A stretch of 64,000 nucleotides of DNA from Pedomonas mirosovicensis (GTDB taxonomy: Bacteria; Pseudomonadota; Alphaproteobacteria; Sphingomonadales; Sphingomonadaceae), in contig NZ_JAKFIA010000001.1 in assembly GCF_022569295.1 (NCBI RefSeq), positions 263,001 to 327,000 on the forward strand. The letters run 5' to 3'. The notes beneath the pieces are model-generated. The model had not been told where the DNA came from, made no database searches, and worked only from the letters and a program-made list of their open reading frames with translations. The position numbers and the translations under genes were made by a program. This document shows positions 1 through 64,000 of the stretch, one piece after another; the stretch's first letter is position 1, and the number at the start of each line of letters is the position of its first letter.

Positions 1-358
1 TTCCGTCGGCCACGGCCAGAACACCTATCGCGGCCTGGTCAAGGTGCTGCCCTCGGCCGAGAACGTGCGGAACTTCACCCAGTGCGACAGCCTGCTGCTC
101 TCCGACACCTCCGGCGCGCACACGGTGCCGTACATCGAGGTGCGGAACCCCTCGGCGCAGATCGAGCACGAGGCCACCACCTCGAAAATCTCGGACGACC
201 AGCTGTTCTACGCCATGAGCCGGGGTCTTTCGGAGGAGGAGGCGGTCGCCATGATCGTCAACGGCTTCTGCCGCGAGGTGCTGCAAAAGCTGCCCATGGA
301 ATTCGCCGTTGAGGCCCAGAAGCTGCTGGGCATCAGCCTTGAAGGTTCGGTCGGCTGA
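1..358 (+). CDS. sufB: Fe-S cluster assembly scaffold protein SufB (3' part)
   Basis: Only the C-terminal end is present; the frame is open from base 2 and stops at 358. SufB is part of the SufBC2D scaffold on which Fe-S clusters are built in the cytoplasm. The visible residues match the SufB C-terminal region: a TYRGLVKVLP segment, a conserved Cys in the QCDSLL motif, then IEHEATTSKISDDQLFYAMSR, and a C-terminal helix of the type shared by SufB and SufD. sufC follows 29 bp downstream on the same strand, which fits the usual sufBCDS order. Identification is secure; the start lies outside the window. Confidence 0.95.
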   Translation, partial: SVGHGQNTYRGLVKVLPSAENVRNFTQCDSLLLSDTSGAHTVPYIEVRNPSAQIEHEATTSKISDDQLFYAMSRGLSEEEAVAMIVNGFCREVLQKLPMEFAVEAQKLLGISLEGSVG

Positions 359-387
359 TCCGCCAGAGAAAAACAGGAAGTATACCG

Positions 388-1128
388 ATGCTTGAGATCA
401 AAAACCTGCACGCCACGGTGGACGGCAAGGAAATCCTGAAGGGCCTCAACCTCTCCATCAAGCCGGGCGAGGTTCACGCCATCATGGGGCCGAACGGCGC
501 GGGCAAGTCGACGCTGGGCTACACGCTGGCGGGCCGCGAGGGCTATGAAGTGACGGGCGGCGAGGTGGACTTCGCCGGGCAGGACCTGCTGGCGCTGGAG
601 CCGCACGAGCGCGCGGCGGCCGGGCTGTTTCTCGGCCTGCAATATCCGGTGGAAATTCCGGGCGTCTCCAACCTCACCTTTCTTCGCACGGCGCTCAACA
701 GCCAGCGCAAGCTGCGGGGCGAGGAGGAGATTTCCGCCGCCGAATTCCTGCGCCTCATCCGCGAGAAGGCGAAAGACCTGGGGCTGGACCCCGAGATGCT
801 GAAGCGCGCGGTGAACGTGGGCTTCTCCGGCGGTGAGAAGAAGCGCAACGAAATGGTGCAGATGGCGGTGCTGTCCCCGAAGCTCGCCATTCTGGACGAG
901 ACGGACTCCGGCCTCGACATCGACGCGCTGAAGGTGGTGGCCCAGGGCATCAACGCCGTGCGCGGGCCGGACCGGGCAATTCTCCTCATCACCCACTACC
1001 AGCGCCTGCTCGACTACGTGGTGCCCGATTACGTGCACGTGCTGGCGGGTGGGCGCATCGTGAAATCGGGCGACAAGTCCCTCGCGCTGGAGCTGGAGCG
1101 CGAAGGCTACGCGACGGTGGCGGCATGA
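388..1128 (+). CDS. sufC: Fe-S cluster assembly ATPase SufC
   Basis: This is the ABC-type ATPase that drives conformational change of the SufBCD scaffold. At 246 residues it has the normal family length. Visible motifs are the Walker A GPNGAGKST at residues 34-42, the ABC signature SGGEKKR at about 147-153 and the Walker B LAILDE at about 166-171, followed by the D-loop SGLD typical of SufC. A purine-rich ribosome site (aggaag) lies just upstream of the ATG. Its stop overlaps the start of sufD by 4 bp (ATGA), which indicates translational coupling within the suf operon. Confidence 0.97.
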   Translation: MLEIKNLHATVDGKEILKGLNLSIKPGEVHAIMGPNGAGKSTLGYTLAGREGYEVTGGEVDFAGQDLLALEPHERAAAGLFLGLQYPVEIPGVSNLTFLRTALNSQRKLRGEEEISAAEFLRLIREKAKDLGLDPEMLKRAVNVGFSGGEKKRNEMVQMAVLSPKLAILDETDSGLDIDALKVVAQGINAVRGPDRAILLITHYQRLLDYVVPDYVHVLAGGRIVKSGDKSLALELEREGYATVAA

Positions 1129-2093
1129 GCGCGCCCTTCACCCTTCCCACCAAGCGCGACGAAGCCTGGCGCTACAGCGACCTGAAAGCGCTGGAAGCCG
1201 CCATGATGCTGCCGGACGCTACGGATGCGCCGGCCTCCGAAGCCCTGTCGTTGCAGGACGGCGAAAGCCTCGCCCTGCCGCTCGAAATCCGCGAAGGCCG
1301 GGCGGACGTGAGCCGCTCCATCGCCGTTGCGCGCGGCGCCACGGCGACGCTCGAGGAAAGCTTCAAGGGCGGCGGCTGGCTGAACCCGCAAACCACCATC
1401 CACGTGGGCGAAGGCGCGGCGCTCTCCCACCACATCGGCCAGATGCGCGACGATGCGGCGCTGACCACCGCCCATTACGACGTGGAAGTGGCCAGGAATG
1501 CGATCTACCGCGTGCACATCCTCAACACCGGCGGCCATCTCGGCCGGGTGGAGCTGGATATCCGAATTCACGAGGGAGCAAAGGTCGACCTCAGCGGCGT
1601 GCTGCTCTCGGCGGGCAGCCGGACCATCGAACTCGTCACCCGCTTCCACCACATCGCGCCCGACGCCACCAGCCGCCAGACGGTGCGCTCGGTGGCGGCG
1701 GACAAGGCGACCGTCACGTACCTCGGCAAGATCGTGATTTCGGAAGGCTCGCAGCGGATCGACGCCGAGCAGTCCTCCAAGGCGCTGCTGCTCAACCGCA
1801 CGGCCACGGCCAACGCCAAGCCGGAGCTGGAGATCTACGCCAACGACGTGAAGTGCGCCCACGGCGCCACCATCGGCGAGCTGGACAAACAGGCGCTGTT
1901 TTACCTCGCCACCCGCGGCGTCGACCCCGCCGAGGCCAAGGCGCTGCTGACGGAAGCCTTCGTTGCCGACGCCATCGAGCCGATCGAGGACGAGACGCTG
2001 CGCGAGGCCTTCAGCGCCGCCGCCACGGACCGCCTGCACGCCATGGTGCGGGGCGGCGCGAGCGAGGGGATCAGCGAAGGGGCGGTCGCATGA
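1125..2093 (+). CDS. sufD: Fe-S cluster assembly protein SufD
   Basis: SufD is the SufB-related subunit of the SufBC2D scaffold and is linked to iron entry and complex stability. The 322-residue product starts at the ATG overlapping the end of sufC. It shows the family's early W-R-Y-S/T-D-L motif (DEAWRYSDLKAL, residues 11-22). The C-terminal block (DVKCAHGATIGELDKQALFY) contains the conserved Cys-Ala-His-Gly seen in SufB and SufD. It is shorter than the roughly 420-residue E. coli protein, as is common in alphaproteobacteria. Its stop overlaps the sufS start (ATGA). Confidence 0.94.
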   Translation: MSAPFTLPTKRDEAWRYSDLKALEAAMMLPDATDAPASEALSLQDGESLALPLEIREGRADVSRSIAVARGATATLEESFKGGGWLNPQTTIHVGEGAALSHHIGQMRDDAALTTAHYDVEVARNAIYRVHILNTGGHLGRVELDIRIHEGAKVDLSGVLLSAGSRTIELVTRFHHIAPDATSRQTVRSVAADKATVTYLGKIVISEGSQRIDAEQSSKALLLNRTATANAKPELEIYANDVKCAHGATIGELDKQALFYLATRGVDPAEAKALLTEAFVADAIEPIEDETLREAFSAAATDRLHAMVRGGASEGISEGAVA

Positions 2094-3286
2094 AGAACTA
2101 CCGCTCCGATTTCCCGGTGCTGCTGGGCGAGCCGGACCTGGTCTATCTTGACACCGCCGCCACGGCCCAGAAGCCGAAGCCGGTGATCGATGCCATCACC
2201 CGCGCCTACGGGCAGGATTACGCCACGGTGCATCGCGGCGTTTACCGCCGCAGCCAGACCATGACGGAAAGCTACGAGGAAGCCCGCGCCACCGTCGCCC
2301 GCTTCATCAATGCCAACTCCTCATCGGAAGTGGTGTTCGTGCGCGGCGCGACCGAGGGCATCAACCTCGTCGCCCACAGCTGGGCCGCCGCGAACCTTGG
2401 CGAAGGCGACGAGGTGGTGCTGACCGAGCTGGAACACCACTCCAACATCGTGCCCTGGCAGCTGGCCTCCGAGATCGCAGGCTTCGGCTTGCGCGTGATC
2501 CCGATGACCGAAACCGGCGATCTGGACTACGAAGCCGCCGAAAAGGTGATCGGCCCCAAGACGAAGCTGGTGGCCGTCACCCACATCTCCAACGTGCTCG
2601 GCACGCAGGTGGACGTGAAGCGCATCGCCGCGATGGCGAAGGCGGTGGACGCCAAGGTGCTGGTGGACGGCTGCCAGGCCGCGCCCCGCACCATCGTCGA
2701 CGTGCAGGACCTCGGCGCGGATTTCTACGTCTTCTCCGGCCACAAGCTCTATGGGCCCACCGGCATCGGCGTGCTGTGGGGCAGGCTGGACCTCTTGAAT
2801 TCCATGCGCCCCTACCACGGCGGCGGCGCGATGATCGAGACGGTCACCTTCGCCCGCTCCACCTACCTGCCCGCCCCCCAGCGGTTCGAGGCGGGCACGC
2901 CGCACATCGTCGGCGCGCTGGGGCTGAAGACGGCCATCGACTACGTGACGGAAGTCGGCCTGCCCGACATTCAGGCGCACGAGGCCGCCCTCACCCGGCA
3001 GGCGCGCGAGGCGCTTTCGCGCTTCAATTCGGTGAAGGTGCTGGGGCCGGGGCACGACACCGGCATCGTCTCGTTCGTGATGGAGGGGGTTCATCCCCAC
3101 GACATCGGCACCATATTGGATGAGGCGGGAATCAACATCCGGGCCGGGCACCACTGCGCCCAGCCGCTCATGGAGCGGCTGAACGTGGGCGCGACCGCCC
3201 GCGTCAGCTTCGGCATCTACAACACCCCGGCGGACGTCGACCGTCTGGCCGCGGGCATGGAAAAGGTAGTGAGGATCTTCCGATGA
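2090..3286 (+). CDS. sufS: Cysteine desulfurase SufS
   Basis: A pyridoxal-phosphate enzyme that takes sulfur from L-cysteine and delivers it, as a persulfide, for cluster assembly. The ATG at 2090 is chosen because it overlaps the sufD stop and gives a normal 398-residue product; the frame is open further upstream but not plausibly coding there. The PLP Lys lies in FSGHKLYGPTG (about K219), and the catalytic Cys is in RAGHHCAQPLM (about C356). The HRGVYRR motif near the N terminus is typical of group II desulfurases. No sufE is visible in this window; such a partner may be encoded elsewhere. Confidence 0.96.
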   Translation: MKNYRSDFPVLLGEPDLVYLDTAATAQKPKPVIDAITRAYGQDYATVHRGVYRRSQTMTESYEEARATVARFINANSSSEVVFVRGATEGINLVAHSWAAANLGEGDEVVLTELEHHSNIVPWQLASEIAGFGLRVIPMTETGDLDYEAAEKVIGPKTKLVAVTHISNVLGTQVDVKRIAAMAKAVDAKVLVDGCQAAPRTIVDVQDLGADFYVFSGHKLYGPTGIGVLWGRLDLLNSMRPYHGGGAMIETVTFARSTYLPAPQRFEAGTPHIVGALGLKTAIDYVTEVGLPDIQAHEAALTRQAREALSRFNSVKVLGPGHDTGIVSFVMEGVHPHDIGTILDEAGINIRAGHHCAQPLMERLNVGATARVSFGIYNTPADVDRLAAGMEKVVRIFR

Positions 3287-3723
3287 CCGGGGAAGAACCA
3301 AAAGCGTTCAACGTCGAGGAAATCAGCGAGGCCCCGCCCCCGCCGGAGCGGCCCCGCCCCGTGGATTTTATCGAGAGCTTCCTCAAGGAGGAAAAGCCCG
3401 CCGTCTCCCCGGAGGAGCCGGGCGGCAGCCTCTATGACCAGGTGCTGGACGCGCTGAAGAACATCTACGATCCGGAAATTCCGGTGAATATCTACGACCT
3501 CGGCCTCATCTACGGGCTGGAGATCGTCGAAGGCCATGTGGTCATCACCATGACGCTCACCACGCCCCACTGCCCAGTGGCCGAATCCATGCCGGGCGAG
3601 GTGGAAACCCGCGTCGGCGCGGTGCCGGGCGTGGGCTCGGTCGAGGTGAACCTCGTGTGGGACCCGCCATGGGACCCGCAGAAAATGTCTGACGAGGCCA
3701 AACTGGAACTGGGGATGCTGTAA
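3283..3723 (+). CDS. sufT: SUF-associated DUF59/MIP18-family protein SufT
   Basis: DUF59 (PaaD/MIP18-like) protein, known in other bacteria as an accessory factor for Fe-S protein maturation. The 146-residue product has an acidic, proline-rich N-terminal stretch of about 45 residues. The DUF59 fold follows, with the signature DPEIPVNIYDLGLIY and a TTPHCPVAESMP segment that carries the single conserved Cys. The gene overlaps the sufS stop by 4 bp and is followed directly by sufA, so it is clearly part of the operon. Family assignment is firm; the exact role in this species is inferred from context. Confidence 0.92.
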   Translation: MTGEEPKAFNVEEISEAPPPPERPRPVDFIESFLKEEKPAVSPEEPGGSLYDQVLDALKNIYDPEIPVNIYDLGLIYGLEIVEGHVVITMTLTTPHCPVAESMPGEVETRVGAVPGVGSVEVNLVWDPPWDPQKMSDEAKLELGML

Positions 3724-4112
3724 TGACGGACGGAACCCCGAACCTGACCCCAACGGTAGAGCCGCGCAAGCGCGCCCCGCGCCCCGCGCCGCTGACAGTG
3801 ACCGAGAAGGCCGCCGAGCGCATCCGCGAACTGCTGGCCAAGAGCGACAAGCCCGCCGCCGGACTGCGCCTGACCACGCCGCAAAAGGGCTGCTCGGGCC
3901 TCTCCTACAAGGTGGAGTACGTGGACGCGCCCAACCCGATGGATGAAGTCGTCGAGACGCCGGGCGGCCGCCTTTATATTGACACCATGTCGCTGCTATA
4001 CCTCATCGGGTCGGAGATGGACTGGCAGGAAGACATGTTCACTGCCGGGTTCACCTTCCGGAACCCGAATGAGAAAGGGCGCTGCGGCTGTGGCGAAAGC
4101 TTCCATATTTAA
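3723..4112 (+). CDS. sufA: A-type Fe-S carrier protein SufA (HesB/IscA family)
   Basis: Carries and transfers Fe-S clusters to target proteins. The three conserved ligand cysteines are visible: C57 in the KGCSGLSY motif, and C121 and C123 in the C-terminal CGCGESF. A 25-residue basic, proline-rich N-terminal extension precedes the roughly 105-residue core. The start codon overlaps the sufT stop (TAATG). It is the last suf gene, and a rho-independent terminator lies at 4274. Confidence 0.95.
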   Translation: MTDGTPNLTPTVEPRKRAPRPAPLTVTEKAAERIRELLAKSDKPAAGLRLTTPQKGCSGLSYKVEYVDAPNPMDEVVETPGGRLYIDTMSLLYLIGSEMDWQEDMFTAGFTFRNPNEKGRCGCGESFHI

Positions 4113-4248
4113 CACCACCCTCGCCCGCGCCGCGCTGGCTGCGAGCCTTGTCGCGGTGCTTTCCGGCTGCGCCCTCACCAAGGTTGTCACCGTGCCGGTG
4201 AAAGTTGTGGCCGGCACCGTTGAAACCGCCGCCGACGTGGTGGACTGA
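4090..4248 (+). CDS. Small predicted lipoprotein
   Basis: A 52-residue product in the frame offset from sufA, overlapping its last 23 bp. The N terminus is a hydrophobic signal ending in a lipobox (VAVLSGC), so the mature lipoprotein would be only about 26 residues and rich in Val (TKVVTVPVKVV). I chose GTG at 4090 because a purine-rich AAAGGG sits about 9 nt upstream; an in-frame ATG at 4069 would add seven residues. It resembles the very short lipoproteins sometimes called the NF038104 family, but that is from memory. Transcription probably continues from the suf operon and stops at the terminator at 4274. Confidence 0.6.
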   Translation: MAKASIFNTTLARAALAASLVAVLSGCALTKVVTVPVKVVAGTVETAADVVD

Positions 4249-4273
4249 GGCCAAATTTAAAACTGTTTCAGGA

Positions 4274-4300
4274 AGCGCCCTCCGGGGCGCTTTTCTTTGT
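4274..4300 (+). terminator. Rho-independent terminator after the suf operon
   Basis: Perfect 7-bp stem AGCGCCC / GGGCGCT with a short loop, directly followed by a T-rich run (TTTTCTTTGTTTT). It lies 26 bp after the lipoprotein stop and closes the suf transcription unit. Confidence 0.85.
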
Positions 4301-4784
4301 TTTCGTTAGCAGAGCCCCCGTTCGCTGAGGCGCACAAACAAAAAACCTTCCGCTGCGCCCCTTCGATTCATCGGAGCGCGATTTCCAAAGCCTCTTCCCG
4401 CGCCTCCGCCAAACAAGGCGGGACCCAGCCTGGCAATGCCCCTAGAAGCCCCGTAGAGGCACTTTACAGCGCGATTCCAGGCCTGCCCGCTACCACCCTA
4501 GCCGTAATAGGCAAAAACCTCTCTACAAGCGTTTAAACCCCCTTGGCGTTGATTTCCTGTTTTGCGGGAATTTGGCGGGCGCCTGTACGCCAGCGCGGCG
4601 ACGGCGCAGCCATTAAGAAAACGATTACTCTAATCGAATATATTCGCCATTTCTTAGTTTAAATTTCTTAGAATCATTCGCATCTTACTCACGCGCCACC
4701 AGCAATCCCCCCGGACGTCCGTGCGGGAAGCTTCAACCGCCCCGCAAGTACCGGACGTGCATTGACGGAAAGGCAGTCAATCGC
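4301..4784. other. Non-coding region with degenerate repeat, RNA-like element and AT-rich patch
   Basis: No convincing gene. From left to right it holds a degenerate half of the intergenic paired-hairpin element (gaggcgcacaaac and CCCCTTCGATTCATCGG, about 4315-4376), then the RNA-like element described separately (4410-4538, minus strand). Next comes a markedly AT-rich patch at 4610-4690 in otherwise GC-rich DNA. That patch contains the perfect 12-bp palindrome CGAATATATTCG (4635-4646) and the direct repeat TTTCTTAG twice. It probably supplies the promoter or operator for the orphan gene at 4785. Confidence 0.6.
4410..4538 (-). ncRNA. Candidate structured RNA or regulatory element, copy 1
   Basis: Read on the minus strand, this stretch aligns over about 130 nt with 52726-52860 (+). 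Shared exact blocks are GAGAGGTTTTTGCCTAT, GCTAGGGTGGTAGCGG, ATCGCGCTGTAA and GTGCCTCTACGGGGCTT, in the same order and spacing, with diverged sequence between them. Both copies begin with TTTAAACG. No open reading frame is shared. The blocks separated by variable spacers suggest a small RNA or a promoter-plus-leader; I do not recognise a known RNA family. Confidence 0.4.
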
Positions 4785-5171
4785 ATGGAGCTTTCACCCC
4801 CACAGCTCGCAGCGCACGGAACCGACATTGCCCGGTACATCATCGCTGCTGCCCATAAGACCCAGACGCCGGCGTTCGAAATGAACGACATATTCAAGGA
4901 AAACCCTGAAACGGGCTATTATCTCGGCGGAGTGCTGCACCATATCGCGTCCGATACAGCCAGCGACGTGTTGATGAACCAGAGCGGGCTTCGCTTTCTT
5001 GTTCTTGACACCGGTAGACTGGATCCAGGCAGGATTCTGGCATCAGGAGCCTGCAACGCGCATTGGTCCGACATCAAGCAGCGGATCGATGCGTATTTCG
5101 GGCTGGAGCCAGCGCGGATGGCGCAAGGCAACGGCGGCGGCGAGACCGCGGGATCAGTCCCCATCGAGTGA
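4785..5171 (+). CDS. Hypothetical protein, 128 residues
   Basis: I do not recognise this family. The product is mixed alpha/beta in appearance, with no signal peptide, membrane segment or metal motif. It starts with ATG at 4785 after a GGAAAGG purine tract about 12 nt upstream, and follows an unusual AT-rich patch with a 12-bp palindrome. The 3' end overlaps the convergent sixA gene by 18 bp. Its less GC-biased composition and unusual upstream DNA hint at acquisition or at dedicated regulation. It could be a spurious ORF, but its length and leader favour a real gene. Confidence 0.5.
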   Translation: MELSPPQLAAHGTDIARYIIAAAHKTQTPAFEMNDIFKENPETGYYLGGVLHHIASDTASDVLMNQSGLRFLVLDTGRLDPGRILASGACNAHWSDIKQRIDAYFGLEPARMAQGNGGGETAGSVPIE

Positions 5172-5687
5172 CCGGTCGAGATCGACCGGGCGGGTGAAGC
5201 GGACGAGCATGCCCTCGCCGGGGCGGATATCGGCCCAATGGTCCACGTCGAAGGCGAGGCTGACAACGCCAGCGGTCGGCAGGAAGGCGGCGAGCAGGGC
5301 CATGAGCCGCGCCGGGCCCTGCCCGGCCAGCAGCATTCCCAGATCCTCGAAGCCGGGGTTATGGCCGACAATGAGGATGCTGCCCCATTCATCCGGCAGG
5401 TCATGGATGAGGTCGAGGAGGGTGTCGCTGGAGGCGAGATAGACGCGCTCGTCCTCGATCTCGGCCAGCTTCGCGCCGTAGCCTTCCTCCACCAGCGCGA
5501 GGGTCTCCAGCGTGCGGACGGAAGGGGAGACTAGCACCCGGTCGAACGCCAGCCCTTCGGTTCGCAGGTAAAAGCCCATGCGCGGCGCAGCGCGACGACC
5601 CCGCTCGTCCAGCGGCCGGTCGAAATCGCGTTGAGAGGGGTTGTTCCAACCCGCCTTGGCGTGGCGGAGCAACGTCAACGATTTCAC
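5154..5687 (-). CDS. sixA: SixA-type phosphohistidine phosphatase (histidine phosphatase superfamily)
   Basis: 177-residue single-domain histidine phosphatase. The catalytic RHG-type motif is LRHAKAGW at residues 6-13, the partner His is in IVGHNPGFEDL (about residue 111), and the conserved Arg is in VSPSVRTLETL. The length and the RHAKA motif match the SixA subfamily, which dephosphorylates phosphohistidine in phosphorelay or PTS-type proteins; the target here is unknown. Transcribed leftward, away from ada, and slightly overlapping the orphan gene at 4785 at the 3' ends. Confidence 0.85.
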   Translation of the reverse strand: MKSLTLLRHAKAGWNNPSQRDFDRPLDERGRRAAPRMGFYLRTEGLAFDRVLVSPSVRTLETLALVEEGYGAKLAEIEDERVYLASSDTLLDLIHDLPDEWGSILIVGHNPGFEDLGMLLAGQGPARLMALLAAFLPTAGVVSLAFDVDHWADIRPGEGMLVRFTRPVDLDRSLDGD

Positions 5688-5858
5688 AAGCGGCCCTTAA
5701 CCTTAAAACACTCGGACGTGTCCTTATAACCCCAACGAACGGGCAAGCCCAAGGCTTGATGGGGCGCGACAGCATTGCGAACCGACCGGGAGCCGAAAAG
5801 AAAAATCAACGCCTCGTTTTCGGCGACACGGCCACGGCCCCTGGCGTATAAGCGGTCC

Positions 5859-6920
5859 ATGCTACTGCCCAACGACGATGATGCGCTTTTTGCTGCCCTG
5901 ATCGCCCGCGACCCCGCCTACGAGGGCTTCGCCTACGTGGGCGTGAAGACCACCGGCGTGTTCTGCCGCCTCACCTGCCCGGCCCGCAAGCCGAAGCGCG
6001 GCAATGTCGTATTCTTCCCCAGCCGGGAAGCGGCTCACCGCGCGGGCTTCCGCCCCTGCCTGCGCTGCAAGCCGCTCGATGCGAAGCGCCCGGTGAGCGG
6101 CGCGTTGGAGACGCTGCGGGAGAAGGTCCGCCTTGAGCCGGACCGGCGCTGGACCGCCACAGACCTAAAAGCGCTGGGCTACGCCCCCTCCACCGTGCGC
6201 CGCGCCTTCCAGCGCGAGTTCGGCATGACTTTCAGCCAGTATGCCCGCTCCCAGCGCCTGGGCGCGGCGGTCAACACCTTGCGGCAGGGCGGCTCGGTGA
6301 TCGAGGCTCAGCTGGACGCTGGGTACGAATCCGGCAGCGGCTTCCGCGAGGCAATCACCCGGCTGGTGGGCGAAGCCCCCGTCCGCAGCGCCGCCAAACC
6401 CCTGCTCACCGCCCAGTGGCTGGACACGCCCATCGGCGCCATGCTGGCGATCGTGGACAGCGCCGGATTGCATCTCCTCGAATTCGCGGAGCGCAAGGCC
6501 CTGCCCGGCGAGATCGCCCGGCTGCGGGAACGCGTGGGGCCGATCTGCTTCGGCCATAACGATGTGCTGGAACACCTCAGCAAAGAGGTGGAGCGCTACT
6601 TCTCCGGCCAGGCCGCCGGCTTCACCGTGCCGCTGGCGCACCAAGGCACTCCGTTCGAGGCGGGCGTGTGGGATATGCTGCGCCAAATTCCGGTGGGCGA
6701 GACCCGCAGCTATGGGCAGGTCGCCCAGATGATCGGCCGGCCGGAAGCCCCCCGCGCGGTGGCGCGGGCCAACGGCGCCAACCAGATCGCCATACTCATT
6801 CCCTGCCACCGGGTGATCGGGGCCGACGGCTCGCTTACCGGCTACGGCGGAAAACTCTGGCGCAAGCAATGGCTGCTCGAACACGAGCGCCGGATCGCCG
6901 CCGCCATTTCCAACCAGTGA
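5859..6920 (+). CDS. ada: Bifunctional DNA methylation-repair protein and regulator Ada
   Basis: Repairs alkylated DNA and activates the adaptive response. Start taken at ATG 5859 (353 residues, normal length); the frame is open upstream. Domain order: the N-terminal Ada zinc domain with FCRLTCPARKP and RPCLRCKP, which provide the four Cys including the methylphosphotriester acceptor; then an AraC-type helix-turn-helix (about residues 90-175); then an O6-methylguanine methyltransferase with the PCHRVIG acceptor-Cys motif near the C terminus. A PEP-mutase-like gene follows after 7 bp, so the two are probably co-transcribed. Confidence 0.95.
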   Translation: MLLPNDDDALFAALIARDPAYEGFAYVGVKTTGVFCRLTCPARKPKRGNVVFFPSREAAHRAGFRPCLRCKPLDAKRPVSGALETLREKVRLEPDRRWTATDLKALGYAPSTVRRAFQREFGMTFSQYARSQRLGAAVNTLRQGGSVIEAQLDAGYESGSGFREAITRLVGEAPVRSAAKPLLTAQWLDTPIGAMLAIVDSAGLHLLEFAERKALPGEIARLRERVGPICFGHNDVLEHLSKEVERYFSGQAAGFTVPLAHQGTPFEAGVWDMLRQIPVGETRSYGQVAQMIGRPEAPRAVARANGANQIAILIPCHRVIGADGSLTGYGGKLWRKQWLLEHERRIAAAISNQ

Positions 6921-6927
6921 GGAAAAC

Positions 6928-7698
6928 ATGCCCGACCAGTTTCATAAGGCCGAAGCCTTCCGCTCCCTCCATGTGCCCGGCCAGCCCGTGATTCTCTTTA
7001 ACGTGTGGGATGCGGGCAGCGCCCGCGCCGTGGCCGCCAGCGGCGCCCGCGCGCTGGCAACGGGCAGCGCCTCGGTCGCCGCCGCGCACGGCTTCAGCGA
7101 TGGCGAGAAGATGCCCTTCGACCTGGGCCTCGCCAATCTGGAGCGCATCGTGGCAACGACCGACCTGCCCGTCACGCTCGATATGGAAAGCGGCTACGGC
7201 GCAACCCCCGAAGCCGTGGGAGGCTCGGCATCCCGCGCAGTGCAGGCCGGGGCCATCGGCTTCAACATCGAGGACAGTTTCCCCGAAAACGGCTCCCTGC
7301 GGGCGACCGCCGATCAGGTGGCGCGGTTGAGGGCGGCCCGCAGCGCGGCGGATGCCCTTGGCATTCCCGCCTTCCTTAACGCCCGCACGGACGTGTTCTT
7401 TCAGGCCAAGCCCGAACAGCACGACGAGACCATGGTGAACGCCGCCCTCGAGCGCGGCCGCGCCTATGCCGATGTAGGCGCAGACGGCCTGTTCGTGCCC
7501 ATGCTTTCCAATGAAAAACTCATCGCCCTGCTGGTCGAGAAATCCCCGCTGCCGGTCAACATCATGGCGAGCAAGGCCGCGCCGCCCGCCGCCCGCCTCG
7601 CCGCACTGGGCGTCGCCCGCATCAGCCACGGACCAGGCCCCTACCGGCTGGCCATGAAGGCGCTGGAAGACGCCGCCCGCGCCGCGCTGGACGCCTGA
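6928..7698 (+). CDS. Isocitrate lyase / PEP mutase superfamily protein
   Basis: 256-residue TIM-barrel protein of the PEP-mutase/isocitrate lyase superfamily, whose members make or break C-C or P-C bonds in alpha-keto acids. Visible family motifs are LFNVWDAGSAR near the N terminus, the metal-site region TLDMESGYG, the NIEDS motif and a NARTDVFF segment. The catalytic Cys of isocitrate lyase (KKCGH) is absent, so it is more likely an oxaloacetate decarboxylase or methylisocitrate-lyase-like member. It starts 7 bp after ada. Exact substrate unknown. Confidence 0.8.
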   Translation: MPDQFHKAEAFRSLHVPGQPVILFNVWDAGSARAVAASGARALATGSASVAAAHGFSDGEKMPFDLGLANLERIVATTDLPVTLDMESGYGATPEAVGGSASRAVQAGAIGFNIEDSFPENGSLRATADQVARLRAARSAADALGIPAFLNARTDVFFQAKPEQHDETMVNAALERGRAYADVGADGLFVPMLSNEKLIALLVEKSPLPVNIMASKAAPPAARLAALGVARISHGPGPYRLAMKALEDAARAALDA

Positions 7699-7710
7699 GC
7701 AGTTTGTATC

Positions 7711-7940
7711 CCAAGGGGGTCTATAACCCCCTTGGAACCCCCTTTCGTTTTAATAGGGCCGCGCCCTGCATGACCGGGTGCGCCCGGTAGAATCGAACGG
7801 GAATAAGAAGCCTGAGGCTTCCTGTGTGTTTCAAGGGGCCGTGCCCTTTACAGACCATCCGCCTGCCTCCCGGCCGCAGAAAAAGACACGGCCCGATAAA
7901 CAAAAGGGAGGCTGCCAAGAGGGGTAAGCCCCTCCTGCAA
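7711..7940. repeat. Intergenic paired-hairpin element (copy B)
   Basis: Left arm: hairpin CCAAGGGGGTCTATAACCCCCTTGG (7711-7735), then the box CCCCTTTCGTTTT and GGGCCGCG. Right arm: ACGGCCCGATAAACAAAAGGGAG, then the hairpin region AGAGGGGTAAGCCCCTCCTGC (to about 7938). The two arms are inverted relative to each other around a variable centre. It fills the gap between two convergent genes, where the hairpins may act as terminators. Confidence 0.65.
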
Positions 7941-7952
7941 AACAGAAACCAC

Positions 7953-8375
7953 CTAGGACGGCAGGCGCTTGAGGCGCGCGGCGGTTGCCCGTTCGATCGC
8001 GGCGGCGGCCAACCGCTCCAGCCCGAGCCGGGCGCGGATGGTATCCAGAATTTGCCGTTCGTCGGCATCCACATCGCCATCAGCGGCGGCCACCTCGCAG
8101 GCCAGGCAATAGGCCGTCTCGCTCAGCTCCTCGGGGATGGCGGTCTGCACGAGACCCAGCACCGTATCCAGCCCATCATCGGTGTTGAGGATGGTGCCGC
8201 AATCCCGGCTCAGCGGAATGAGCAGCTCCACATTGAAGTTCTCGAACACCGGCCACTCCTTGACCAGGCGGCCGATGGCCTGCATCTCGGACGTGCCCAT
8301 GCGGCCGTTCGATCCGGCAATGACAATCATCAGGTAGACAAGCGCCGTATGAACCGAAACCGGCTGGCCGGTCAT
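7953..8375 (-). CDS. TerB-family protein
   Basis: 140-residue all-helical protein of the TerB (tellurite resistance B-like) superfamily. The acidic loop AADGDVDADERQIL (about residues 96-109) is the typical TerB metal-binding-like turn, and an earlier helix pair ends in SNGRMGTSEMQAIGRLV. Stand-alone TerB proteins are common and not usually linked to tellurite; a role is not assignable. Its start overlaps the stop of the upstream helicase gene by 4 bp, so it is translationally coupled to it. Confidence 0.75.
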   Translation of the reverse strand: MTGQPVSVHTALVYLMIVIAGSNGRMGTSEMQAIGRLVKEWPVFENFNVELLIPLSRDCGTILNTDDGLDTVLGLVQTAIPEELSETAYCLACEVAAADGDVDADERQILDTIRARLGLERLAAAAIERATAARLKRLPS

Positions 8376-11198
8376 GGTATCTGCTCCCCGGTATCCGTTG
8401 CGAGCGGCATGGTAAGGCCCGCCTCGGGCTCAGGCAAGCGCTCGGGCAGTCGATCATCGGGCCCGCCATGCTGAGCCTTGCCACTGAGGAATTTGTAGGA
8501 TTCCTCCACCGCCTCAAGGAGCGTGCAGCGGCGCACCTGAACATCGGCCGGAAAGGCGGAGAGGAGCCGCGAGGGCACCGCCGCGCCCAAGAGCACGAAC
8601 ACGCCCCGGTCCGTCGCCCGGCGGATGAGCCGCCCGAACGCCTGCGCCAGCCGGGCGCGGGTGACGAGGTCGTCGTAGGCCGAGCCGCCGAAGGCCGCTC
8701 TTCGTGCCGCGTGCAGGATGGTGGGACGCGGCCAGGGCACGCCCTCCAGCGCCACCAGCCGCAAGCTGTGGCCGGGCACATCGACGCCGTCGCGCAGGGC
8801 ATCGGTGCCAAGGAGCGAAGCGACCGGATCGGCCCGGAACATGTCAACGAGCGTGCCGGTATCGATGGGGTCCACGTGCTGGGCGAGGAGCGGCAGGCCG
8901 CGCTCGGCCAAGGGGGCTGCGATGCGGGCGTGCACGGCTTTCAGGCGCGCAATCGCCGTGAACAGCCCGAGCACGCCGCCGCCCGCTGCCTGGATAAGCG
9001 CCTTGTAGGCCCCGGCCAGCTGGCCGATATCGCCGCGCTTCACGTCGGTGACGATGAAGACCCGCGCCGCATCCGCATAGTTGAACGGCGAGGGGGTGGA
9101 GAAGCGCTTGGGCGGCAGGGGCAGGTGCTGCGCGCCGGTGCGCTGCTCGGCGATGCGCCAGTCCGTCTCCATTGCCGCGCCTTTATCGCGCAAGGTCGCC
9201 GAGGTGACGACGACGCCGTGGGCGGGCTCCAGCACCAGCCCCGAGAAGGGCTTGGTGGGATCGAGCCAGTGGCGGTGGAGGCCTACATCAAACTCGCGTC
9301 CCTCAACGCGGTCGAGCGCCATCCAGTCGACGAACTCCGGGTCCGCCGCGCCGCCAAGCCGGGCGAGCAGGCCGATCCACGCCATGATGGTCTGGCGCCT
9401 GAGCCGCAGGCCGTTGGCGGCCCCTTCAATGCGGGTGCGAAGCGCGGTGTCCAGCCACTCGGGCCGCTCCTCCACCAGTTCCAGCAGCCGCTGTTCCAGC
9501 TTGCCCATGGGCGTGGCGAGGGCATCCAGCGCTGCCTGCGCCTCGACGCCCGCTTCCACCACGGCCGGGTGCAGGTGCGCGATTTCCGTCTCGACGCCGT
9601 AGCCTGCGTCCTGCGCGTCGGCGCGGGCGAGGATCTGCTGGCGCACCGCCGCCAGCAGCTTTTCAATGGGGCCCGAGGGCTCGCCTTCCTGCAAGCGTTG
9701 CAGCCAGTTCTCGGCGGGCAGGTCCTTCAGCGTGTCGAGAATGGCGGTGAGCAGCCGGGCGCTTTCCTCGTCGTGCAGCACCAGTTCGGAAAGGCGCGCC
9801 TCCAGCCCCCGGCGGCGGCCACGGGCGCGGGACTTCTCGGGGCCCAGCAGCCAGCGGCGCAGCTCCAGTCCTTCCGTGCCGGTGAGGTGGGCCGCAAAGG
9901 TGGAATCCGCCGCGTCGAACAGGTGGTGGCCTTCGTCAAACACGATGCGGGAGAGGCGCTCGTTCTCCGATTTTCCCCGCGCGGCGTTCACCATCACCAG
10001 CGCATGGTTGGCGATGACGATATCCGCGCCTTGGGTCTTGCGCGTCGCCCGCTCGATGAAGCAGCGGCGGTAATGCGGGCAGCCCGCGAACACGCACTCG
10101 CCGCGCCGGTCGGTCAGCGCCGCGATGCGGTTGGTGCCGAATAAGGGCGTCAGCCAGCCGGGGAAATCGCCGCCGATCATGTCCCCGTCCCGCGTGTAGC
10201 GGGCCCAGCGCATGGTGAGGTGGGCAAGGATCGCGGCGCGGCCGGTGAACGCCCCTTGCACCGCGTCCTCAAGGTTCAAAAGGCACAGGTAATTCTCGCG
10301 CCCCTTTCGCACGACCGTTTTGCGGGCGCGCTCGGCGGGGTCCGGGTAGAGGCGGGAAAGCTCGGAATCCAGTTGGCGTTGCAGCGCCTTGGTGAAGGTG
10401 GAAACCCACACGCTGCCACCGGACTTCTCCGCCCACAGGCTGGCGGGCGCGAGATAGCCCAGCGTCTTGCCCGTGCCGGTGCCCGCTTCCACCAGCGCCA
10501 CGTTGGGGGCGGCCTGCATTTCGCGCGGGCGAAAGGCGAAGCTGGCGGCCTCCGCATAGTCCCGCTGCTGGGGCCGCTCCTCCCGCGCCGCCGCCCACGA
10601 GATGCGCGAGGCGGGCCTGCACGTCCTCCTCACCCAGCCGCACATCGCGGGGCTTCATCGGCGGGGGCGACTCCTCCCATTCGGGCAGCGCCAGGAACAG
10701 CGGCCGGTCCGCATGGCGGGGCGACGGCAGGCGCTGCGCGACCAGCGTTGCCCACGGCCACTTGAGGCGCAGCAGCGCCTGCGCCGAGCCATAGGCTCCC
10801 ACCTTGTAGCGCCAGTTGGGCTCTTCCATTTCCGAGAGCAGCTTTTCGGCCGCCACACGCAGAAACAGGGCCTCCTCCTCCGGCGTCACCGGGGCGTCCA
10901 GCCCCAGCGCGCGGGCCATGCCGCGCGCGGTCGGCACGCAGAACTGGGCCGGACGCACGAAGGCGAACAGCTCCAAGAGATCCAGCCCCGAAAGCGAGGG
11001 ATAGCCCAGCCGCGAGGCGGTGAGCGGGGCGTTCAGCAGAATGACCGGCGTATCGGCGGCAAGGCGGATCGCCTGCCCGCGTGTCAGCGACTGCGGCTGG
11101 CCGTCCCCCTCCGCCATCCAGATGCCGACGTGGGCGGCGACAAGCGTTGGATGGCGCAAGAGCAGCGCATTTCCGGTATGTGCGGGTTGATCGGTCAT
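8372..11198 (-). CDS. ATP-dependent DNA helicase, DinG/XPD type (frameshifted in this sequence)
   Basis: Superfamily 2 helicase of the DinG/YoaA/XPD group, about 941 residues once a frameshift near 10580-10600 is corrected. The N-terminal 200 residues (from ATG 11198) are in one frame. The helicase core, with Walker [10 protein letters not shown], the DEAH-type box FDEGHHLFD, and motif [11 protein letters not shown], is in another. A Cys cluster typical of XPD Fe-S helicases is suggested by [12 protein letters not shown]. Removing one G, for example at 10594-10596, joins the frames as [15 protein letters not shown]. It diverges from lysS and is coupled to the downstream terB. Confidence 0.85.
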
Positions 11199-11253
11199 GG
11201 CAGGAACACTAATGACCGTCTCTCGTGCTCACCACAACCACCGGATTGATAAG

Positions 11254-12825
11254 ATGGACGCTCTGAAAGACGCAGCGCAAGTAAACAAGGCCTGGGTGTT
11301 CGAGGAGGCCCGAAAACTGGTGGAGCGTTACGCGTCCGCGCCGCCCGAGAAGGGCTATGTGCTGTTCGAGACCGGCTATGGCCCCTCCGGCCTGCCGCAC
11401 ATCGGCACCTTCGGCGAGGTGGCCCGCACCACCATGGTGATGCACGCCTTCTCCCTGCTCTCCGACCTGCCGGTGAAGCTGATCTGCTTCTCGGACGACA
11501 TGGACGGCCTGCGGAAAGTGCCGGACAACGTGCCGAACAAGGAGATGCTGGCGCCCGCGCTCGGCAAGCCGCTGACGCAGGTGCCGGACCCGTTCGGCAC
11601 CCACCCGAGCTTCGGCGAGCACAACAACGCTCGCCTGCGCGCGTTTCTGGACGCGTTCGGCTTCAAGTATGAGTTCCTGTCGGCCACGGAGTGCTACAAG
11701 TCCGGCCGGTTCGACGCCACGCTGCTGAAGATGCTGGCGAACTACGACAAGGTGATGGACATTATCCTGCCCACCCTTGGGCCCGATCGCCGCAAGACCT
11801 ACTCGCCGTTCCTGCCCGTGTGCCCGAAGACCGGCATCGTGCTGCAAGTGCCGATGGTGGAGCGGGACGTCGAGGCCGGCACCGTCACCTACATCGACCC
11901 CAACGACGGGGAGCGCATGACCGTCCCTGTCACCGGCGGCCACTGCAAACTGCAATGGAAGGCGGACTGGGCGATGCGCTGGGTCGCGCTCGGCGTCGAT
12001 TATGAAATGGCGGGCAAGGACCTGATCGATAGCGTTACCCTTTCCGGCAAGATCGCCCGGGCGCTGGGTGCCAAGCCGCCGGAAGGCTTCAACTACGAGC
12101 TGTTCCTCGACGAGAAGGGCGAGAAGATCTCCAAGTCGAAGGGCAACGGCCTGACGATCGAGGAGTGGCTGACCTACGCCAGCCCGGAGAGCCTTGCGCT
12201 CTACATGTATCAGGCCCCGCGCAAGGCCAAGCGCCTCTACTTCGACGTGATCCCGAAGGCGGTGGACGAATATTACGCGTTCGTCTCGGCCTTCCCGAAG
12301 CAGACGGACGCGGAGAAGCTGGGCAACCCGGCCTTCCACATCCACACCGGGAATGTGCCGGAGATCGACCTGCCGGTCTCGTTCGCGCTGCTCTTGAACC
12401 TGGTGGCCGCCGCCAACACGGACGACCGCGCGGTGCTGTGGGGCTTCATCTCCCGCTATGCGCCGGGCGCAACGCCTACGAGCCACCCGGAGCTGGACCG
12501 CTTGGTGGGCTATGCGCTCGCCTACTACCGCGACCGCGTGGCCCCCACCTTGCAGGTGCGCGCGCCGACCGAGCAGGAGAAGGCTGCGATGGCCGACCTG
12601 ATGCAGCGGCTGGAAGCGCTGCCGGACGACGCCGGAGCAGAGGCCTTCCAGACGGAAGTCTACGAAACCGGCAAGGCCCATGGCTTTGAGAACCTGCGGG
12701 ACTGGTTCAAGGCGCTTTACGAGTGCCTGCTCGGCCAGTCGCAGGGCCCGCGCATGGGCTCGTTCATCGCGCTTTACGGCCGGGAGGAGACCCGCCGCCT
12801 GATCGCGGAGGCGATCGGCGCCTGA
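11254..12825 (+). CDS. lysS: Lysyl-tRNA synthetase, class I
   Basis: Charges tRNA-Lys. This is the class I (archaeal/alphaproteobacterial, LysK-like) enzyme, not the class II enzyme of E. coli. The HIGH-type motif is [10 protein letters not shown] (about residue 46 onward) and the KMSKS-type loop is EKISKSKGN in the middle of the protein. Start taken at ATG 11254, giving 523 residues; an in-frame ATG at 11212 would extend it. The gene diverges from the helicase with only about 55 bp between starts, so their promoters must overlap. A strong terminator follows at 12875. Confidence 0.94.
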
Positions 12826-12874
12826 TTTATAGAGGGGCTGCAAGGGCCTGGTCCCCTTGCGCTCATTCATCTCC

Positions 12875-12912
12875 AGGGCCGTGCGCGGGATGCCGGGCAC
12901 GGCCCTTTTTTC
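12875..12912 (+). terminator. Rho-independent terminator after lysS
   Basis: Stem AGGGCCGTGC / GCACGGCCCT with a short loop, then a run of six T. It lies 50 bp after the lysS stop. Confidence 0.9.
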
Positions 12913-13154
12913 TTGCCGGACTGAAGAGGAAGCGCAACCCCGCCTCCTCCGCCTTTTTGCAATTGATACACTCCCGGCTTTTTTCACATCCGCACCAACC
13001 CTCAGGGATATTTTCGGCGCCATAGGCGTTTGCTCCTGCGGAAAAGCGAAGCCTCGCCGGCGCTCGCTTATCCGTTGTTGCCGTTGCGGTTTCCTTTGAC
13101 GCCCGGCGTTTCGGAAGGGCGTTTCCGGCTCACGCAGACCAGCCTGAGAGCATC
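12913..13154 (+). promoter_or_regulatory. Leader region of the AsnB-like gene array
   Basis: Non-coding 242 bp between the lysS terminator and the first AsnB-like gene, so the promoter of the array must lie here. No clear -35/-10 pair stands out. The last 45 bp (ending CAGCCTGAGAG before ATG) are similar to the leader of the third array gene (16850-16893), showing that the upstream region was duplicated together with the gene. Confidence 0.45.
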
Positions 13155-14909
13155 ATGCAGAAACTTGCCGTTCGCCTGGGGTCGAAGCCCGTTCGCCCGC
13201 TTCTCGAAAAGATGAACCCCGGCGGTTGGACCATCGACACCGCCGCCTTCCCCGGCGGGGAGATCGGCGTCATCCACGCGCCCGCCAGCAAGACGGCGGC
13301 GCTGTCCAGAACCGGCGTCGGCCCCGGCCTCCTGCGCTTTCCCAACGGCGATATCATCGCCTGGGCCGGCCTGCCCATCGCCCGCAACCAGCGGGTGCCG
13401 CTTACGCAGGCGAACGGCCTGCCCGGCCTTGCGCCCGAGCTGGACGGCATCTTCGCCGCCATCGGCTGGTCGGCCGCCGAAGGGCGGCTGTATGTGATTA
13501 CGGATTTTCTCGGCCTCCAGCCGCTCTATGTGGGCGACGACGCGGGCGACTGGCTGGCCGCCAGCGAAACCAAGGTCTTCCCCTACGACCCCGATCCCGT
13601 TGGCTGGGGCGGCTATTACCTCATCCTCGGCCACGCCATCGGCGATGCCACCCAGACGCGCCACGCCAGGCGCCTGCGCCCGGCAAGCGTGCTCGCCGTC
13701 ACGCCGCCGGAGAAGCCGGGCACGCCGCCGAAGGTCGAGACCACCCGCCACTGGGACATGCCGCAGGAAGGCGACAAGGATGCCTCCGCCGAGGAGGCGG
13801 CCGAGGCGCTGCTGGACAGCGCCGCCTCCTATCAGGCGCTGGTGGGGCGAAGCGTGTGCCTGCTCTCGGGCGGGTTCGACAGCCGCCTCATCCTCAGCAT
13901 CCTGACCAAACTGGGGGTGGAGCGGCGGCAGGCGCTGATCCTCAGCCACTATGACGAGGACGCGGACCTGGACGGCAAGATCGCCGCCACCATCGCCCGC
14001 AGAACCCAAACGCCCGTCACCTACTTCCAGCCGGACCGGGACTATTTCTCCAGCCGGACCTACCTCGATTATCTGTGGTCGATCGATGGGGCAACGCCCA
14101 CCCTTTACATCTTCATGGCCCAGATGATCTCGGCCCTTAAGGGCATCGACGCCATCTGGGAGGGTCTGGTGCCGGCCATGGCGTTCAAGACCATCCACCG
14201 CACGGAGGACGGCACGTTCGATGGCTTCCTGCGCGAGAAATGCCGGGCGATCCCTGAGACCATCCAGTTCCTGAAGCCCCAGGTGAGGAAGGATTTTCTG
14301 GACGCCTTCCATGCGGAGTTCGACCGCACCCGGACGCTCTACCCCGATACGCCCCACGGCATGTGGCAGTGGATCCTGGAAAACCGCATCCGCCACCGGG
14401 TGAGCGTCAACCCCACCAAGGCCTTCGCCAACCGGGTGACGCCGCTGAATCTGGGCGCCTCGCGACGGCTGTTCAGCATTACCGCGCCCGCGCCCTACGG
14501 CCGCCGGCGGGAGCGCAGCCTGTATCTGGAAGTCTACCGCATCATCGCGCCCGAGCTGGCGCGCGTGCCCTTCTATTCAGGCGGCGTGCTGCACCGGGGT
14601 GATGCGCCATGGTACAGCTTTGCCGCCTGCAAGCTGATGCAGGACGGATGGAAGGCGCTGGCCTGCTATCCCGGCCTCGCCCGCCGCCTTGGCCTTGGCC
14701 AGCATTTCGGCTTCGCGCCGTCGCGCTTCGTGCGGCACCCGGCCATCTACAAGGAAGAGGACGATTACCTGGACATGGACGTGGTGCGCCGCGCCGAAAC
14801 CGACGACCAGCTTCGCAAGGTTATCGGCAAGTTCCTGTTCCACTGGCGCACCACCCGCTGGGTACACGAGGACCGACTTTATTCAACGCTTGGCGAAGCC
14901 CGGGCCTGA
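13155..14909 (+). CDS. Asparagine-synthetase-like ATP-dependent amide synthetase, array gene 1
   Basis: 584 residues with the two-part layout of class B asparagine synthetases. An Ntn-amidotransferase-like domain spans about residues 1-200; then comes the PP-loop synthetase domain with SGGFDS at residues 238-243, the ATP-pyrophosphatase signature. Residue 2 is Gln, not Cys, so glutamine cannot be hydrolysed. In that respect it resembles beta-lactam synthetase and the lasso-peptide cyclase. Where AsnB and genes 4 and 5 have the acidic GxxxD(E) loop, this protein has WEGLVPAM. It is closely similar to genes 2 and 3. No precursor peptide or pathway partner is recognisable, so substrate and product are unknown. 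Confidence 0.8.
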   Translation: MQKLAVRLGSKPVRPLLEKMNPGGWTIDTAAFPGGEIGVIHAPASKTAALSRTGVGPGLLRFPNGDIIAWAGLPIARNQRVPLTQANGLPGLAPELDGIFAAIGWSAAEGRLYVITDFLGLQPLYVGDDAGDWLAASETKVFPYDPDPVGWGGYYLILGHAIGDATQTRHARRLRPASVLAVTPPEKPGTPPKVETTRHWDMPQEGDKDASAEEAAEALLDSAASYQALVGRSVCLLSGGFDSRLILSILTKLGVERRQALILSHYDEDADLDGKIAATIARRTQTPVTYFQPDRDYFSSRTYLDYLWSIDGATPTLYIFMAQMISALKGIDAIWEGLVPAMAFKTIHRTEDGTFDGFLREKCRAIPETIQFLKPQVRKDFLDAFHAEFDRTRTLYPDTPHGMWQWILENRIRHRVSVNPTKAFANRVTPLNLGASRRLFSITAPAPYGRRRERSLYLEVYRIIAPELARVPFYSGGVLHRGDAPWYSFAACKLMQDGWKALACYPGLARRLGLGQHFGFAPSRFVRHPAIYKEEDDYLDMDVVRRAETDDQLRKVIGKFLFHWRTTRWVHEDRLYSTLGEARA

Positions 14910-14951
14910 TGTCCGGGCAGCCAAGGTCATAAGCACCGGCGTGAGGGGCAC

Positions 14952-16697
14952 ATGCAGAAACTCGCGGTTCGTTTTGGCACTGACTCCGTCCGCCCGATGC
15001 TGGAGCGGATGAACCCCGGCGACTGGGTTATCGATATCGCCGCCTTTCCGGGCGGGGAGATCGGCGTCGTCCACGCGCCGGGCGAGCGATCGTCGGCGCT
15101 GGCCAATACGGGCGCAGGCCCCGGCCTCTGGCGGCTGGAGAACGGCGACATCATCGCCTGGAGCGGCTTGCCGCTCGCCGAAGGCAAGACGGTGCCGCGG
15201 GTGGCGGCCAACGTGCTGCCCGAACTGGCCGCCCGGCTGGACGGCGTGTTCGCCGCCATCGGCTGGTCGCAGGAAGACGGGCGGCTTTACATCGTCACCG
15301 ACTTTCTCGGCCTCCAGCCGGTCTACGTGGGCGACCATTCGGGAGACTGGGCGGCGGCGACCGAGATCAAGCCCTTCCCCTACGACCCGGACCCGGCCGG
15401 GTGGGGCGCGTTCCTCGCCTTCGGCCACACCATCGGCAACGTCACCCTGACGACGCGCGCCGAGCGGCTGCGCCCGGCAACCATTCTCACCGTAACGCCG
15501 CCGGACGCGCGAGGCGCGCCGCCGCGCATCAAAACCTCCCGCTACTGGGAGATGCCGGACGAGGGGCAGGAGCCGCCGCCAGAGGCAACCGTCGCCGCGC
15601 TCAAGGCCAACACCGCCGCCTATCAGGCGCTGGCGGGGCCGAACGTGTGCCTGCTCTCGGGCGGGTTCGACAGCCGCCTCATCCTCAGCCTGCTGCACCG
15701 CATGGGGGTGGAGGAGCGGCGCGCCTTCATCCTCAGCCACCACGACCAGGACGCGGACATGGACGGCCGGCTGGCCGCCCGCGTGGCCAAGCGCAGCAAC
15801 ACGCCGTGCGAATATTACACCCAGAACCGGGAGTTCTATTCCACCAAGGAATACCTCGACTACGTGTGGGCCATCGACGGGGCGACGCCCAACCTGCACC
15901 TGTTCATCGCCCAGCTGGCCCCCACGCTGAACGGCCACGGCTCGATCTGGGAAGGGCTGATTCCGGCGGTGGCGCTGCGCGCGCCCATGCAGTCGGGCGA
16001 CGGCGGCTTCGAGACCATGCGGCGCGAGCGGGTGCACATCAACCGCACTTCCATCAAGATTTTCAAGCCGGCGGTGCAAAAAGCCATGCTCGATGGCTTC
16101 GAAGCCGAGTTCGAGCGCACCAAGGCGCTCTATCCGCAAACGCCCCACGGGGTCTGGCAGTGGGTGATCGAGCAGCGGGTGCGGAACCGCTCGGGCATCA
16201 ACCCCACCAAGGTCTACCCCAACCACGCGACGCCGCTGATGGTTGGCTCCTCCCGCCAGCTGTGGGAGCTGATCGCGCCCATCGGCTACGAACGGCGCAA
16301 GCATTACGACTATTACATCGACGTCTTTCGCGCTCTCGCGCCGGAGATGGCGCAGATCCCCTTCTATTCCACCGGCGGCTCGCTCCACCGGGCGGACACG
16401 GACTGGGCCACCTACAAGGCCTATGAGCTTGGCCTCAAGACCTGGCGGGCCGTCAACAAGCGGCCGCTGCTCGCCCGCGCCTGCGGCATCCATCGCAAGT
16501 TCGGGTTCATCCCGTCCCGCTTCACCCGCCATCCGGTCATCTTCCGGGAGGAAGACGACCTCCTGGACATGGATTTCGTGCGCCGCGCCGAGACCGAGGA
16601 GCCGCTGCGCTTTGAGTGCGGCAAGCTGCTGTTCCACTGGCGGGCGGCGCGCTGGGTGCACGAGAACCGGCTGCACGCGACGCTGCTGCCCGGCTGA
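14952..16697 (+). CDS. Asparagine-synthetase-like ATP-dependent amide synthetase, array gene 2
   Basis: 581 residues, a close paralogue of array gene 1 along its whole length, starting with the same MQKLAVRFG-type N terminus. The PP-loop SGGFDS is at residues 236-241; Cys2 is absent; the later loop reads WEGLIPAV. It begins 42 bp after gene 1 with GTGAGGGG as ribosome site, so the two are almost certainly co-transcribed. Conserved stretches shared with genes 1 and 3 include DFLGLQP, RLRPA, SGGFDSRLIL, PHGxWQW and EEDD near the C terminus. Function inferred only from family. Confidence 0.8.
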   Translation: MQKLAVRFGTDSVRPMLERMNPGDWVIDIAAFPGGEIGVVHAPGERSSALANTGAGPGLWRLENGDIIAWSGLPLAEGKTVPRVAANVLPELAARLDGVFAAIGWSQEDGRLYIVTDFLGLQPVYVGDHSGDWAAATEIKPFPYDPDPAGWGAFLAFGHTIGNVTLTTRAERLRPATILTVTPPDARGAPPRIKTSRYWEMPDEGQEPPPEATVAALKANTAAYQALAGPNVCLLSGGFDSRLILSLLHRMGVEERRAFILSHHDQDADMDGRLAARVAKRSNTPCEYYTQNREFYSTKEYLDYVWAIDGATPNLHLFIAQLAPTLNGHGSIWEGLIPAVALRAPMQSGDGGFETMRRERVHINRTSIKIFKPAVQKAMLDGFEAEFERTKALYPQTPHGVWQWVIEQRVRNRSGINPTKVYPNHATPLMVGSSRQLWELIAPIGYERRKHYDYYIDVFRALAPEMAQIPFYSTGGSLHRADTDWATYKAYELGLKTWRAVNKRPLLARACGIHRKFGFIPSRFTRHPVIFREEDDLLDMDFVRRAETEEPLRFECGKLLFHWRAARWVHENRLHATLLPG

Positions 16698-16778
16698 GCC
16701 TCAACCGGAACCGTGACCGCCGCTTCGCGATTTTAGCGACAACTGGGCTTGCCCTTGGCCGTAAGGGCAATACCCTTC

Positions 16779-16886
16779 ATGGCGGAGAAAGGTACGGGCG
16801 TGTACCCCTCCATGGTTGCGGTTGCGCGTTATGGCCAAGACTGGCGTTCCCCTGCGGGCGCCTGCCTGTCAAAAAGATCAGCCTGA
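16779..16886 (+). CDS. Possible small peptide (35 residues) upstream of array gene 3
   Basis: An ATG-started frame of 35 codons that ends 7 bp before the start of array gene 3. The peptide has a Lys/Gly N terminus, a small hydrophobic centre and a single Cys near the C terminus. Its position would suit a leader or substrate peptide for the AsnB-like enzymes. However, it has no recognised precursor motif, only a weak ribosome site (taaggg about 12 nt upstream), and no counterpart upstream of genes 1, 2, 4 or 5. Low confidence. Confidence 0.2.
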   Translation: MAEKGTGVYPSMVAVARYGQDWRSPAGACLSKRSA

Positions 16887-16893
16887 GAGTGAC

Positions 16894-18685
16894 ATGCAGA
16901 AACTTGCCGTTCGTTTGGGCCCGAAGCCGGTTCGCCCCCCTTCTCGAGAGGATGAACCCCGGCGGCTGGACCATCGACACCGCCGCCTTCCCCGGCGGGG
17001 AAATCGGCGTCATCCACGCGCCCTCGAAGCACACCGGCATTCTGGCGAAAACCGGCACCGGGCCGGGGCTGATGCGGCTGGAGAACGGGGACATCATCGC
17101 CTGGAGCGGCCTGCCGCTGGCCGAGGGACGGACGGTGAAGCTGCGCGCGGCGCGCGATCTGCTCACGCTGGGCCGGGGGCTGGACGGCGTGTTCTCCGCC
17201 GTCGGCTGGTCCGCCGAGGACGGCCGCCTCTACGCCACCATCGATTTCCTCGGCCTCCAGCCGTTCTATTACGGCGAGACGCCGGACGGCTGGATGGCCG
17301 CCAACGAGACCAAGCCCTTCCCTTACGTGCCGGATGCGGCGGGCTGGGGCGGCTTCATCGCCTTCGGCCAGACCATCGGCGGCTCCACCCTCGCCCACCA
17401 TGCGGAGCGGCTGCGCCCGGCGACCGCGCTCACCATCACCCCCGGCATGCCCGGCGCACCGGCGAAGGTGGAGGCCACCCGCTACTGGCAGATGCCGGAC
17501 GAAAAGCCGAAGGAGCCCGCGACCGCCGATATCGTTGCAACGCTGGAGGCCAACACCGCCGCCTATCAGGCGCTGGCGGACGAAAGCGTGCTGCTGCTCT
17601 CGGGCGGGTTCGACAGCCGCCTCATCCTCGGCCTCCTCCACCGGCTGAAGGCGGAGAACCGCCGCGCCCTCATCCTCAGCCACTACGACGAGGACGCGGA
17701 TCTGGACGGGCGGCTGGCCGCCATCACGGCGCGGCTGACCGACACGCCCATCGAATACGACCACCCGGACCGGCAGTTCTTCTCCTCGGGCGCGTACCTT
17801 GACTACATCCACGCCATCGATGGCGGCACGCCCAACCTCTACATGTTCATCGCCCAGCTTTCGGCGGTGCTGGAAGGCCGCAAGGCGGTGTGGGACGGCC
17901 TCATTCCGCCGCTCGCGCTGCGCGGCCCGCTGCAAACGGCGGACGGCGCGCTGGTGCCCTTCCGCCACGAGCGCTTCCTGACCGGCGGCGCGCCCATCCG
18001 CATCTTCAAGCCGAAGGTGTTGCAGGACATGCGCGACGCCTTCCAGGCGGAGTTCGAGCGCACCAAGACCCTCTTCCCGGATTCGCCCCACGGCCGCTGG
18101 CAGTGGATCGTCGAGAACCGGATGCGGAACCGCACCGGCGTCAACCCCACCAAGGTCTACGTGAACCATGTGACGCCGCTGCTGGTGGGGTCCTCGCGCG
18201 CCCTGTGGGAGCTGGCTGCCACCATCCCCTTCGCGCGGCGGCGGGACTACCAGTATTACATAGACGTGTTCCGCACCCTCTCGCCCGAGTTGACGCGGGT
18301 GCCCTTCTCTTCGGGCGGCGACCTGCACCGGGCCGATGCGCCCTGGCACACCTACCAGACCTACGCCCTGCAACAGAAAGGCTGGCGGGCGCTGGCCCGG
18401 CGTCCGCGCCTCGCCCGCATGGTGGGCATTGCCAATGAGGCCGCCTTCGCCCCCTCGTGCTTCATGAACAGCCCCGCTCTCTACCGCGAGGAGGACGACC
18501 TGCTCGACATGGACGTGGTGCGCCGCATGGAAACCGACGAGGCATTGCGCGCCACCAACGGCAAGCTGCTGTTCCACTGGCGCACCACGCGCTGGGTGCA
18601 TGAGAACCGCCTGCACACAACCCTTCTGGAGGCCCCGGATGATCGCGACCAGCCGCTTCCTGCTCTGGCTGCCCAGGCCGGGTAG
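16894..18685 (+). CDS. Asparagine-synthetase-like ATP-dependent amide synthetase, array gene 3 (frameshifted in this sequence)
   Basis: Third close paralogue, 596 residues when a frameshift is corrected. The start MQKLAVRLGPKPVRP at 16894 matches gene 1, but a run of six C at 16935-16940 has one base too many. Removing it restores RPLLERMNPGG, which aligns with gene 1. After the run the reading frame is open to 18685. The PP-loop SGGFDS and a WDGLIPPL loop are present; Cys2 is absent. The gap to gene 2 (196 bp) is larger than between genes 1 and 2 and may hold its own promoter. The end overlaps gene 4 by 47 bp. Confidence 0.78.
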
Positions 18686-20492
18686 CCCGGCCGATCCGGC
18701 ATCGCTGCGCCGCTGGCAGGAAACCGCCGGCCGCGCGGGGCTGACCGCCGTGAACTGGGGCCCGCTGCGCCTGGGCGTCGGGCCCGGCCCCTCGCCCCGG
18801 CCCGCCGAGACCGCCGCGCCGCAAACGGTGCTGGACGCCTACCCCCTGCGCCTGCCGCACCTGCCGGCAGCCTCGGGCCCCATCGATGCGCGCTGGGCGG
18901 AGGAGCACGCCCAGATCTTCACCCTGCTCGGCTGGGACGGGCGCCAGCTCACCCTGCAATCGGATGCCGTAGGGCTGAAGCCGGTTTACTGGGCGGAGAC
19001 GGCGGACGGCTGGCTGTTCGCCTCTACCATCACCGACATTCTCCTCTGCGAGCCCGCGCTGGCCCAGCCCATCGACCCGCTGGCCCTGCAGTTCCTGTTC
19101 ATCGGCCGCGCCGTGTGGGAAGACCGCACCCTGCACCAGCGGGTGAAGCGGTTGAAGAGCGGCGCGGTCTACCGCTGGACGGCGGACGCAGGGCTCACCA
19201 TCACCCGCGAGCGGCGCTGGCAGCTGCCCGAGCCCGAGCCGAAGATGCGCTGGGACGCCTTCTGCGCCCGGATGGACGGCGAAATCGGGCGGCTGATGGA
19301 CCACACCCTTGGCAACAAGCCGGAGCCGCTGGCCCTCTCCCTTTCGGGCGGCTACGACTCGCGCCTGCTGGCGGCACAGGTGGTAGCGCGCGGGCTGAAG
19401 CCGCTGTCGCTCACCTTCGGCGCGGGCCACACGCGCGAGGCGCGCGCCGCCGCCGAGATCGCCCGCCTGCTCGGCCTGCCACACCGCGCGGCTCCCTACC
19501 GGGACGACATCATCCTCGGCCACCTCAACCGGCTGACCGGCTGGTTCGAGGGCTGCTCGGACCTGTCGCTGGGCCAGGCCGCCGCCATCGAGGACTTCCA
19601 CCTGCCGCCGGTGCGAATGGTGCAGGGCTTTGCGGGCGACCTGATCGCCGGCTCCTTCGCCGCCCGGCTGAAAGGCGGCGACGACATCTCGCTCGATGCC
19701 CTGTCCCACGCCATCGTGCGCTACTATTTCCCGACCGCGCCGGACCTCGCCCGCGTGATCGGCATTCCCTTCGATCACGATGCCATGGAAGCCAGCGTTC
19801 GCGCCGAGCTGGGCGACGACAGCCCCTGCATCCCCGCCTTCTGGCGCTGGGCGTGGGAAGACCACGTGCGGCGCTACACGGCGGGCGTGCTGCTCGCCAC
19901 CCAGCCGTGGGCCGACCTGCTGTTGCCCTACTACGACCGGGACTACGTGACCTTCTGGGCCCGTGTGCCGCTGGAAGGACAGCGGGACCGCATTTGGTTC
20001 AAGCGCTGGTTCGCCGAGCGCCACCCAACGCTCGCCCGCGTGCCCCACCCAGAGGCGCTGGAGCACATGATCTCCCAGACCCAGCCCGCCCGCGCCTTCG
20101 AGTGGACCGGGCGGCAGTGCTACAAGGTGGCCGAACGCCTGCTCGGCACCCGCCGCCTGAACGAGGCCATGCGCGCCATTGGGCGCAGCACCTACATCTA
20201 CGACGGCCCGAACCTCACCTCCCGCTGGCACCAGCGCCAGCTGTTCGAGCGGCTGGAGCAGTTCCGCCCCGCCCTGCAACAGCAGCTGGGCATCCACCTG
20301 AAGCCGGACTTCGCCAGCGGCCTGCCCGACCGGCGCGGCCGCACCACACAGCCCGCCCGCCTGCTGCTGACGCTGGGCGCCTATGCCGACCACCTGCAAC
20401 GCGCCCTCGCCGCCGGACGCCGCGAAGTGCGGCTGGAGGAAGACGCCGCCCCCTCGCAGCTCGCGCCGCAAGCCGCCCCGTCAGGAGGGTGA
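18639..20492 (+). CDS. Asparagine-synthetase-like protein, array gene 4 (divergent)
   Basis: 617 residues from ATG 18639, preceded by a good ribosome site (CTGGAGG); the gene overlaps the end of gene 3, so translation is coupled. The PP-loop is SGGYDS at residues 236-241. Unlike genes 1-3 it keeps the acidic loop GFAGDLIAGSF, closer to canonical AsnB. Residue 2 is Ile, so no glutaminase Cys. The N-terminal domain is much diverged but keeps a DAVGLKPVYW segment (AsnB-type D-x-x-G-x-K-P). A Pro/Ala-rich tail ends the protein. Probably a functionally distinct member of the array. Confidence 0.78.
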   Translation: MIATSRFLLWLPRPGSPADPASLRRWQETAGRAGLTAVNWGPLRLGVGPGPSPRPAETAAPQTVLDAYPLRLPHLPAASGPIDARWAEEHAQIFTLLGWDGRQLTLQSDAVGLKPVYWAETADGWLFASTITDILLCEPALAQPIDPLALQFLFIGRAVWEDRTLHQRVKRLKSGAVYRWTADAGLTITRERRWQLPEPEPKMRWDAFCARMDGEIGRLMDHTLGNKPEPLALSLSGGYDSRLLAAQVVARGLKPLSLTFGAGHTREARAAAEIARLLGLPHRAAPYRDDIILGHLNRLTGWFEGCSDLSLGQAAAIEDFHLPPVRMVQGFAGDLIAGSFAARLKGGDDISLDALSHAIVRYYFPTAPDLARVIGIPFDHDAMEASVRAELGDDSPCIPAFWRWAWEDHVRRYTAGVLLATQPWADLLLPYYDRDYVTFWARVPLEGQRDRIWFKRWFAERHPTLARVPHPEALEHMISQTQPARAFEWTGRQCYKVAERLLGTRRLNEAMRAIGRSTYIYDGPNLTSRWHQRQLFERLEQFRPALQQQLGIHLKPDFASGLPDRRGRTTQPARLLLTLGAYADHLQRALAAGRREVRLEEDAAPSQLAPQAAPSGG

Positions 20493-20522
20493 AGGTTCCT
20501 GTCGTTGATCGAGGTTGATTTT

Positions 20523-20657
20523 TGCAGAGGGTCTCGGACCCTCTGCACTCCCTTTCGTTTCGGGCCGCACCCGGTCGCACCGGCGCACTCTCTGGAGGAA
20601 GGACGCGGCCCGAAAAATGAATAGGGGATTGCAGGGGGAACTTGTTCCCCCTGCAAT
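20523..20657. repeat. Intergenic paired-hairpin element (copy D)
   Basis: Left arm: 23-nt perfect hairpin GCAGAGGGTC-TCG-GACCCTCTGC (20524-20546), box ACTCCCTTTCGTTT, then CGGGCCGC. Right arm inverted: GCGGCCCGAAAAATGAATAGGGGA, then hairpin GCAGGGGGAAC...GTTCCCCCTGC (20631-20654). It lies between convergent array genes 4 and 5 and probably ends both transcripts. Confidence 0.75.
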
Positions 20658-20686
20658 CAAACCCCGAACGAGAACAATCCCGCCCC

Positions 20687-22468
20687 TCAGGCGGCGGAGG
20701 CGAGGCGTGCTTCCGGCGCATCCTCCGCCCAGCGCACGTAGCGGGCGAGCGTCCAGAAGCGGCGGAGGATGTGCAGGCCGTCGTACTGGAGGTCGCGGGT
20801 GGGGAAGCAGAACTGCATGAGGTTCTGCGGCACGTCGATGCCGAAGCGTGACCGGAGCGCGGGCGCGGCCGCTTCTACTTCTGCCGCCATGCTGCGGCGG
20901 ATTTCGTCCGTCTCGCCGCCGTAGGAGATTCGCATGATATCCGGGTGCGGCAGTTCGCGGCCCAGCGACTTGTAGAGCTTCTCCTTGGCGTCCAGCCCCC
21001 GGTCGCGGGCGAACTTCCGCAGGATGTCCTTCAGCGCGGGCTTGATGGCGAACACGCTGGAGGGGTGCGGAATGGTGGCGACTTCCGGGAAGTGGGCCTT
21101 GAACACGGTGTAGAACAGGGTGCGGTCCACCTGCGCCATCAGCGGCTGGTGCATCCACAGTTCCATGTAGGCCCGGTCGAGGAAGGGATAGAAGGGCGCG
21201 AAGCGGGAGCCGATGATTTCCGCCTGCGTGGAGGTGAAGCGGCGCTGGCGGTTGCTGCACGCCCACAGCATGGCGGACTGGAACAGGTGCGGCGCATCCG
21301 GCAGGTTGTCGTAGGCCGACTGGCACAGCTGCTCGAACGGCTTGTCGAACCCGGCCATCTCCGCCGCCTTCAGCTGGTTGGGGAAGGCGTAGCTGCGGAT
21401 GATGCCTTCGGCCAGCGCATCCTTGCTGCGGAAGAACTGCGGGGCGACGCGGCAGACGAACGCGCCACTCATGGTATCGCCGAGGAAGCCGTGCATGACG
21501 GCGGTGCCGTCCGTCTCCGGCATGGCCAGCAGGTTGGCGATGTGCATGACATAGGGGTCGATCTGCCCCTGCAGCACCTCGAAATAAAGCGGCATGCGGG
21601 AGCGCAGCATGTCGTGCGGATAGGGCACGGTTCTAAGGTCGAGCCCCAGCCGTTCGGCGATCTGCCGCGCCGCCCAGAACTCGCTGTGGTGCGGCTCGCC
21701 GTAGGTGTAGGCGCGGTAGCGATGCCCCATCGCGCGGGTGGCCGCCGCCATCAGCCGCGAGTCATAGCCGCCGGAGAGGGCAATGACCGGCGGGCCGGCA
21801 TGCCAGGCCAGCTTGCGCCGGATGGAATCGAACATCGCCTCCTTCACCTGTGCGGCGACCATATGCGGGTGGGCATCCGGGTTCGGGTCCCCCAGCCGCA
21901 CCTTGATGCCCTCCGCATGGAGCACCGGCCCGGTGGTCGCCGACCACTCCACCCGGTCGCCGCAGAACAGGCGCTCGATGCCGCCCTCCATGGTGCGCCG
22001 CCCCATGGGGGAGAGCAGGATCAGGAACTCCAGCACCGCCAGCCTGTCCACCGGCGCATCCGCCGGGGCCACCTGACGGATGAGTTCAATGCGGTTGGAG
22101 AGCCACCACCCCTCCGCCCGGCGGCGCAGGAACACAGGCCGGATGCTGATGAGGTCCCCCGCGATGGAAAGCGTGCCCGGTGCGGTCTCGCGGATTTCGG
22201 TGAACACCTGCAAGGCGTCCTGCAGGTCGTCAAAGCCGATAGTGTCCGGCCACTCGGAGGCGCTGGCATGACGGGCAGGCACGGTGTCGATCACCCGCAC
22301 GAGGCCGCCCGCGTGCGGGCGCGCGCCCTTGCCCGGCAGCACCCACAGCCGCGCCGGGCCGAAGGCGAACTCGGTAAAGCCGGAGACCAGATCGGGCGAG
22401 ATCGCGCCGCTCGGTCCGTTCACGTGCGGGAGATAAGCCAGCCAGCGGTCGGTGAGCAGCATCCGCAC
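20687..22468 (-). CDS. Asparagine-synthetase-like protein, array gene 5 (convergent)
   Basis: 593 residues, fifth AsnB-like gene, on the opposite strand and facing gene 4. The PP-loop SGGYDS is at about residues 232-237, and a GFLGDTMSGAF loop retains the acidic residue as in gene 4. It begins MRM, so again no Cys2. The AsnB-like second half is well conserved (YPFLDRAYMEL, matching the AsnB RxPFLD region). It is more similar in motif set to gene 4 than to genes 1-3. Regulation must be separate from the four + strand genes. Confidence 0.78.
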   Translation of the reverse strand: MRMLLTDRWLAYLPHVNGPSGAISPDLVSGFTEFAFGPARLWVLPGKGARPHAGGLVRVIDTVPARHASASEWPDTIGFDDLQDALQVFTEIRETAPGTLSIAGDLISIRPVFLRRRAEGWWLSNRIELIRQVAPADAPVDRLAVLEFLILLSPMGRRTMEGGIERLFCGDRVEWSATTGPVLHAEGIKVRLGDPNPDAHPHMVAAQVKEAMFDSIRRKLAWHAGPPVIALSGGYDSRLMAAATRAMGHRYRAYTYGEPHHSEFWAARQIAERLGLDLRTVPYPHDMLRSRMPLYFEVLQGQIDPYVMHIANLLAMPETDGTAVMHGFLGDTMSGAFVCRVAPQFFRSKDALAEGIIRSYAFPNQLKAAEMAGFDKPFEQLCQSAYDNLPDAPHLFQSAMLWACSNRQRRFTSTQAEIIGSRFAPFYPFLDRAYMELWMHQPLMAQVDRTLFYTVFKAHFPEVATIPHPSSVFAIKPALKDILRKFARDRGLDAKEKLYKSLGRELPHPDIMRISYGGETDEIRRSMAAEVEAAAPALRSRFGIDVPQNLMQFCFPTRDLQYDGLHILRRFWTLARYVRWAEDAPEARLASAA

Positions 22469-22572
22469 CCCCTCTCAGATGTTCCAGTTCCCCATCAGTC
22501 TAGGGCGATGCGGGCGTTATTCCAGAGAGTTGGAGGCACAAGCCCGTTCGCAGGGCAAACAAGACAAAAGAG

Positions 22573-22755
22573 ATAAGGGGGCCTCGGGCCCCCTTATAAT
22601 CCCCCTTCGTTTGAAAGGGGCGCACCCGATCTTGCTGTTCAGCGCAACGCCCATGCGGGGCGCGGCCCGCCAAGCGAATGGCCCGAAAACAAAGGGAGGT
22701 GCAGGAGGGACCTCTTGTTTGTGCGCCTCCGCGCACGGGGCCCCTCCCGCAGAGT
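22573..22755. repeat. Intergenic paired-hairpin element (copy E)
   Basis: Left hairpin ATAAGGGGGCC-TCG-GGCCCCCTTAT (22573-22597) is followed by the box TCCCCCTTCGTTTGAAAGGGGCGC. The inverted right arm is GGCCCGAAAACAAAGGGAGGTGCAGGAGGG, with a longer, imperfect hairpin containing gtgcgcctccgcgcac. The last motif also appears at 32045 and 4330. It separates the peptidase gene at 22769 from array gene 5. Confidence 0.7.
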
Positions 22756-22768
22756 GCAAGCAACCTGC

Positions 22769-24598
22769 TTAGACGCTGGCCTTCTGCACCGCGATCCAGT
22801 TGCGGATCTTGGCTTCCAGCACGGTCATCGGCAGGGCGCCGGTGCCCAGCACCTGCTCGTGGAAAGCGCGCACGTCGAACTTCGGACCGAGCTGCTGCTC
22901 GGCTTCCGTCCGCAGGCGGCGGATGGTCAGCTGGCCGATCTTGTAGGCAAGCGCCTGGCCCGGAATGGCGATGTAGCGCTCCACTTCCGCCGTGGCGTCG
23001 GTTTCGCCCATGGCCGAGTTGTCGAGCATGTACTTGATCGCCTGCTCGCGGGTCCAGCCCTTGGCGTGGATGCCGGTGTCGACCACCAGGCGCATGGCGC
23101 GCAGCATCTCATCGTCCAGACGGCCGAACTGCTGGTACGGGTCGGTCAGCAGGCCCAGCTCCTTGCCGAGCGATTCGGCGTAGAGGCCCCAGCCTTCCGT
23201 GTAGGCGTTGTTGCCGCCGAAGCGCAGGAAGTCCGGAATGGTCGGCGTCTCCTGCGCCAGGCTGATCTGGTAGTGATGGCCCGGCACCGCCTCGTGCAGG
23301 AACAGGGTTTCCATGCCCGGCTTGGTGCGGGACGGCAGGTCATAGGTGTTCACGTAGAACACGCCCGGACGCGTGCCATCGGCGCTGCCCGACATGTAGT
23401 AGGCGCCGGCCTGGTTCTTCTCGATGAAGGCCGGAACCGGGCGGATCTCGAACGGCGTCTTGACGGTCCGGTTGAACAGGCGCGGCATGCCCGCATCCAC
23501 GCGGGCGCGGATGGAATTGTAGGCCGCCAGCAGCTCGTCCTTGCTCTTGAACTTGAACTGCGGGTCGGTCCGCAGGTGCTCGAAGAACTGCTTCAGGGTG
23601 CCCTTGAAGCCAACCTGGTTCTTGATGGCTTCCATCTCGCGGGTGATGCGCGCCACTTCCTTGAGGCCGATCTCGTGGATCTCGTTCGGCGTCATCTTGG
23701 TGGTGGTGTGCTGTTCAACCAGCGCGGAATAGAGCAGCGGGCCATCCTTCATGCCGAGCAGGCCCGGCACGCGGCGAGCGTGCGGCTTGTACTCGGTTTC
23801 CATGAAGGTCTTCAGCCGCTGGTAGACCGGAAGGATCGTGTTGGCGATCTTGTCCTGGTAGGCCTGGGTCAGCCGCGCCTTGTCGCTGGCGGAGAAGTCC
23901 GCCGGCATGTTCTTGATCGGCAGGTAGTAGGTGCTGTTCTCAACGCCCTGCTTGATGATGGTGTCGAGCTGGCCGATCACGTTGTTCACCACCACCTGCG
24001 GCTGCACGTGCCCGGCGTTTATGCCCTCGCGCATGCGAACGATGGCGCGGTCCATCACGACCACGAAGTTGTCCATGCGCTTGAGGCCGTCCTCATAGTC
24101 CTTCACCGTCTTGTACGGCGCGATGGACTGGCCGGAGGACAGGTCCGGGAAGAAGGTGTGCATGCCGTAGAAGTGATCGATCGGCAGCTGGGTCTGGATG
24201 GTCTCCAGCGGCTTCGAGGCGAAGCGCAGCGCCAGTTCCGTCTCATACTTGAAGACATCGTAGTAGATGGCGTTGTCCGGGCTCAGCGCCGAACGGTCGA
24301 TGGTGGCGAGGCGCGCCAGATCCTGCTGCTTGGCCTGATAGACCGCGGCGGCATATTCGTCGGACAGATAATCGCCGATCCGGTCGGCATAGCGCATGTC
24401 GCCGCGCGCCAGCGCGTTGATCGGGTTGAGGCGCAGGTTGGTCTCGTCGCTGTCCTTGAACAGCTGGGCCAGCTGCTGATCGGCGCTCGGCTTGACCACG
24501 GCCACCGGCTCCGGCGGCTGCTTGGTGGCGCAGGCGGCCAGCACGGCAAACGGCAGGGCGGCCATGCTGAGGCGCAGCCACGTCTTCAAATTGCTCAT
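22769..24598 (-). CDS. DUF885-family secreted metallopeptidase, lipoprotein
   Basis: 609 residues from ATG 24598. The N terminus is a signal peptide ending in the lipobox FAVLAAC, so the protein should be lipid-anchored in the envelope. The DUF885 core carries the zinc-site motif FLHEAVPGHHYQ and a downstream EGWGLYAESLG, the expected HExxGHH...E arrangement of this peptidase-like family. Substrates of most members are unknown; some act on short peptides. The gene is co-directional with the upstream amidohydrolase (160 bp gap), suggesting a joint role in degrading dipeptides or small amides. Confidence 0.85.
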   Translation of the reverse strand: MSNLKTWLRLSMAALPFAVLAACATKQPPEPVAVVKPSADQQLAQLFKDSDETNLRLNPINALARGDMRYADRIGDYLSDEYAAAVYQAKQQDLARLATIDRSALSPDNAIYYDVFKYETELALRFASKPLETIQTQLPIDHFYGMHTFFPDLSSGQSIAPYKTVKDYEDGLKRMDNFVVVMDRAIVRMREGINAGHVQPQVVVNNVIGQLDTIIKQGVENSTYYLPIKNMPADFSASDKARLTQAYQDKIANTILPVYQRLKTFMETEYKPHARRVPGLLGMKDGPLLYSALVEQHTTTKMTPNEIHEIGLKEVARITREMEAIKNQVGFKGTLKQFFEHLRTDPQFKFKSKDELLAAYNSIRARVDAGMPRLFNRTVKTPFEIRPVPAFIEKNQAGAYYMSGSADGTRPGVFYVNTYDLPSRTKPGMETLFLHEAVPGHHYQISLAQETPTIPDFLRFGGNNAYTEGWGLYAESLGKELGLLTDPYQQFGRLDDEMLRAMRLVVDTGIHAKGWTREQAIKYMLDNSAMGETDATAEVERYIAIPGQALAYKIGQLTIRRLRTEAEQQLGPKFDVRAFHEQVLGTGALPMTVLEAKIRNWIAVQKASV

Positions 24599-24757
24599 CT
24601 TAAGGAACCCCCTTGTATCGACGCGCAGCGCCGGATCAGGGCGCTGCGCGAATATAAATCGCGACATGGCGGCCAGCCCCTTGCCGGAGCAATTCTCCCG
24701 CGATGAACCGCCGGCGCCGTGCGCCGAACTGCCGCCATGCCGCGATGAACCGATGAT

Positions 24758-26074
24758 TTACTGCATCGGCACGACACGGCCAGAGGCCATGACGAACTGC
24801 ACCTTCTCCAGCACCCGAACGTTGGTGAGCGGGTCGCCATCCACCGCGATGATATCAGCCGACTTGCCGGGCTCCAGCGTGCCGATTTCGCTCTCTAGCC
24901 CCAGCAACTTCGCCGCCGAGGTGGTGGCGCTGGCCAGGGCCTCGCGCGGGGTAAGCCCGCCGTATTGCACCATCAGGCCGAACTCCTCGCCGTTGCGGCC
25001 GTGCTCATAGACGGCGGAATCGGTGCCGAAGGCAATGGGAACGCCCTCGTGCTTGGCCGCCGCGATCTGCTTGCCGCGCACCTTCAGCGTCTGGCGGATC
25101 TTCTCTTCCACCTGCGGGGTGTAGACGCCCTTGCCCAGCCGCTCGGAAATGCCGGTGAAGGCCATCAGCGTCGGCACCATGTAGGTGCCCTTCTCCTTCA
25201 TCACCTTGAGGCCGGCGTCATCGACGAAGGTGCCATGCTCGATGGAATCGACACCCGCCCGCGCGGCGGTCTCGATGCCCTTGGCGCCATGGGCATGGGC
25301 CGCGACCTTGAGGCCGAGGCTGTGGGCCGTGTCCATGATGGCCTCAAGCTCCTCATTGGTGAAGTGCTGGCCAAGGCCGCGCGCCTGCTGCGAGAGCACG
25401 CCGCCCGTCGCGGTGATCTTGATGACATCCGCCCCGGCGCGGGAAGCCTCGCGCACGCGGGCCGCGCACTGCACCGCGCCGGTGCAGGTGTTGCCGGCCG
25501 ACAGGGCCTCCACCACCTCGCGGCGGAACCCGCTCACGTCACCATGGCCGCCGATGATGGAAATAGCCGGGCCGGAGGAGAGAATGCGCGGGCCGACGAT
25601 CACCCCGTCGCGCACGGCGTCGCGCAGGGCGAAGCCCACGTTCTTGCCCGAGCCCAGGTCCCGCACGGTGGTGAACCCGGCGCGCACGGTGACGAGCGCG
25701 TTCTTGGTGCCGACGGCCGTGGCGTATTCATCGCTGTTCACGGCCTCCTTCCACCACGGCGTGCCCGGATCGCCCGAAAGGTGCACGTGCGCGTCGATCA
25801 GGCCCGGCAGCACGGTCTTGGACGACAGGTCGATTTCCTTCACCGGCTCGTCCGGCTTCAAATCGGGCACCAGCGCCCGCACATCCGGATTGCCGCTCGC
25901 GACCTTGACGATGCGTCCATCGCGCACGGCGATGGTGGACGGCCCCAGCGCGGGCTTGTTCGCATCGACGATCACCCGCCCGGCGCGCACCAGCGTGACC
26001 TCCGCCTGCGCGACCTGCGGCAACAAAGCCGCCGTTGCAACCAGCGCGGTTGCAAAGAGAGGAAGCTTCCCCAT
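24758..26074 (-). CDS. Secreted amidohydrolase, Xaa-Pro dipeptidase-like
   Basis: 438 residues with a Sec signal peptide (hydrophobic segment ending QVAQA), hence periplasmic or exported. It is an amidohydrolase-superfamily enzyme with a binuclear metal site: HVHLSG in DAHVHLSG, the bridging Lys in VIKITATGG, His in AAHAHG and SIEHG, and the catalytic Asp in FGTDSA. This pattern matches the bacterial carboxypeptidase/prolidase-like group (related to Caulobacter enzymes acting on L-Xaa-Pro or Xaa-Arg/Lys dipeptides). Assignment to dipeptidase rather than another amide hydrolase is inference. Confidence 0.85.
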   Translation of the reverse strand: MGKLPLFATALVATAALLPQVAQAEVTLVRAGRVIVDANKPALGPSTIAVRDGRIVKVASGNPDVRALVPDLKPDEPVKEIDLSSKTVLPGLIDAHVHLSGDPGTPWWKEAVNSDEYATAVGTKNALVTVRAGFTTVRDLGSGKNVGFALRDAVRDGVIVGPRILSSGPAISIIGGHGDVSGFRREVVEALSAGNTCTGAVQCAARVREASRAGADVIKITATGGVLSQQARGLGQHFTNEELEAIMDTAHSLGLKVAAHAHGAKGIETAARAGVDSIEHGTFVDDAGLKVMKEKGTYMVPTLMAFTGISERLGKGVYTPQVEEKIRQTLKVRGKQIAAAKHEGVPIAFGTDSAVYEHGRNGEEFGLMVQYGGLTPREALASATTSAAKLLGLESEIGTLEPGKSADIIAVDGDPLTNVRVLEKVQFVMASGRVVPMQ

Positions 26075-26227
26075 GTTCGTTCTTTCCCCCGAAAGATATG
26101 AATTAAGCGAGGCTGCACCCTCCCGCGCCGCGACGCAAGAGGCAGGCGAAGTACAACTGCCACTGGCTTGTTTTCTTTTTGCAGGATGGGCCCCGTGCGC
26201 GAAGGCGAGGCCCTGGCATCCGCCGCC

Positions 26228-26783
26228 TTACAGCCGGTCCGGCAGGAACTGCGATTTGCGGCTGATGGTCTTGCCGGAGACCATGAACTGGCCATCGCCC
26301 ATGTAGTGCAGGGTCTCGGGCATCTTGGGGGAGGGGGGCGACGTGGGCCTTCACCACCTCGAAGATGAAGAAGTTGTAGCGATCAACCATGGCGTCGTCG
26401 TGCAGGCGGCACTCGAAGCTGGCGTGGCATTCGCGGATGAGCGGGGCGTCCACCTCTTCCGCCTCCTCGGGCGTGAGGCTGAACGCGGCGAACTTGTCGG
26501 TGCTGGAGCCCGAGCAGTTGCCGATGCCGACCACCGTGTCGGTGAGCGCGGTCGTCGGCAGGTTGATGACGCACTGCCGGCTGTTGCGGATCATCTGGAA
26601 GCTGTGGTTGCCGCTGGAGATCATGCAGCCCACCAGCGAGGGGGTGAACTCCAGCACCGTGTGCCAGCCCATGGTCATGATGTTGTCCCGCCCCTGCCAG
26701 CGGGAGGAGACCAGCACGATCGGCCCCGGCTCCAGATACCGGCGCACCTCGCTCACGGGAAACGGCTGCTTCGCCTTCGTCAT
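26228..26783 (-). CDS. Flavin reductase family protein (frameshifted in this sequence)
   Basis: FMN-binding split-barrel flavin reductase-like protein, 184 residues from ATG 26783. The body shows the family segments SRWQGRDNIMTMGWH and VINLPTTALTDTVVGIGN. Near the C terminus the frame is broken at a run of six G (26333-26338 on the + strand). With five G it reads AHVAPSPKMPETLHYMG and continues to a stop at 26228-26230. As written, translation would run on to 26103. The electron donor and partner oxygenase are not evident from context. Confidence 0.75.
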
Positions 26784-26857
26784 GGCCCACCCTCGCCTGA
26801 GACGGAACAAGCGGGGTAACGCCCGAGCAGGCGGCGGTTTTCCGGCATGGAGACAAC

Positions 26858-26887
26858 AAAAAAGCCACCCCAATGGGTGGCTTTTTT
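26858..26887. terminator. Bidirectional rho-independent terminator
   Basis: Stem AAAAAAGCCACCC / GGGTGGCTTTTTT with loop CAAT. It has A and T runs on both sides, so it can work on both strands. On the minus strand it lies just downstream of tRNA-Thr and ends that transcript. Confidence 0.9.
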
Positions 26888-26895
26888 GAAAGCGA

Positions 26896-26971
26896 TGGTG
26901 CCGATGGAGGGACTCGAACCCCCGACCCACGCATTACGAATGCGTTGCTCTACCAGCTGAGCTACATCGGC
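26896..26971 (-). tRNA. tRNA-Thr (CGT anticodon)
   Basis: 76 nt with CCA encoded. Acceptor stem GCCGATG/CATCGGC, D-loop GCTCAGCTGGTAGAGC, anticodon stem ACGCA/TGCGT around loop TTCGTAA (anticodon CGT, reading ACG), and a TTCGAGTCC T-loop region. Followed directly by a strong terminator. Confidence 0.96.
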
Positions 26972-27067
26972 CCGCAGCGGATTTGCGCTCCCTTATCAAC
27001 CCCGCGCAAGGTTGACAAGCGGCAACGCGCATCCGCCGCCAAATACCCGCGCTGTACCGTCAGCCCA

Positions 27068-28216
27068 TCAGCCCGCCAGCGCCGCCGCCTCGATGCGGCT
27101 GAGCGCCTGACGGGCCGCAACCAGAGCGCGCATATCGCGCAGCAGCGGCTCCATCTGGCCACGCACCGCCTGCGGCAGGGCTTCGCTGACCGCCAACGCG
27201 CCGGACAGGTCACCCTGCGCCAGGCGGCGATCCATGGTGTCCAGCTGAGAAGCAACATCGCCCGGCACCGCCGCCGCAGGCTGGTCCGCCCGGCGCACCT
27301 GCACCAGCGATTTCAGGCTCTCGCCAATCCGCTCATACCACGGGCCGGTGCTGGCCGCCGGGGCCGCCCTGGCCAGCAGGGTCGGCTTCTGGCTGGCGAG
27401 GCGCTGGCGCAGCTGCCGGAGGGTGGGCGCGCCCTCGGCCACCGCCTGAAGCGCGGTAACGTTGGCATTGTCGCTGCCCAGCGACTGAGAGAGGATGCCA
27501 ACCGCTCCGCCGATGGGCTGGCCGTTGTCCAGCGCCCGGCGAATCGCCGCCACCAGCACCAGCGTGCGGGCCTGCGTGCCCTGGGCCTGAAGGCTGTCCA
27601 GCTGCGCCTTGGTTTCCGCCGTGAACTGGGTCAGGCGGCTGTCCAGCTGGGCGTGGGCATTCTGAAGGGTTTGCGCCTGCGCGCTGGCGGTGGTGACGGT
27701 CTGGTCGAGCGTTGCCAGCCGCGCCTCCAGATTGGCGACGCGCTGGGACAGGCTCGCATCGGCGGGAACAGCCGGGGCTGCGCCTTCCGCTGGAAGCGCA
27801 CCTGGGCGCGCCTCAAGCTGGGCGAGGCGATCGTAAAGCGGTTGCAGGTCGGCCGATGCGCCCGCCGGGCGGGATTCCAGCGCCGCCAACCGCGCCTCAA
27901 GCCGGGCCAGCTGCTCGCCGGAGGCGCCGGTCGCGCTCCCTGTCTCCGCCGTGCCGAAGCGGCGCAGCGGCTCAGGCAGGTGCGAGCGCACCTCGGCCTC
28001 GAACCACGGATTGGCGAGCAAACCCGCCGCGAAGGCGATGGCGATGCCGGTGATGGCCCACGGCCAGCCGCTGCCGCCACGGCGGGGCTGGTCGCTCATG
28101 CTCTGACGGCGGATCGCCTCGGCGCGGGCGGACGTCCAGGCATCCCCGGCGCCGGTGCGGGCAGTCTCTGGGCCGCCCGTGGCGGAAGCCTTGGTGGTGC
28201 CGTTGTTTTCGCTCAT
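27068..28216 (-). CDS. Mitofilin-like (COG4223-type) inner-membrane protein
   Basis: 382 residues from ATG 28216. An N-terminal cytoplasmic stretch of about 60 residues is followed by one transmembrane helix (WAITGIAIAFAAGLLA). A long coiled-coil region rich in Ala/Leu/Glu/Gln then leads into a C-terminal helical domain. This layout, and the location immediately downstream of hemD, match the alphaproteobacterial mitofilin relatives (sometimes fused to or called HemX-like) linked to membrane shape. Its start overlaps the hemD stop, so it belongs to the hemC-hemD operon. Confidence 0.75.
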   Translation of the reverse strand: MSENNGTTKASATGGPETARTGAGDAWTSARAEAIRRQSMSDQPRRGGSGWPWAITGIAIAFAAGLLANPWFEAEVRSHLPEPLRRFGTAETGSATGASGEQLARLEARLAALESRPAGASADLQPLYDRLAQLEARPGALPAEGAAPAVPADASLSQRVANLEARLATLDQTVTTASAQAQTLQNAHAQLDSRLTQFTAETKAQLDSLQAQGTQARTLVLVAAIRRALDNGQPIGGAVGILSQSLGSDNANVTALQAVAEGAPTLRQLRQRLASQKPTLLARAAPAASTGPWYERIGESLKSLVQVRRADQPAAAVPGDVASQLDTMDRRLAQGDLSGALAVSEALPQAVRGQMEPLLRDMRALVAARQALSRIEAAALAG

Positions 28217-28953
28217 CTTTCCCCCTCCGGGTCGGGTAAGGCCTGTTTGTGGCACAAAGCCAGGGTAGCCGCCAAGAGGCTGGCCTCGGTGGGCTGTTCG
28301 GCAACGGCAACAGCGCGCCACGGTTTCCCCGCCACCCGCGCCGCCACCTGGTCGCTGATGCAGCCCAGGCTCAACGAGGCTGGGTCAGCCCCCTGCACGG
28401 CATCATAAAGCTCAACGAACCGCGTCGCCGTGCGGGGCGATAGCAGCAACGCCCAATCGATGCGGTTGGCCGCCAGCGCCGCCTCGGCCTCGGGCGTGAA
28501 ACGCCCGGCAAGCTGCGCGCGGTAGACAATGCGACGAAGAACCGAAATGCCGTGTTGCGCCAGAACGGGCGCGGGGTCGCGGCTCACCTGCTCGCCGCTC
28601 AGCCACAGCACGGTGCGCGCACCGCTGGCGATAAGGCTGGCGAGAATCCCATCCAAGTCCCCCTCCGCATGGGGGCGAACGTCCCCAAAGCCCGCGTCCA
28701 CACAGGCCGCATGGGTGCCGGGACCGATGGGAAACACGGGCACACGCGCCAGTGCCGCCGCCCGCCCCGCAACAGCGGGCGGAGCCTGACGGCTGGTGAA
28801 CAGCACCGCGTCGTAAGCAGCCTCCGGCAGGTCCCACGCCACCGGCTCCACGTCGAGCAGCGGGGAGACGATCGCCTCGTGCCCCGCCGCTTCCAGCCGG
28901 GCCGCCAGACGTTCCGCATCGACGCGCGGACGGGTGACGAGAACCCGCGCCAT
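28213..28953 (-). CDS. hemD: Uroporphyrinogen-III synthase
   Basis: Closes and inverts ring D of hydroxymethylbilane to give uroporphyrinogen III, the common precursor of haem, cobalamin and sirohaem. The 246-residue product starts VLVTRPRVDAERLAARL, the typical HemD N terminus, and has the weakly conserved two-domain fold with FTSRQAPPAV and LLSPRTATRFVEL, the latter matching the conserved SPR-type motif. Only 4 bp separate it from hemC upstream, and it overlaps the mitofilin-like gene downstream. Confidence 0.9.
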   Translation of the reverse strand: MARVLVTRPRVDAERLAARLEAAGHEAIVSPLLDVEPVAWDLPEAAYDAVLFTSRQAPPAVAGRAAALARVPVFPIGPGTHAACVDAGFGDVRPHAEGDLDGILASLIASGARTVLWLSGEQVSRDPAPVLAQHGISVLRRIVYRAQLAGRFTPEAEAALAANRIDWALLLSPRTATRFVELYDAVQGADPASLSLGCISDQVAARVAGKPWRAVAVAEQPTEASLLAATLALCHKQALPDPEGER

Positions 28954-28957
28954 GTGC

Positions 28958-29890
28958 TTATCCGAACAGCGCCTTGATGGCCAGGCCGCCCTGCCCGATC
29001 AGCGCCTCGGCAAGGTCGGTCGCCATGGCGGCGGCTTCTTCCGGCCGCCCGCGAGACTGGCCCTCCACATGGTGCGCGCCATCGGGGCTCAGGATCTGCC
29101 CGCGCAGCAGCACCGCGCCATCCGCCTCCAGCGTCGCCAGCGCAGCGATGGGCGTGCGGCAGGAGCCGTCCAGCCGGGCGAGGAACGCCCGCTCCGCCGC
29201 CACCGCAAGGGCGGTGTCCGCATGGTTGAGCGCGCCGACCGCGTTGCGGGTGAAGTCATCCTCCGTCCGCACGGTGACGCCGATCGCCGCCTGCGCCGGG
29301 GCCGGTAGCATCTGCTCGGTGGGAATGGCCGCGCCCACGTGGTCCATATCCAGCCGCCGCAGCCCGGCGGCAGCCAGCAAGGTCGCGTCCGCCTCGCCGC
29401 GCGCCAGCTTGTCGAGGCGCGTCTGCACGTTGCCCCGGAACGGCACAATGACGAAATCCGGCCGCAGCAGCTTCATCTGCGCGCCGCGCCTCAAGGACGA
29501 GGTGCCGATTCGCGCGCCGTGCGGCAGATCGTCCACGCTTTTCGCGCTGGGGGCGATCAGCCGGTCCCGCACGTCCTCGCGCGGCAGGATGGCGGCGAGG
29601 ACCATCTCCCCCGGCAGGCGGGTCGGCACGTCCTTCATGGAATGAACGGCAAGATCGATGCGCCCGTCCAGCAACGCTTCGTCCAACTCCTTGGTGAACA
29701 AGCCTTTTCCGCCGAATTCCGAGAGAGGCTTGTCCTGAATGCGATCGCCGCTGGTCTTGAAGATGGCGACCTCGATCGCCTCCACCGGCCAGCCGAGATG
29801 CTGCGCCACGCCTGCCTGCACCATGTGGGCCTGAGCCAGCGCCAGCGGGCTGCCACGCGTTCCAATCACGAGTTTAGACTTGGGGGTCAC
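28958..29890 (-). CDS. hemC: Hydroxymethylbilane synthase (porphobilinogen deaminase)
   Basis: Polymerises four porphobilinogen units into hydroxymethylbilane. At 310 residues it has the normal length. Visible motifs are [14 protein letters not shown] at the N terminus, [12 protein letters not shown] with VHSMKDVPT in the active-site region, and the dipyrromethane-cofactor Cys in [10 protein letters not shown]. It is the first gene of the hemC-hemD-mitofilin unit, divergent from tsaD with about 50 bp between the starts. Confidence 0.96.
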
Positions 29891-29937
29891 CGAACACCTC
29901 TGTTAAGCGTGCGCCGGTATATAGACGATGTCCGGCA

Positions 29938-30999
29938 GTGATTGAAATGGCGCGTGAGTTGACAGTTCTGGGGCTCGAATCAAGCTGCGACGAAACGGCG
30001 GCTGCGATCGTGCGTCTCGACCGCGCGATTCTGGCCAATCGCGTCGCGGGTCAGGAGGAGGAGCACCGTCCCTACGGCGGCGTGGTGCCCGAGATCGCCG
30101 CCCGCGCCCATGCGGACAAGCTGGCCCCGCTGGTCCAGCAGGCCCTCGACGACGCCGGGCTGACGCTCGCCGACGTGGACGCCATCGCCGCTACCGCCGG
30201 GCCGGGGCTCATCGGCGGGGTGATGGTGGGCCTCGTCACCGGCAAGGCGCTGGCGCTGGCGGCGGGCAAGCCGCTCATCGCCGTCAACCATCTGGAAGGC
30301 CACGCCCTCTCCCCCCGCCTGGTCGCGGATGTGGACTTCCCCTACATGCTGCTGCTGGTCTCGGGCGGGCACTGCCAGCTCTTGGAAGTGCGCGGCATCG
30401 GCGACTACCGGCGGCTGGGCACCACCATCGACGACGCGGCGGGCGAGGCCTTCGACAAGGTAGCAAAGCTCCTGAAGCTGGGCTTTCCCGGCGGCCCTGC
30501 GGTAGAGCGCACGGCAAAGGCGGGCGATGCCCAACGCTTCCCCCTGCCCCGGCCGCTGAAGGGCACCGCCGAGCCGCACTTCTCCTTCGCCGGCCTCAAG
30601 ACCGCCGTGCTGCGCGAAGTCGAAAAGCTGGGCGAGCCGACCGAGCAGGACAAGGCGGACCTTGCCGCTTCCTTCCAGGCGGCCGTTGTAGACTGCATCA
30701 TCGACCGCACGAAAAAGGCGCTGGCGCTGGCTCCGCAGGTGACGGCACTTGTGGTGGGCGGGGGCGTTGCCGCCAACACCGCCATCCGCACCGCGCTGAC
30801 GGAGCTTGCGGCTTCGCGCGGCCTGCCGTTCATTGCCCCGCCGCACTGGCTCTGCACCGACAACGCGGCCATGATCGCCTGGGCGGGGCTGGAGCGCTTG
30901 CAACTGGGGCTGACCGACAGCCTCGATGTGCCCGCACGGGCGCGCTGGCCGCTGGACCAGTCCGCCCCCAAGGCGCCGGGCGCGGGCGTCAAGGCATAG
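29938..30999 (+). CDS. tsaD: tRNA N6-adenosine threonylcarbamoyltransferase TsaD
   Basis: Transfers the threonylcarbamoyl group to A37 of ANN-reading tRNAs, with TsaB and TsaE. The 353-residue product starts [17 protein letters not shown], a Kae1/TsaD hallmark; the metal-binding NHLEGH motif lies at about residues 118-123. GTG at 29938 is given as start; an ATG at 29947 is equally possible. The partner gene tsaB lies about 29 kb away at 59779. gpsA follows 26 bp downstream, probably in one operon. Confidence 0.95.
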
Positions 31000-31025
31000 A
31001 ACCACAACAAACCACGGGAGCAGGC

Positions 31026-32021
31026 ATGACGGCGATCGAGACCATCGGCATTGTGGGCGCGGGCGCGTGGGGCACGGCGCTGGCGCAGGTGGCCGCCAAG
31101 GCCGGGCGCAACGTGATCCTCTGGGCGCGCGAGCCGGAGGTTGTCGGAGCCATCAACACCGCCCACGAAAACACCGCCTTCCTGAAGGGCGTGGCGCTGG
31201 AGCCCGCCATCCGCGCCACCAACACGCTTGCCGATCTGGCGCAGGTGGACGCGCTGTTCCTCGTCACCCCTGCTCAGTTCCTACGCGCAACGCTCGCCCA
31301 GCTCGGCGGCCTCCTGCCAAAGACCGCCCCGCTCGTGCTCTGCTCCAAGGGCATCGAACAGGGCACCGGCCTCCTGATGACTGAAGTGTGCAACGCCGTG
31401 GCGGGCGAGCACCCGCTCGCCGTGCTTTCGGGGCCCACTTTTGCTGCCGAAGTCGCCCGCGGCCTGCCCACCGCCATCACGCTCGCCTGCGAGGACGAAG
31501 ACCTCGGCACCCTGCTCACCGACGCCATCGGCCTGCCCACCTTCCGCCCCTACTGGTCGCCGGACCTCATCGGCGCGGAAGTGGGCGGCGCGGTCAAAAA
31601 CGTGCTCGCCATCGCCTGCGGCATCGCCGAAGGCCGCCAGCTGGGCGAAAACGCCCGCGCCGCCCTTATCACCCGCGGCTTTGCCGAAATGCTGCGCTTC
31701 GGTGCCGCCAAGGGCGCAAACGCCGAAACCCTCTCCGGCCTGTGCGGGCTCGGCGACCTCATCCTCACCTGCTCCTCCACCCAATCCCGCAACATGAGCC
31801 TCGGGCAAGCCATCGGTCAGGGCCGCCGGATGCAGGACATCCTCGCCGAACGCAAAACCGTCGCCGAAGGCGCCTACACCGCCCCCGTGCTGCAGGACGC
31901 CGCGCAAAAGCTGGGCGTTGAAATGCCCATCACCGATGCCGTCGTGCAGCTGCTCTATCACGACGCCAACGTGGACGAAGTGATCGGCGCGCTGCTCAAC
32001 CGGCCCTTCCGGGCGGAGTGA
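31026..32021 (+). CDS. gpsA: Glycerol-3-phosphate dehydrogenase [NAD(P)+]
   Basis: Reduces dihydroxyacetone phosphate to sn-glycerol-3-phosphate for phospholipid synthesis. 331 residues. The N-terminal Rossmann motif is GIVGAGAWGTALA, and catalytic-region motifs are CSKGIEQGTG, LSGPTFAAEV and the substrate-site Lys in GGAVKNVLAIACG. A strong ribosome site (CACGGGAG) precedes the ATG. It follows tsaD closely. An intergenic paired-hairpin element lies directly downstream. Confidence 0.96.
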   Translation: MTAIETIGIVGAGAWGTALAQVAAKAGRNVILWAREPEVVGAINTAHENTAFLKGVALEPAIRATNTLADLAQVDALFLVTPAQFLRATLAQLGGLLPKTAPLVLCSKGIEQGTGLLMTEVCNAVAGEHPLAVLSGPTFAAEVARGLPTAITLACEDEDLGTLLTDAIGLPTFRPYWSPDLIGAEVGGAVKNVLAIACGIAEGRQLGENARAALITRGFAEMLRFGAAKGANAETLSGLCGLGDLILTCSSTQSRNMSLGQAIGQGRRMQDILAERKTVAEGAYTAPVLQDAAQKLGVEMPITDAVVQLLYHDANVDEVIGALLNRPFRAE

Positions 32022-32033
32022 TTTTTCTTTCTT

Positions 32034-32220
32034 GCAGAGGGCCCCGTGCGCGGAGGCGCACAAACTATAGGCTCCTCTGCACTCCCTTTCGTTTTCCAGG
32101 CCGCGTTTCCAGTGCATGATGGAAACGCGGTCGTTTAATTCGGATTTCATAGGGCCCCGCCCGGCATGAAGGGCGGGGCCCGATAAACGAATGGGGGTGT
32201 GGGGGTTAAGACCCCCACGA
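32034..32220. repeat. Intergenic paired-hairpin element (copy F)
   Basis: Left arm: GCAGAGG...CCTCTGC hairpin (32034-32080) whose loop includes gtgcgcggaggcgcac, then ACTCCCTTTCGTTTT. The centre holds two further perfect inverted repeats: CCGCGTTTCCA/TGGAAACGCGG (32101-32111, 32120-32130) and GGGCCCCGCCC/GGGCGGGGCCC (32152-32162, 32171-32181). Right arm: CGATAAACGAATGGGGG and hairpin GTGGGGGTTAAGACCCCCAC (32199-32218). Confidence 0.75.
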
Positions 32221-32250
32221 TAAACAAAGGCAGGGAAAGCACAGCCGCGT

Positions 32251-33769
32251 ATGCGCAAGCAGATCAGCCGGGTTGCAAGCTGGACGATGGTGAGCCGTAT
32301 CGCCGGTTTTGTGCGGGACATCATCATGGCGGCGGTGCTGGGTGCGGGCCCCGTTGCCGATGCGTTTCTGGTGGCGTTTCGCCTGCCCAACCATTTCCGC
32401 GCGATTTTCGCCGAAGGGGCGGTAACGACGGCCTATGTGCCTGCCTATGCGCGCGTGCGGGCGCAGGAGGGGGCGGAGGCGGCGCGCAGGTTTGCGGATT
32501 CGGTGTTCGGCTGGCAGCTGGTGGCGCAAGGCCTGCTGCTGGGGGCGGCGCTGATTGCAACGCCGTGGCTGATTACCCTCTTGGCCCCCGGCTTTGTGGA
32601 TGACCCGGCGAAATTCGCGCTGGCCGGGGAGCTGACGCGGATCACGTTTCCGTCCCTGCTCCTGATTTCGTGCATGACGCTGCTTTCGGGCAGCCTCAAC
32701 GCGGTGGAGAAGTTCGCGGCGGCGGCGGCCGCGCCGGTGCTGATGAACCTGTGCATGATCGCAGGGTTGCTCGCGTGGCGCTGGTTCCCCACGGTGGGCC
32801 ATGCGGCGGCGTGGGGCGTGCTGGCCTCGGGCCTTGCCCAGTTCTTGCTGGTGTGGTGGGCGGCCAGACGAGCGGGCGTCGGCCCGCGCCTTGCCCGCCC
32901 CCGGCTGGACGAGGACACGCGCCGCTTCTTCCGCGCGCTGGGGCCTGCGGTCATCGGCTCCATGGGCGTGCAGGTGGCGATGTTCGCGGACACCATCATC
33001 GCCAGCTTCCTGTCGGACGGTGCGCTGGCGGCGCTCTACTATGCGGACCGCATCAACCAGCTGCCCATCGGCGTCATCGGCATCGCGGCGGGCACGGTGG
33101 TGCTGCCGCAGATGTCGAAGAAGCTGGCGGAAGGGGACGAGGCGGGCGCACGGGCCGCGCAGAACCGGGCGATGGAGTTCACGCTGCTCTTGGCCGCGCC
33201 GTGCGTCGTCGCCTTCCTGATGATCCCCGACCTCATCATGACCGCCTTGTTCCAGCGCGGAAAATTCGATGCCATGGCCGCCGCCGCCGCGGGCGGCACG
33301 CTGGCGGCCTATGCGGTGGGGCTGGTGGCGTTCGTGCTCATCCGCAGCGCGGTCGCCAGCTTCTATGCGCGGGGGGGACACCAAAACGCCCCTCTATGCC
33401 TCGCTCACCGGCATTGCCGCCAACGTGGCGCTGAAGGTGGCGCTGATGGGACCGCTGGCGCAGGTGGGGCTGGCGCTGGCCACGTCCGTCGGCGCGTGGA
33501 TCAACGTGGGGCTGGTGATTTTCCTTGCTCGCCGCAAGGGCTACTTCGCACTGGATGCCCGGTTCAAGCGCAGCGCCGGCATCGTTGCGCTCGCCGCGCT
33601 CGGCCTTGGCCTCGTGCTGTGGGCAGGCAACACGTGGCTGCCCCGCCTGATGCTGCACCTGCCCGCCTTCCGGGCGGAAGCGATGCTCGCCATCATGGCC
33701 GTGGCGGGCGGCGCGGTTTACGGCGGCGTGGTCTGGCTCGGCCTCAAAGCCCGGCGACGCGCAGCCTGA
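32251..33769 (+). CDS. murJ: Lipid II flippase MurJ (frameshifted in this sequence)
   Basis: Moves lipid-linked peptidoglycan precursor across the inner membrane; a multi-pass protein of the MOP superfamily. Corrected length is about 505 residues, normal for MurJ. Family motifs are SRIAGFVRDIIMA and FRLPNHFRAIFAEGA at the N terminus and YYADRINQLPIGVIG in the middle. A run of seven G at 33371-33377 shifts the frame; with six G the text reads FYARGDTKTPLYA, a conserved MurJ segment, and continues in frame to 33769. MurJ is normally essential, so the break is probably an error in the sequence. Confidence 0.9.
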
Positions 33770-33848
33770 CCAGTTCCGCCTCGCTGCGAATGGCCGGGCC
33801 GCCGCGCCCAATCAGCCGTCCTACACCGAAAGCCAGTTTGCGGATCAT
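33744..33848 (-). CDS. Possible 34-residue basic peptide
   Basis: Short ATG-started frame with an unusually strong ribosome site, AGGAGGAG, nine bases before the ATG. The peptide begins MIRKLAFGVGRLIGRGG, is basic and amphipathic, and overlaps the end of the convergent murJ by 26 bp. It lies 123 bp downstream of the MFS transporter gene on the same strand. I know no family for it. The ribosome site is the main support. Confidence 0.4.
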   Translation of the reverse strand: MIRKLAFGVGRLIGRGGPAIRSEAELVRLRVAGL

Positions 33849-33971
33849 GACACATCTCCTCCTGTTGGCCGCCTCGCGGCTCTCACAGGGATTAAGATGG
33901 CATGTCCGTAACGAACTGGTAGGGCCCATCCCACGACCACTGATATCCCGTTTCGGGAACAATCGGTGGAA

Positions 33972-35288
33972 TTAGCGGTGCCAGTCCCGCGCCAGCCGCT
34001 TGCTTGCGAACCAGAACAGCCCGGCGCTCACCAGATAGAACAGGAGGCCGGTGAGAATGGCATAGCGCAGGCTATCCTCCCCGAAGCGGGCGTTCAGGAT
34101 GTCCGACAGCGCGCCAAGGAACAGCGTGCCGAAGCCGATGCCAATAAGGTTGTTGATGAACAGGAAGATGGCCGAAGCCGTGGTCCGCATGTTGGGCGCC
34201 ACCAGATGCTGCACGGCGGTGATGATGGGCCCCAGCCACGTCAGCCCCAGCGCCTGCGGCACCAGGAACAGCACGAAGGTGAGCGGCAGCCACGAGGACA
34301 TGACTCCCGCCGCATAGCAGGGCGCGGCCAGCACGAAGGCGATGGCGGGAATGCGGGCGTAAGCGCCGGGGTCCGCCGTGCCCTGCCGGTCCCCCAGCCA
34401 CGAGCCGACCCAGATGCCGATGAGCCCGCCCACCAGCACGATGGAGCCGAAGAACAGGGACACATCCACCAGCGGCAGGCCGTACGTGCGCTGGAAGAAG
34501 CTGGGCAGCCAGAAGAACAGGCCATAGCCCATGATGGAGCAGCTGGCCGCCCCGAACGACAGCGCCCAGAAGCTGGGCTTCTTGCCGAGAATCCGCAGCG
34601 CCTCGCCAAAGCCGGGCTGCTTCGCCTCGGCCGCCGTTCTGGGCGCGGCATCGAACCCGCCGCGCTTCGGCTCCCTGACCACGAGGCGGAAGATGGGCGC
34701 GAGCACCACGCCCACGAGGCCGACGGCCAGAAACGCCGTGCGCCAGTCGATCGCGCTGGCAATGTAGCCGCCCAGAAAAATGCCGAGCGCCGAGCCCACC
34801 GGAATACCGAAGGAGTAAACCCCCAGCGCCCGCGCCCGCTCGTGCGGCGGGAAGTAATCCGAAATCAGCGAGTAGGACGGCGCAACGCCCCCCGCCTCGC
34901 CCACGCCCACGCCGAGCCGGCACAAAAACAACTGCCAGAACGATTGGGCAAAGCCGCACAGCGCCGTGAACCCGCTCCACAGCGTCAGCGCGATCGTCAT
35001 GATCCACGTGCGGCTGGTGCGGTCCGCCACCCACGCGATCGGAATGCCGAGCGCCGTGTAAAACAGCGCAAACGCCAGCCCGCCCATGAGGCCCAGCTGC
35101 GTGTCCGTCAGCGCCAGCTCCGCCTTGATCGGCCCGGCCAGAATGCCGATGATCTGCCGGTCGATGAAGTTGAACGTGTACACCACGATCAACATGGCCA
35201 GCACGAACACGCGATACCCCCGCGAGGGCACGCCGCCCTCCCCCGAGGCCGCATGAGGTGCGGCACGCGCTGTCTGTTCCATGGGCAT
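33972..35288 (-). CDS. Major facilitator superfamily transporter, spinster-type
   Basis: 438 residues with 12 predicted transmembrane helices. The N-terminal half has FNFIDRQIIGILAGPIKAEL, the characteristic D-R motif of the spinster-like MFS family. The A-motif is GIPIAWVADRTSR and a second family block is GVGVGEAGGVAPSY. Members of this family in sphingomonads often lie beside aromatic or fatty-acid catabolic genes and TonB receptors, as here. Substrate unknown; an organic acid is a reasonable guess. Start taken at ATG 35288 (AGCAGG upstream); 35282 is an alternative. Confidence 0.85.
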   Translation of the reverse strand: MPMEQTARAAPHAASGEGGVPSRGYRVFVLAMLIVVYTFNFIDRQIIGILAGPIKAELALTDTQLGLMGGLAFALFYTALGIPIAWVADRTSRTWIMTIALTLWSGFTALCGFAQSFWQLFLCRLGVGVGEAGGVAPSYSLISDYFPPHERARALGVYSFGIPVGSALGIFLGGYIASAIDWRTAFLAVGLVGVVLAPIFRLVVREPKRGGFDAAPRTAAEAKQPGFGEALRILGKKPSFWALSFGAASCSIMGYGLFFWLPSFFQRTYGLPLVDVSLFFGSIVLVGGLIGIWVGSWLGDRQGTADPGAYARIPAIAFVLAAPCYAAGVMSSWLPLTFVLFLVPQALGLTWLGPIITAVQHLVAPNMRTTASAIFLFINNLIGIGFGTLFLGALSDILNARFGEDSLRYAILTGLLFYLVSAGLFWFASKRLARDWHR

Positions 35289-35340
35289 CCTGCTTTCTCG
35301 TGCTGGCACCGAAGCCACTACTCGCTTTTGGTTTTATTTT

Positions 35341-35500
35341 GCAGAGGGTCGCGGACCCTCTGCACTCCCTTTCGTTTTTCGGGCCGCGCCTCTGTTTGCG
35401 CGCGAGCCTTCTGAACGTCTCTTCAAAGGGACGCGACCTTTATCACACGCACGTCCCGATAGAAGAAAGGGAGGTGCAGGAGGGACAAGTCCCTCCTGCG
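35341..35500. repeat. Intergenic paired-hairpin element (copy G)
   Basis: Left hairpin GCAGAGGGTC-CG-GACCCTCTGC type (35341-35363), box ACTCCCTTTCGTTTTTCGGGCCGCG. Inverted right arm CGATAGAAGAAAGGGAGGT with hairpin GCAGGAGGGAC...GTCCCTCCTGC (35476-35499). It lies between the TonB receptor 3' end and the MFS gene start. Confidence 0.75.
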
Positions 35501-35519
35501 AAATTTCCCGAACAAACCA

Positions 35520-37756
<2,237 letters not shown>

Positions 37757-37760
<4 letters not shown>

Positions 37761-38632
37761 AACGTCCTCCCCTTGATCCTCTTGTTTTGGCTTTGTGCTG
37801 AGGTTGCGGTTGCCGCCCGCCCGGTGCCCTGCCGGGCGAAGTCCGCCACCATGCGGTTGAAGGCATCCGGCTCTTCCAGATGCGGCGCATGGCCGGAGCG
37901 GCTGAAGCCGTGCAACCCGGCCCGTGGCAGGCTGGCCGCGAGAAAGGCTGCGGTTTCGGGCGCGTAGAGCTGGCTGAGCGCGCCGTGGGCGATGAGCGTG
38001 GGCGTTGCCATGCCCGGCAGCGCCCCCCGGAAATCCTGCGCCAGCATGGAGGCCCACAGGCTCGCCATCACCGCGCCGTCGGCGGCGGCGATTTCCGCTT
38101 CCGCCCACTGGCGCAAGGGGCGGCGCTCGGCCTCCAGACCGTGGGCGAACAGGCGGCGGGCGATGCGCGGGGCAAGGCCCGGCCAGCCCGCGCGCATGGC
38201 CTTTTCCGTGCGTGCGGCCGGGCTGTTTTTCATGCCCAGCGCCCAGCCCGGCCCGCTCAGGATGCGCGGGGACATGTCCACCACCACATGGCCGGTGATG
38301 TGCGCCCCGGCCCCCGCCAGCAGCGCCGCCCACACCGCCATCGCGCCCATGGACCAGCCGACGGCCACCGCATTCTCCAGCGCGAGGTGGCGGCACAGGG
38401 CGAGAATGTCCCCCGCCAGATGATCGAGCGTGAGCGGCGCGTCCGGCGCGTTGGAGCGGCCGTGCCCGGCAAGATCGAGGCTGATGACGCGGAACTCCCG
38501 CGCCAGCGCCTGCCGCTGGGGCGCGAAGAACCCGGCGTGCGTCGCCCAGCCGTGCACCAGCAGCAGCGGACGCCCCGCGCCCTCGTCGTCAAAGACGAGC
38601 CTGCCGCCAGTTGCGTTCGCCAATTCGGGCAC
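37757..38632 (-). CDS. Alpha/beta-hydrolase fold esterase
   Basis: 291 residues. Nucleophile elbow GWSMGAMA (Ser of G-x-S-x-G), oxyanion region LLLVHGWATHAG near the N terminus, catalytic His in SGHAPHLEEP near the C terminus. It resembles BioH/carboxylesterase-like hydrolases that release carboxylic acids from small esters. It heads a two-gene operon with the TonB receptor and diverges from the tetR gene. With the CoA ligase on the other strand, it suggests hydrolysis of an ester followed by CoA activation of the acid. Confidence 0.85.
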
Positions 38633-38772
38633 GCTGCCGCACTCCCTCCCCTGTCGCCGCCAGACGTGCCCGCCGTTTTTTCATTGGATTTTTTCGTTGT
38701 CGGGCGCGGCGCCGCCGGGTTAGCCCCGCGTGCGGCCGGTCTGGCGTTTTGCTGGTGCAATCATTTCGCGTT

Positions 38773-38795
38773 TTGAAACATGAGTCAACATTCAA
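38773..38795. promoter_or_regulatory. Candidate TetR operator
   Basis: Imperfect 23-bp dyad TTGAA-N13-TTCAA in the divergent promoter region between the hydrolase/TonB operon and tetR. It overlaps the first possible tetR start codon. That would be odd for an operator and favours the downstream tetR start at 38840. Assigned by position and symmetry only. Confidence 0.35.
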
Positions 38796-39442
38796 CTTCG
38801 GGGCTTGCGGCGAACGCCAAGGCGCGTCACAGTGCGGCCATGCAAGACAAGGCTCCCAGAACCGAGCGCGGACGGCGCACCCTGCGCCGCCTGCTGGACG
38901 CCGCCGCCGCCGAGTTCGGCGAGCGCGGCTTTCACGATGCCAGCATCAACGGCATCACCCAGCGCGCGGGCGCGGCGCTGGGCAGCTTCTACACCTACTT
39001 TGACAGCAAGGAGGAGGTGTTCCGGGCGCTGGTGAGCCACATGGGCCAGCTGACCCGCCAGTTCATCAACGAGCGAATCGGCGACGCGCCGGACCGGCTG
39101 ACCGCCGAGCGCCGGGGCCTTGAGGCGTTCATCGAGTTCGTGCGCGCGCACAAGGACCTCTACCGCATCGTCATGGAGGCCCAGTTCGTCGCCGAGGACG
39201 CCTACCGCGACTACTATCAGGTGTTCGAGGAAGCCTACCGCCGCAACCTGTTGGCTGCCGAAGCGCGCGGCGAGATCCGCCCCGGCCGGGCGGAGGAGCG
39301 GGCGTGGGCGCTCATCGGCATGAACGTGTTTCTGGGGCTGCGCTACGGCGTATGGGCGGAGGACAAGAGCCCGGCGGAGATCGCGGCGGCCGTCGCCGAC
39401 CTCATCAACTTCGGTCTCAGCCCCCGCACGGATGGACAATAG
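38780..39442 (+). CDS. TetR/AcrR-family transcriptional regulator
   Basis: 220 residues from ATG 38780, or 200 from ATG 38840, which fits the family better. The N-terminal helix-turn-helix is RRLLDAAAAEFGERGFHDAS...ITQRAGAALGSFYTYFDSKEEVF, the standard TetR layout. The C-terminal domain is of the TetR_C type with a DLYRIVMEAQFVAEDAYRDYY segment. It sits between a divergent esterase/TonB operon and the acyl-CoA ligase/MaoC genes, so it probably controls this carboxylate-use locus. The ligand may be an acyl-CoA. Confidence 0.88.
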   Translation: MSQHSTSGLAANAKARHSAAMQDKAPRTERGRRTLRRLLDAAAAEFGERGFHDASINGITQRAGAALGSFYTYFDSKEEVFRALVSHMGQLTRQFINERIGDAPDRLTAERRGLEAFIEFVRAHKDLYRIVMEAQFVAEDAYRDYYQVFEEAYRRNLLAAEARGEIRPGRAEERAWALIGMNVFLGLRYGVWAEDKSPAEIAAAVADLINFGLSPRTDGQ

Positions 39443-39549
39443 GCTTGCGGGCGAGAAGTAAGCCTTCGCCTTCGCCCGATTTTCCGGCACATTGGCGGGC
39501 AGGCTTCTGAGGAAGGGGCTCTGGGCAGGGGAGGCTCGGGGGTCGCAAG

Positions 39550-41091
39550 GTGGCTTTCGATCTGATCGACATCACCGCAAAGCGCGCGGCGCTGGGCGGC
39601 GGGCGGACGGCGCTGGTGGACGTGGCAAGCGGCCGCTCCGTCACCTACGCCGGGCTGGACGAGCGCGCCGCCCGTGCGGCCAGCCTGCTGGCGGATCTGG
39701 GCGTGGCCAGGGGCGACCGGGTGGCCGTGCTGTGCCGCAACCGCATCGCCTTCTTCGAGCTTCTGTTCGGCTGCGCCAAGCTGGGGGCGATCCTCGTGCC
39801 GCTGAACTGGCGGATGCCGCCCCGCGAACTCGGCATTCTTGTGGCGGACTGCGCGCCCGCGCTCCTCGTTTACGGGCGGGAGGATGAAGCCGCCGCCCGC
39901 GCGGTGGCGGGCAGCATTCCAAGCCTCGCCCTCGCTGGCGGCATCGCCGCCCTTGCCCTCGATGACGATGGCCCCGGCGGCTACGAGGCCCGCCTTGCCG
40001 CCTGCCCGCCCGCCATCTGCCGGGAAGTGTGGCTACAGGACGAGGTGTGGGTGCTCATCTACACCTCCGGCACCACCGGCGCACCCAAGGCGGTGATGCA
40101 GACCTACGGCATGGCGCTCGCCAACTACGTGAACCTCAGCCAGGCCATCGACCTGCGGCAGGGCGAGACCACGCTGAATTTCCTGCCGCTGTTCCACACG
40201 GCGGGCATCAACCTCTACACCCTGCCCGTGCTGATGAGCGGCGGGCAGGTGCTGGTGATGCCCGGCTTCGACGTGGACCGGCTGGTGGACCTGCTGGCGG
40301 ACGGGCGGCTGGACACCATCTTCGCCGTGCCCTCGGTCTACCAGCAGCTGAGCCTGCACCCGCGCTTTAACGAAATCGACCTCTCCCGCGTGCGGCATTG
40401 GGGCTGCGGCGGCGCGCCGCTGTCGGACGCGCTGGTGCGGCTCTATCTCGCGCGCGGCGTGCGGGTGTGCAACGGCATGGGGATGACGGAAACCGGCCCC
40501 ACCGCCTTCCTGATGGACCCGGAGAACGCGCCCGCCAAGGTGGGCTCGGTCGGCAAGCCGCAGCTGCTGTGTCAGGTAAAAATCGTGGATGCGGACGGGC
40601 AGGAGGTGCCGCAAGGCGAGCGCGGCGAGATCTGGTTTCGCGGACCCGGCATCACCCCCGGCTACTGGGGCAAACCGGCGGAAACCGCAAGCGCCTTCGC
40701 ACCCCAAGGCTGGCTGCGCTCCGGCGACCTCGGCTGGCAGGACGCGGACGGCTATTACTACGTGACGGGCCGCATCAAGGACATGTTCATCTCCGGCGGG
40801 GAGAACGTCTACCCGGCCGAGGTGGAGAACGTGCTGGTGCAGCACCCGGCAGTGCTGGAGGCGGCGGTCGTCGGCGTGCCCGATGCCCGCTGGGGCGAGG
40901 CGGGCCGCGCCTTCCTTTTGCTGCGCCCCGGCGCGGCCCCGCCCAGCGAGGCCGAGCTCGCCGCCTTCTGCCGGGAGCGGCTGGCCGCCTACAAGGTGCC
41001 GAAAAGCTTCTGCGTGCTGCCCGACTTTCCCCGCACCGCGGCGGGCAAGATCCAGAAGCACCTGTTGCGGCAGGAGGCGCTGGCCTCGTGA
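39550..41091 (+). CDS. Acyl-CoA synthetase (AMP-forming, ANL superfamily)
   Basis: 513 residues, starting with GTG. It activates a carboxylic acid to its CoA thioester through an acyl-adenylate. Motifs: P-loop YTSGTTGAPKAV (about residues 172-183), MGMTETGP for adenine binding, hinge-region SGDLGWQDADGYYYVTGR, and a C-terminal catalytic Lys in TAAGKIQK. Of the medium-chain/long-chain fatty acid or 4-coumarate type; the acid is not predictable. Its stop overlaps the GTG start of the MaoC gene by 3 bases (GTGA), so they are co-translated. Confidence 0.92.
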   Translation: MAFDLIDITAKRAALGGGRTALVDVASGRSVTYAGLDERAARAASLLADLGVARGDRVAVLCRNRIAFFELLFGCAKLGAILVPLNWRMPPRELGILVADCAPALLVYGREDEAAARAVAGSIPSLALAGGIAALALDDDGPGGYEARLAACPPAICREVWLQDEVWVLIYTSGTTGAPKAVMQTYGMALANYVNLSQAIDLRQGETTLNFLPLFHTAGINLYTLPVLMSGGQVLVMPGFDVDRLVDLLADGRLDTIFAVPSVYQQLSLHPRFNEIDLSRVRHWGCGGAPLSDALVRLYLARGVRVCNGMGMTETGPTAFLMDPENAPAKVGSVGKPQLLCQVKIVDADGQEVPQGERGEIWFRGPGITPGYWGKPAETASAFAPQGWLRSGDLGWQDADGYYYVTGRIKDMFISGGENVYPAEVENVLVQHPAVLEAAVVGVPDARWGEAGRAFLLLRPGAAPPSEAELAAFCRERLAAYKVPKSFCVLPDFPRTAAGKIQKHLLRQEALAS

Positions 41092-41888
41092 CCCGCCTCG
41101 GTTTGACGCGTACCTTTAACCAGCAGGACTTCGACCGCTTCGCCGCGCTCTCGGGCGACGCCAACCCCATCCACGTGGATGCAGGCTTTGCCGCCCGCAC
41201 CCGCTTTGGCCGCACCGTTGCCCACGGCGTGCTGCTGGAGACCGTATTGCGCGGCCTTGCCGGGCAGCTCGCCCCCGGCCGGTGCGTGGCGGAACAGGCG
41301 CTGCGCTTCTCCGCCCCCACCTATGCGGACGAGCCCATGCGCTTCGAGGCGTGGAGGGAAGATGACGCCACCCTCGGCCTCAATGTCACCCGCGCTGCTG
41401 ACGGCACCCTCACCTGCGACGGGCGCATGACGCTGGCCGAAGCCGCCGCCCCACGGCTCAATCCGCTGCCCGATCTGCTGCCCGCGCCGGACACCGCCGC
41501 CCGCCTCACCCCCGCGCCCTGCGGACCGCTGAGGCTGGGCATGATCGCCGCCCTCACCCGCCGCTTCTCTGCCGGCGACGTGGCGGAATACACCGCGCTG
41601 GGCGGCCACGCCCCCGCACCAGGCACCGTGCCCGAGCCGCTCATCGGCGCACTGTTTTCCACCCTCCTCGGCATGGAGCTGCCGGGCCTTGGCACCAATT
41701 ACCTCAAGCAGGAAACCCGCCACCTCCGCCCCGCCCGCCTCGGCGAACCCCTGACGGCGCAGGTGGAAATCACCGGCCTCAGGCTGGAGAAAAACCTCGT
41801 CGATCTCGCCACCCGCTGCCACAACGCTCAGGACCGCCTGATCGCTGAAGGGCGCGCGCTGGTCTACGTGCGCGACGTCGCGCGGTAG
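41088..41888 (+). CDS. Double-hotdog MaoC-like enoyl-CoA hydratase
   Basis: 266 residues from GTG 41088, overlapping the CoA-ligase stop. Two hotdog domains: the first carries the hydratase-2 motif FAALSGDANPIHVD with ARTRFGRTVAHGVLL (catalytic Asp and His). The second repeats a shortened fold (MIAALTRRFSAGDVAEYTALGGHAPAPG ..., split here) in which the catalytic pair is not evident. It probably hydrates a 2-enoyl-CoA made from the acid activated by the preceding gene. Confidence 0.85.
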   Translation: MTRLGLTRTFNQQDFDRFAALSGDANPIHVDAGFAARTRFGRTVAHGVLLETVLRGLAGQLAPGRCVAEQALRFSAPTYADEPMRFEAWREDDATLGLNVTRAADGTLTCDGRMTLAEAAAPRLNPLPDLLPAPDTAARLTPAPCGPLRLGMIAALTRRFSAGDVAEYTALGGHAPAPGTVPEPLIGALFSTLLGMELPGLGTNYLKQETRHLRPARLGEPLTAQVEITGLRLEKNLVDLATRCHNAQDRLIAEGRALVYVRDVAR

Positions 41889-41929
41889 AGCCGCGCCCTT
41901 CATCCGGCACAGAGCCCCACGGAGAGAGA

Positions 41930-41998
41930 GCGGCGGCTTGACCGGGTGCGTCCCGCAAAACGCAAGGGAGTGCAGGGGGCCCAAGACCCCCTGCAAAC
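41930..41998. repeat. Intergenic paired-hairpin element, right arm only (copy H)
   Basis: CGGGTGCGTCCCGCAAAACGCAAGGGAGT followed by hairpin GCAGGGGGCCCAAGACCCCCTGC-type (41972-41994). The left arm is missing or degraded (41889-41930 shows only GCCGCGCCCTTCATCCGGC). It lies between two convergent genes. Confidence 0.6.
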
Positions 41999-42022
41999 TT
42001 AAAACACCCCAACCAACAACCC

Positions 42023-43846
42023 TCAGGGCCGGGTGCGCTCGGAGATCCTTGGGCTGCGGCGCGAGTGGGTTCGCACATCCTTGTCCGGTGCGAGGCTCTG
42101 GATCGCGCCGCGCAGTTCGGCGCGGCGTTCGTGCACGGAGGCGATGACGCGGCCCATGGGCACGCCCAGTTCGGCCAGCAGGGTTTCGCCCAGTTGCAGG
42201 CTGGCTTCGACGGTTTCGGGCACGGCGTCGGTTGCGCCTGCGCGGTAGAGTTTGGCGGCCTGGTCGGCGTCCTGCGCGCGGGCGACGATGAGCAGGTCCG
42301 GCCGTTCGGCGCGGGCGAGGCCCACCAGCACCTCGACGGCGGCCGGGTGGCCCATGGTGACCACCAGCCCGGAGGCGGTGGCAATGCCGCAATTCCGCAG
42401 GAAGTCGATGTGGGCCATGTCGCCATAGTAGACCGGCCGCCCCTGGCGGCGCTGATCGGCCACCAGTTCGGGGTCGTTGTCCACGGCGATGTAGCGGATC
42501 TTGTGCACATCGAGGAGGGAGGCGACCATCTGGCCGACGCGCCCGAACCCGGCGACGAGCACCGGCGCGCCGTCCTCTCGCGGTATGGCCACCTGCGCCT
42601 CCTCCGGCAGGGCGGGGTTGCGGGCAGTGGCGCTTTCGCCGATGAGGCGGCCCAGCCATTCGAGGATGGGAATGAGCGCCATGGTGAGCACGGTGAGCAG
42701 CAGCGCATATTGGCCGGTTTCCGGCTCGACGAGGCGGTAGCCCAGCGCCAGGCTGAGGATGACGAAGGTGAACTCGCTGCCCGGCCCCAGCATCAGGCCG
42801 GCGCGCAGGGCCGTGTGCCAGGGAATGCGGAACAGCCAGCCCAGCCCGGCGACGATGGCGGCCTTGAGAGCGATGAGGCCGACGACCCCGCCGAGCACCA
42901 GCAGCGGGTCGCGGATGGCAAGGCCGAGGTTGGCGGAGAGGCCGATGGAGATGAGGAAGACGCCGAGGAGCAGGCCCTTGAACGGCTCGATGGTCACCTC
43001 GATCTGGCGGCGGTATTCGGTTTCGGCCAACAGCAGCCCGGCGATGAGCGCGCCCATGGCCAGCGACAGGCCCGCCAGGTAGGTGATGAGGCTGGCGGCC
43101 ATCACCACCAGCAGGCAAGTGGCCATGAACATGTCGGCGCTGCGGGTGGCGGCCACCATGCGGAACAGCGGGGGCAGCAGCCTTCGCCCCAAAAAGATGA
43201 GCGCGGCGACGGCCAGCGCCGCCTCGACGATACCGATGGCGAACTGCTCGCCCATGTCTTCCCCGCCGCCGGCGCCGCCCCCGCCCGAGGCCAGCAGGCC
43301 GACGATGAACAGCACCGGCACCACCGCGATATCCTGGAACAGCAGCACGGCAAAGGCGGTGCGCCCCAGGCTGGAGGTCATCTGCCGCTTCTCCGACAGC
43401 ACCTGGATGATGACGGCGGTTGACGACATCGCCAGGCCCAGCCCCAGCACCACCGCCGCCTTGGCCGGCACGCCGAGCATGGCGGCAATGCCGATGAGCA
43501 CGCCCGCCGTCAGCGCCACCTGCAGGAGGCCGATGCCGAAGATGAGCCGCTTCATCGTCATCAGCCGCTCGAACGACAGCTCCAGCCCGATCATGAACAG
43601 GAGCAGGATGACGCCCAGTTCCGCCACGCCGTGGATGCCGGAGTGACCGGTGATGGTCATGCGGGCGAGCCAGGGCACCTCATTCGCCAGCGCGCCGAGG
43701 CCGAACGGCCCGACCGCCATGCCGACAGCCATGAACCCGATCACCGAGCTGATGCGAAGACGATAGAAGATCGGCACGACCAGCCCCGCCGCGCACAGCA
43801 CGATCGCCGCGTCCTTCAGGCTGAGCAGTTGCAGCGTATCATTCAT
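42023..43846 (-). CDS. Cation:proton antiporter, CPA2/KefB type with TrkA-N domain
   Basis: 607 residues from ATG 43846. The N-terminal 12-13 helices form a Na+/H+-exchanger-type domain with the family segments GLELSFERL, SMSSTAVIIQVLSEK and LLFQDIAVVPVL. The C-terminal Rossmann domain begins VLVAGFGRVGQMVASLL (about residue 412) and has AVDNDPELV, as in KefB/KefC potassium-efflux systems gated by nucleotide or glutathione adducts. A Ser/Arg-rich tail follows. Probably monovalent cation/proton exchange; K+ efflux is likely but not proven. Confidence 0.88.
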   Translation of the reverse strand: MNDTLQLLSLKDAAIVLCAAGLVVPIFYRLRISSVIGFMAVGMAVGPFGLGALANEVPWLARMTITGHSGIHGVAELGVILLLFMIGLELSFERLMTMKRLIFGIGLLQVALTAGVLIGIAAMLGVPAKAAVVLGLGLAMSSTAVIIQVLSEKRQMTSSLGRTAFAVLLFQDIAVVPVLFIVGLLASGGGGAGGGEDMGEQFAIGIVEAALAVAALIFLGRRLLPPLFRMVAATRSADMFMATCLLVVMAASLITYLAGLSLAMGALIAGLLLAETEYRRQIEVTIEPFKGLLLGVFLISIGLSANLGLAIRDPLLVLGGVVGLIALKAAIVAGLGWLFRIPWHTALRAGLMLGPGSEFTFVILSLALGYRLVEPETGQYALLLTVLTMALIPILEWLGRLIGESATARNPALPEEAQVAIPREDGAPVLVAGFGRVGQMVASLLDVHKIRYIAVDNDPELVADQRRQGRPVYYGDMAHIDFLRNCGIATASGLVVTMGHPAAVEVLVGLARAERPDLLIVARAQDADQAAKLYRAGATDAVPETVEASLQLGETLLAELGVPMGRVIASVHERRAELRGAIQSLAPDKDVRTHSRRSPRISERTRP

Positions 43847-44103
43847 CGAGGCTCCATCACGCGACCAGCCTAAGTACCATCCGGAGCCGATGTTACACGG
43901 CAAATCCTGACGATTCTGTCTCTTTTCAGCATCGCCATTGCCGCGCCGCCCGGCCTGACGCAAGAGCCGTCATGGCAATAGGTAGGGCGTTGTTCGCGCG
44001 CGTCCCGATCGTCCTCTTGATGCGAGCGGCAACGGCTGGCACATCCTTGGCGTGTGCCAAAGGCCGCGTCTTCCGGCCTGCGCTGAAGCCCGAGGTTGCC
44101 GTC

Positions 44104-44526
44104 ATGATTCCCGTCACCCGCCGCATCGTCCTTGAGGACGACGAGATCGAGGAAAGCTTCATCCGCGCCTCCGGCCCCGGCGGGCAGAACGTCAACAAGG
44201 TCTCGACCGCCGTTCAGATCCGCTTCAACGCGCACGCCTCTCCCGCGCTGCCCGACGATGTGTTCGAGCGGCTGGTGCGGATCGCGGGCAAGCGGATGAC
44301 GCGGGAGGGCGTCATCATCATCACCGCCCAGCGCTACCGCAGCCAGGAGCGCAACCGGGAGGACGCCATCAATCGGCTGGTGGAGATGATACAGGAAGCG
44401 GCGGTGCGCCCCACCGTCCGCCGCGAGACGAAGCCCACCTACGGCTCCAAGCAGCGCCGCCTTGCTTCCAAGGCGAAGAAATCCGCAGTCAAGTCACTCC
44501 GCCAGAACAAGCCGGGCTTCGATTGA
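44104..44526 (+). CDS. arfB: Alternative ribosome-rescue factor ArfB (class I release-factor-like)
   Basis: 140 residues from ATG 44104. It hydrolyses peptidyl-tRNA on ribosomes stalled at the end of truncated mRNA. It has the release-factor GGQ motif in RASGPGGQNVNKVSTAVQ and the basic C-terminal tail (RLASKAKKSAVKSLR) that enters the mRNA channel, but lacks codon-recognition domains. The frame is open upstream to 43972, but that extension has no family match. Divergent from the antiporter. Confidence 0.92.
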   Translation: MIPVTRRIVLEDDEIEESFIRASGPGGQNVNKVSTAVQIRFNAHASPALPDDVFERLVRIAGKRMTREGVIIITAQRYRSQERNREDAINRLVEMIQEAAVRPTVRRETKPTYGSKQRRLASKAKKSAVKSLRQNKPGFD

Positions 44527-44873
44527 CCCTTGCTCAAAAAAAGACCGCGCTTGAGAGCTGGAGGGCTCACATGCGCGGCCAGGGCCTTGGGGAGATGGAG
44601 GCCATCTCCGGGGAGGAAAGCAGGGTACCCGGCACGCGGAGGAGAGGACCGCCCCGCACGCCGGGCTTCCGGTGTGTGCCGGAAGAAACCGCCGACCGAA
44701 CCTCGGCCGGCTTGAAGGTGATCTCGCGTGACCCGGACGATTGAGGGGGACACCGCCCGAACCACCGTTCGCTGGTTCGTGGCGGGTAATGCCCGAGTTG
44801 TGCGACGCTTTCGTTACGCACGGCAAAAATTTTCGTGACAGGCCAAAAATATGGGACCCAGCGGGCGCGACCT
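44527..44873. other. Non-coding gap between convergent arfB and acyltransferase gene
   Basis: 347 bp without a convincing gene; small frames on both strands lack start signals or family features. The main structure is a 12-bp stem with one bulged T, CCGCC-GAACCA type (44753-44764) against 44773-44785, around loop CCGTTCGC. It has no T run but could end transcription from either side. Confidence 0.5.
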
Positions 44874-46004
44874 TCAGGCGGCGGTCAACCGCGCCGGCAC
44901 GATGCGATTGAGGAGCGCCCCGATGATCCGCCGCGCCGCATCCCGGCGCTTTTCTGTCACCTCCGCCAGCAGGAAGCACAGGGTGACGATGAGCAGCAGG
45001 AAGCCCGTGAACACGAGCGCGTTGCCCTTTGAGTCGAAGCCCGCCGCCACCAGGAAGTGGGTCATCGGCCGGTGGAAGAGGTAGAGGGAAAAGGTGGAGC
45101 CCGCCGCAACCCTGACCGGCCGTTCGATGCGGGCCATGAGCCCGGCGAACCACGGCGCGCAGGCATGAAAACCGATGAAGTTGGCCATCACCAGGAGGCC
45201 CAGCAGGTGGTCGGTCAGCATCTTCTCGGAGGAGACCAGCCGCCACCAGCCCGATATGGTGGCGTGCAGCCAGGTCTTCAGCGCATCGTCCCACACGGCC
45301 GCGCCCATCCACAGGATGGCCGCCCATGTGGCCACCACCAGAGCCAGCCCGAGCAGCGGGCTTTTAAGGCGCAGGCGCGGATCAAGCGCGATCCACACGC
45401 CCATCGCCCACACCGGCGCGAGCGCGAGCACGCGCGGCCCGGCCAGCAGGGCGGCCAGCAGGAAGAACAGCCAGCGCCACGGCCCGCGGCCAAACACGAG
45501 GCAGCCGAACATCGCGTAGTAGAAGACCTCGTAGCAGATGGACCAGTAGGGGAAATTCCAGGGCAGGATCATCTCCGAGCCCCAGCTTTCGTTGAGAAAG
45601 AACAGCGAGCCGAGCGCGGTCAGCCATGAGAAGCTGGGGTCCGCCGCCCAGCCGGGCGCGTTGATGCCAAGCCAGCCCGCCAGGGCGTAGAGGGCGAAGC
45701 TGAGGAGGATGGCGGGAATGACAACCGGGTAGACGCGGGCAAGACGCGCCACCACGAAGCCGCGCAAGGACCGCCCCGGCCGTATGGTGGTGGAGGCGAT
45801 GACCAGCCCCGACAGCACGAAGAACACCATCACCGCTTCATGGCCGAGGCCGTAGAGGAAATAGGGGCCGTGATAGAGGCCGTCGTCGGCGGCATGGCCG
45901 ATGAGCACGGCCAGGGCCGCAAGGAAGCGCACGATATCCAGATAGACCGAAACCGGCCTGGTCAGGAACCTGCCGTCGCCTGCGGTTGGTGGCGTATTTT
46001 CCAT
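44874..46004 (-). CDS. Acyltransferase 3 family membrane protein (copy 1)
   Basis: 376 residues with about ten hydrophobic segments, of the OafA/NodX-type acyltransferase family that O-acylates surface or exported glycans. Visible features: the N-terminal VRFLAALAVLIGHAADD, with the conserved His used in catalysis, and HEAVMVFFVLSGLVI, the R/K-rich loop region after the second helix. It is a clear duplicate of the next gene upstream (46084-47229), with near-identical central DNA. Acceptor unknown; an exopolysaccharide is plausible. Confidence 0.88.
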   Translation of the reverse strand: MENTPPTAGDGRFLTRPVSVYLDIVRFLAALAVLIGHAADDGLYHGPYFLYGLGHEAVMVFFVLSGLVIASTTIRPGRSLRGFVVARLARVYPVVIPAILLSFALYALAGWLGINAPGWAADPSFSWLTALGSLFFLNESWGSEMILPWNFPYWSICYEVFYYAMFGCLVFGRGPWRWLFFLLAALLAGPRVLALAPVWAMGVWIALDPRLRLKSPLLGLALVVATWAAILWMGAAVWDDALKTWLHATISGWWRLVSSEKMLTDHLLGLLVMANFIGFHACAPWFAGLMARIERPVRVAAGSTFSLYLFHRPMTHFLVAAGFDSKGNALVFTGFLLLIVTLCFLLAEVTEKRRDAARRIIGALLNRIVPARLTAA

Positions 46005-46083
46005 GGGCTTGCCCGCACCCTATTGGAAGCGGAACGAGGCAAGGACCGTTTGGTTGCGCGCCGGGGCAATCTACCGGCTTTTC

Positions 46084-47229
46084 TCAGCCCTTGAGCCTTA
46101 TGTCCTGCACTGCCTCCCCACGTGCATGGGACAGGCGCTCGAACAACGCGGCGATACCCCGCCGCGCCGCATTCCGGCGCTTTTCGGTCACCTCCGCCAG
46201 CAGGAAGCAGGCAGCCACCACCCCCAGCAGCAGCCCGGTGAAGGCCAGCGCATCGTCGCCCGCGCTCACGCCCAGCGCTTCCAGCAGCTTGGTCAGCGGG
46301 CGATGGAACAGGTACAGCGAGAAGGTGGACCCCGCCAGAAACCGCACCGGCCCTTCAATGCGCGCCATATGCGGAGCGAACCATGGCGCACAGGCATGAA
46401 AGCCGATGAAATTGGCCATGACGAGAAAGCCGAGCAGATAATCGGTCACCAGTTTTTGCGACATGTACAGCCGCCACCAGCCGGGCACCACGCTGTAAAG
46501 CCAGTTCTGCACGGTTTCATCAAGCTGGCTGGCATCGAGCCAGAAGACCACCGCCCATGTGGCCGCCACCAGCGCCAGCCCGAGCAGCGGGCTCCTGAGG
46601 CGCAGGCGCGGATCAAGCGCGATCCACACGCCCATCGCCCACACCGGCGCGAGCGCGAGCACGCGCGGCCCGGCCAGCAGAGCCACCAGCAGGAAGGACA
46701 GCCAGCGCCATTGGCCCCGGCCGAACGCCAGGCAGCCGAACATTACGTAGTAGAAGACCTCGTAACTGATCGACCAGTAGGGGGAGTTCCAGGGCAGGAT
46801 CATCTCCGAGCCCCAGCTTTCGTTGAGAAAGAACAGCGAGCCGAGCGCGGTCAGCCATGAGAAGTTGGGGTCCGCCGCCCAGCCGGGCGCGTTGATGCCA
46901 AGCCCGCCCGCCAGGGCATAGAGAGCGAAGCTGAGGAGGATGGCGGGAATGACGACGGAATAAATGCGCGCCGCCCGAGCAATAATGAATGCCTGCGCGT
47001 CCCGGCCTTTCCGCAGGGATGTCTCGGCGATCACCAGCCCGGAGAGCACGAAGAAAATCATCACCGCTTCGTGGCTCAGGGTCGTGAGGATATAGGCGCC
47101 GTCGTACAGCCCATCCTGCACGCCATGGCCGATCAAAACGGACAGCGCCGCCAGGAATCGCACAAGGTCCAGGTAGACGGAGACCGGTTTTGTCAGGAAC
47201 CGGTCATTTGCAACTGCTCCGCTCGCCAT
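46084..47229 (-). CDS. Acyltransferase 3 family membrane protein (copy 2)
   Basis: 381 residues from ATG 47229, chosen because GGGAG lies five bases upstream (an ATG at 47241 is possible). Same family and motifs as the neighbouring copy: VRFLAALSVLIGHGVQD and HEAVMIFFVLSGLVIAE. The two proteins match along their whole length, and their genes share long blocks of almost identical DNA (for example 46600-46690 with 45350-45440), while the ends differ. This suggests tandem duplication with later gene conversion. The genes are 80 bp apart and may be one operon. Confidence 0.88.
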   Translation of the reverse strand: MASGAVANDRFLTKPVSVYLDLVRFLAALSVLIGHGVQDGLYDGAYILTTLSHEAVMIFFVLSGLVIAETSLRKGRDAQAFIIARAARIYSVVIPAILLSFALYALAGGLGINAPGWAADPNFSWLTALGSLFFLNESWGSEMILPWNSPYWSISYEVFYYVMFGCLAFGRGQWRWLSFLLVALLAGPRVLALAPVWAMGVWIALDPRLRLRSPLLGLALVAATWAVVFWLDASQLDETVQNWLYSVVPGWWRLYMSQKLVTDYLLGFLVMANFIGFHACAPWFAPHMARIEGPVRFLAGSTFSLYLFHRPLTKLLEALGVSAGDDALAFTGLLLGVVAACFLLAEVTEKRRNAARRGIAALFERLSHARGEAVQDIRLKG

Positions 47230-47370
47230 AGGCTCCCGCATCGCGCCCCAGCATATTCCGCACGCGCTACGACCGTGTGCACCATGGGCCGAAGCCTTGG
47301 TAAGCAATGCATTTATACTACAAAAAACGTTATTCCGCCGCAACGGTTACGGCAGGCAAGCGTGAACCGG

Positions 47371-47400
47371 CAAGGCCGGAGCGCATGCGCCCCGGCCTTG
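47371..47400 (-). terminator. Possible terminator hairpin of the PEP-CTERM gene
   Basis: Perfect 9-bp inverted repeat CAAGGCCGG / CCGGCCTTG with the palindrome GCGCATGCGC in the loop, located 12 bp after the stop of the PEP-CTERM gene. No T run follows, so termination is only suggested. Confidence 0.45.
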
Positions 47401-47411
47401 GCCCTGGTGCG

Positions 47412-48146
47412 TCAGTTGGCCTTGCGGCGGCGGAAGACGGCCATGCCGAGCAGGCCCGCGCCCAAAAGACCGAGCGCCGCCGGTTCGGGCACGGCGGCAA
47501 CATCGGCAATGATGCTCACATTGTCGACACCCACGTTCAGGAAGAACTCGGTTTCCGCCTGCCCAAAGCGCAGGCGATAGGTTTCGCCGGGCGTGAGAAA
47601 CGGGGTGAGATCGAAAGCATAGCTGGTATAGTCGTTCGGGTCATCGCCCGCGTCCACGTCGAGGTAGAGGTTGGCGATCACGCCGTCTTCCGTGTCAAAA
47701 TCATCCGCATCCGCCGTGAGGATATCGACGCGGGCGTGCTGATTGTCCTCCACCATGAAATCAAGACCGGCGGGGTCCACGATCGGGCCGACGTTCGACC
47801 AGTCGTTGACGAACATCTGGAAGGTCAGCGCCACGCCCGTGGCATCGAACGGAACGGTGAAATCCTGAATCAGAACGTGCGCGCCGGGATTGTTCATATC
47901 GGACACGGCATAGAAGGAGCCGCCCGCCGGATTGTCCGCCGTCGGATTGTCGGACAACGGCAGGTGGATGCCGGGCGTCTCGACAAGCCAGGTTCCGCCG
48001 CTGTCTTCCTGGTTGTTGACCGTCCAGCCGGCGAAGGTGCCGGTTTCGAAGTCGCCGTTCTCGATCAGCTCGACGGGTGCCGCACCGGCAGGCAAAGCAA
48101 AGCCAAGAAGGACGAGAGTCGCAACGAGCGTATTATGCTTTCGCAT
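47412..48146 (-). CDS. PEP-CTERM domain-containing exported protein
   Basis: 244 residues. A Sec signal peptide (hydrophobic run ending GFALPAGAA) is followed by a beta-rich, acidic body that starts ELIENGDFETGTFAGW, typical of small surface proteins with a jelly-roll-like domain. The C-terminal sorting signal is VPEPAALGLLGAGLLG followed by FRRRK: the PEP motif, hydrophobic helix and basic end recognised by exosortase. No exosortase is in this window, so one must be encoded elsewhere. Good ribosome site GAGGAGA. Such proteins often accompany exopolysaccharide production. Confidence 0.9.
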   Translation of the reverse strand: MRKHNTLVATLVLLGFALPAGAAPVELIENGDFETGTFAGWTVNNQEDSGGTWLVETPGIHLPLSDNPTADNPAGGSFYAVSDMNNPGAHVLIQDFTVPFDATGVALTFQMFVNDWSNVGPIVDPAGLDFMVEDNQHARVDILTADADDFDTEDGVIANLYLDVDAGDDPNDYTSYAFDLTPFLTPGETYRLRFGQAETEFFLNVGVDNVSIIADVAAVPEPAALGLLGAGLLGMAVFRRRKAN

Positions 48147-48322
48147 TATAATTTTCTCCTCTATCCGCCGCCAGACAGGGAGAGCGCAAGATTCATGCCC
48201 AAGCTGATTCTCAACGGATTAGCCGTGGAGCGGGGCAAGCAGCGTCAAGAATTCCGACGGTTGGCTGACGCGCAAACCGACCCGAGAGCGTGGTAATTCC
48301 AGCGATTTCAGAGGGGAGAATG

Positions 48323-48398
48323 TGGTGCCCGGGGACGGAATCGAACCGCCGACACAGGGATTTTCAATCCCTTGCTCTACCAACTGAGCTACCCGGGC
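48323..48398 (-). tRNA. tRNA-Phe (GAA anticodon)
   Basis: 76 nt with CCA encoded. Acceptor GCCCGGG/CCCGGGC, D-arm GCTCAGTTGGTAGAGC, anticodon stem AGGGA/TCCCT around loop TTGAAAA (anticodon GAA), T-loop GTTCGATTC. It lies downstream of yacG on the same strand. Confidence 0.97.
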
Positions 48399-48416
48399 GC
48401 CGAAGCGGTGGCGGGT

Positions 48417-48611
48417 CTATAGACGATCCTGATCGGGCTTGTCCAGCGGCCTTTCAGCTTCATCGTCATTTACTTGGCCGGGGACGCTATATGCCTCCCC
48501 CAGCCAGTTCAAAAGGTCGCGATCCCGGCACGGGGCCGAGCAGAACGGACGGAACTGGGGAACGGCGGGCTTGCCGCAGATGGGGCATTTAGACGGGCTG
48601 GACATGGACAT
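48417..48611 (-). CDS. yacG: DNA gyrase inhibitor / zinc-binding protein YacG
   Basis: 64 residues from ATG 48611 (ATG 48605 also possible). The four zinc Cys are visible in CPICGKP and FCSAPCRDRDLLNWLGEAY, the YacG signature. In E. coli the protein binds gyrase GyrB and blocks DNA binding. It overlaps the end of the rng-like gene by 23 bp and follows the common alphaproteobacterial order infA-maf-rng-yacG. Confidence 0.9.
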   Translation of the reverse strand: MSMSSPSKCPICGKPAVPQFRPFCSAPCRDRDLLNWLGEAYSVPGQVNDDEAERPLDKPDQDRL

Positions 48612-49617
48612 GCCCATACCCCGGAAGCCCCGCCTCCGCCAAGACCTCGATTCGCGCGCCCGCCGCCACTTCGGCACGGGCCAGCAGATCGGGCCAGCGG
48701 CTGAGTTCGGCGGCGACCTCCGGCGGGGCATGAATGCGCCGCACGCCCGCGCCGCGCGCCAGTACCGCCTCGCGCATGAGGCGCAGCGCCAGCGATTCCG
48801 CCGCCCACTGGTTGCGGCGCATGCCGCACAGGAGGTCGATGACGGAGGGGCCGGGGCGCGGGCGAATCACCTGCATCAGGCCATAGCCGTTGATGGCGGT
48901 GCGCTCGAACGGGGTGGGGTCGGCCTTGGCGACGGCATCAAACGCCTCGGCCACTGCCACCCGGTCCGCCTTGGCGTCGCTTCCCAGAAAATCGATCATC
49001 ACCGGCCCGCCGATGGCGTAGAGCCGCAAGAGCCGCGCGACGGCCTTCGCCGCCGCTACGTTGATATCAAGAGCCCGCCCCGTGCCGTCCACGTCGATCA
49101 CCAGCCCGGCGCGGGTGCGCTCCAGCGTGAGCAAGCCGCCGGGGAAGGAAACCTCGCCGGAGACCGCCGCATCCAGCGCCTCGTCCACGCCCAGTTCGGC
49201 AGGCAGGCGCTCCACCCGGCGCACGGGCGCGCCCGAAGGCACCCACTCGGGCGCAGGGGTGATGAGCCCCGGCGCGCTGGCAGTTGCGCCAAGCGCCGGG
49301 CGGGCATGGGCCGGTTTCATCTTGCCGGGTTCCGGCAGCGCGGGGCGCGTGATTTCCACCGCCAGCAACTGTCCCTCGCTCAAGGCCGGCGGCACGGGCT
49401 GGAGATAAGCCTCGACGCCGCCACCCACACCGGCGCCCAGATCAACAACGGCGCGGTTCGGCCCCGCCTTGCGGCGCAGGCGCGCGCCGAACACGGCCCC
49501 GGTTTGCACCGGGTCGGTTTCATCCCGAATCAAGCGGAGTTCAAGAAGGGTATCGCCCTCGACAAGCACGGCGCGCCGTTCGCCCGGCAGCGCCTCGATC
49601 AGCCACTCACCCGGCAT
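48589..49617 (-). CDS. Ribonuclease E/G family protein (short form)
   Basis: 342 residues. This is a short relative of RNase G/E lacking the S1 domain and the large regulatory parts. The conserved catalytic-core features include VVDLGAGVGGG, RTRAGLVIDVDGTG, the GGPVMIDFLG segment (matching the RNase E metal-site IVIDFID) and a final IRPRPGPSVIDLLC. In alphaproteobacteria this protein is encoded between maf and yacG, as here. Its own start overlaps the maf 3' end by 11 bp. Enzymatic activity of the short form is inferred. Confidence 0.85.
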   Translation of the reverse strand: MPGEWLIEALPGERRAVLVEGDTLLELRLIRDETDPVQTGAVFGARLRRKAGPNRAVVDLGAGVGGGVEAYLQPVPPALSEGQLLAVEITRPALPEPGKMKPAHARPALGATASAPGLITPAPEWVPSGAPVRRVERLPAELGVDEALDAAVSGEVSFPGGLLTLERTRAGLVIDVDGTGRALDINVAAAKAVARLLRLYAIGGPVMIDFLGSDAKADRVAVAEAFDAVAKADPTPFERTAINGYGLMQVIRPRPGPSVIDLLCGMRRNQWAAESLALRLMREAVLARGAGVRRIHAPPEVAAELSRWPDLLARAEVAAGARIEVLAEAGLPGYGHVHVQPV

Positions 49618-50179
49618 TTAGACCACTGGCGGTCAGCAGCGCGTTCGCCTCGTAAAGCGGCAGGCCGACGACGCCCGAATAGGAGCCGGACATCGCCCGC
49701 ACGTAGGCCGCGAACCGGCCCTGGATGGCATAGCCCCCCGCCTTGCCGTGCCACTCGCCGGAGCGGATGTAGGCATCGATCTCATCGTCCGCCAGCCGCT
49801 TGACGGTAACGACGGTATCCGACACCCGCTCGCGCCGCTGGCCGCTGGCGTCGATGACCGCGATGGCGGTGTAGACATGGTGCCGCCGCCCGGAGAGCAG
49901 CCTGAGGCAGGCGCGCGCTTCGGCTTCCGTTTCCGCCTTGGGCAGGATGCGCCGGCCGACGGCCACCACCGTATCGGCGGCCAGCACGATGGATTGGGGA
50001 TGAAGGCTTGCCACCGCCTCCGCTTTTTCGCGGGCCAGGCGGGCGGCATAGGGACGCGGCAGCTCGCCCTTTTGCGCCGTCTCGTCGATGTCGCTGGGGA
50101 CAACGTGGTCCGGCCGGAGGCCCAGCTGCGCCAGCAAATCGAGGCGGCGCGGGCTGGCGGAGGCGAGGATGAAGGCCAC
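49607..50179 (-). CDS. maf: Maf-type nucleoside triphosphate pyrophosphatase
   Basis: 190 residues. It hydrolyses non-canonical or excess nucleoside triphosphates (dTTP/UTP-type in the YhdE group) to monophosphates and is linked to cell-division arrest. The N-terminal ASASPRRLDLLAQLG motif, the middle VLAADTVVAVG with the catalytic Asp, and YSGVVGLPLYEA near the C terminus are all typical. It lies 1 bp after infA's stop, and the rng-like gene overlaps its end, so the four genes form one operon. Confidence 0.93.
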   Translation of the reverse strand: MAFILASASPRRLDLLAQLGLRPDHVVPSDIDETAQKGELPRPYAARLAREKAEAVASLHPQSIVLAADTVVAVGRRILPKAETEAEARACLRLLSGRRHHVYTAIAVIDASGQRRERVSDTVVTVKRLADDEIDAYIRSGEWHGKAGGYAIQGRFAAYVRAMSGSYSGVVGLPLYEANALLTASGLNAG

Positions 50180-50180
50180 G

Positions 50181-50399
50181 TTATTTAAAGCGATACGTGA
50201 CGCGACCCTTGGTCAGGTCGTAGGGCGTCAGTTCCATGAGCACCTCGTCGCCCACCAGAACGCGGATGCGGTTCTTCCGCATCTTGCCGGCGGTGTGGCC
50301 GAGAACCTCATGGCCGTTCTCTAGCTTGACGCGGAACATGGCGTTGGGAAGCAGTTCGACAACCTGCCCCCGCATTTCAATCAATTCTTCCTTTGCCAT
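50181..50399 (-). CDS. infA: Translation initiation factor IF-1
   Basis: 72 residues, exactly the standard length, from ATG 50399. A single S1/OB domain: [19 protein letters not shown] at the N terminus, the [17 protein letters not shown] central block, and [12 protein letters not shown] at the C terminus. It binds the ribosomal A site during initiation. The frame is open upstream of the true start but that part is not coding. First gene of infA-maf-rng-yacG, divergent from hisG (244 bp gap). Confidence 0.98.
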
Positions 50400-50643
50400 T
50401 CGCTTGTCCTGGCAGTTTGGCTCCGAAATGGCGGTCAGATGATGCATTAGCGCATTAAATGCAAGAGGAAGCGCAAGCTTCGCAAAAACATCTCGCATAT
50501 GACGCCGGTGTTGCCCTTGGGTTGCACGGACTGCAGGCGCGAATAATGCCGCGTATTGACCGGTTACGGCATGGACGTAAGCAGGCGGTCGCCTTATGAA
50601 CAGGCCGCCGGATACTGGGCCGGATATTGGATAGGATGAAGAA

Positions 50644-51303
50644 ATGACGACCGAAGGACTGGTCATGGCCCTGCCCAAGGGCCGCATCCTGAAGGAAGTG
50701 ATGCCGCTGCTGCGCGCCGCCGGAATCGAGCCGGAAGCCGCCTTCCATGACGACAGCAGCCGGGCGCTCCATTTCGCCACCAATATTCCCGGCCTTTCCA
50801 TCATCCGCGTGCGCTCGTTCGATGTGGCGACGTTCGTGGCCTTCGGCGCGGCGCAGCTGGGCGTTGCCGGCAACGATGTGCTGATGGAATTTGATTACCC
50901 GGAAATCTACGCGCCGGTGGACCTGAAGATCGGCAAGTGCCGCCTGTCGGTGGCCGAGCTGGCCGACCTCAGCCGCGAGGACGACCCGCGCACCTGGAGC
51001 CACATTCGCGTCGCTACGAAATACCCCAATGTCACCCGCCGCTATTTCGCGGCCAAGGGCGTGCAGGCCGAATGCATCAAGCTGAACGGCGCGATGGAGC
51101 TGGCTCCGACGCTCGGCCTGTGCCGCCGCATCGTCGATCTGGTCTCGACGGGCCGTACGCTGGTGGAAAACGGCCTCATGGAAGTGGAGACGGTGGCCGA
51201 GGTCAGCTCGCGCCTCATCGTCAACCGCGCAGCCTTCAAGACGCGCGGGCCGGAGTTGATGCCGTGGATCGAGAAGATCCGCGCGCTGGTGGAGGAGCAG
51301 TAA
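50644..51303 (+). CDS. hisG: ATP phosphoribosyltransferase, short form
   Basis: First enzyme of histidine biosynthesis. The 219-residue product is the short form without the C-terminal regulatory domain, so it should need the HisZ subunit, not seen in this window. Motifs: [12 protein letters not shown] at the N terminus, [11 protein letters not shown], and the PRPP site in [22 protein letters not shown] (split here). hisD starts 3 bp after its stop. Confidence 0.95.
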
Positions 51304-51306
51304 GGT

Positions 51307-52598
51307 ATGACGTTGCGTCTGGATGTCCGCGAGCCCGGCTTCGAGGCCGCCTTCACCGCGCTGGTGGAAGACCGGCGCGAAGCCCCGACCGACGTGCGCG
51401 ACGTGGTGACCGCCCTCCTCAAGGACGTGCGCGACCGGGGCGACGAAGCCCTCATCGACTACACGAAGAAATTCGACCGCATCGACCTGCGGAAAACCGG
51501 CCTTCAGGTAACGCGCGAGGAAATCGAGGCGGCCATTGCCGCCTGCGAGCCCGAGGTGCTGGCCGCCCTCAAGCTGGCCGCCGAGCGCATCGCCGCCTTC
51601 CACGCGATTCAAAAGCCGGAAGACAAGCAGGTGACGGATGCGGCGGGCGTGACCGCCGGGTTCCGCTGGTCCGCCATCGATGCCGTCGGCCTTTATGTGC
51701 CGGGGGGCTCGCCAGCTATCCGTCGTCGGTGCTGATGAACGCCGTGCCGGCGAAGGTGGCGGGCGTCCAGCGCCTTGTCATGGTGACGCCAACGCCGGAT
51801 GGACGCCTCAACCCGTTGGTGCTGGCCGCGGCGGACCTTGCGGGCGTTGATGAAATCTACCGCATCGGCGGCGCGCAGGCGGTAGCCGCGCTCGCCTACG
51901 GCACCAAGAGCATCCGCCCGGTCGACAAGATCGTCGGCCCCGGCAACGCCTTCGTGGCGGAGGCCAAGCGCCAGGTGTTCGGCCTCGTCGGCATCGACAT
52001 GATCGCCGGGCCCTCCGAAATCCTCGTGGTGGCGGACGGCGCCAACAACCCCCTCCACATCGCGGCGGACCTGCTCAGCCAGGCCGAGCATGATGTCACC
52101 GCCCAGTCCATCCTCATCACCGATGACGCCGCCTTCGCGGATGCCGTCATCGAAGCGGTGGAGGCCACCATCCCCACGCTCGCCAGCGCCAACGTGGCGC
52201 GCCAGAGCTGGAACCGCTTCGGCGCGGTCATCCTCGTCGACAAGCTGGAGGACGCGCCGCCGCTCATCGACCGGCTCGCGCCCGAACACCTGGAACTGGC
52301 TGTCGCCAACCCCGCCGCCCTCATGGCGAAGGTGCGCCACGCCGGCTCCGTGTTCATGGGCCGCCTGACGCCCGAGGCCATCGGCGACTACCTCGGCGGC
52401 CCCAACCACGTGCTGCCCACCGGGCGGCGCGCCCGCTTCTCCTCGGGGCTTTCGGTCACCGACTTCATGAAGCGCACCACCTTCCTCTCGTGCAGCGAAG
52501 ACGGCCTCAAGGCCATCGGCCCCTCCGCCGTGAGTCTCGCCACGGCAGAAGGCCTGCCCGCCCACGCACGGTCGGTGTCTGTACGGTTGGGGGAATAG
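51307..52598 (+). CDS. hisD: Histidinol dehydrogenase (frameshifted in this sequence)
   Basis: Last two oxidation steps to histidine. Corrected length is about 430 residues, the family norm. The first 137 residues are in frame with ATG 51307, up to GLYVPGG. A run of six G (51702-51707) is then one base short. With seven G the text continues [19 protein letters not shown], the standard sequence, in the frame that stops at 52598. Later motifs include [12 protein letters not shown] and LLSQAEHD, with zinc ligands. A broken hisD beside intact hisG makes sequence error likely. Confidence 0.92.
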
Positions 52599-52665
52599 GG
52601 TTTTGATTGAAGGGGGTCTCGGACCCCCTTCACCCCCATTCGTCTATCGGGCCGTGGTTTCGGCG

Positions 52666-52706
52666 CTTATTTGGATAAATGTTCTCCAAAATTTTATCCA
52701 AATAAG
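52666..52706. repeat. AT-rich perfect inverted repeat
   Basis: CTTATTTGGATAAA (52666-52679) and its exact complement TTTATCCAAATAAG (52693-52706), 13-nt spacer. Very AT-rich for this DNA. CGGCG...CGCCG further flank it. Could be a hairpin terminator, an operator or a relic of an insertion end. Confidence 0.6.
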
Positions 52707-52725
52707 CAAATCGCCGCTAATGGGA

Positions 52726-52860
52726 TTTAAACGTTCATTGAGAGGTTTTTGCCTATCTCAGCTAGGGTGGTAGCGGACACCCCCAAAATCGCGCTGTAAG
52801 GTGCCTCTACGGGGCTTTACGGGCCATGCCAGTCCATGGTCTCGCCCCGTTTGGTTTCGT
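52726..52860 (+). ncRNA. Candidate structured RNA or regulatory element, copy 2
   Basis: Same ordered blocks as the minus-strand copy at 4410-4538: TTTAAACG, GAGAGGTTTTTGCCTAT, GCTAGGGTGGTAGCGG, ATCGCGCTGTAA, GTGCCTCTACGGGGCTT. Both copies lie next to arms of the paired-hairpin repeat and in gaps of more than 400 bp. No shared reading frame. Family unknown. Confidence 0.4.
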
Positions 52861-53045
52861 GCCAACAACCGAAGGCTTTGATGATACGACCGCGCCCTTC
52901 AGGACTCGCGGCGGGACATGGCACGCACGGCCCTTTCACTTCCAAAGGAAAAGCCCGCACCCCGTCCCGCTCGCACGGCCCGAAAAACGAAAGGGAGTGC
53001 AGAGGGTCCGAGACCCTCCGCAAGAACCCAAAACACCCATAACAA

Positions 53046-55358
53046 TCAGCGCCGCAAGGTGAACCGCAGCACGAGCCCCGTATCGTCCTGCCCGGCTGCG
53101 CCGTGGCCGGCATCGAAGCGGTGGAAGCCGTGGACGGCCATGTTTGCCCTCTCCGCCAGCGGCAGGGCGTAGACGGCCTCCAGGTCGATTTCCCGCCCGG
53201 TGGGGGGCGAGGTTGACGCGGGTTGAGCGGTATGCGGTGACGCCTGAATCATAAGAGTAGGCGGCAGGCAGGGCGATGTTGGCCATGGCCTTCTCGACGC
53301 GCAGCGGCTGGGCGAGGAGGAAGCCAAAGCTGTCCCCCGGTCGCCAGACATCGTTGCCGGTGAGGCTGAATTTCCAGCTACTGGTCCACACGTCGCCATC
53401 GGGTGTGAGAAGCGCGCCCTGGGCGGTGTCCAGCCGGGTGCGGCCCATGGCGGCATCGGCGGTAAGGCTCCAGCGGGGGCCCAGATCGATGAGCGCACTG
53501 AGGCCCATGCTTGCCGTGCGCGCGCCCGCCTTGAAGCCGAAGGCCCCGGCGCTGCGCGCGCCGAGCACGCTGCCGGTCTCCTCCATCCAGCCGAAGGAGA
53601 GGCCGAGTTCGCCCCATGCCATCGGCCGGGTGAGCAGGCTTTTCAGGGTATTGATCCGCGCCCGGCCGTCGGCCACCAGTGGGCTGGCGCGCGCGCCCCG
53701 GTCCAGCTCGGTGCGGCTGGCGGCCATGCTCCAGCGCCATTGGCCAAGGGGAACGCTGGCGGCGGTGGTGACGGGCGGCTCGGCGGCAACGCCAAGGCTC
53801 TCGCCCACGCGGCTGCCGTAGGAGAGGAAGGGCATCTCCGCTTCGCTTTCGCCGCCAACGGCGGAGAGCAGGTCCTCCGCGCTGCGGCCATAGCCGAAGG
53901 CGAGGCGGCGGCCCTGGGCAAGGTTGAGGCTGAGCCAGCCATCCGCACCCGGCTGGCGCTGGAAGGCGAGCGTATCGTCGGCCATGCCGAGCCGGTTCCA
54001 CACGGCGGCCTCGGGCACGCGAACGCCGGCGAAGGAGAGCGCCGCCTTGTCGTTGCCGAGCGTGCCCGCGCTGCGGCGGTTCTGAAGCGCCAGGCGATAG
54101 ACCAACCCGAGGCCGGGCGAGGAGGCGCGCACCGTGGGGCTGAGATCAACGGCGTAGGCGCGGTCGTACATGTCCAGCACAACCGTGTTTGACAGCGCCG
54201 CGCCCAGCTCTCCGCCGTCGCCGAAGGCGCTGCCCAGCGAGACGTTGGCCGCCGTCAGCATCACCGGCGCATCGCTTCCGGCCAGCGAGGTTTCCCCCTG
54301 CGGCTCGAACGCGCGGCCGATGTTGATGAGCCCCCGGCCGTAGATCGCATCAATGCCCGGCGCGCCGAGGTCCGTCGTGGTGCGGTAGAGGAGATCCACC
54401 AGATCCGCCGCCGACAGGTTGGGAAAGGCATCGGCCAGAAGCGCGATGGCCCCGGTGACGTGCGGGGCCGCCGCCGAGGTGCCGCTGACCAGCACGGGCT
54501 GGCCGCCGATATCCGGCACGTAGATGCGCTCGCCGGGCGCGACGACGAACACGTCGCGGGCAATGCCGGCCCGGTTGCTGAAGTCTGAGATGACGTTGTT
54601 CTCATCCACCGACCCGGCGATGATGACCAGCCCCCGCGCCGCGGAGGACCGGGCAATCTGCGCCATGTCGCCGGGATCGGACTGTCCCTCGTTGCCGGCG
54701 GACAGGACGATGATCGTGCCCTCGGCCGTGGTCCGGCTGACGGCATCGTTCAGCTGCAGGCTGGTCCCTGCCCCGCCCAGCGAGATGTTGACGACGCGGG
54801 CGTCGTTGGCGCGGGCGAGATCCAGCCCCGCCGCGATGGCGGTATCGGGGAAAGAACAGTCGCCATCGGCGCAGCTGCCGGGCGAATCCGCCCGGGCGAC
54901 CAGCAGGGTCGACTCGTAGGCAACGCCATGCATTCCCGCGTTGTCGCGCGCCGCGCCGATGATGGCGGCAACCCAGGTGCCGTGGCCGTATTCGTCCTGG
55001 ATGGTGCGGGTATCCGCCACGTCGCGGCTGGCCGCGTGGATACGGCCTGCGAATTCCGTGTTGCCCGTGTCGATGCCGGAGTCGATCACCCCCACGGTCA
55101 CGCCACTGCCGGTGGCGTAGTTGCTGTAGGCGGGAATGGGGTCGATGCGCGCCAGCCCCCAGTTGCGGCGATATTCGGCGGTATCGAAGGTTTCGGGGGA
55201 ATGGGCTCGGGCGTCGGGTCCGGCGCGGGGCTGGGCTCCGGCCCCGAAGGGGGCGGCGGCTGGGGCGCGGGCGATCCGCCGCCACCACCGCCACCGCATG
55301 CTGATAAGAGTGTTGTCGTCAGTAAAATGGCACTACGCCACCAACGCCGTTCCACCAC
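53046..55358 (-). CDS. Subtilisin-like (S8) surface serine protease (two frameshifts in this sequence)
   Basis: About 770 residues when corrected. The start at 55358 gives a signal with lipobox TLLSAC, then a Gly run and a Pro-rich linker. The S8 domain has all three catalytic motifs: GVIDSGID (Asp), YGHGTWVAAI (His) and VSGTSAAAPHV (Ser). The last 350 residues are Gly/Ser/aromatic-rich and beta-like, as in autotransporter barrels, ending VLRFTLRR. Five G at 55195-55199 (should be six) and six G at 53202-53207 (should be five) break the frame. A LuxR regulator lies just upstream on the same strand. Confidence 0.82.
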
Positions 55359-55456
55359 GCCTCACCCCTTCCCGTTGCCTGCGGGCGTGACAGGGCAGAT
55401 ATCCGCCTGTCACGCCTCCGTTGGCTCCGAAGGTAAAACGCAGTTATTGCCAAAGT

Positions 55457-56119
55457 TTATCCGGCCGACGATTCCGACATGAGATTTTGTGTCGCCCACA
55501 GCGCGGCCTGGGTGCGGTTGGCAAGGCCCAGCGTCTTCAGGATGGCCGAGACATGGATGCGAACCGTGTTCTCCGACATGCCGAGCGTGGTGGCGATCTC
55601 GGCGTTGGGCTTGCCCTGCGCGATGAGGCGCACCACCTCCAGCTGGCGGCGGGTAAGCAGGCGCAGCGCCGGGTTGCGTCGGCCGCCGCCCGCGCCGGCG
55701 CGAGTCGCCTGGCGGCTGCGGAGCTGCTCGCCCACGGCGGCGATGATAAGATCCGGCCGGTTGCGCCATTCGGTCAGGATGCGCGCCTCGGCTGCCGGAA
55801 TTTCAATTTCGGAGGCCTGTCGCATGTCCGCCAGCAGAACGGCCCAGGGATTGCCGCTGGCAAAGCCCGCCGCTGCCGCAGCCGGCGCATCCGCCAGAAG
55901 GCGGATGCCGCAGATGATGGGCATGCCATTAGGACCGGGGGGCGGCGTGGTGGGCAGGCTGTCAACCGTCACGCCGGGAAACGCCGCGCCGAGGATACGG
56001 CTCACCGCCTCCCTGACCAGCCAGTCCTCCGACGCGACGATCAAAGCGTCCCGATAATCGCCCGAACGGAGCCCTGAGCGGAAATCCTGATCCATATCCA
56101 TACGCACGTTCCCATACAT
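55457..56119 (-). CDS. LuxR-family DNA-binding response regulator-like protein
   Basis: 220 residues. The C-terminal GerE/LuxR helix-turn-helix is clear: LTRRQLEVVRLIAQGKPNAE, then IATTLGMSENTVRIHVSAIL (about residues 153-195). The N-terminal 120 residues look like a degenerate receiver domain (DALIVASEDWLVREAV...); the usual phospho-acceptor Asp and Lys are not evident, so it may be phosphorylation-independent. It lies 98 bp upstream of the protease gene on the same strand and may control it. A 9-bp dyad lies in its own leader. Confidence 0.82.
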   Translation of the reverse strand: MYGNVRMDMDQDFRSGLRSGDYRDALIVASEDWLVREAVSRILGAAFPGVTVDSLPTTPPPGPNGMPIICGIRLLADAPAAAAAGFASGNPWAVLLADMRQASEIEIPAAEARILTEWRNRPDLIIAAVGEQLRSRQATRAGAGGGRRNPALRLLTRRQLEVVRLIAQGKPNAEIATTLGMSENTVRIHVSAILKTLGLANRTQAALWATQNLMSESSAG

Positions 56120-56480
56120 CAGTTACTAAAACGCCTTTCGAACCGCCCTACGGCGAAGCTGCCGTTCGTAACAGGGCCGGCCGAAACAGCGCGGGATATT
56201 GGGGCGTCTCGTCCGACTGTTAAAGATCTAATTTAATAGGCGGCCTTGCCTACTTAGGCCGAACAGTCGGTAGATTCACGAAAATTCCCCAAAAGCTCGT
56301 AGACATAACGTTTAAAGCGACAAAAGGTGGCACCCGCCAGAAAATTTCCCGGCGGGGCCTTCGCAACCGGAGGGAGCCGACGCCAAGCCCCGCTCGCCCG
56401 CTGCGCGCAAGGCATTGGGCGGCGCGCCGCGTTCGCGGTGCATTACAACGGATTCGGGCAGGGAGAGAAGAAACGGGGGC
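56120..56480. other. Upstream region of the LuxR-type gene
   Basis: 361 bp between the stop of the hydroxyacid dehydrogenase gene and the luxR-type start, no gene seen. It has an AT-rich tract (56221-56240) and the dyad described separately. It should hold the luxR promoter. The part from 56340 on is GC-rich with no clear feature. Confidence 0.5.
56213..56270. promoter_or_regulatory. Perfect 9-bp dyad upstream of the LuxR-type gene
   Basis: CCGACTGTT (56213-56221) and AACAGTCGG (56262-56270), exact inverted copies 40 bp apart, flanking an AT-rich tract. About 95-150 bp upstream of the luxR start. Could be a two-site operator; binding protein unknown. Confidence 0.45.
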
Positions 56481-57467
56481 TCAGGCCCAGCCCTCCAGCA
56501 CCTGGTCGGGAGGGCGGTGGCCGTCGCTCCACACCTTGATGTTGCGGATCACCTTCTCGCCCATGGCCAGCCGCCCCTCGATGGTGGCCGAGCTCATGTG
56601 CGGCAGCAGCACCACGTTGGGCAGCTCCAAGAGCTTGGGGTGAATGGCGGGCTCGTGCTCGAACACGTCCAGCCCCGCACCGGCGATGCACCCCCGCTCC
56701 AGCGCGTCCACCAGCGCGGGCTCGTCCACGATCTCGCCGCGCGCGGTGTTGATGAGGAAGGCGTGGCGCTGCATCAGGGCGATGCGCTCCGCGTTGAACA
56801 GGTGGTGCGTCTCGGGCGTGTGCGGGCAATTGATGGAAATGATGTCCACCCGGCTCAGCATGGCTTCGAGCCGCGGCCAGTAGGTGGCTTCCACCGTGCG
56901 CTCCACCGCCTCGGGCAGGCGGCGGCGGTTGTGGTAGTGCACGGCCATGCCGAAGGCGCGGGCGCGCTGGGCGATGGCCTGGCCGATGCGGCCCATGCCG
57001 ACGATGCCGATGCGCTTGCCGTGGATGCGGTGGCCCAGCAGCATGGTGGGGGACCAGCCCTTCCACTCGCCCGAGCGCAGCAGCTTCTGCCCCTCGGCGA
57101 GGCGGCGCGGCACGGCAAGGATAAGCGCCATCGCCATGTCCGCCGTGTCGTCCGTCAACACGCCCGGCGTGTTGGTGACGATGATGCCCTTGGCGCGGGC
57201 CGCGCCCAGGTCCACGTGGTCGATGCCGTTGCCGAAGTTGGCGATGAGCTTCAGATTCGGCCCGGAGCCCGCGATCAGGTCCGCGTCCACCTCGTCGGTG
57301 AGCGTTGGCACCAGCACGTCCGCCTCCGCCATCGCCTCGGCGAGCGCCGCGCGGTCGAACGGCCTGTCATCCAGGTTGAGGGTCACGTCAAACAGCTCGG
57401 CCATGCGGGTTTCCACCGCTTCCGGCAGGCGGCGCGTGACAATGACTTTCGGACGCTTCTTGGTCAT
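56481..57467 (-). CDS. D-isomer 2-hydroxyacid dehydrogenase (glyoxylate/hydroxypyruvate reductase-like)
   Basis: 328 residues, cytoplasmic NAD(P)H-dependent reductase. Nucleotide-binding motif GIVGMGRIGQAIAQRA; catalytic residues in the expected order are Arg (INTARGEIVDE), Glu (LDVFEHEPAI) and His (LLPHMSSAT). The best family fit is glyoxylate reductase (GyaR/GhrB-like), from FGNGIDHVD and the overall length. Substrate not certain. The start is close to the divergent SH3-protein gene (180 bp). Confidence 0.9.
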   Translation of the reverse strand: MTKKRPKVIVTRRLPEAVETRMAELFDVTLNLDDRPFDRAALAEAMAEADVLVPTLTDEVDADLIAGSGPNLKLIANFGNGIDHVDLGAARAKGIIVTNTPGVLTDDTADMAMALILAVPRRLAEGQKLLRSGEWKGWSPTMLLGHRIHGKRIGIVGMGRIGQAIAQRARAFGMAVHYHNRRRLPEAVERTVEATYWPRLEAMLSRVDIISINCPHTPETHHLFNAERIALMQRHAFLINTARGEIVDEPALVDALERGCIAGAGLDVFEHEPAIHPKLLELPNVVLLPHMSSATIEGRLAMGEKVIRNIKVWSDGHRPPDQVLEGWA

Positions 57468-57647
57468 GGCATGCCCTGTTCGATCAGCCCGGTTTCAGCT
57501 ATGCCGTTTGCGAAGAAACGGTCAAGGGTCGCATCATCTGCGGCCTGCCTGTATGGTCTTGCCCTGTGGCGGCGGGCGGCGCAATGCTCTGCCGCCGCCA
57601 CGGCAACCGGATTCACCCTGACAAGCGTACCATAAGGTGACCACGCG

Positions 57648-58199
57648 ATGTTCAAACGGCCAAACCCTTCCCTCCTGCCCGCCGGACTGCTGGGCCTGAC
57701 GGTTGCCTTCGGGCTTGCCGTCCAGGCGGCCCCGGCCGCCGCGCAAGGAACGGCCGGGGACGAGGACGGCGCCAAGGCCAGCGAGACCGGGCTGCCCCTG
57801 CCGCGCTTCGTGTCGCTGGGAGCAAGCGAGGTGAACCTGCGGACCGGGCCGGACCGGCGCTATCCCATCGCCTGGGTCTATAAGCGGCGCGGCCTGCCGG
57901 TCGAGATTATTCAGGAATACGGCGTCTGGCGGCGCATCCGCGATGTGGAGGGCGTCGAGGGCTGGGTGAACCGCCACCTGCTCTCCAACGAACGCACGGC
58001 CTACGTGACGGCGCAGGTCCGCACCCTTTACGCGCGCCCCGAATCCGGCTCGGCCGCGGTGTGGCGGGTGGAGCCGGGCGTCGTCGCCAAGATCGTGCTG
58101 TGCGAGGAAGACTGGTGCCAGCTCAACATCGGCGGGCGCACCGGCTGGATTCGCCGCAACGAGATCTGGGGCGTCTACCCGCGCGAGACGATCGACTGA
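57648..58199 (+). CDS. Exported SH3-domain protein
   Basis: 183 residues. A signal peptide (basic start, hydrophobic GLLGLTVAFGLAV, cut near APAAAQ) is followed by two bacterial SH3-like repeats: VNLRTGPDRRYPIAWVY...VEGWVNRHLL and VRTLYARPESGSAAVWRVEPG...RTGWIRRNEIWGVYP. This domain pair is widespread in alphaproteobacteria as a conserved periplasmic protein that probably binds peptidoglycan or peptides. No enzymatic motif. Confidence 0.88.
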   Translation: MFKRPNPSLLPAGLLGLTVAFGLAVQAAPAAAQGTAGDEDGAKASETGLPLPRFVSLGASEVNLRTGPDRRYPIAWVYKRRGLPVEIIQEYGVWRRIRDVEGVEGWVNRHLLSNERTAYVTAQVRTLYARPESGSAAVWRVEPGVVAKIVLCEEDWCQLNIGGRTGWIRRNEIWGVYPRETID

Positions 58200-58227
58200 G
58201 GTCAAGGCGCACAAGCAAAAGGATGAA

Positions 58228-58348
58228 AAAGGGGGTTATAGATCCCCATTCGTTTTATCGGGGCGAACCCGGCCATTGGCTCGGCGCTTATTGAAGGGTG
58301 CGGCCGCTTAAAACGAAGGGGGATGCAGGGAGAACAAGTCTCCTTGCG
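58228..58348. repeat. Intergenic paired-hairpin element (copy J)
   Basis: Left arm: GGGGGTTATAGATCCCC and CATTCGTTTTATCGGGGCG. Right arm: GCGGCCGCTTAAAACGAAGGGGGATGCAGGGAG with a weak hairpin ending CTCCTTGC. The hairpins are imperfect, so this is a decayed copy. It shares CGGCGCTTATT with copy I. It lies between the SH3-protein and nfu genes. Confidence 0.55.
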
Positions 58349-58465
58349 AAAAGAAAACCAGGGAAAACCCCACCGAACCCGCACAAAACTGCGGCGCTTC
58401 GCCTGCCTCTCTTGACGCGGCCCGGCCCGATCGCCACATCCGGCGCAAGACGAGGAGTTGACCCG

Positions 58466-59026
58466 ATGTTTATCCAGACCGAGCGCACGCCCAACCCGGC
58501 GACCCTGAAGTTCCTGCCAGGGCGGACCGTGAGCGCCAGCGGCACCGTGGACTTCCCCGACCCCGAAACGGCGGAGCGTTCGCCCCTGGCCTCGGCCCTG
58601 TTCGCGCTGCCGGACGTGACCGGGGTGTTCTTCGGCGCGGATTTCATCGCCGTCACCAAGGCGGAAGGCGCGGCCGACTGGACGGAGCTGAAGCCGCAGG
58701 TTCTCAGCCTCATCATGCAGCATTTCACCAGCGGCGCGCCGCTGATGTTCGAGCAGCCCGAGGAAGAGGGCCTGGTGGAAGGCGACGACCCGGCCGATGA
58801 GGACATCATCGTCCAGATCCGCGACCTCATCGACACCAAGGTCCGCCCCGCCGTGGCGCGGGATGGCGGCGACATCATCTACCGGGGCTTTCGCAACGGC
58901 GTCGTTTACCTGCGGATGCAGGGGGCCTGCTCCGGCTGCCCGTCTTCGACCATGACGCTGAAGAACGGCATTGAATCGCTGCTGCGACACTATGTGCCGG
59001 AAGTAACGGAAGTGCGGGCGGTTTAA
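58466..59026 (+). CDS. NifU-family Fe-S scaffold protein (NfuA-like)
   Basis: 186 residues from ATG 58466 (ribosome site CGAGGAG). Delivers Fe-S clusters to target proteins. The N-terminal Nfu_N domain (FIQTERTPNPATLKFLPGR) is followed by the NifU C-terminal domain with the cluster-binding CxxC in GACSGCPSSTMTLK near residues 152-165. This two-domain form is the alphaproteobacterial and mitochondrial Nfu1 type. It complements the SUF operon at the start of the window. Confidence 0.94.
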   Translation: MFIQTERTPNPATLKFLPGRTVSASGTVDFPDPETAERSPLASALFALPDVTGVFFGADFIAVTKAEGAADWTELKPQVLSLIMQHFTSGAPLMFEQPEEEGLVEGDDPADEDIIVQIRDLIDTKVRPAVARDGGDIIYRGFRNGVVYLRMQGACSGCPSSTMTLKNGIESLLRHYVPEVTEVRAV

Positions 59027-59158
59027 GTCGCCCGGTCTATCTTCTCCGATTTCCGTGAAAAGCTTTACTTGCGCCCGTCATCGGCCCAATACGGTGCCCG
59101 ATACGGGCGTAATGCTTTCTTGATGTAGCTTTCAGTATTGCCGGGAAGGAGCGCAGCT

Positions 59159-59752
59159 ATGGGCGAGATCATCAGCGACCGCAGCCTGGACACCCTGTTC
59201 CGCAACGCGCGTACGCCGCGCGCGTGGCTCGACAAGCCGGTGACGGACGTGCAGCTGCGCGCCATCTATGATCTGATGCGGATGGCCCCCACCTCCATGA
59301 ACAGCAGCCCGGCGCGCATCGTCTTTGCCCACAGCCAGAAGGCGCGCGACCGGCTCGCCGAATGCGCGAGCCCCGGCAATATGGAGCGCATCCGCACCGC
59401 AGGCGCCGTTGCCATCATCGGCGAGGACACGGCCTTCTACGAGAAGCTGCCCGAGCTGTTTCCGCCCTCGCCCACGGCGCGCGACCTGTTCGCGGGCAAC
59501 CCGGCGCTGGCCGAGGCGACCGCCTTTCGCAACTCCTCCCTCCAGGGGGCCTATCTCATCATGGCCGCCCGCGCGCTGGGGCTGGACTGCGGGCCGATGT
59601 CGGGCTTCGAGCCCGACAAGGTGAACGCCGCCTTCTTCGCGGGCACCACCATCAAGGCCAACTTCCTCGTCGCCCTTGGCTATGGCGACGACGACGCCCT
59701 GCACCCGCGCCTGCCGCGCCTGTCGTTCGAAGACGCCTGCAAGATCCTCTAA
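59159..59752 (+). CDS. Malonic semialdehyde reductase, nitroreductase family (RutE-like)
   Basis: 197 residues from ATG 59159 (AAGGA upstream). FMN-dependent nitroreductase fold. MAPTSMNSSPARIVF is the FMN-binding signature and SLQGAYLIMAARALGLDCGPMSGF a second family block. It is very close in length and motifs to RutE/HadB-type proteins that reduce malonic semialdehyde in pyrimidine degradation, but no other rut gene is near; a general quinone or nitro-compound reductase is possible. Confidence 0.85.
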   Translation: MGEIISDRSLDTLFRNARTPRAWLDKPVTDVQLRAIYDLMRMAPTSMNSSPARIVFAHSQKARDRLAECASPGNMERIRTAGAVAIIGEDTAFYEKLPELFPPSPTARDLFAGNPALAEATAFRNSSLQGAYLIMAARALGLDCGPMSGFEPDKVNAAFFAGTTIKANFLVALGYGDDDALHPRLPRLSFEDACKIL

Positions 59753-59778
59753 CCCTCACGCAAGACAAGGCCCGCCCC

Positions 59779-60480
59779 ATGACCTCTGGCTCCCTGACCC
59801 TTGGCCTTGATACGGCGCTGTCGGGATGCTCCGCCGCGCTTGTGGGAGAGGACGGCGCCGTTCTCGCCCAGCGGTTCGAGCTGATCGCCCGGGGCCATGC
59901 GGAGCGGCTGGTGCCCATGGTGGGCGACCTGCTGGCCGATGCGGGCGTGGAGCCCGGCCGGATCACCGCCATCGCCGTTGCCCAGGGGCCGGGCAGCTTC
60001 ACCGGCATCCGGGTGGGCCTTGCCGCCGCCCGCGCCTTCGGCCTGGCGTGGGGCGTGCCGTGCCACGGCGTCTCCTCGCTCGCCGCGCTGGCCCTTGCCG
60101 GGCACGGCGAGAACGCGGGGGCCCTTGGGGAGCGGCCGTTCCTCGCCGCCATCGACGCCAGCCGGGGGCAGGTCTACGCCCAGGTTTTTCGCAAGGCCGG
60201 GGACACGCTGGAAGCGCTGACCGAGCCGGAGGCGCTGACGCCGGCGGAGGCCGCCGCCCTTGCCCGCGCGCACGGCTGCGCGCTCGGCACGGGCTCAGGC
60301 GCTGCGCTGGTGCATGAGGCGAGCGGAGGGACCCTGCCCGCCAGCGCGCCCGAGTGGACCGACGCCGCCCACGTGGCCCGCCTTTCCCGCCTGCCGGGCT
60401 TTGCCCAGCCGCCCCACGCCCTTTACGTGCGCCCGCACGATGCCCGCCTGCCGGGCGGCGTTCTGCCCTCCGGCATTTGA
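59779..60480 (+). CDS. tsaB: tRNA threonylcarbamoyladenosine biosynthesis protein TsaB
   Basis: 233 residues from ATG 59779. A degenerate paralogue of TsaD that activates it in making the t6A base of tRNA. The N terminus LTLGLDTALSGCSAAL and the AVAQGPGSFTGIRVGL block are typical; the metal-binding HxxxH of TsaD is absent, as expected. It is followed at 10 bp by rimI, the standard arrangement. Confidence 0.94.
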   Translation: MTSGSLTLGLDTALSGCSAALVGEDGAVLAQRFELIARGHAERLVPMVGDLLADAGVEPGRITAIAVAQGPGSFTGIRVGLAAARAFGLAWGVPCHGVSSLAALALAGHGENAGALGERPFLAAIDASRGQVYAQVFRKAGDTLEALTEPEALTPAEAAALARAHGCALGTGSGAALVHEASGGTLPASAPEWTDAAHVARLSRLPGFAQPPHALYVRPHDARLPGGVLPSGI

Positions 60481-60489
60481 GCCGCCGCG

Positions 60490-60966
60490 ATGGTTCGCAT
60501 CGAAACGCCCGCGCGGATCGAGCCGGACCTGCTCGAGGAGCTGATGAACGCCAGCTTCGATGCGCGCTTCGGCGAGCGCTGGTCGCCGGAGCAGGTGATC
60601 GCCGCCCTTGCCATGCCCGGCGCCACGGCCGCCTTTGCCTTCACCGGGCCGGAGAACAGCCGCCCGGCCGGCTTTGCCCTCACCCGGCAGGTGGCGGACG
60701 AGGCCGAGCTGCTGCTCATAGCCGTTCTGCCCGGCCAGCGCGGCGCGGGGATTGGCGGCCGCCTTCTCGATCATGCCATCGCGCAAAGCGCCGCTGCGGG
60801 CGCGCGCCACATGTACCTTGAGGTCCGCGAAGGAAATACTGTCGCCTATGCGTTGTATAGTTCGCGAGGCTTTGAAGTCGTGGGCCGCCGGCCCGGCTAT
60901 TACCGGGCAGATAATGGCGAACTGCACGATGCGTTGACGATGCATTTGGCTCTAAACGGCATCTAA
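60490..60966 (+). CDS. rimI: Ribosomal protein S18 alanine N-acetyltransferase RimI
   Basis: 158-residue GNAT-fold acetyltransferase. The acetyl-CoA loop is [13 protein letters not shown] (R/Q-x-x-G-x-G/A), with [18 protein letters not shown] and a final [16 protein letters not shown] that matches the RimI end region. Position directly after tsaB supports RimI over other GNATs. Confidence 0.9.
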
Positions 60967-61006
60967 AAGTTAAAATTGCTGAATTCTTTTACAGAACCCC
61001 TTGTTT

Positions 61007-61023
61007 TTCTCTTCAAAAGAGAA
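61007..61023. promoter_or_regulatory. Inverted repeat upstream of mucR
   Basis: TTCTCTT-CAA-AAGAGAA in an AT-rich leader (60965-61025), 69 bp before the mucR start. MucR/Ros proteins commonly repress their own genes by binding AT-rich sites, so this is a candidate autoregulatory operator. Confidence 0.4.
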
Positions 61024-61091
61024 CATACGCTGCGCGGAAGGGTGTTAAATTTATGATTGAAGATACGCGCCTTGTAAGGGGAAATGATCCC

Positions 61092-61508
61092 ATGAATGAA
61101 CATTCAGGCACCGGTGACGATTTGCTGACGCTGACGGCAGACATTGTTTCTTCGCACGTCGCCAATAACACCGTCGCTGTTTCTGACCTGCCGAACCTGA
61201 TCGAGAACGTTTATAATGCTCTCTCCCGCCTCGGCAGTGCGCCCGTTAAAGTTGAAACCAAGCAGGAACCTGCCGTTTCAGTGCGTTCGTCGGTGAAGCC
61301 CGACTACATCATTTGCCTGGAAGACGGCAAAAAGCTGAAGATGCTCAAGCGTCACCTGATGACCCACTACAACATGACGCCCGAGCAGTACCGCACCAAG
61401 TGGAACCTGCCCGCCGATTATCCGATGGTTGCGCCGAACTACGCCAACCAGCGTCGCCAGCTGGCGAAGAAGATCGGCCTTGGCACCCGCCGCAAAAAGC
61501 GGGGCTAA
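61092..61508 (+). CDS. mucR: MucR/Ros family transcriptional regulator
   Basis: 138 residues from ATG 61092 (AAGGGGA eight bases upstream); ATG 61053 would add 13 residues. The N terminus [15 protein letters not shown] forms the oligomerisation region. The prokaryotic zinc finger reads [19 protein letters not shown], in which the usual second Cys is Asp. [21 protein letters not shown] and a basic RRKKRG tail follow. MucR proteins are global H-NS-like repressors of exopolysaccharide and cell-cycle genes in alphaproteobacteria. Asp-for-Cys coordination is known in other members. Confidence 0.92.
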
Positions 61509-61527
61509 TCAATAATCAATAAGTATT

Positions 61528-61553
61528 GAGGCCTGCGGTTTCCTGCCGGCCTC
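61528..61553 (+). terminator. Possible mucR terminator
   Basis: GAGGCC...GGCCTC with partly paired interior (GCGG/CTGCC), followed by a pyrimidine-rich CCTCTTCC rather than a T run. Weak. Confidence 0.4.
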
Positions 61554-61592
61554 CCTCTTCCAGAAGGTCTTCGCATTGCATGGCGTGAGTTT

Positions 61593-61615
61593 GTGTGTCG
61601 TCCCCCACGACACAC
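61593..61615. promoter_or_regulatory. Perfect 8-bp inverted repeat upstream of fur
   Basis: GTGTGTCG-TCCCCCA-CGACACAC, with partly matching flanks (GCGTGAGT / ACTCGCG). About 70 bp before the fur start. Candidate operator or leader hairpin. Confidence 0.4.
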
Positions 61616-61686
61616 TCGCGTCCTGCACCCTTGCGAGGGCCTTCTTCTCGCTTTAGTCTTCCAATTCCAGCTGAGGAGTACCGGCC

Positions 61687-62127
61687 ATGGGACAGAACAT
61701 CGACATCGAGGCGCTTTGCGTTGAGCGCGGCATGCGGATGACGGACCAGCGCCGGGTGATTGCCCGCGTCCTTGGCGAGGCCGACGACCATCCGGATGTG
61801 GAGGAGGTGTATCGTCGCGCCACGGCCATCGACAAGCGCATCTCCATCGCCACGGTCTATCGCACCGTGCGCCTGTTCGAAGAGGCGGGCATTCTGGAGC
61901 GTCACGACTTCCGCGATGGCCGCTCGCGCTACGAGCCGGTGCCGGAAGAGCACCATGACCACCTGATCGACCTGGATTCCGGTCATGTGGTGGAATTCCA
62001 CGATCCCGAGATCGAGGAATTGCAGCAGCGCATCGCCGAGCGGCTGGGCTATCGCCTCGTCGACCATCGAATGGAGCTGTACGGCGTGCGGATCAACCCG
62101 CAGGGCAACGAGCGGAAGAACAACTGA
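61687..62127 (+). CDS. fur: Ferric uptake regulator family protein Fur
   Basis: 146 residues. The N-terminal winged helix has MRMTDQRRVIARVL and RISIATVYRTVRLFEEAGIL. The metal and dimer region is EEHHDHLIDLDSGHVVEFHDPEIEEL, with the His/Glu ligands of the regulatory site. The CxxC structural zinc site of E. coli Fur is lacking, which is normal for alphaproteobacterial Fur/Mur. It could respond to iron or manganese. It lies in the conserved mucR-fur-plsC-miaB order. Confidence 0.93.
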   Translation: MGQNIDIEALCVERGMRMTDQRRVIARVLGEADDHPDVEEVYRRATAIDKRISIATVYRTVRLFEEAGILERHDFRDGRSRYEPVPEEHHDHLIDLDSGHVVEFHDPEIEELQQRIAERLGYRLVDHRMELYGVRINPQGNERKNN

Positions 62128-62288
62128 GGCCTGGCCGGCGGCCCGCCCACAGGCCGACACAACCTGCCGGATGTTTCGTGGCAATCATGCCAGAAATGCA
62201 ATAAACTAACGCCAGGGTCGCGCCCGATGGCGCACGGCCCCACGGGTCTGTTAACCTGAACAAGACGGGTTGCTTCTAGGCAGGACAT

Positions 62289-63104
62289 ATGGGCACCGCC
62301 CCCTTACTCAACCCCTTCTCCGATAGCTTTGACCGGGATTGGCGGGCCGTTCGCGCGCTCACCTGGGCTTCGCTGGGCCTTGCCCTCTACGGCCCGGCCC
62401 AGGCCGCGAGCCTGCGCCTGCGGCCCGAGGCGGCGCCGCGCATTCCCCGCGCCTTTCACCGGCTGTTCTGCCGCGCCATCGGCATGAAGGTGGATGTGAT
62501 CGGCGCGCCCGTTTCCGCCAAGCCCACGCTTTATGTCTCCAACCACATCTCGTGGGTGGATATTCCGGTGCTGGGCTCGCGCATCCTTGGCAGCTTCGTC
62601 GCCAAGTCGGAAGTGGGCCAGTGGGGCATGGTCGGCCGCCTGTCGGACCTCCAGCGCACCATCTACGTGGAGCGGGAGCGGCGCACCCGCTCGCGGGAGC
62701 AGTCCAACGTCATCGCCGAGCGCATGGCCGCGGGCCACAGCATCATCCTGTTTCCCGAAGGCACCAGCACGTCAGGGCGCACGGTCAAGCCGTTCAAGAC
62801 CTCCCTCTTCGCCATTGCGGAAGCGGACGGAATGGACGCGACGGTGCAGCCGGTCACGCTTGCCTACACCCACATCAACGGCCTGCCCATGCTGCGCTCC
62901 ATGCGCCACAAGGTGGCATGGATCGGCGACATGGACCTCCTGCCCCACGCGTGGGAGCTGTTCGGCCTGGGGCGCGTCAGGGCGCTCATTCAGTTCCACG
63001 AACCGGTGCGGCCGTCTGACTTTGCCAACCGCAAGGAACTGGCCCGCCACTGCGAGCAGGTGATCGCCGAGGGCCTGCTGCGCGCCAACCGGGGCGAGGT
63101 GTAG
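62289..63104 (+). CDS. plsC: 1-acyl-sn-glycerol-3-phosphate acyltransferase
   Basis: 271-residue membrane-associated acyltransferase that makes phosphatidic acid. The catalytic HX4D motif is SNHISWVDIP (about residues 80-89), and the substrate-binding motif is LFPEGTSTSG. A hydrophobic N-terminal segment (about 20-40) anchors it. The ribosome site AGGAC precedes the ATG. Conserved neighbour of fur and miaB in this group. Confidence 0.9.
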   Translation: MGTAPLLNPFSDSFDRDWRAVRALTWASLGLALYGPAQAASLRLRPEAAPRIPRAFHRLFCRAIGMKVDVIGAPVSAKPTLYVSNHISWVDIPVLGSRILGSFVAKSEVGQWGMVGRLSDLQRTIYVERERRTRSREQSNVIAERMAAGHSIILFPEGTSTSGRTVKPFKTSLFAIAEADGMDATVQPVTLAYTHINGLPMLRSMRHKVAWIGDMDLLPHAWELFGLGRVRALIQFHEPVRPSDFANRKELARHCEQVIAEGLLRANRGEV

Positions 63105-63253
63105 GACGAAAAGCATAGGATGCCCCCGCGGAAGCGGGCAGCACTCCATTGAGAACACGGCCGCATTGGGCTATCTAGCCGGGAAGAGACGGCCAAGGGA
63201 ACGGAGCAGCATTCGCTGGCGTTCGACGCACAGGTAAGAGCGAGCATTTTTTG

Positions 63254-64000
<747 letters not shown>

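Follow-up and report, generated by a model that had tools for sequence, protein, structure and literature searches.

Enzymes of the asparagine-synthetase (AS) fold that lack the glutaminase cysteine, Cys2, make beta-lactams and lasso peptides. Beta-lactam synthetases, carbapenam synthetases and TsnB9-type hydroxyamidotransferases act on small acids, and the amidotransferases of the XrtA/PEP-CTERM and WbpS types are described as glutamine-dependent. WbpS-type AS-like enzymes amidate uronic acids (PMC7468200). The TsnB9 hydroxyamidotransferase uses glutamyl hydroxamate supplied by partner oxygenases (PMC13418202), and PesC, a peptide nitrile synthetase of the AS family, illustrates how far the chemistry of this scaffold can shift (PMC13060819).

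Here we describe an array of five AS-like genes that is real, rare and of this known fold, and that falls in an uncharacterised branch of the family. The window analysed is a stretch of 64,000 nucleotides (C1:263001-327000) from a genome of 3.63 Mb in two contigs. An earlier note on this DNA had reported five AS-like genes at 13155-22468 with an SGG(F/Y)DS PP-loop; all five open reading frames were confirmed there. The array and its borders are as follows, in window coordinates:

11197-12825, + strand: lysK, class I lysyl-tRNA synthetase (Pfam tRNA-synt_1f, 1.6e-135); conserved neighbour at the left border of the putative insertion, outside the system
13155-14909, + strand: g1, Cys2-less DSR-type AS-like protein of the Q-type subfamily, 584 aa
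14952-16697, + strand: g2, Cys2-less DSR-type AS-like protein of the Q-type subfamily, 581 aa
16894-18685, + strand: g3, member of the Q-type subfamily; body read from an in-frame ATG at 16952, with the MQK start at 16894 in another frame
16935-16940, + strand: C6 run, point of the g3 frame change and probable assembly indel
18639-20492, + strand: g4, Cys2-less DSR-type AS-like protein of the I-type subfamily, 617 aa; overlapping the 3' end of g3
20687-22468, - strand: g5, Cys2-less DSR-type AS-like protein of the I-type subfamily, 593 aa; convergent
22769-24667, - strand: DUF885 gene (Pfam DUF885, 7e-175); conserved neighbour at the right border of the putative insertion, outside the system

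With g3 running into g4 (overlap 18639-18685) and only short spacers within g1-g4, these four genes look like one operon, to which g5 is convergent. Terminator-like and promoter-like sites at the array did not exceed the counts obtained in shuffled sequence.

The MQK starts given in the earlier note hold with one correction: that of g3 is separated from the body of the gene by one extra C in the C6 run at 16935. Only two runs of at least six G or C occur between 8 and 30 kb of the window, and each lies at a frameshift, which makes a homopolymer indel error in the assembly the probable cause of the g3 break, rather than a real pseudogene. The second run, G6 at 26333-26338, coincides with a frame shift in a flavin-reductase-like gene whose own homology continues past it. 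Upstream, at 10580-10700, a helicase-like gene is split over two frames relative to its relatives, with no such run at the break. The breaks in these two genes likewise point to indel errors in the assembly.

The five genes had been taken as one homogeneous array. Pairwise identity among the tandem paralogues g1-g3 is 56-62%, while g4 and g5 share 28% with each other and only about 25% with g1-g3, and the predicted proteins are accordingly divided here into two subfamilies, Q-type (g1-g3) and I-type (g4 and g5). Every one carries the PP-loop as SGG[FY]DSR, at residues 238-244 in g1, 236-242 in g2 and g4, 230-236 in g5 and 217-223 in g3 (numbered from the internal ATG). The Arg directly after the loop is thus present in 5/5 array proteins; AsnB has Ser at that position. 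Cys2 is absent from all five, as the earlier note had observed, whichever nearby start applies: none has a Cys in its first 130 residues, and the earliest in the set is residue 137 of g4. Since Cys2 is missing, none of the five should hydrolyse glutamine. The array proteins likewise have neither the RGP nor the NGE string of the glutaminase site.

Models of the family matched these proteins weakly. Pfam GATase_7 and/or Asn_synthase matched 5/5, several below the curated cut-off, and scores against NCBIfam family models fell far under their curated cut-offs. Against the glutamine-dependent asparagine synthetase model (TIGR01536), which goes with Cys2, the array proteins reached 25-44 bits (cut-off 267). 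Against the XrtA/PEP-CTERM amidotransferase model (TIGR03108), g1-g4 reached 29-45 bits (cut-off 816.9) and g5 gave no match. Like TIGR03108 and WbpS-type uronic-acid amidotransferases, the array proteins belong to the AS family, and part of their wider branch shares the surface-polymer setting of those enzymes; the array itself, unlike them, lies outside glycan loci.

AlphaFold models of g2 (pLDDT 82.5, pTM 0.86) and g5 (pLDDT 77.0, pTM 0.82) both predict the AsnB fold. Foldseek matched the g2 model to TsnB9, bls, CarA and AsnB, and the g5 model to TsnB9, bls and AsnB, at 12-18% identity over the structural matches. The nearest described protein by sequence profile as well as by fold is TsnB9 (7ylz), at only 12-14% identity, and its partner oxygenases have no counterpart beside the array. 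With bls (1jgt/1m1z) and CarA (1q15) the array proteins share the AsnB fold, the two-domain layout, an Ntn-like domain that lacks Cys2, and the PP-loop. They differ in the Arg that follows the loop and in having no clavulanate- or carbapenem-type neighbours; in this comparison the Lys position is not kept, and the weakly aligned C-terminal part gives no firm position for a Tyr-Glu dyad. Relative to E. coli AsnB (1ct9), the fold and PP-loop are retained and the active site is changed. The GEGSDE motif aligns with GFxGD in g4 and g5 and with WEGxxP or WDGxxP in g1-g3, and the catalytic Lys aligns with Arg in g4 and g5 and is unconserved in g1-g3, both with an unsure C-terminal alignment. The acidic motif of AsnB thus appears to be lost in g1-g3 and reduced in g4 and g5. 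Five Q-type proteins, drawn from two genera, nevertheless share many invariant residues, including H263, D269, D271, W402-Q403-W404 and HWR 562-564 (g2 numbering), which suggests an active site that has been kept but altered. Three features went unforeseen in the earlier note: the conserved Arg that follows the PP-loop, the disappearance of the acidic motif from g1-g3 and the probable sequencing frameshift in g3.

We then considered the distribution of the array. We compared 401 genomes of the family, taken from a larger set, and Q-type genes were present in only two: this one and a metagenome-assembled genome of another genus (G057, MAG KLAP49). G057 has two tandem Q-type copies, both with full-length frames, flanked by lysK and a TPR gene on one side and by DUF885 and an amidohydrolase gene on the other; they are about 42-43% and 33% identical to g2. 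The earlier note had allowed for a duplication confined to one genome and devoid of conserved context, and the finding of two copies at the lysK/DUF885 site in a second genus speaks against it. In three relatives (G011, G012 and G022) lysK adjoins DUF885 with no array, and in two more (G007 and G013) a TPR gene lies between lysK and DUF885 with no AS-like gene. We found no remnant of a TPR gene between lysK and g1. Because G057 shares the site while these five relatives have it without the array, the array is probably an accessory locus that was inserted between lysK and the DUF885 gene in an ancestor of both genera. It also appears to evolve fast, since g2 is about 42-43% identical to its nearest counterpart in G057, compared with 70% for DUF885. 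For g1-g3, NG86 gives a dN/dS of about 0.5-0.6, which strong codon bias makes only approximate. The analysis did not support a functional link between the array and the DUF885 peptidase or the amidohydrolase; both neighbours occur without the array in relatives.

Fast evolution of this kind, with dN/dS at that level, together with the altered acidic motif and Lys (most in g1-g3) and the frameshift of g3 as assembled, would fit paralogues that keep the fold and have lost ligase activity, serving as binding proteins or simply drifting. We regard such loss of activity as a serious but rather improbable alternative. Four of the array genes (g1, g2, g4 and g5) and both G057 genes are open at full length, the PP-loop is intact in every copy, many polar residues are invariant across two genera, and the g3 frameshift sits at a homopolymer, with similar breaks in nearby conserved genes.

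To place the array within the family, we used a tree of 39 proteins, 20 of them DSR-type, that included Cys2-bearing proteins and three lasso-type cyclases from this genome but no bls or CarA sequence. A supported branch (100/96) separated all 20 DSR proteins from the Cys2-bearing proteins and the three cyclases; the split persisted (99/95) when the N-terminal Cys and PP-loop columns were removed. Among the relatives compared, proteins with Cys2 carry DSS, DSG or DSC, and DSR proteins have no Cys2. The array proteins show both marks of the DSR side, SGGxDSR without Cys2 and grouping with other DSR proteins, although Q-type and I-type reach the latter only via long branches, which limits finer placement. 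The tree did not establish a clade of g1-g3 with the g4 and g5 types, exclusive of other DSR proteins, and an AU test did not reject one (p = 0.258). The array proteins, judged from sequence, fall in an uncharacterised AS-family branch, marked by loss of Cys2 and by Arg after the PP-loop, and not, as the earlier note had allowed, in one characterised family. The literature that we searched held no characterised member of the DSR branch and assigned a reaction to none; the chemistry of one member could inform the whole branch.

This tree also bears on the proposal that the array encodes lasso-peptide or other RiPP cyclases or amidases whose ribosomal peptide substrates are encoded elsewhere. 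Fold and missing Cys2 are common to both, g4 weakly matches an albusnodin/ikarugamycin cyclase model (3.3e-8, below the cut-off), and lasso-type cyclase genes do occur elsewhere in this genome. Those cyclases (L070, L076 and L077), however, have DSS or DSA after the loop and lie across the DSR branch from the array. The lasso-peptide cyclase model (NF033535) scored the array proteins at no more than 14.5 bits against a cut-off of 525, no B protein stands beside the array, and no leader-like motif was found in six frames between 8 and 30 kb. The earlier note had already remarked that a lasso B protein, NRPS genes and an obvious precursor were missing nearby, and that absence was borne out, with a lasso-type leader also missing from the scan. 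We rejected the lasso-peptide reading on the empty leader scan, the sub-threshold model and the opposing tree, and consider RiPP chemistry in general very improbable. The note's suggestion of cyclised peptides found no positive evidence, and its filing of the genes with lasso cyclases or beta-lactam synthetase reduces to a common fold and the missing Cys2.

Among the lasso-type cyclase loci L070, L071 and L077 of this genome, L070 and L077 have a B-like gene upstream of the cyclase; the L071 locus looks fragmented.

Other DSR proteins are often neighbours of EPS or exosortase genes. G401, where PrsT is present, and G609 each have one in an exosortase-linked EPS locus. This genome has an exosortase-A-type EPS locus of its own (L072, C1:686000-703000; 5166-15018), in which a DSR-type AS-like protein (8090-9811) is accompanied by wecB, glycosyltransferase, O-glycosylation-ligase (exosortase-associated ligase model) and hydrolase genes. 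Further members lie in polysaccharide loci of Sulfitobacter and Haloprofundus plasmids. The DSR proteins of these exosortase/EPS loci (G401, G609, L072 and L075 of this genome) and plasmid loci resemble the array proteins in lacking Cys2, in SGGxDSR and in their side of the tree; they differ in being single genes, mostly beside glycosyltransferases, and the array subfamilies form separate long branches. Members of the DSR branch come from bacteria and from a plasmid of an archaeon. They recur in surface-polymer loci, and in occasional cases the genes have multiplied into arrays.

Two DSR-type AS-like genes of other genomes, L095:8655-10094 (G411) and L100:1882-3624 (G622), have reading frames that look disrupted in the C-terminal half.

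We tentatively favour, as quite possible and somewhat short of an even chance, a reading of the array as ligases of two DSR subfamilies in an accessory locus, making amides without glutamine. The predicted fold, the intact ATP loop, the absence of glutaminase motifs, the two subfamilies, the tree grouping, the insertion site and the recurrence are what we observed. Because the AsnB fold and PP-loop are intact and the glutaminase is missing, each enzyme would use ATP to adenylate a carboxylate, and an amine of the same substrate, or of a second one, would attack the acyl-adenylate to give an amide. With less confidence, the substrate might be a cell-surface or exported glycan, because other DSR proteins sit in EPS/exosortase loci and WbpS-type enzymes amidate uronic acids, and the paralogues might differ in the carboxylate or amine that they accept. 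Of the guesses in the earlier note, amidation of a surface polymer is therefore the better one, qualified by the lack of any glycan gene at the array. Several points tell against our reading: glycan genes are absent at the array in this genome and in G057, some DSR relatives (G438, G411, G723 and G731) have no glycan context, the AsnB acidic motif is lost or reduced and the catalytic Lys not kept, and the Q- and I-type branches are long.

The absence of glycan genes beside the array is also what a pathway joining carboxylates to amines to give a soluble metabolite would lead one to expect. TsnB9, bls and CarA are the best fold matches, and a mix of subfamilies suggests successive steps. However, no tailoring, transport or resistance genes adjoin the array, whose flanks are conserved housekeeping genes, and we judge such a small-molecule amide pathway unlikely, though a serious rival.

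Returning to amide ligation on a surface or secreted product, the I-type subfamily offers a further comparison. Full-length I-type relatives were found only in a genome of another alphaproteobacterial family (G731). There, next to genes of prophage type, a pair of I-type genes is interleaved with a pair from a third DSR subfamily. G731 and the present genome each combine two DSR subfamilies, so mixed arrays of these predicted ligases occur in two lineages. The third-type paralogues of G731 (L082:11575-13068 and L083:3600-5093) are 100% identical in seven successive 90-nt windows; over about 720 nt they are nearly identical, and identity then drops abruptly to about 70%. This pattern suggests a recombination breakpoint where the ATP half meets the C-terminal half, with apparent gene conversion of the former. 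It also underlies a more speculative idea, to which we give little credence: that loci of this kind recur, each pairing two arrayed and diversified DSR ligase subfamilies whose members share the ATP-activating half and vary in the acceptor half, and that the paralogues together would decorate a surface or secreted product with differing amides. The DSR branch and the repeated appearance of mixed arrays are the main points of interest, and the array paralogues are a natural set for mapping substrate specificity.

Two other settings were considered and set aside. For carriage by phage or plasmid, IMG/VR scans (A2, A6 and G731 a-type) were empty, INPHARED gave no match and the plasmid relatives were only remote; for anti-phage defence, PADLOC gave no match. 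Elsewhere in the window, at 44874-47343, two adjacent acyltransferase-like membrane proteins, judged by eye to have similar N-terminal stretches, lie beside a secreted protein (47412-48146).

Follow-up and report, generated by a model that had tools for sequence, protein, structure and literature searches.

The intergenic DNA considered here raises the question of what kind of element repeats itself in opposite orientation within one stretch of chromosome, and what keeps it so similar. The stretch, hereafter the window, is 64,000 nucleotides long and corresponds to positions 263001-327000 of contig C1 (2,725,887 bp) in the genome of Pedomonas mirosovicensis (G000, Sphingomonadaceae; 3.63 Mb in two contigs, the other being C2 of 905,578 bp). 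An earlier note, made from the letters alone, had described in it two non-coding copies of an RNA-like element of about 130 nt that share four exact blocks. The blocks are present in both copies, and neither their order nor their steps (21, 27 and 13 nt) differ: they start at 52740, 52761, 52788 and 52801 in the plus copy and at 4523, 4502, 4475 and 4462 in the minus copy, and span 52740-52817 (+) and 4523-4446 (-). Neither copy overlaps a called gene, in agreement with the note. When the plus copy was used as the query in a DNA search of its own genome, the minus copy was recovered at E = 1.1e-28, and the resemblance of the two is therefore not due to chance. The length given earlier was too short: homology extends over about 52699-52856 (+) (profile match C1:315700-315856, 126.7 bits) and 4407-4564 (-) (profile match C1:267407-267563, 127.7 bits), and so takes in, beside the four blocks, a conserved segment on the 5' side and a hairpin with TTT after it on the 3' side.

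In the plus copy, alignment places the conserved 5' segment at 52707-52733, for which a test for an RpoD promoter was negative. The left arm of the closing stem P1 follows at 52734-52742 (alignment columns 36-44); this stem is perfect in the consensus and imperfect in this copy. From sequence and alignment, block 1 (GAGAGGTTTTTGCCTAT) lies at 52740-52756 and block 3 (ATCGCGCTGTAA) at 52788-52799. Between them, block 2 (GCTAGGGTGGTAGCGG, 52761-52776) includes the hairpin H2 (GCTA/TAGC) and is the best-kept part between genera, and block 4 (GTGCCTCTACGGGGCTT, 52801-52817) holds the right arm of P1 according to the stem analysis. The 3' hairpin and its TTT, which are terminator-like in most copies, occupy 52819-52852. 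In the minus copy, blocks 1 to 4 lie on the minus strand at 4507-4523, 4487-4502, 4464-4475 and 4446-4462.

Further copies are numerous, and the description of a two-copy element has to be given up. The DNA search with the plus copy found a unit of about 155 bp in 29 copies that are 74-100% identical, 26 on C1 (2.7 Mb) and 3 on C2 (0.9 Mb). A profile built from those 29 recovered the same 29 at 104-136 bits, with one additional weak partial match at C2:85788-85873 (14.8 bits, E = 0.05). What looked like a resemblance within one window is the tip of a 29-copy family that is absent from Rfam. Among 162 aligned columns, 33 are invariant, and in 30 at most 16 of the 29 copies agree. In the core 100 columns, where the mean majority share is 87%, 31 are invariant against 1.8 expected if variation were uniform across columns, an expectation that treats the copies as independent when they are not fully so. 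Invariant blocks amid a diverged background indicate that the blocks are kept by selection, which is the main evidence on this point; together with diverged homologues in other genera, it upholds the earlier view of a selected element. Just upstream of the plus copy lies a 14-bp inverted repeat (52666-52706), the like of which precedes a minority of the 29 copies and is possibly an optional 5' module. Other copies are preceded by a different 5' module (ATCCGGACAAAA..), and such variation may reflect a mosaic structure.

Genes at all loci were called with a home-made codon-usage gene finder. By these calls all 29 copies are intergenic, with 20 in convergent gaps, 8 in tandem gaps and 1 in a divergent gap, while the 335 copy-free gaps at the same loci comprise 47 convergent (14%), 223 tandem and 65 divergent ones. 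Copies are enriched in convergent gaps (P = 2.4e-11) and depleted in divergent gaps (P = 0.015 by number, 1e-4 by length). Five of the 8 tandem-gap copies are co-directional with their neighbours and 3 are antisense to both; the divergent-gap copy has no upstream gene on its strand. These 3 antisense copies and the divergent one mean that the unit cannot strictly be called a 3'-UTR element. In 23 of the 29 copies the gene that follows is encoded on the other strand, which excludes a riboswitch or leader for downstream genes. The same count, the single divergent-gap copy (1/29) and the scores for an RpoD-type promoter upstream of the copies, which did not exceed those of shuffled sequences (9.79 vs 9.60), speak against the promoter-leader unit that the note had offered beside a small RNA. 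The promoter consensus was that of Caulobacter RpoD only, as given in the part of PMC8144410 consulted.

A Pfam scan of all 29 upstream and 5 of the 29 downstream neighbours found a family match in 24 of the 29 upstream proteins. Their functions are unrelated and housekeeping, and include hisD, flaF, an anthranilate-synthase-type enzyme, ruvX, a glyoxalase-type hydrolase, asparagine synthase, phytase, marC, histidine phosphatase, a chemotaxis receptor, glmS, a release factor, ferrochelatase, rpsI, a LysR regulator, TauE and H+-PPase, among others. Since the upstream neighbours are functionally unrelated, the units do not mark a regulon. Taken together, the placement at gene ends, the avoidance of promoters, the conservation in place and the unrelated neighbours fit a cis element better than a trans-acting gene.

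We tentatively propose that the unit is a dispersed intergenic repeat of about 155 bp that is kept by selection for a local role at gene 3' ends, mostly between convergent pairs; this is the reading we prefer, short of calling it probable. New copies would originate by rare duplication into new gene-end sites and would turn over between genera. A retained copy may work in cis via its hairpins as a putative end-of-transcription boundary, ending or protecting the 3' ends of converging transcripts, and/or as a candidate site for a protein that copes with the supercoiling accumulated between convergent genes. Function in place is suggested because some of the 29 copies should have lost their blocks if they were redundant genes acting in trans. 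The gene-end position alone, however, could result from purifying selection against insertion elsewhere, and the folding energies, which count against the proposal, are unremarkable (mean z -1.30 for the copies vs -1.25 for their upstream flanks). Should the units terminate or insulate transcription where it converges, or serve as the seat of a topology protein, they would offer a direct test of the function of REP-like elements.

Alternatively, the units could be 29 small-RNA genes, transcribed from the strand as read here and made of P1, H2 and a terminator hairpin, whose products would target mRNAs in trans or serve as a sponge for a protein. We regard this as possible, with the balance of evidence leaning against it. 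The consensus P1 is a perfect 10-bp stem (columns 35-44 with 108-117), equalled in length by only 2 of 200 shuffles. P1 is formed in 79% of cells and the 3' hairpin in 82%, compared with 25-57% for slid versions. Between genera, H2 has changed in both of its arms (columns 61-79, CG 30 and UA 9; columns 62-78, GC 8 and CG 7). On the copy tree, transitions in paired columns preserve pairing 50:18 (P = 1.3e-4), and the ratio of C>T to G>A is 38:13 in paired and 48:75 in unpaired columns; an initial count had given 59 pairing-compatible changes vs 27, or 54 vs 10 minus columns 39-41, an omission that was chosen post hoc. However, random sets of other consensus stems match the pairing-preserving fraction in 9% of draws, which lowered this signal from strong to suggestive and leaves the strand signal weak. 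Within the 29 copies, covariation in P1 and the 3' hairpin was not above shuffles.

The downstream flanks have a mean folding z of -0.55 and the reverse complements of the copies one of -1.45, and the two window copies themselves score -1.61 and -0.37; several copies of the related genome G073 fold strongly (mean z -2.04, 9 copies). The 3' hairpin followed by T, found in most copies, has a mean z of -1.5 and short T runs. RNAalifold on all 44 sequences supported only five pairs; the four-genome alignment took 9 of 12 matches from G073 (without L091, L093 and L095), 5 of 5 from G079 and 1 of 1 from G220, and left out the weak G000 partial match L077. A search of the window against Rfam 15 returned two tRNAs only at the gathering score and weak chance matches only in E-value mode, and six other loci gave nothing at the gathering score. 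This excludes a known Rfam RNA at these places, and the note was right that no known RNA family matches. The promoter scores given above and the decay that would be expected of 29 redundant copies also weigh against a family of small-RNA genes. As judged from sequence, P1, the both-side changes in H2 and the excess of pairing-preserving transitions are only suggestive of RNA, and an RNA function of some kind is plausible.

The distribution of the unit among relatives bears on its origin. A plain DNA search matched none of 58 related genomes, and a first profile matched 4 of 199 family genomes, the source genome included. A second profile, to which copies from G073, G079 and G220 were added, matched 28 of 397 Sphingomonadaceae genomes at E <= 0.01, where chance would give about 4, and 10 of 397 at E <= 1.2e-5 (G000, G073, G079, G220, G025, G296, G068, G063, G316 and G017); these E-values are rough and the models lean to G000. 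At the level of the order, 11 of 396 genomes matched at E <= 0.001, all within Sphingomonadaceae. G000 has 29 copies, G073 has them at 14 distinct places (E <= 1e-4) and G079 has 5 (E <= 1e-10); the number is low elsewhere, so that among the family genomes matched the unit is clearly multi-copy in three only. Self-searches found one full copy each in G017 and G316. The consensus differs by genome, every multi-copy genome having its own. A pattern derived from the alignment matches three contigs of the metagenome-assembled genome Sphingomonadaceae bacterium RH-23may17-415.

In G316 the copy (L176:3225-3379, minus strand) is carried by a plasmid of 4,328 bp that also has a resolvase-like gene and a RepA gene. 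The length of this plasmid equals that of Sphingopyxis terrae records and of pSM103mini of S. macrogoltabida, and the query region is identical in them; the unit carries no annotation in these plasmid records. On this plasmid the unit adjoins repeated CGACGCGTTCG motifs that look iteron-like by eye. The window copy had no match in plasmids or phages, and the G073 and G017 copies had none in plasmids; the G079 copy gave short partial matches to plasmids only, judged unrelated. Exact patterns had 0 matches in viral contigs, and the first exact pattern had 0 in genome contigs as well.

Elsewhere in relatives, the G220 copy lies 4 nt downstream of a tyrosine-integrase gene, the G296 copy at the 3' end of another tyrosine-integrase gene, the G025 copy after glmS and a G073 copy after ruvX. 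These positions are likewise gene ends and were counted in favour of the gene-end element. The G068 copy is 382 bp from a large serine recombinase gene. We compared the neighbours of the 29 copies with 30 loci of relatives, namely 15 places in G073 (from 17 matches, two of which were opposite-strand overlaps), 6 of 8 in G079, 1 of 4 in G220, 2 of 10 in G063 and the best match only in G017, G316, G296, G068, G025 and G085. One position, after ruvX, is shared on both flanks by G000 and G073, and one other on the downstream flank only (C1:632103 and L165 of G073). The glmS site is common to G000 and G025, with the unit in opposite orientation. The remaining G000 positions differ from the relatives' loci, so that G000 and G073 have no more than 2 orthologous positions in common. 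The unit occurs at the 3' end of ruvX in 2 of 30 fetched loci (G000 and G073), and genomes with a RuvX closer to that of G000 lack it there; independent gain at a favoured site and repeated loss both fit this distribution.

Such turnover would also be expected of a miniature non-autonomous mobile element without host function, spread in trans by a recombinase and biased towards gene ends by the loss of other insertions. We consider this explanation unlikely. In its favour are the patchy occurrence, the genome-specific consensus, the scarcity of orthologous positions with the ruvX site in particular, and the single copies beside integrase and recombinase genes and on the small plasmid. However, the longest direct repeats flanking the same copy average 5.69 nt and those from unrelated copies 5.93 nt; a target-site duplication signal is thus absent, and a transposon that makes such duplications is excluded. 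The neighbours scanned in G000 (29 upstream and 5 downstream) include no transposase or recombinase, the Y1_Tnp family is absent from G000 and G073, and dead inserts would not be expected to keep blocks invariant while the copies differ by about 20%.

The gene-end element that we prefer leaves one feature aside. The 26 copies on C1 show a more regular spacing than random points would (CV 0.549, P = 0.0008), and their smallest gap is 28.8 kb (P = 0.00026), with an unremarkable largest gap (P = 0.09). This even spacing at about 100 kb is the most unusual feature of the family and is not accounted for by a purely local role. In a further reading, some 30 lineage-specific boundary sites would split the chromosome at steps of about 100 kb where transcription converges. 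A protein devoted to them would read these sites, either as DNA or as hairpins in newly made RNA, and would evolve together with the consensus of each genome, and small plasmids would use the same module; we judge this to be quite improbable. Very improbable in our judgement is a purely long-range site at which a DNA-binding or topology protein would organise the chromosome, since the even spacing, the position where supercoils collect (an argument as in the part of PMC1525189 consulted) and the presence on both replicons and a small plasmid are met by only 3 of 29 copies on the 0.9-Mb C2, below the expectation from length (P = 0.046), by the lack of detection in most genera of Sphingomonadaceae, by an orientation along C1 that shows no bias by eye, and by the fact that recombination between near copies could remove them and so also yield evenness.

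Among known repeats, ERIC, RIME and MITEs are intergenic elements of about 100-200 bp, which the unit resembles, by description only, in intergenic position and size. An integron attC site was rejected by eye only. REPs measure 20-40 bp, are found between genes that converge or share an orientation, and comprise the RAYT-linked GTAG and the CGTC super-families (PMC3733652, in part), and where they lie between convergent genes, binding of gyrase, DNA polymerase I and IHF has been discussed (PMC1525189, in part). Like GTAG REPs and BIMEs, as described in those parts of PMC3733652 and PMC1525189, the unit is dispersed, intergenic, mostly 3' of genes and hairpin-forming; unlike the short REP with its unpaired GTAG tag, it is about 155 bp long. 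GTAG does occur in 28 of the 29 copies at column 73, internal and paired within the H2 stem. A Y1 transposase (PF01797) was found in 1 of 8 genomes examined, with one in G079 and none in G000 or G073. The internal, paired GTAG and the lack of PF01797 in G000 and G073 exclude a REP/RAYT element.

CGTC REPs are common in alphaproteobacteria, including Sphingomonas wittichii and Novosphingobium aromaticivorans, and the part of PMC3733652 consulted describes them as having no linked transposase. They share with the unit the bacterial family, the placement and this lack of a transposase, but CGTC is found at any column in at most 2 of the 29 copies, and a single 8-9-bp stem-loop is far shorter than the unit. 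In Bradyrhizobium, the repeat Br-REP1, described in part of PMC5082802, has three palindromes, lies in convergent 3' ends and has small RNAs arising from its site; it is similar in being alphaproteobacterial, in its position at convergent 3' ends and in its three stem-loops, but the short consensus printed there is unlike the blocks, in a comparison made by text description. The Rhizobiales trans-sRNA families SmelA003, SmelB126 and SmelA075/A099 (PMC3927594, in part) also occur in each genome as several diverged copies that share a conserved motif and are distributed over several replicons; however, they are transcribed and few per genome, whereas the present family has 29 copies and is known from sequence alone. 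In the literature searched, no published description of this repeat was found. Our best reading is a new repeat family of the general REP/BIME/Br-REP kind by placement, yet not a REP, since neither the tags nor the RAYT are present and the unit's length is several times that of a REP. This undescribed family has a clear, testable placement rule and unusually even spacing.

Several other features of the window were observed. A second, shorter repeat occurs at 20513-20560, 35330-35377, 41949-41996, 52598-52645 and 52976-53023, and resembles a terminator hairpin; it is formed around AGGGTCCGAGACCCT, and its CTCCCTTTCGTTT side is conserved. The 52.7-kb unit has one copy of this shorter repeat on either side, the two in opposite orientation. 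The hisD gene (51307-52598) is split into two overlapping frames, 51307-51735 and 51729-52598, which match positions 5-118 and 125-411 of Pfam Histidinol_dh; the split is a frameshift, either genuine or an assembly error. The adjacent minus-strand genes at 44874-47229 (376 and 381 aa) are apparent tandem duplicates and are 69% alike over a stretch of 300 nt. At 13155-20492, the plus strand carries a run of four genes of 577-617 aa, of which at least three are diverged tandem duplicates in steps of about 1.8-1.9 kb.
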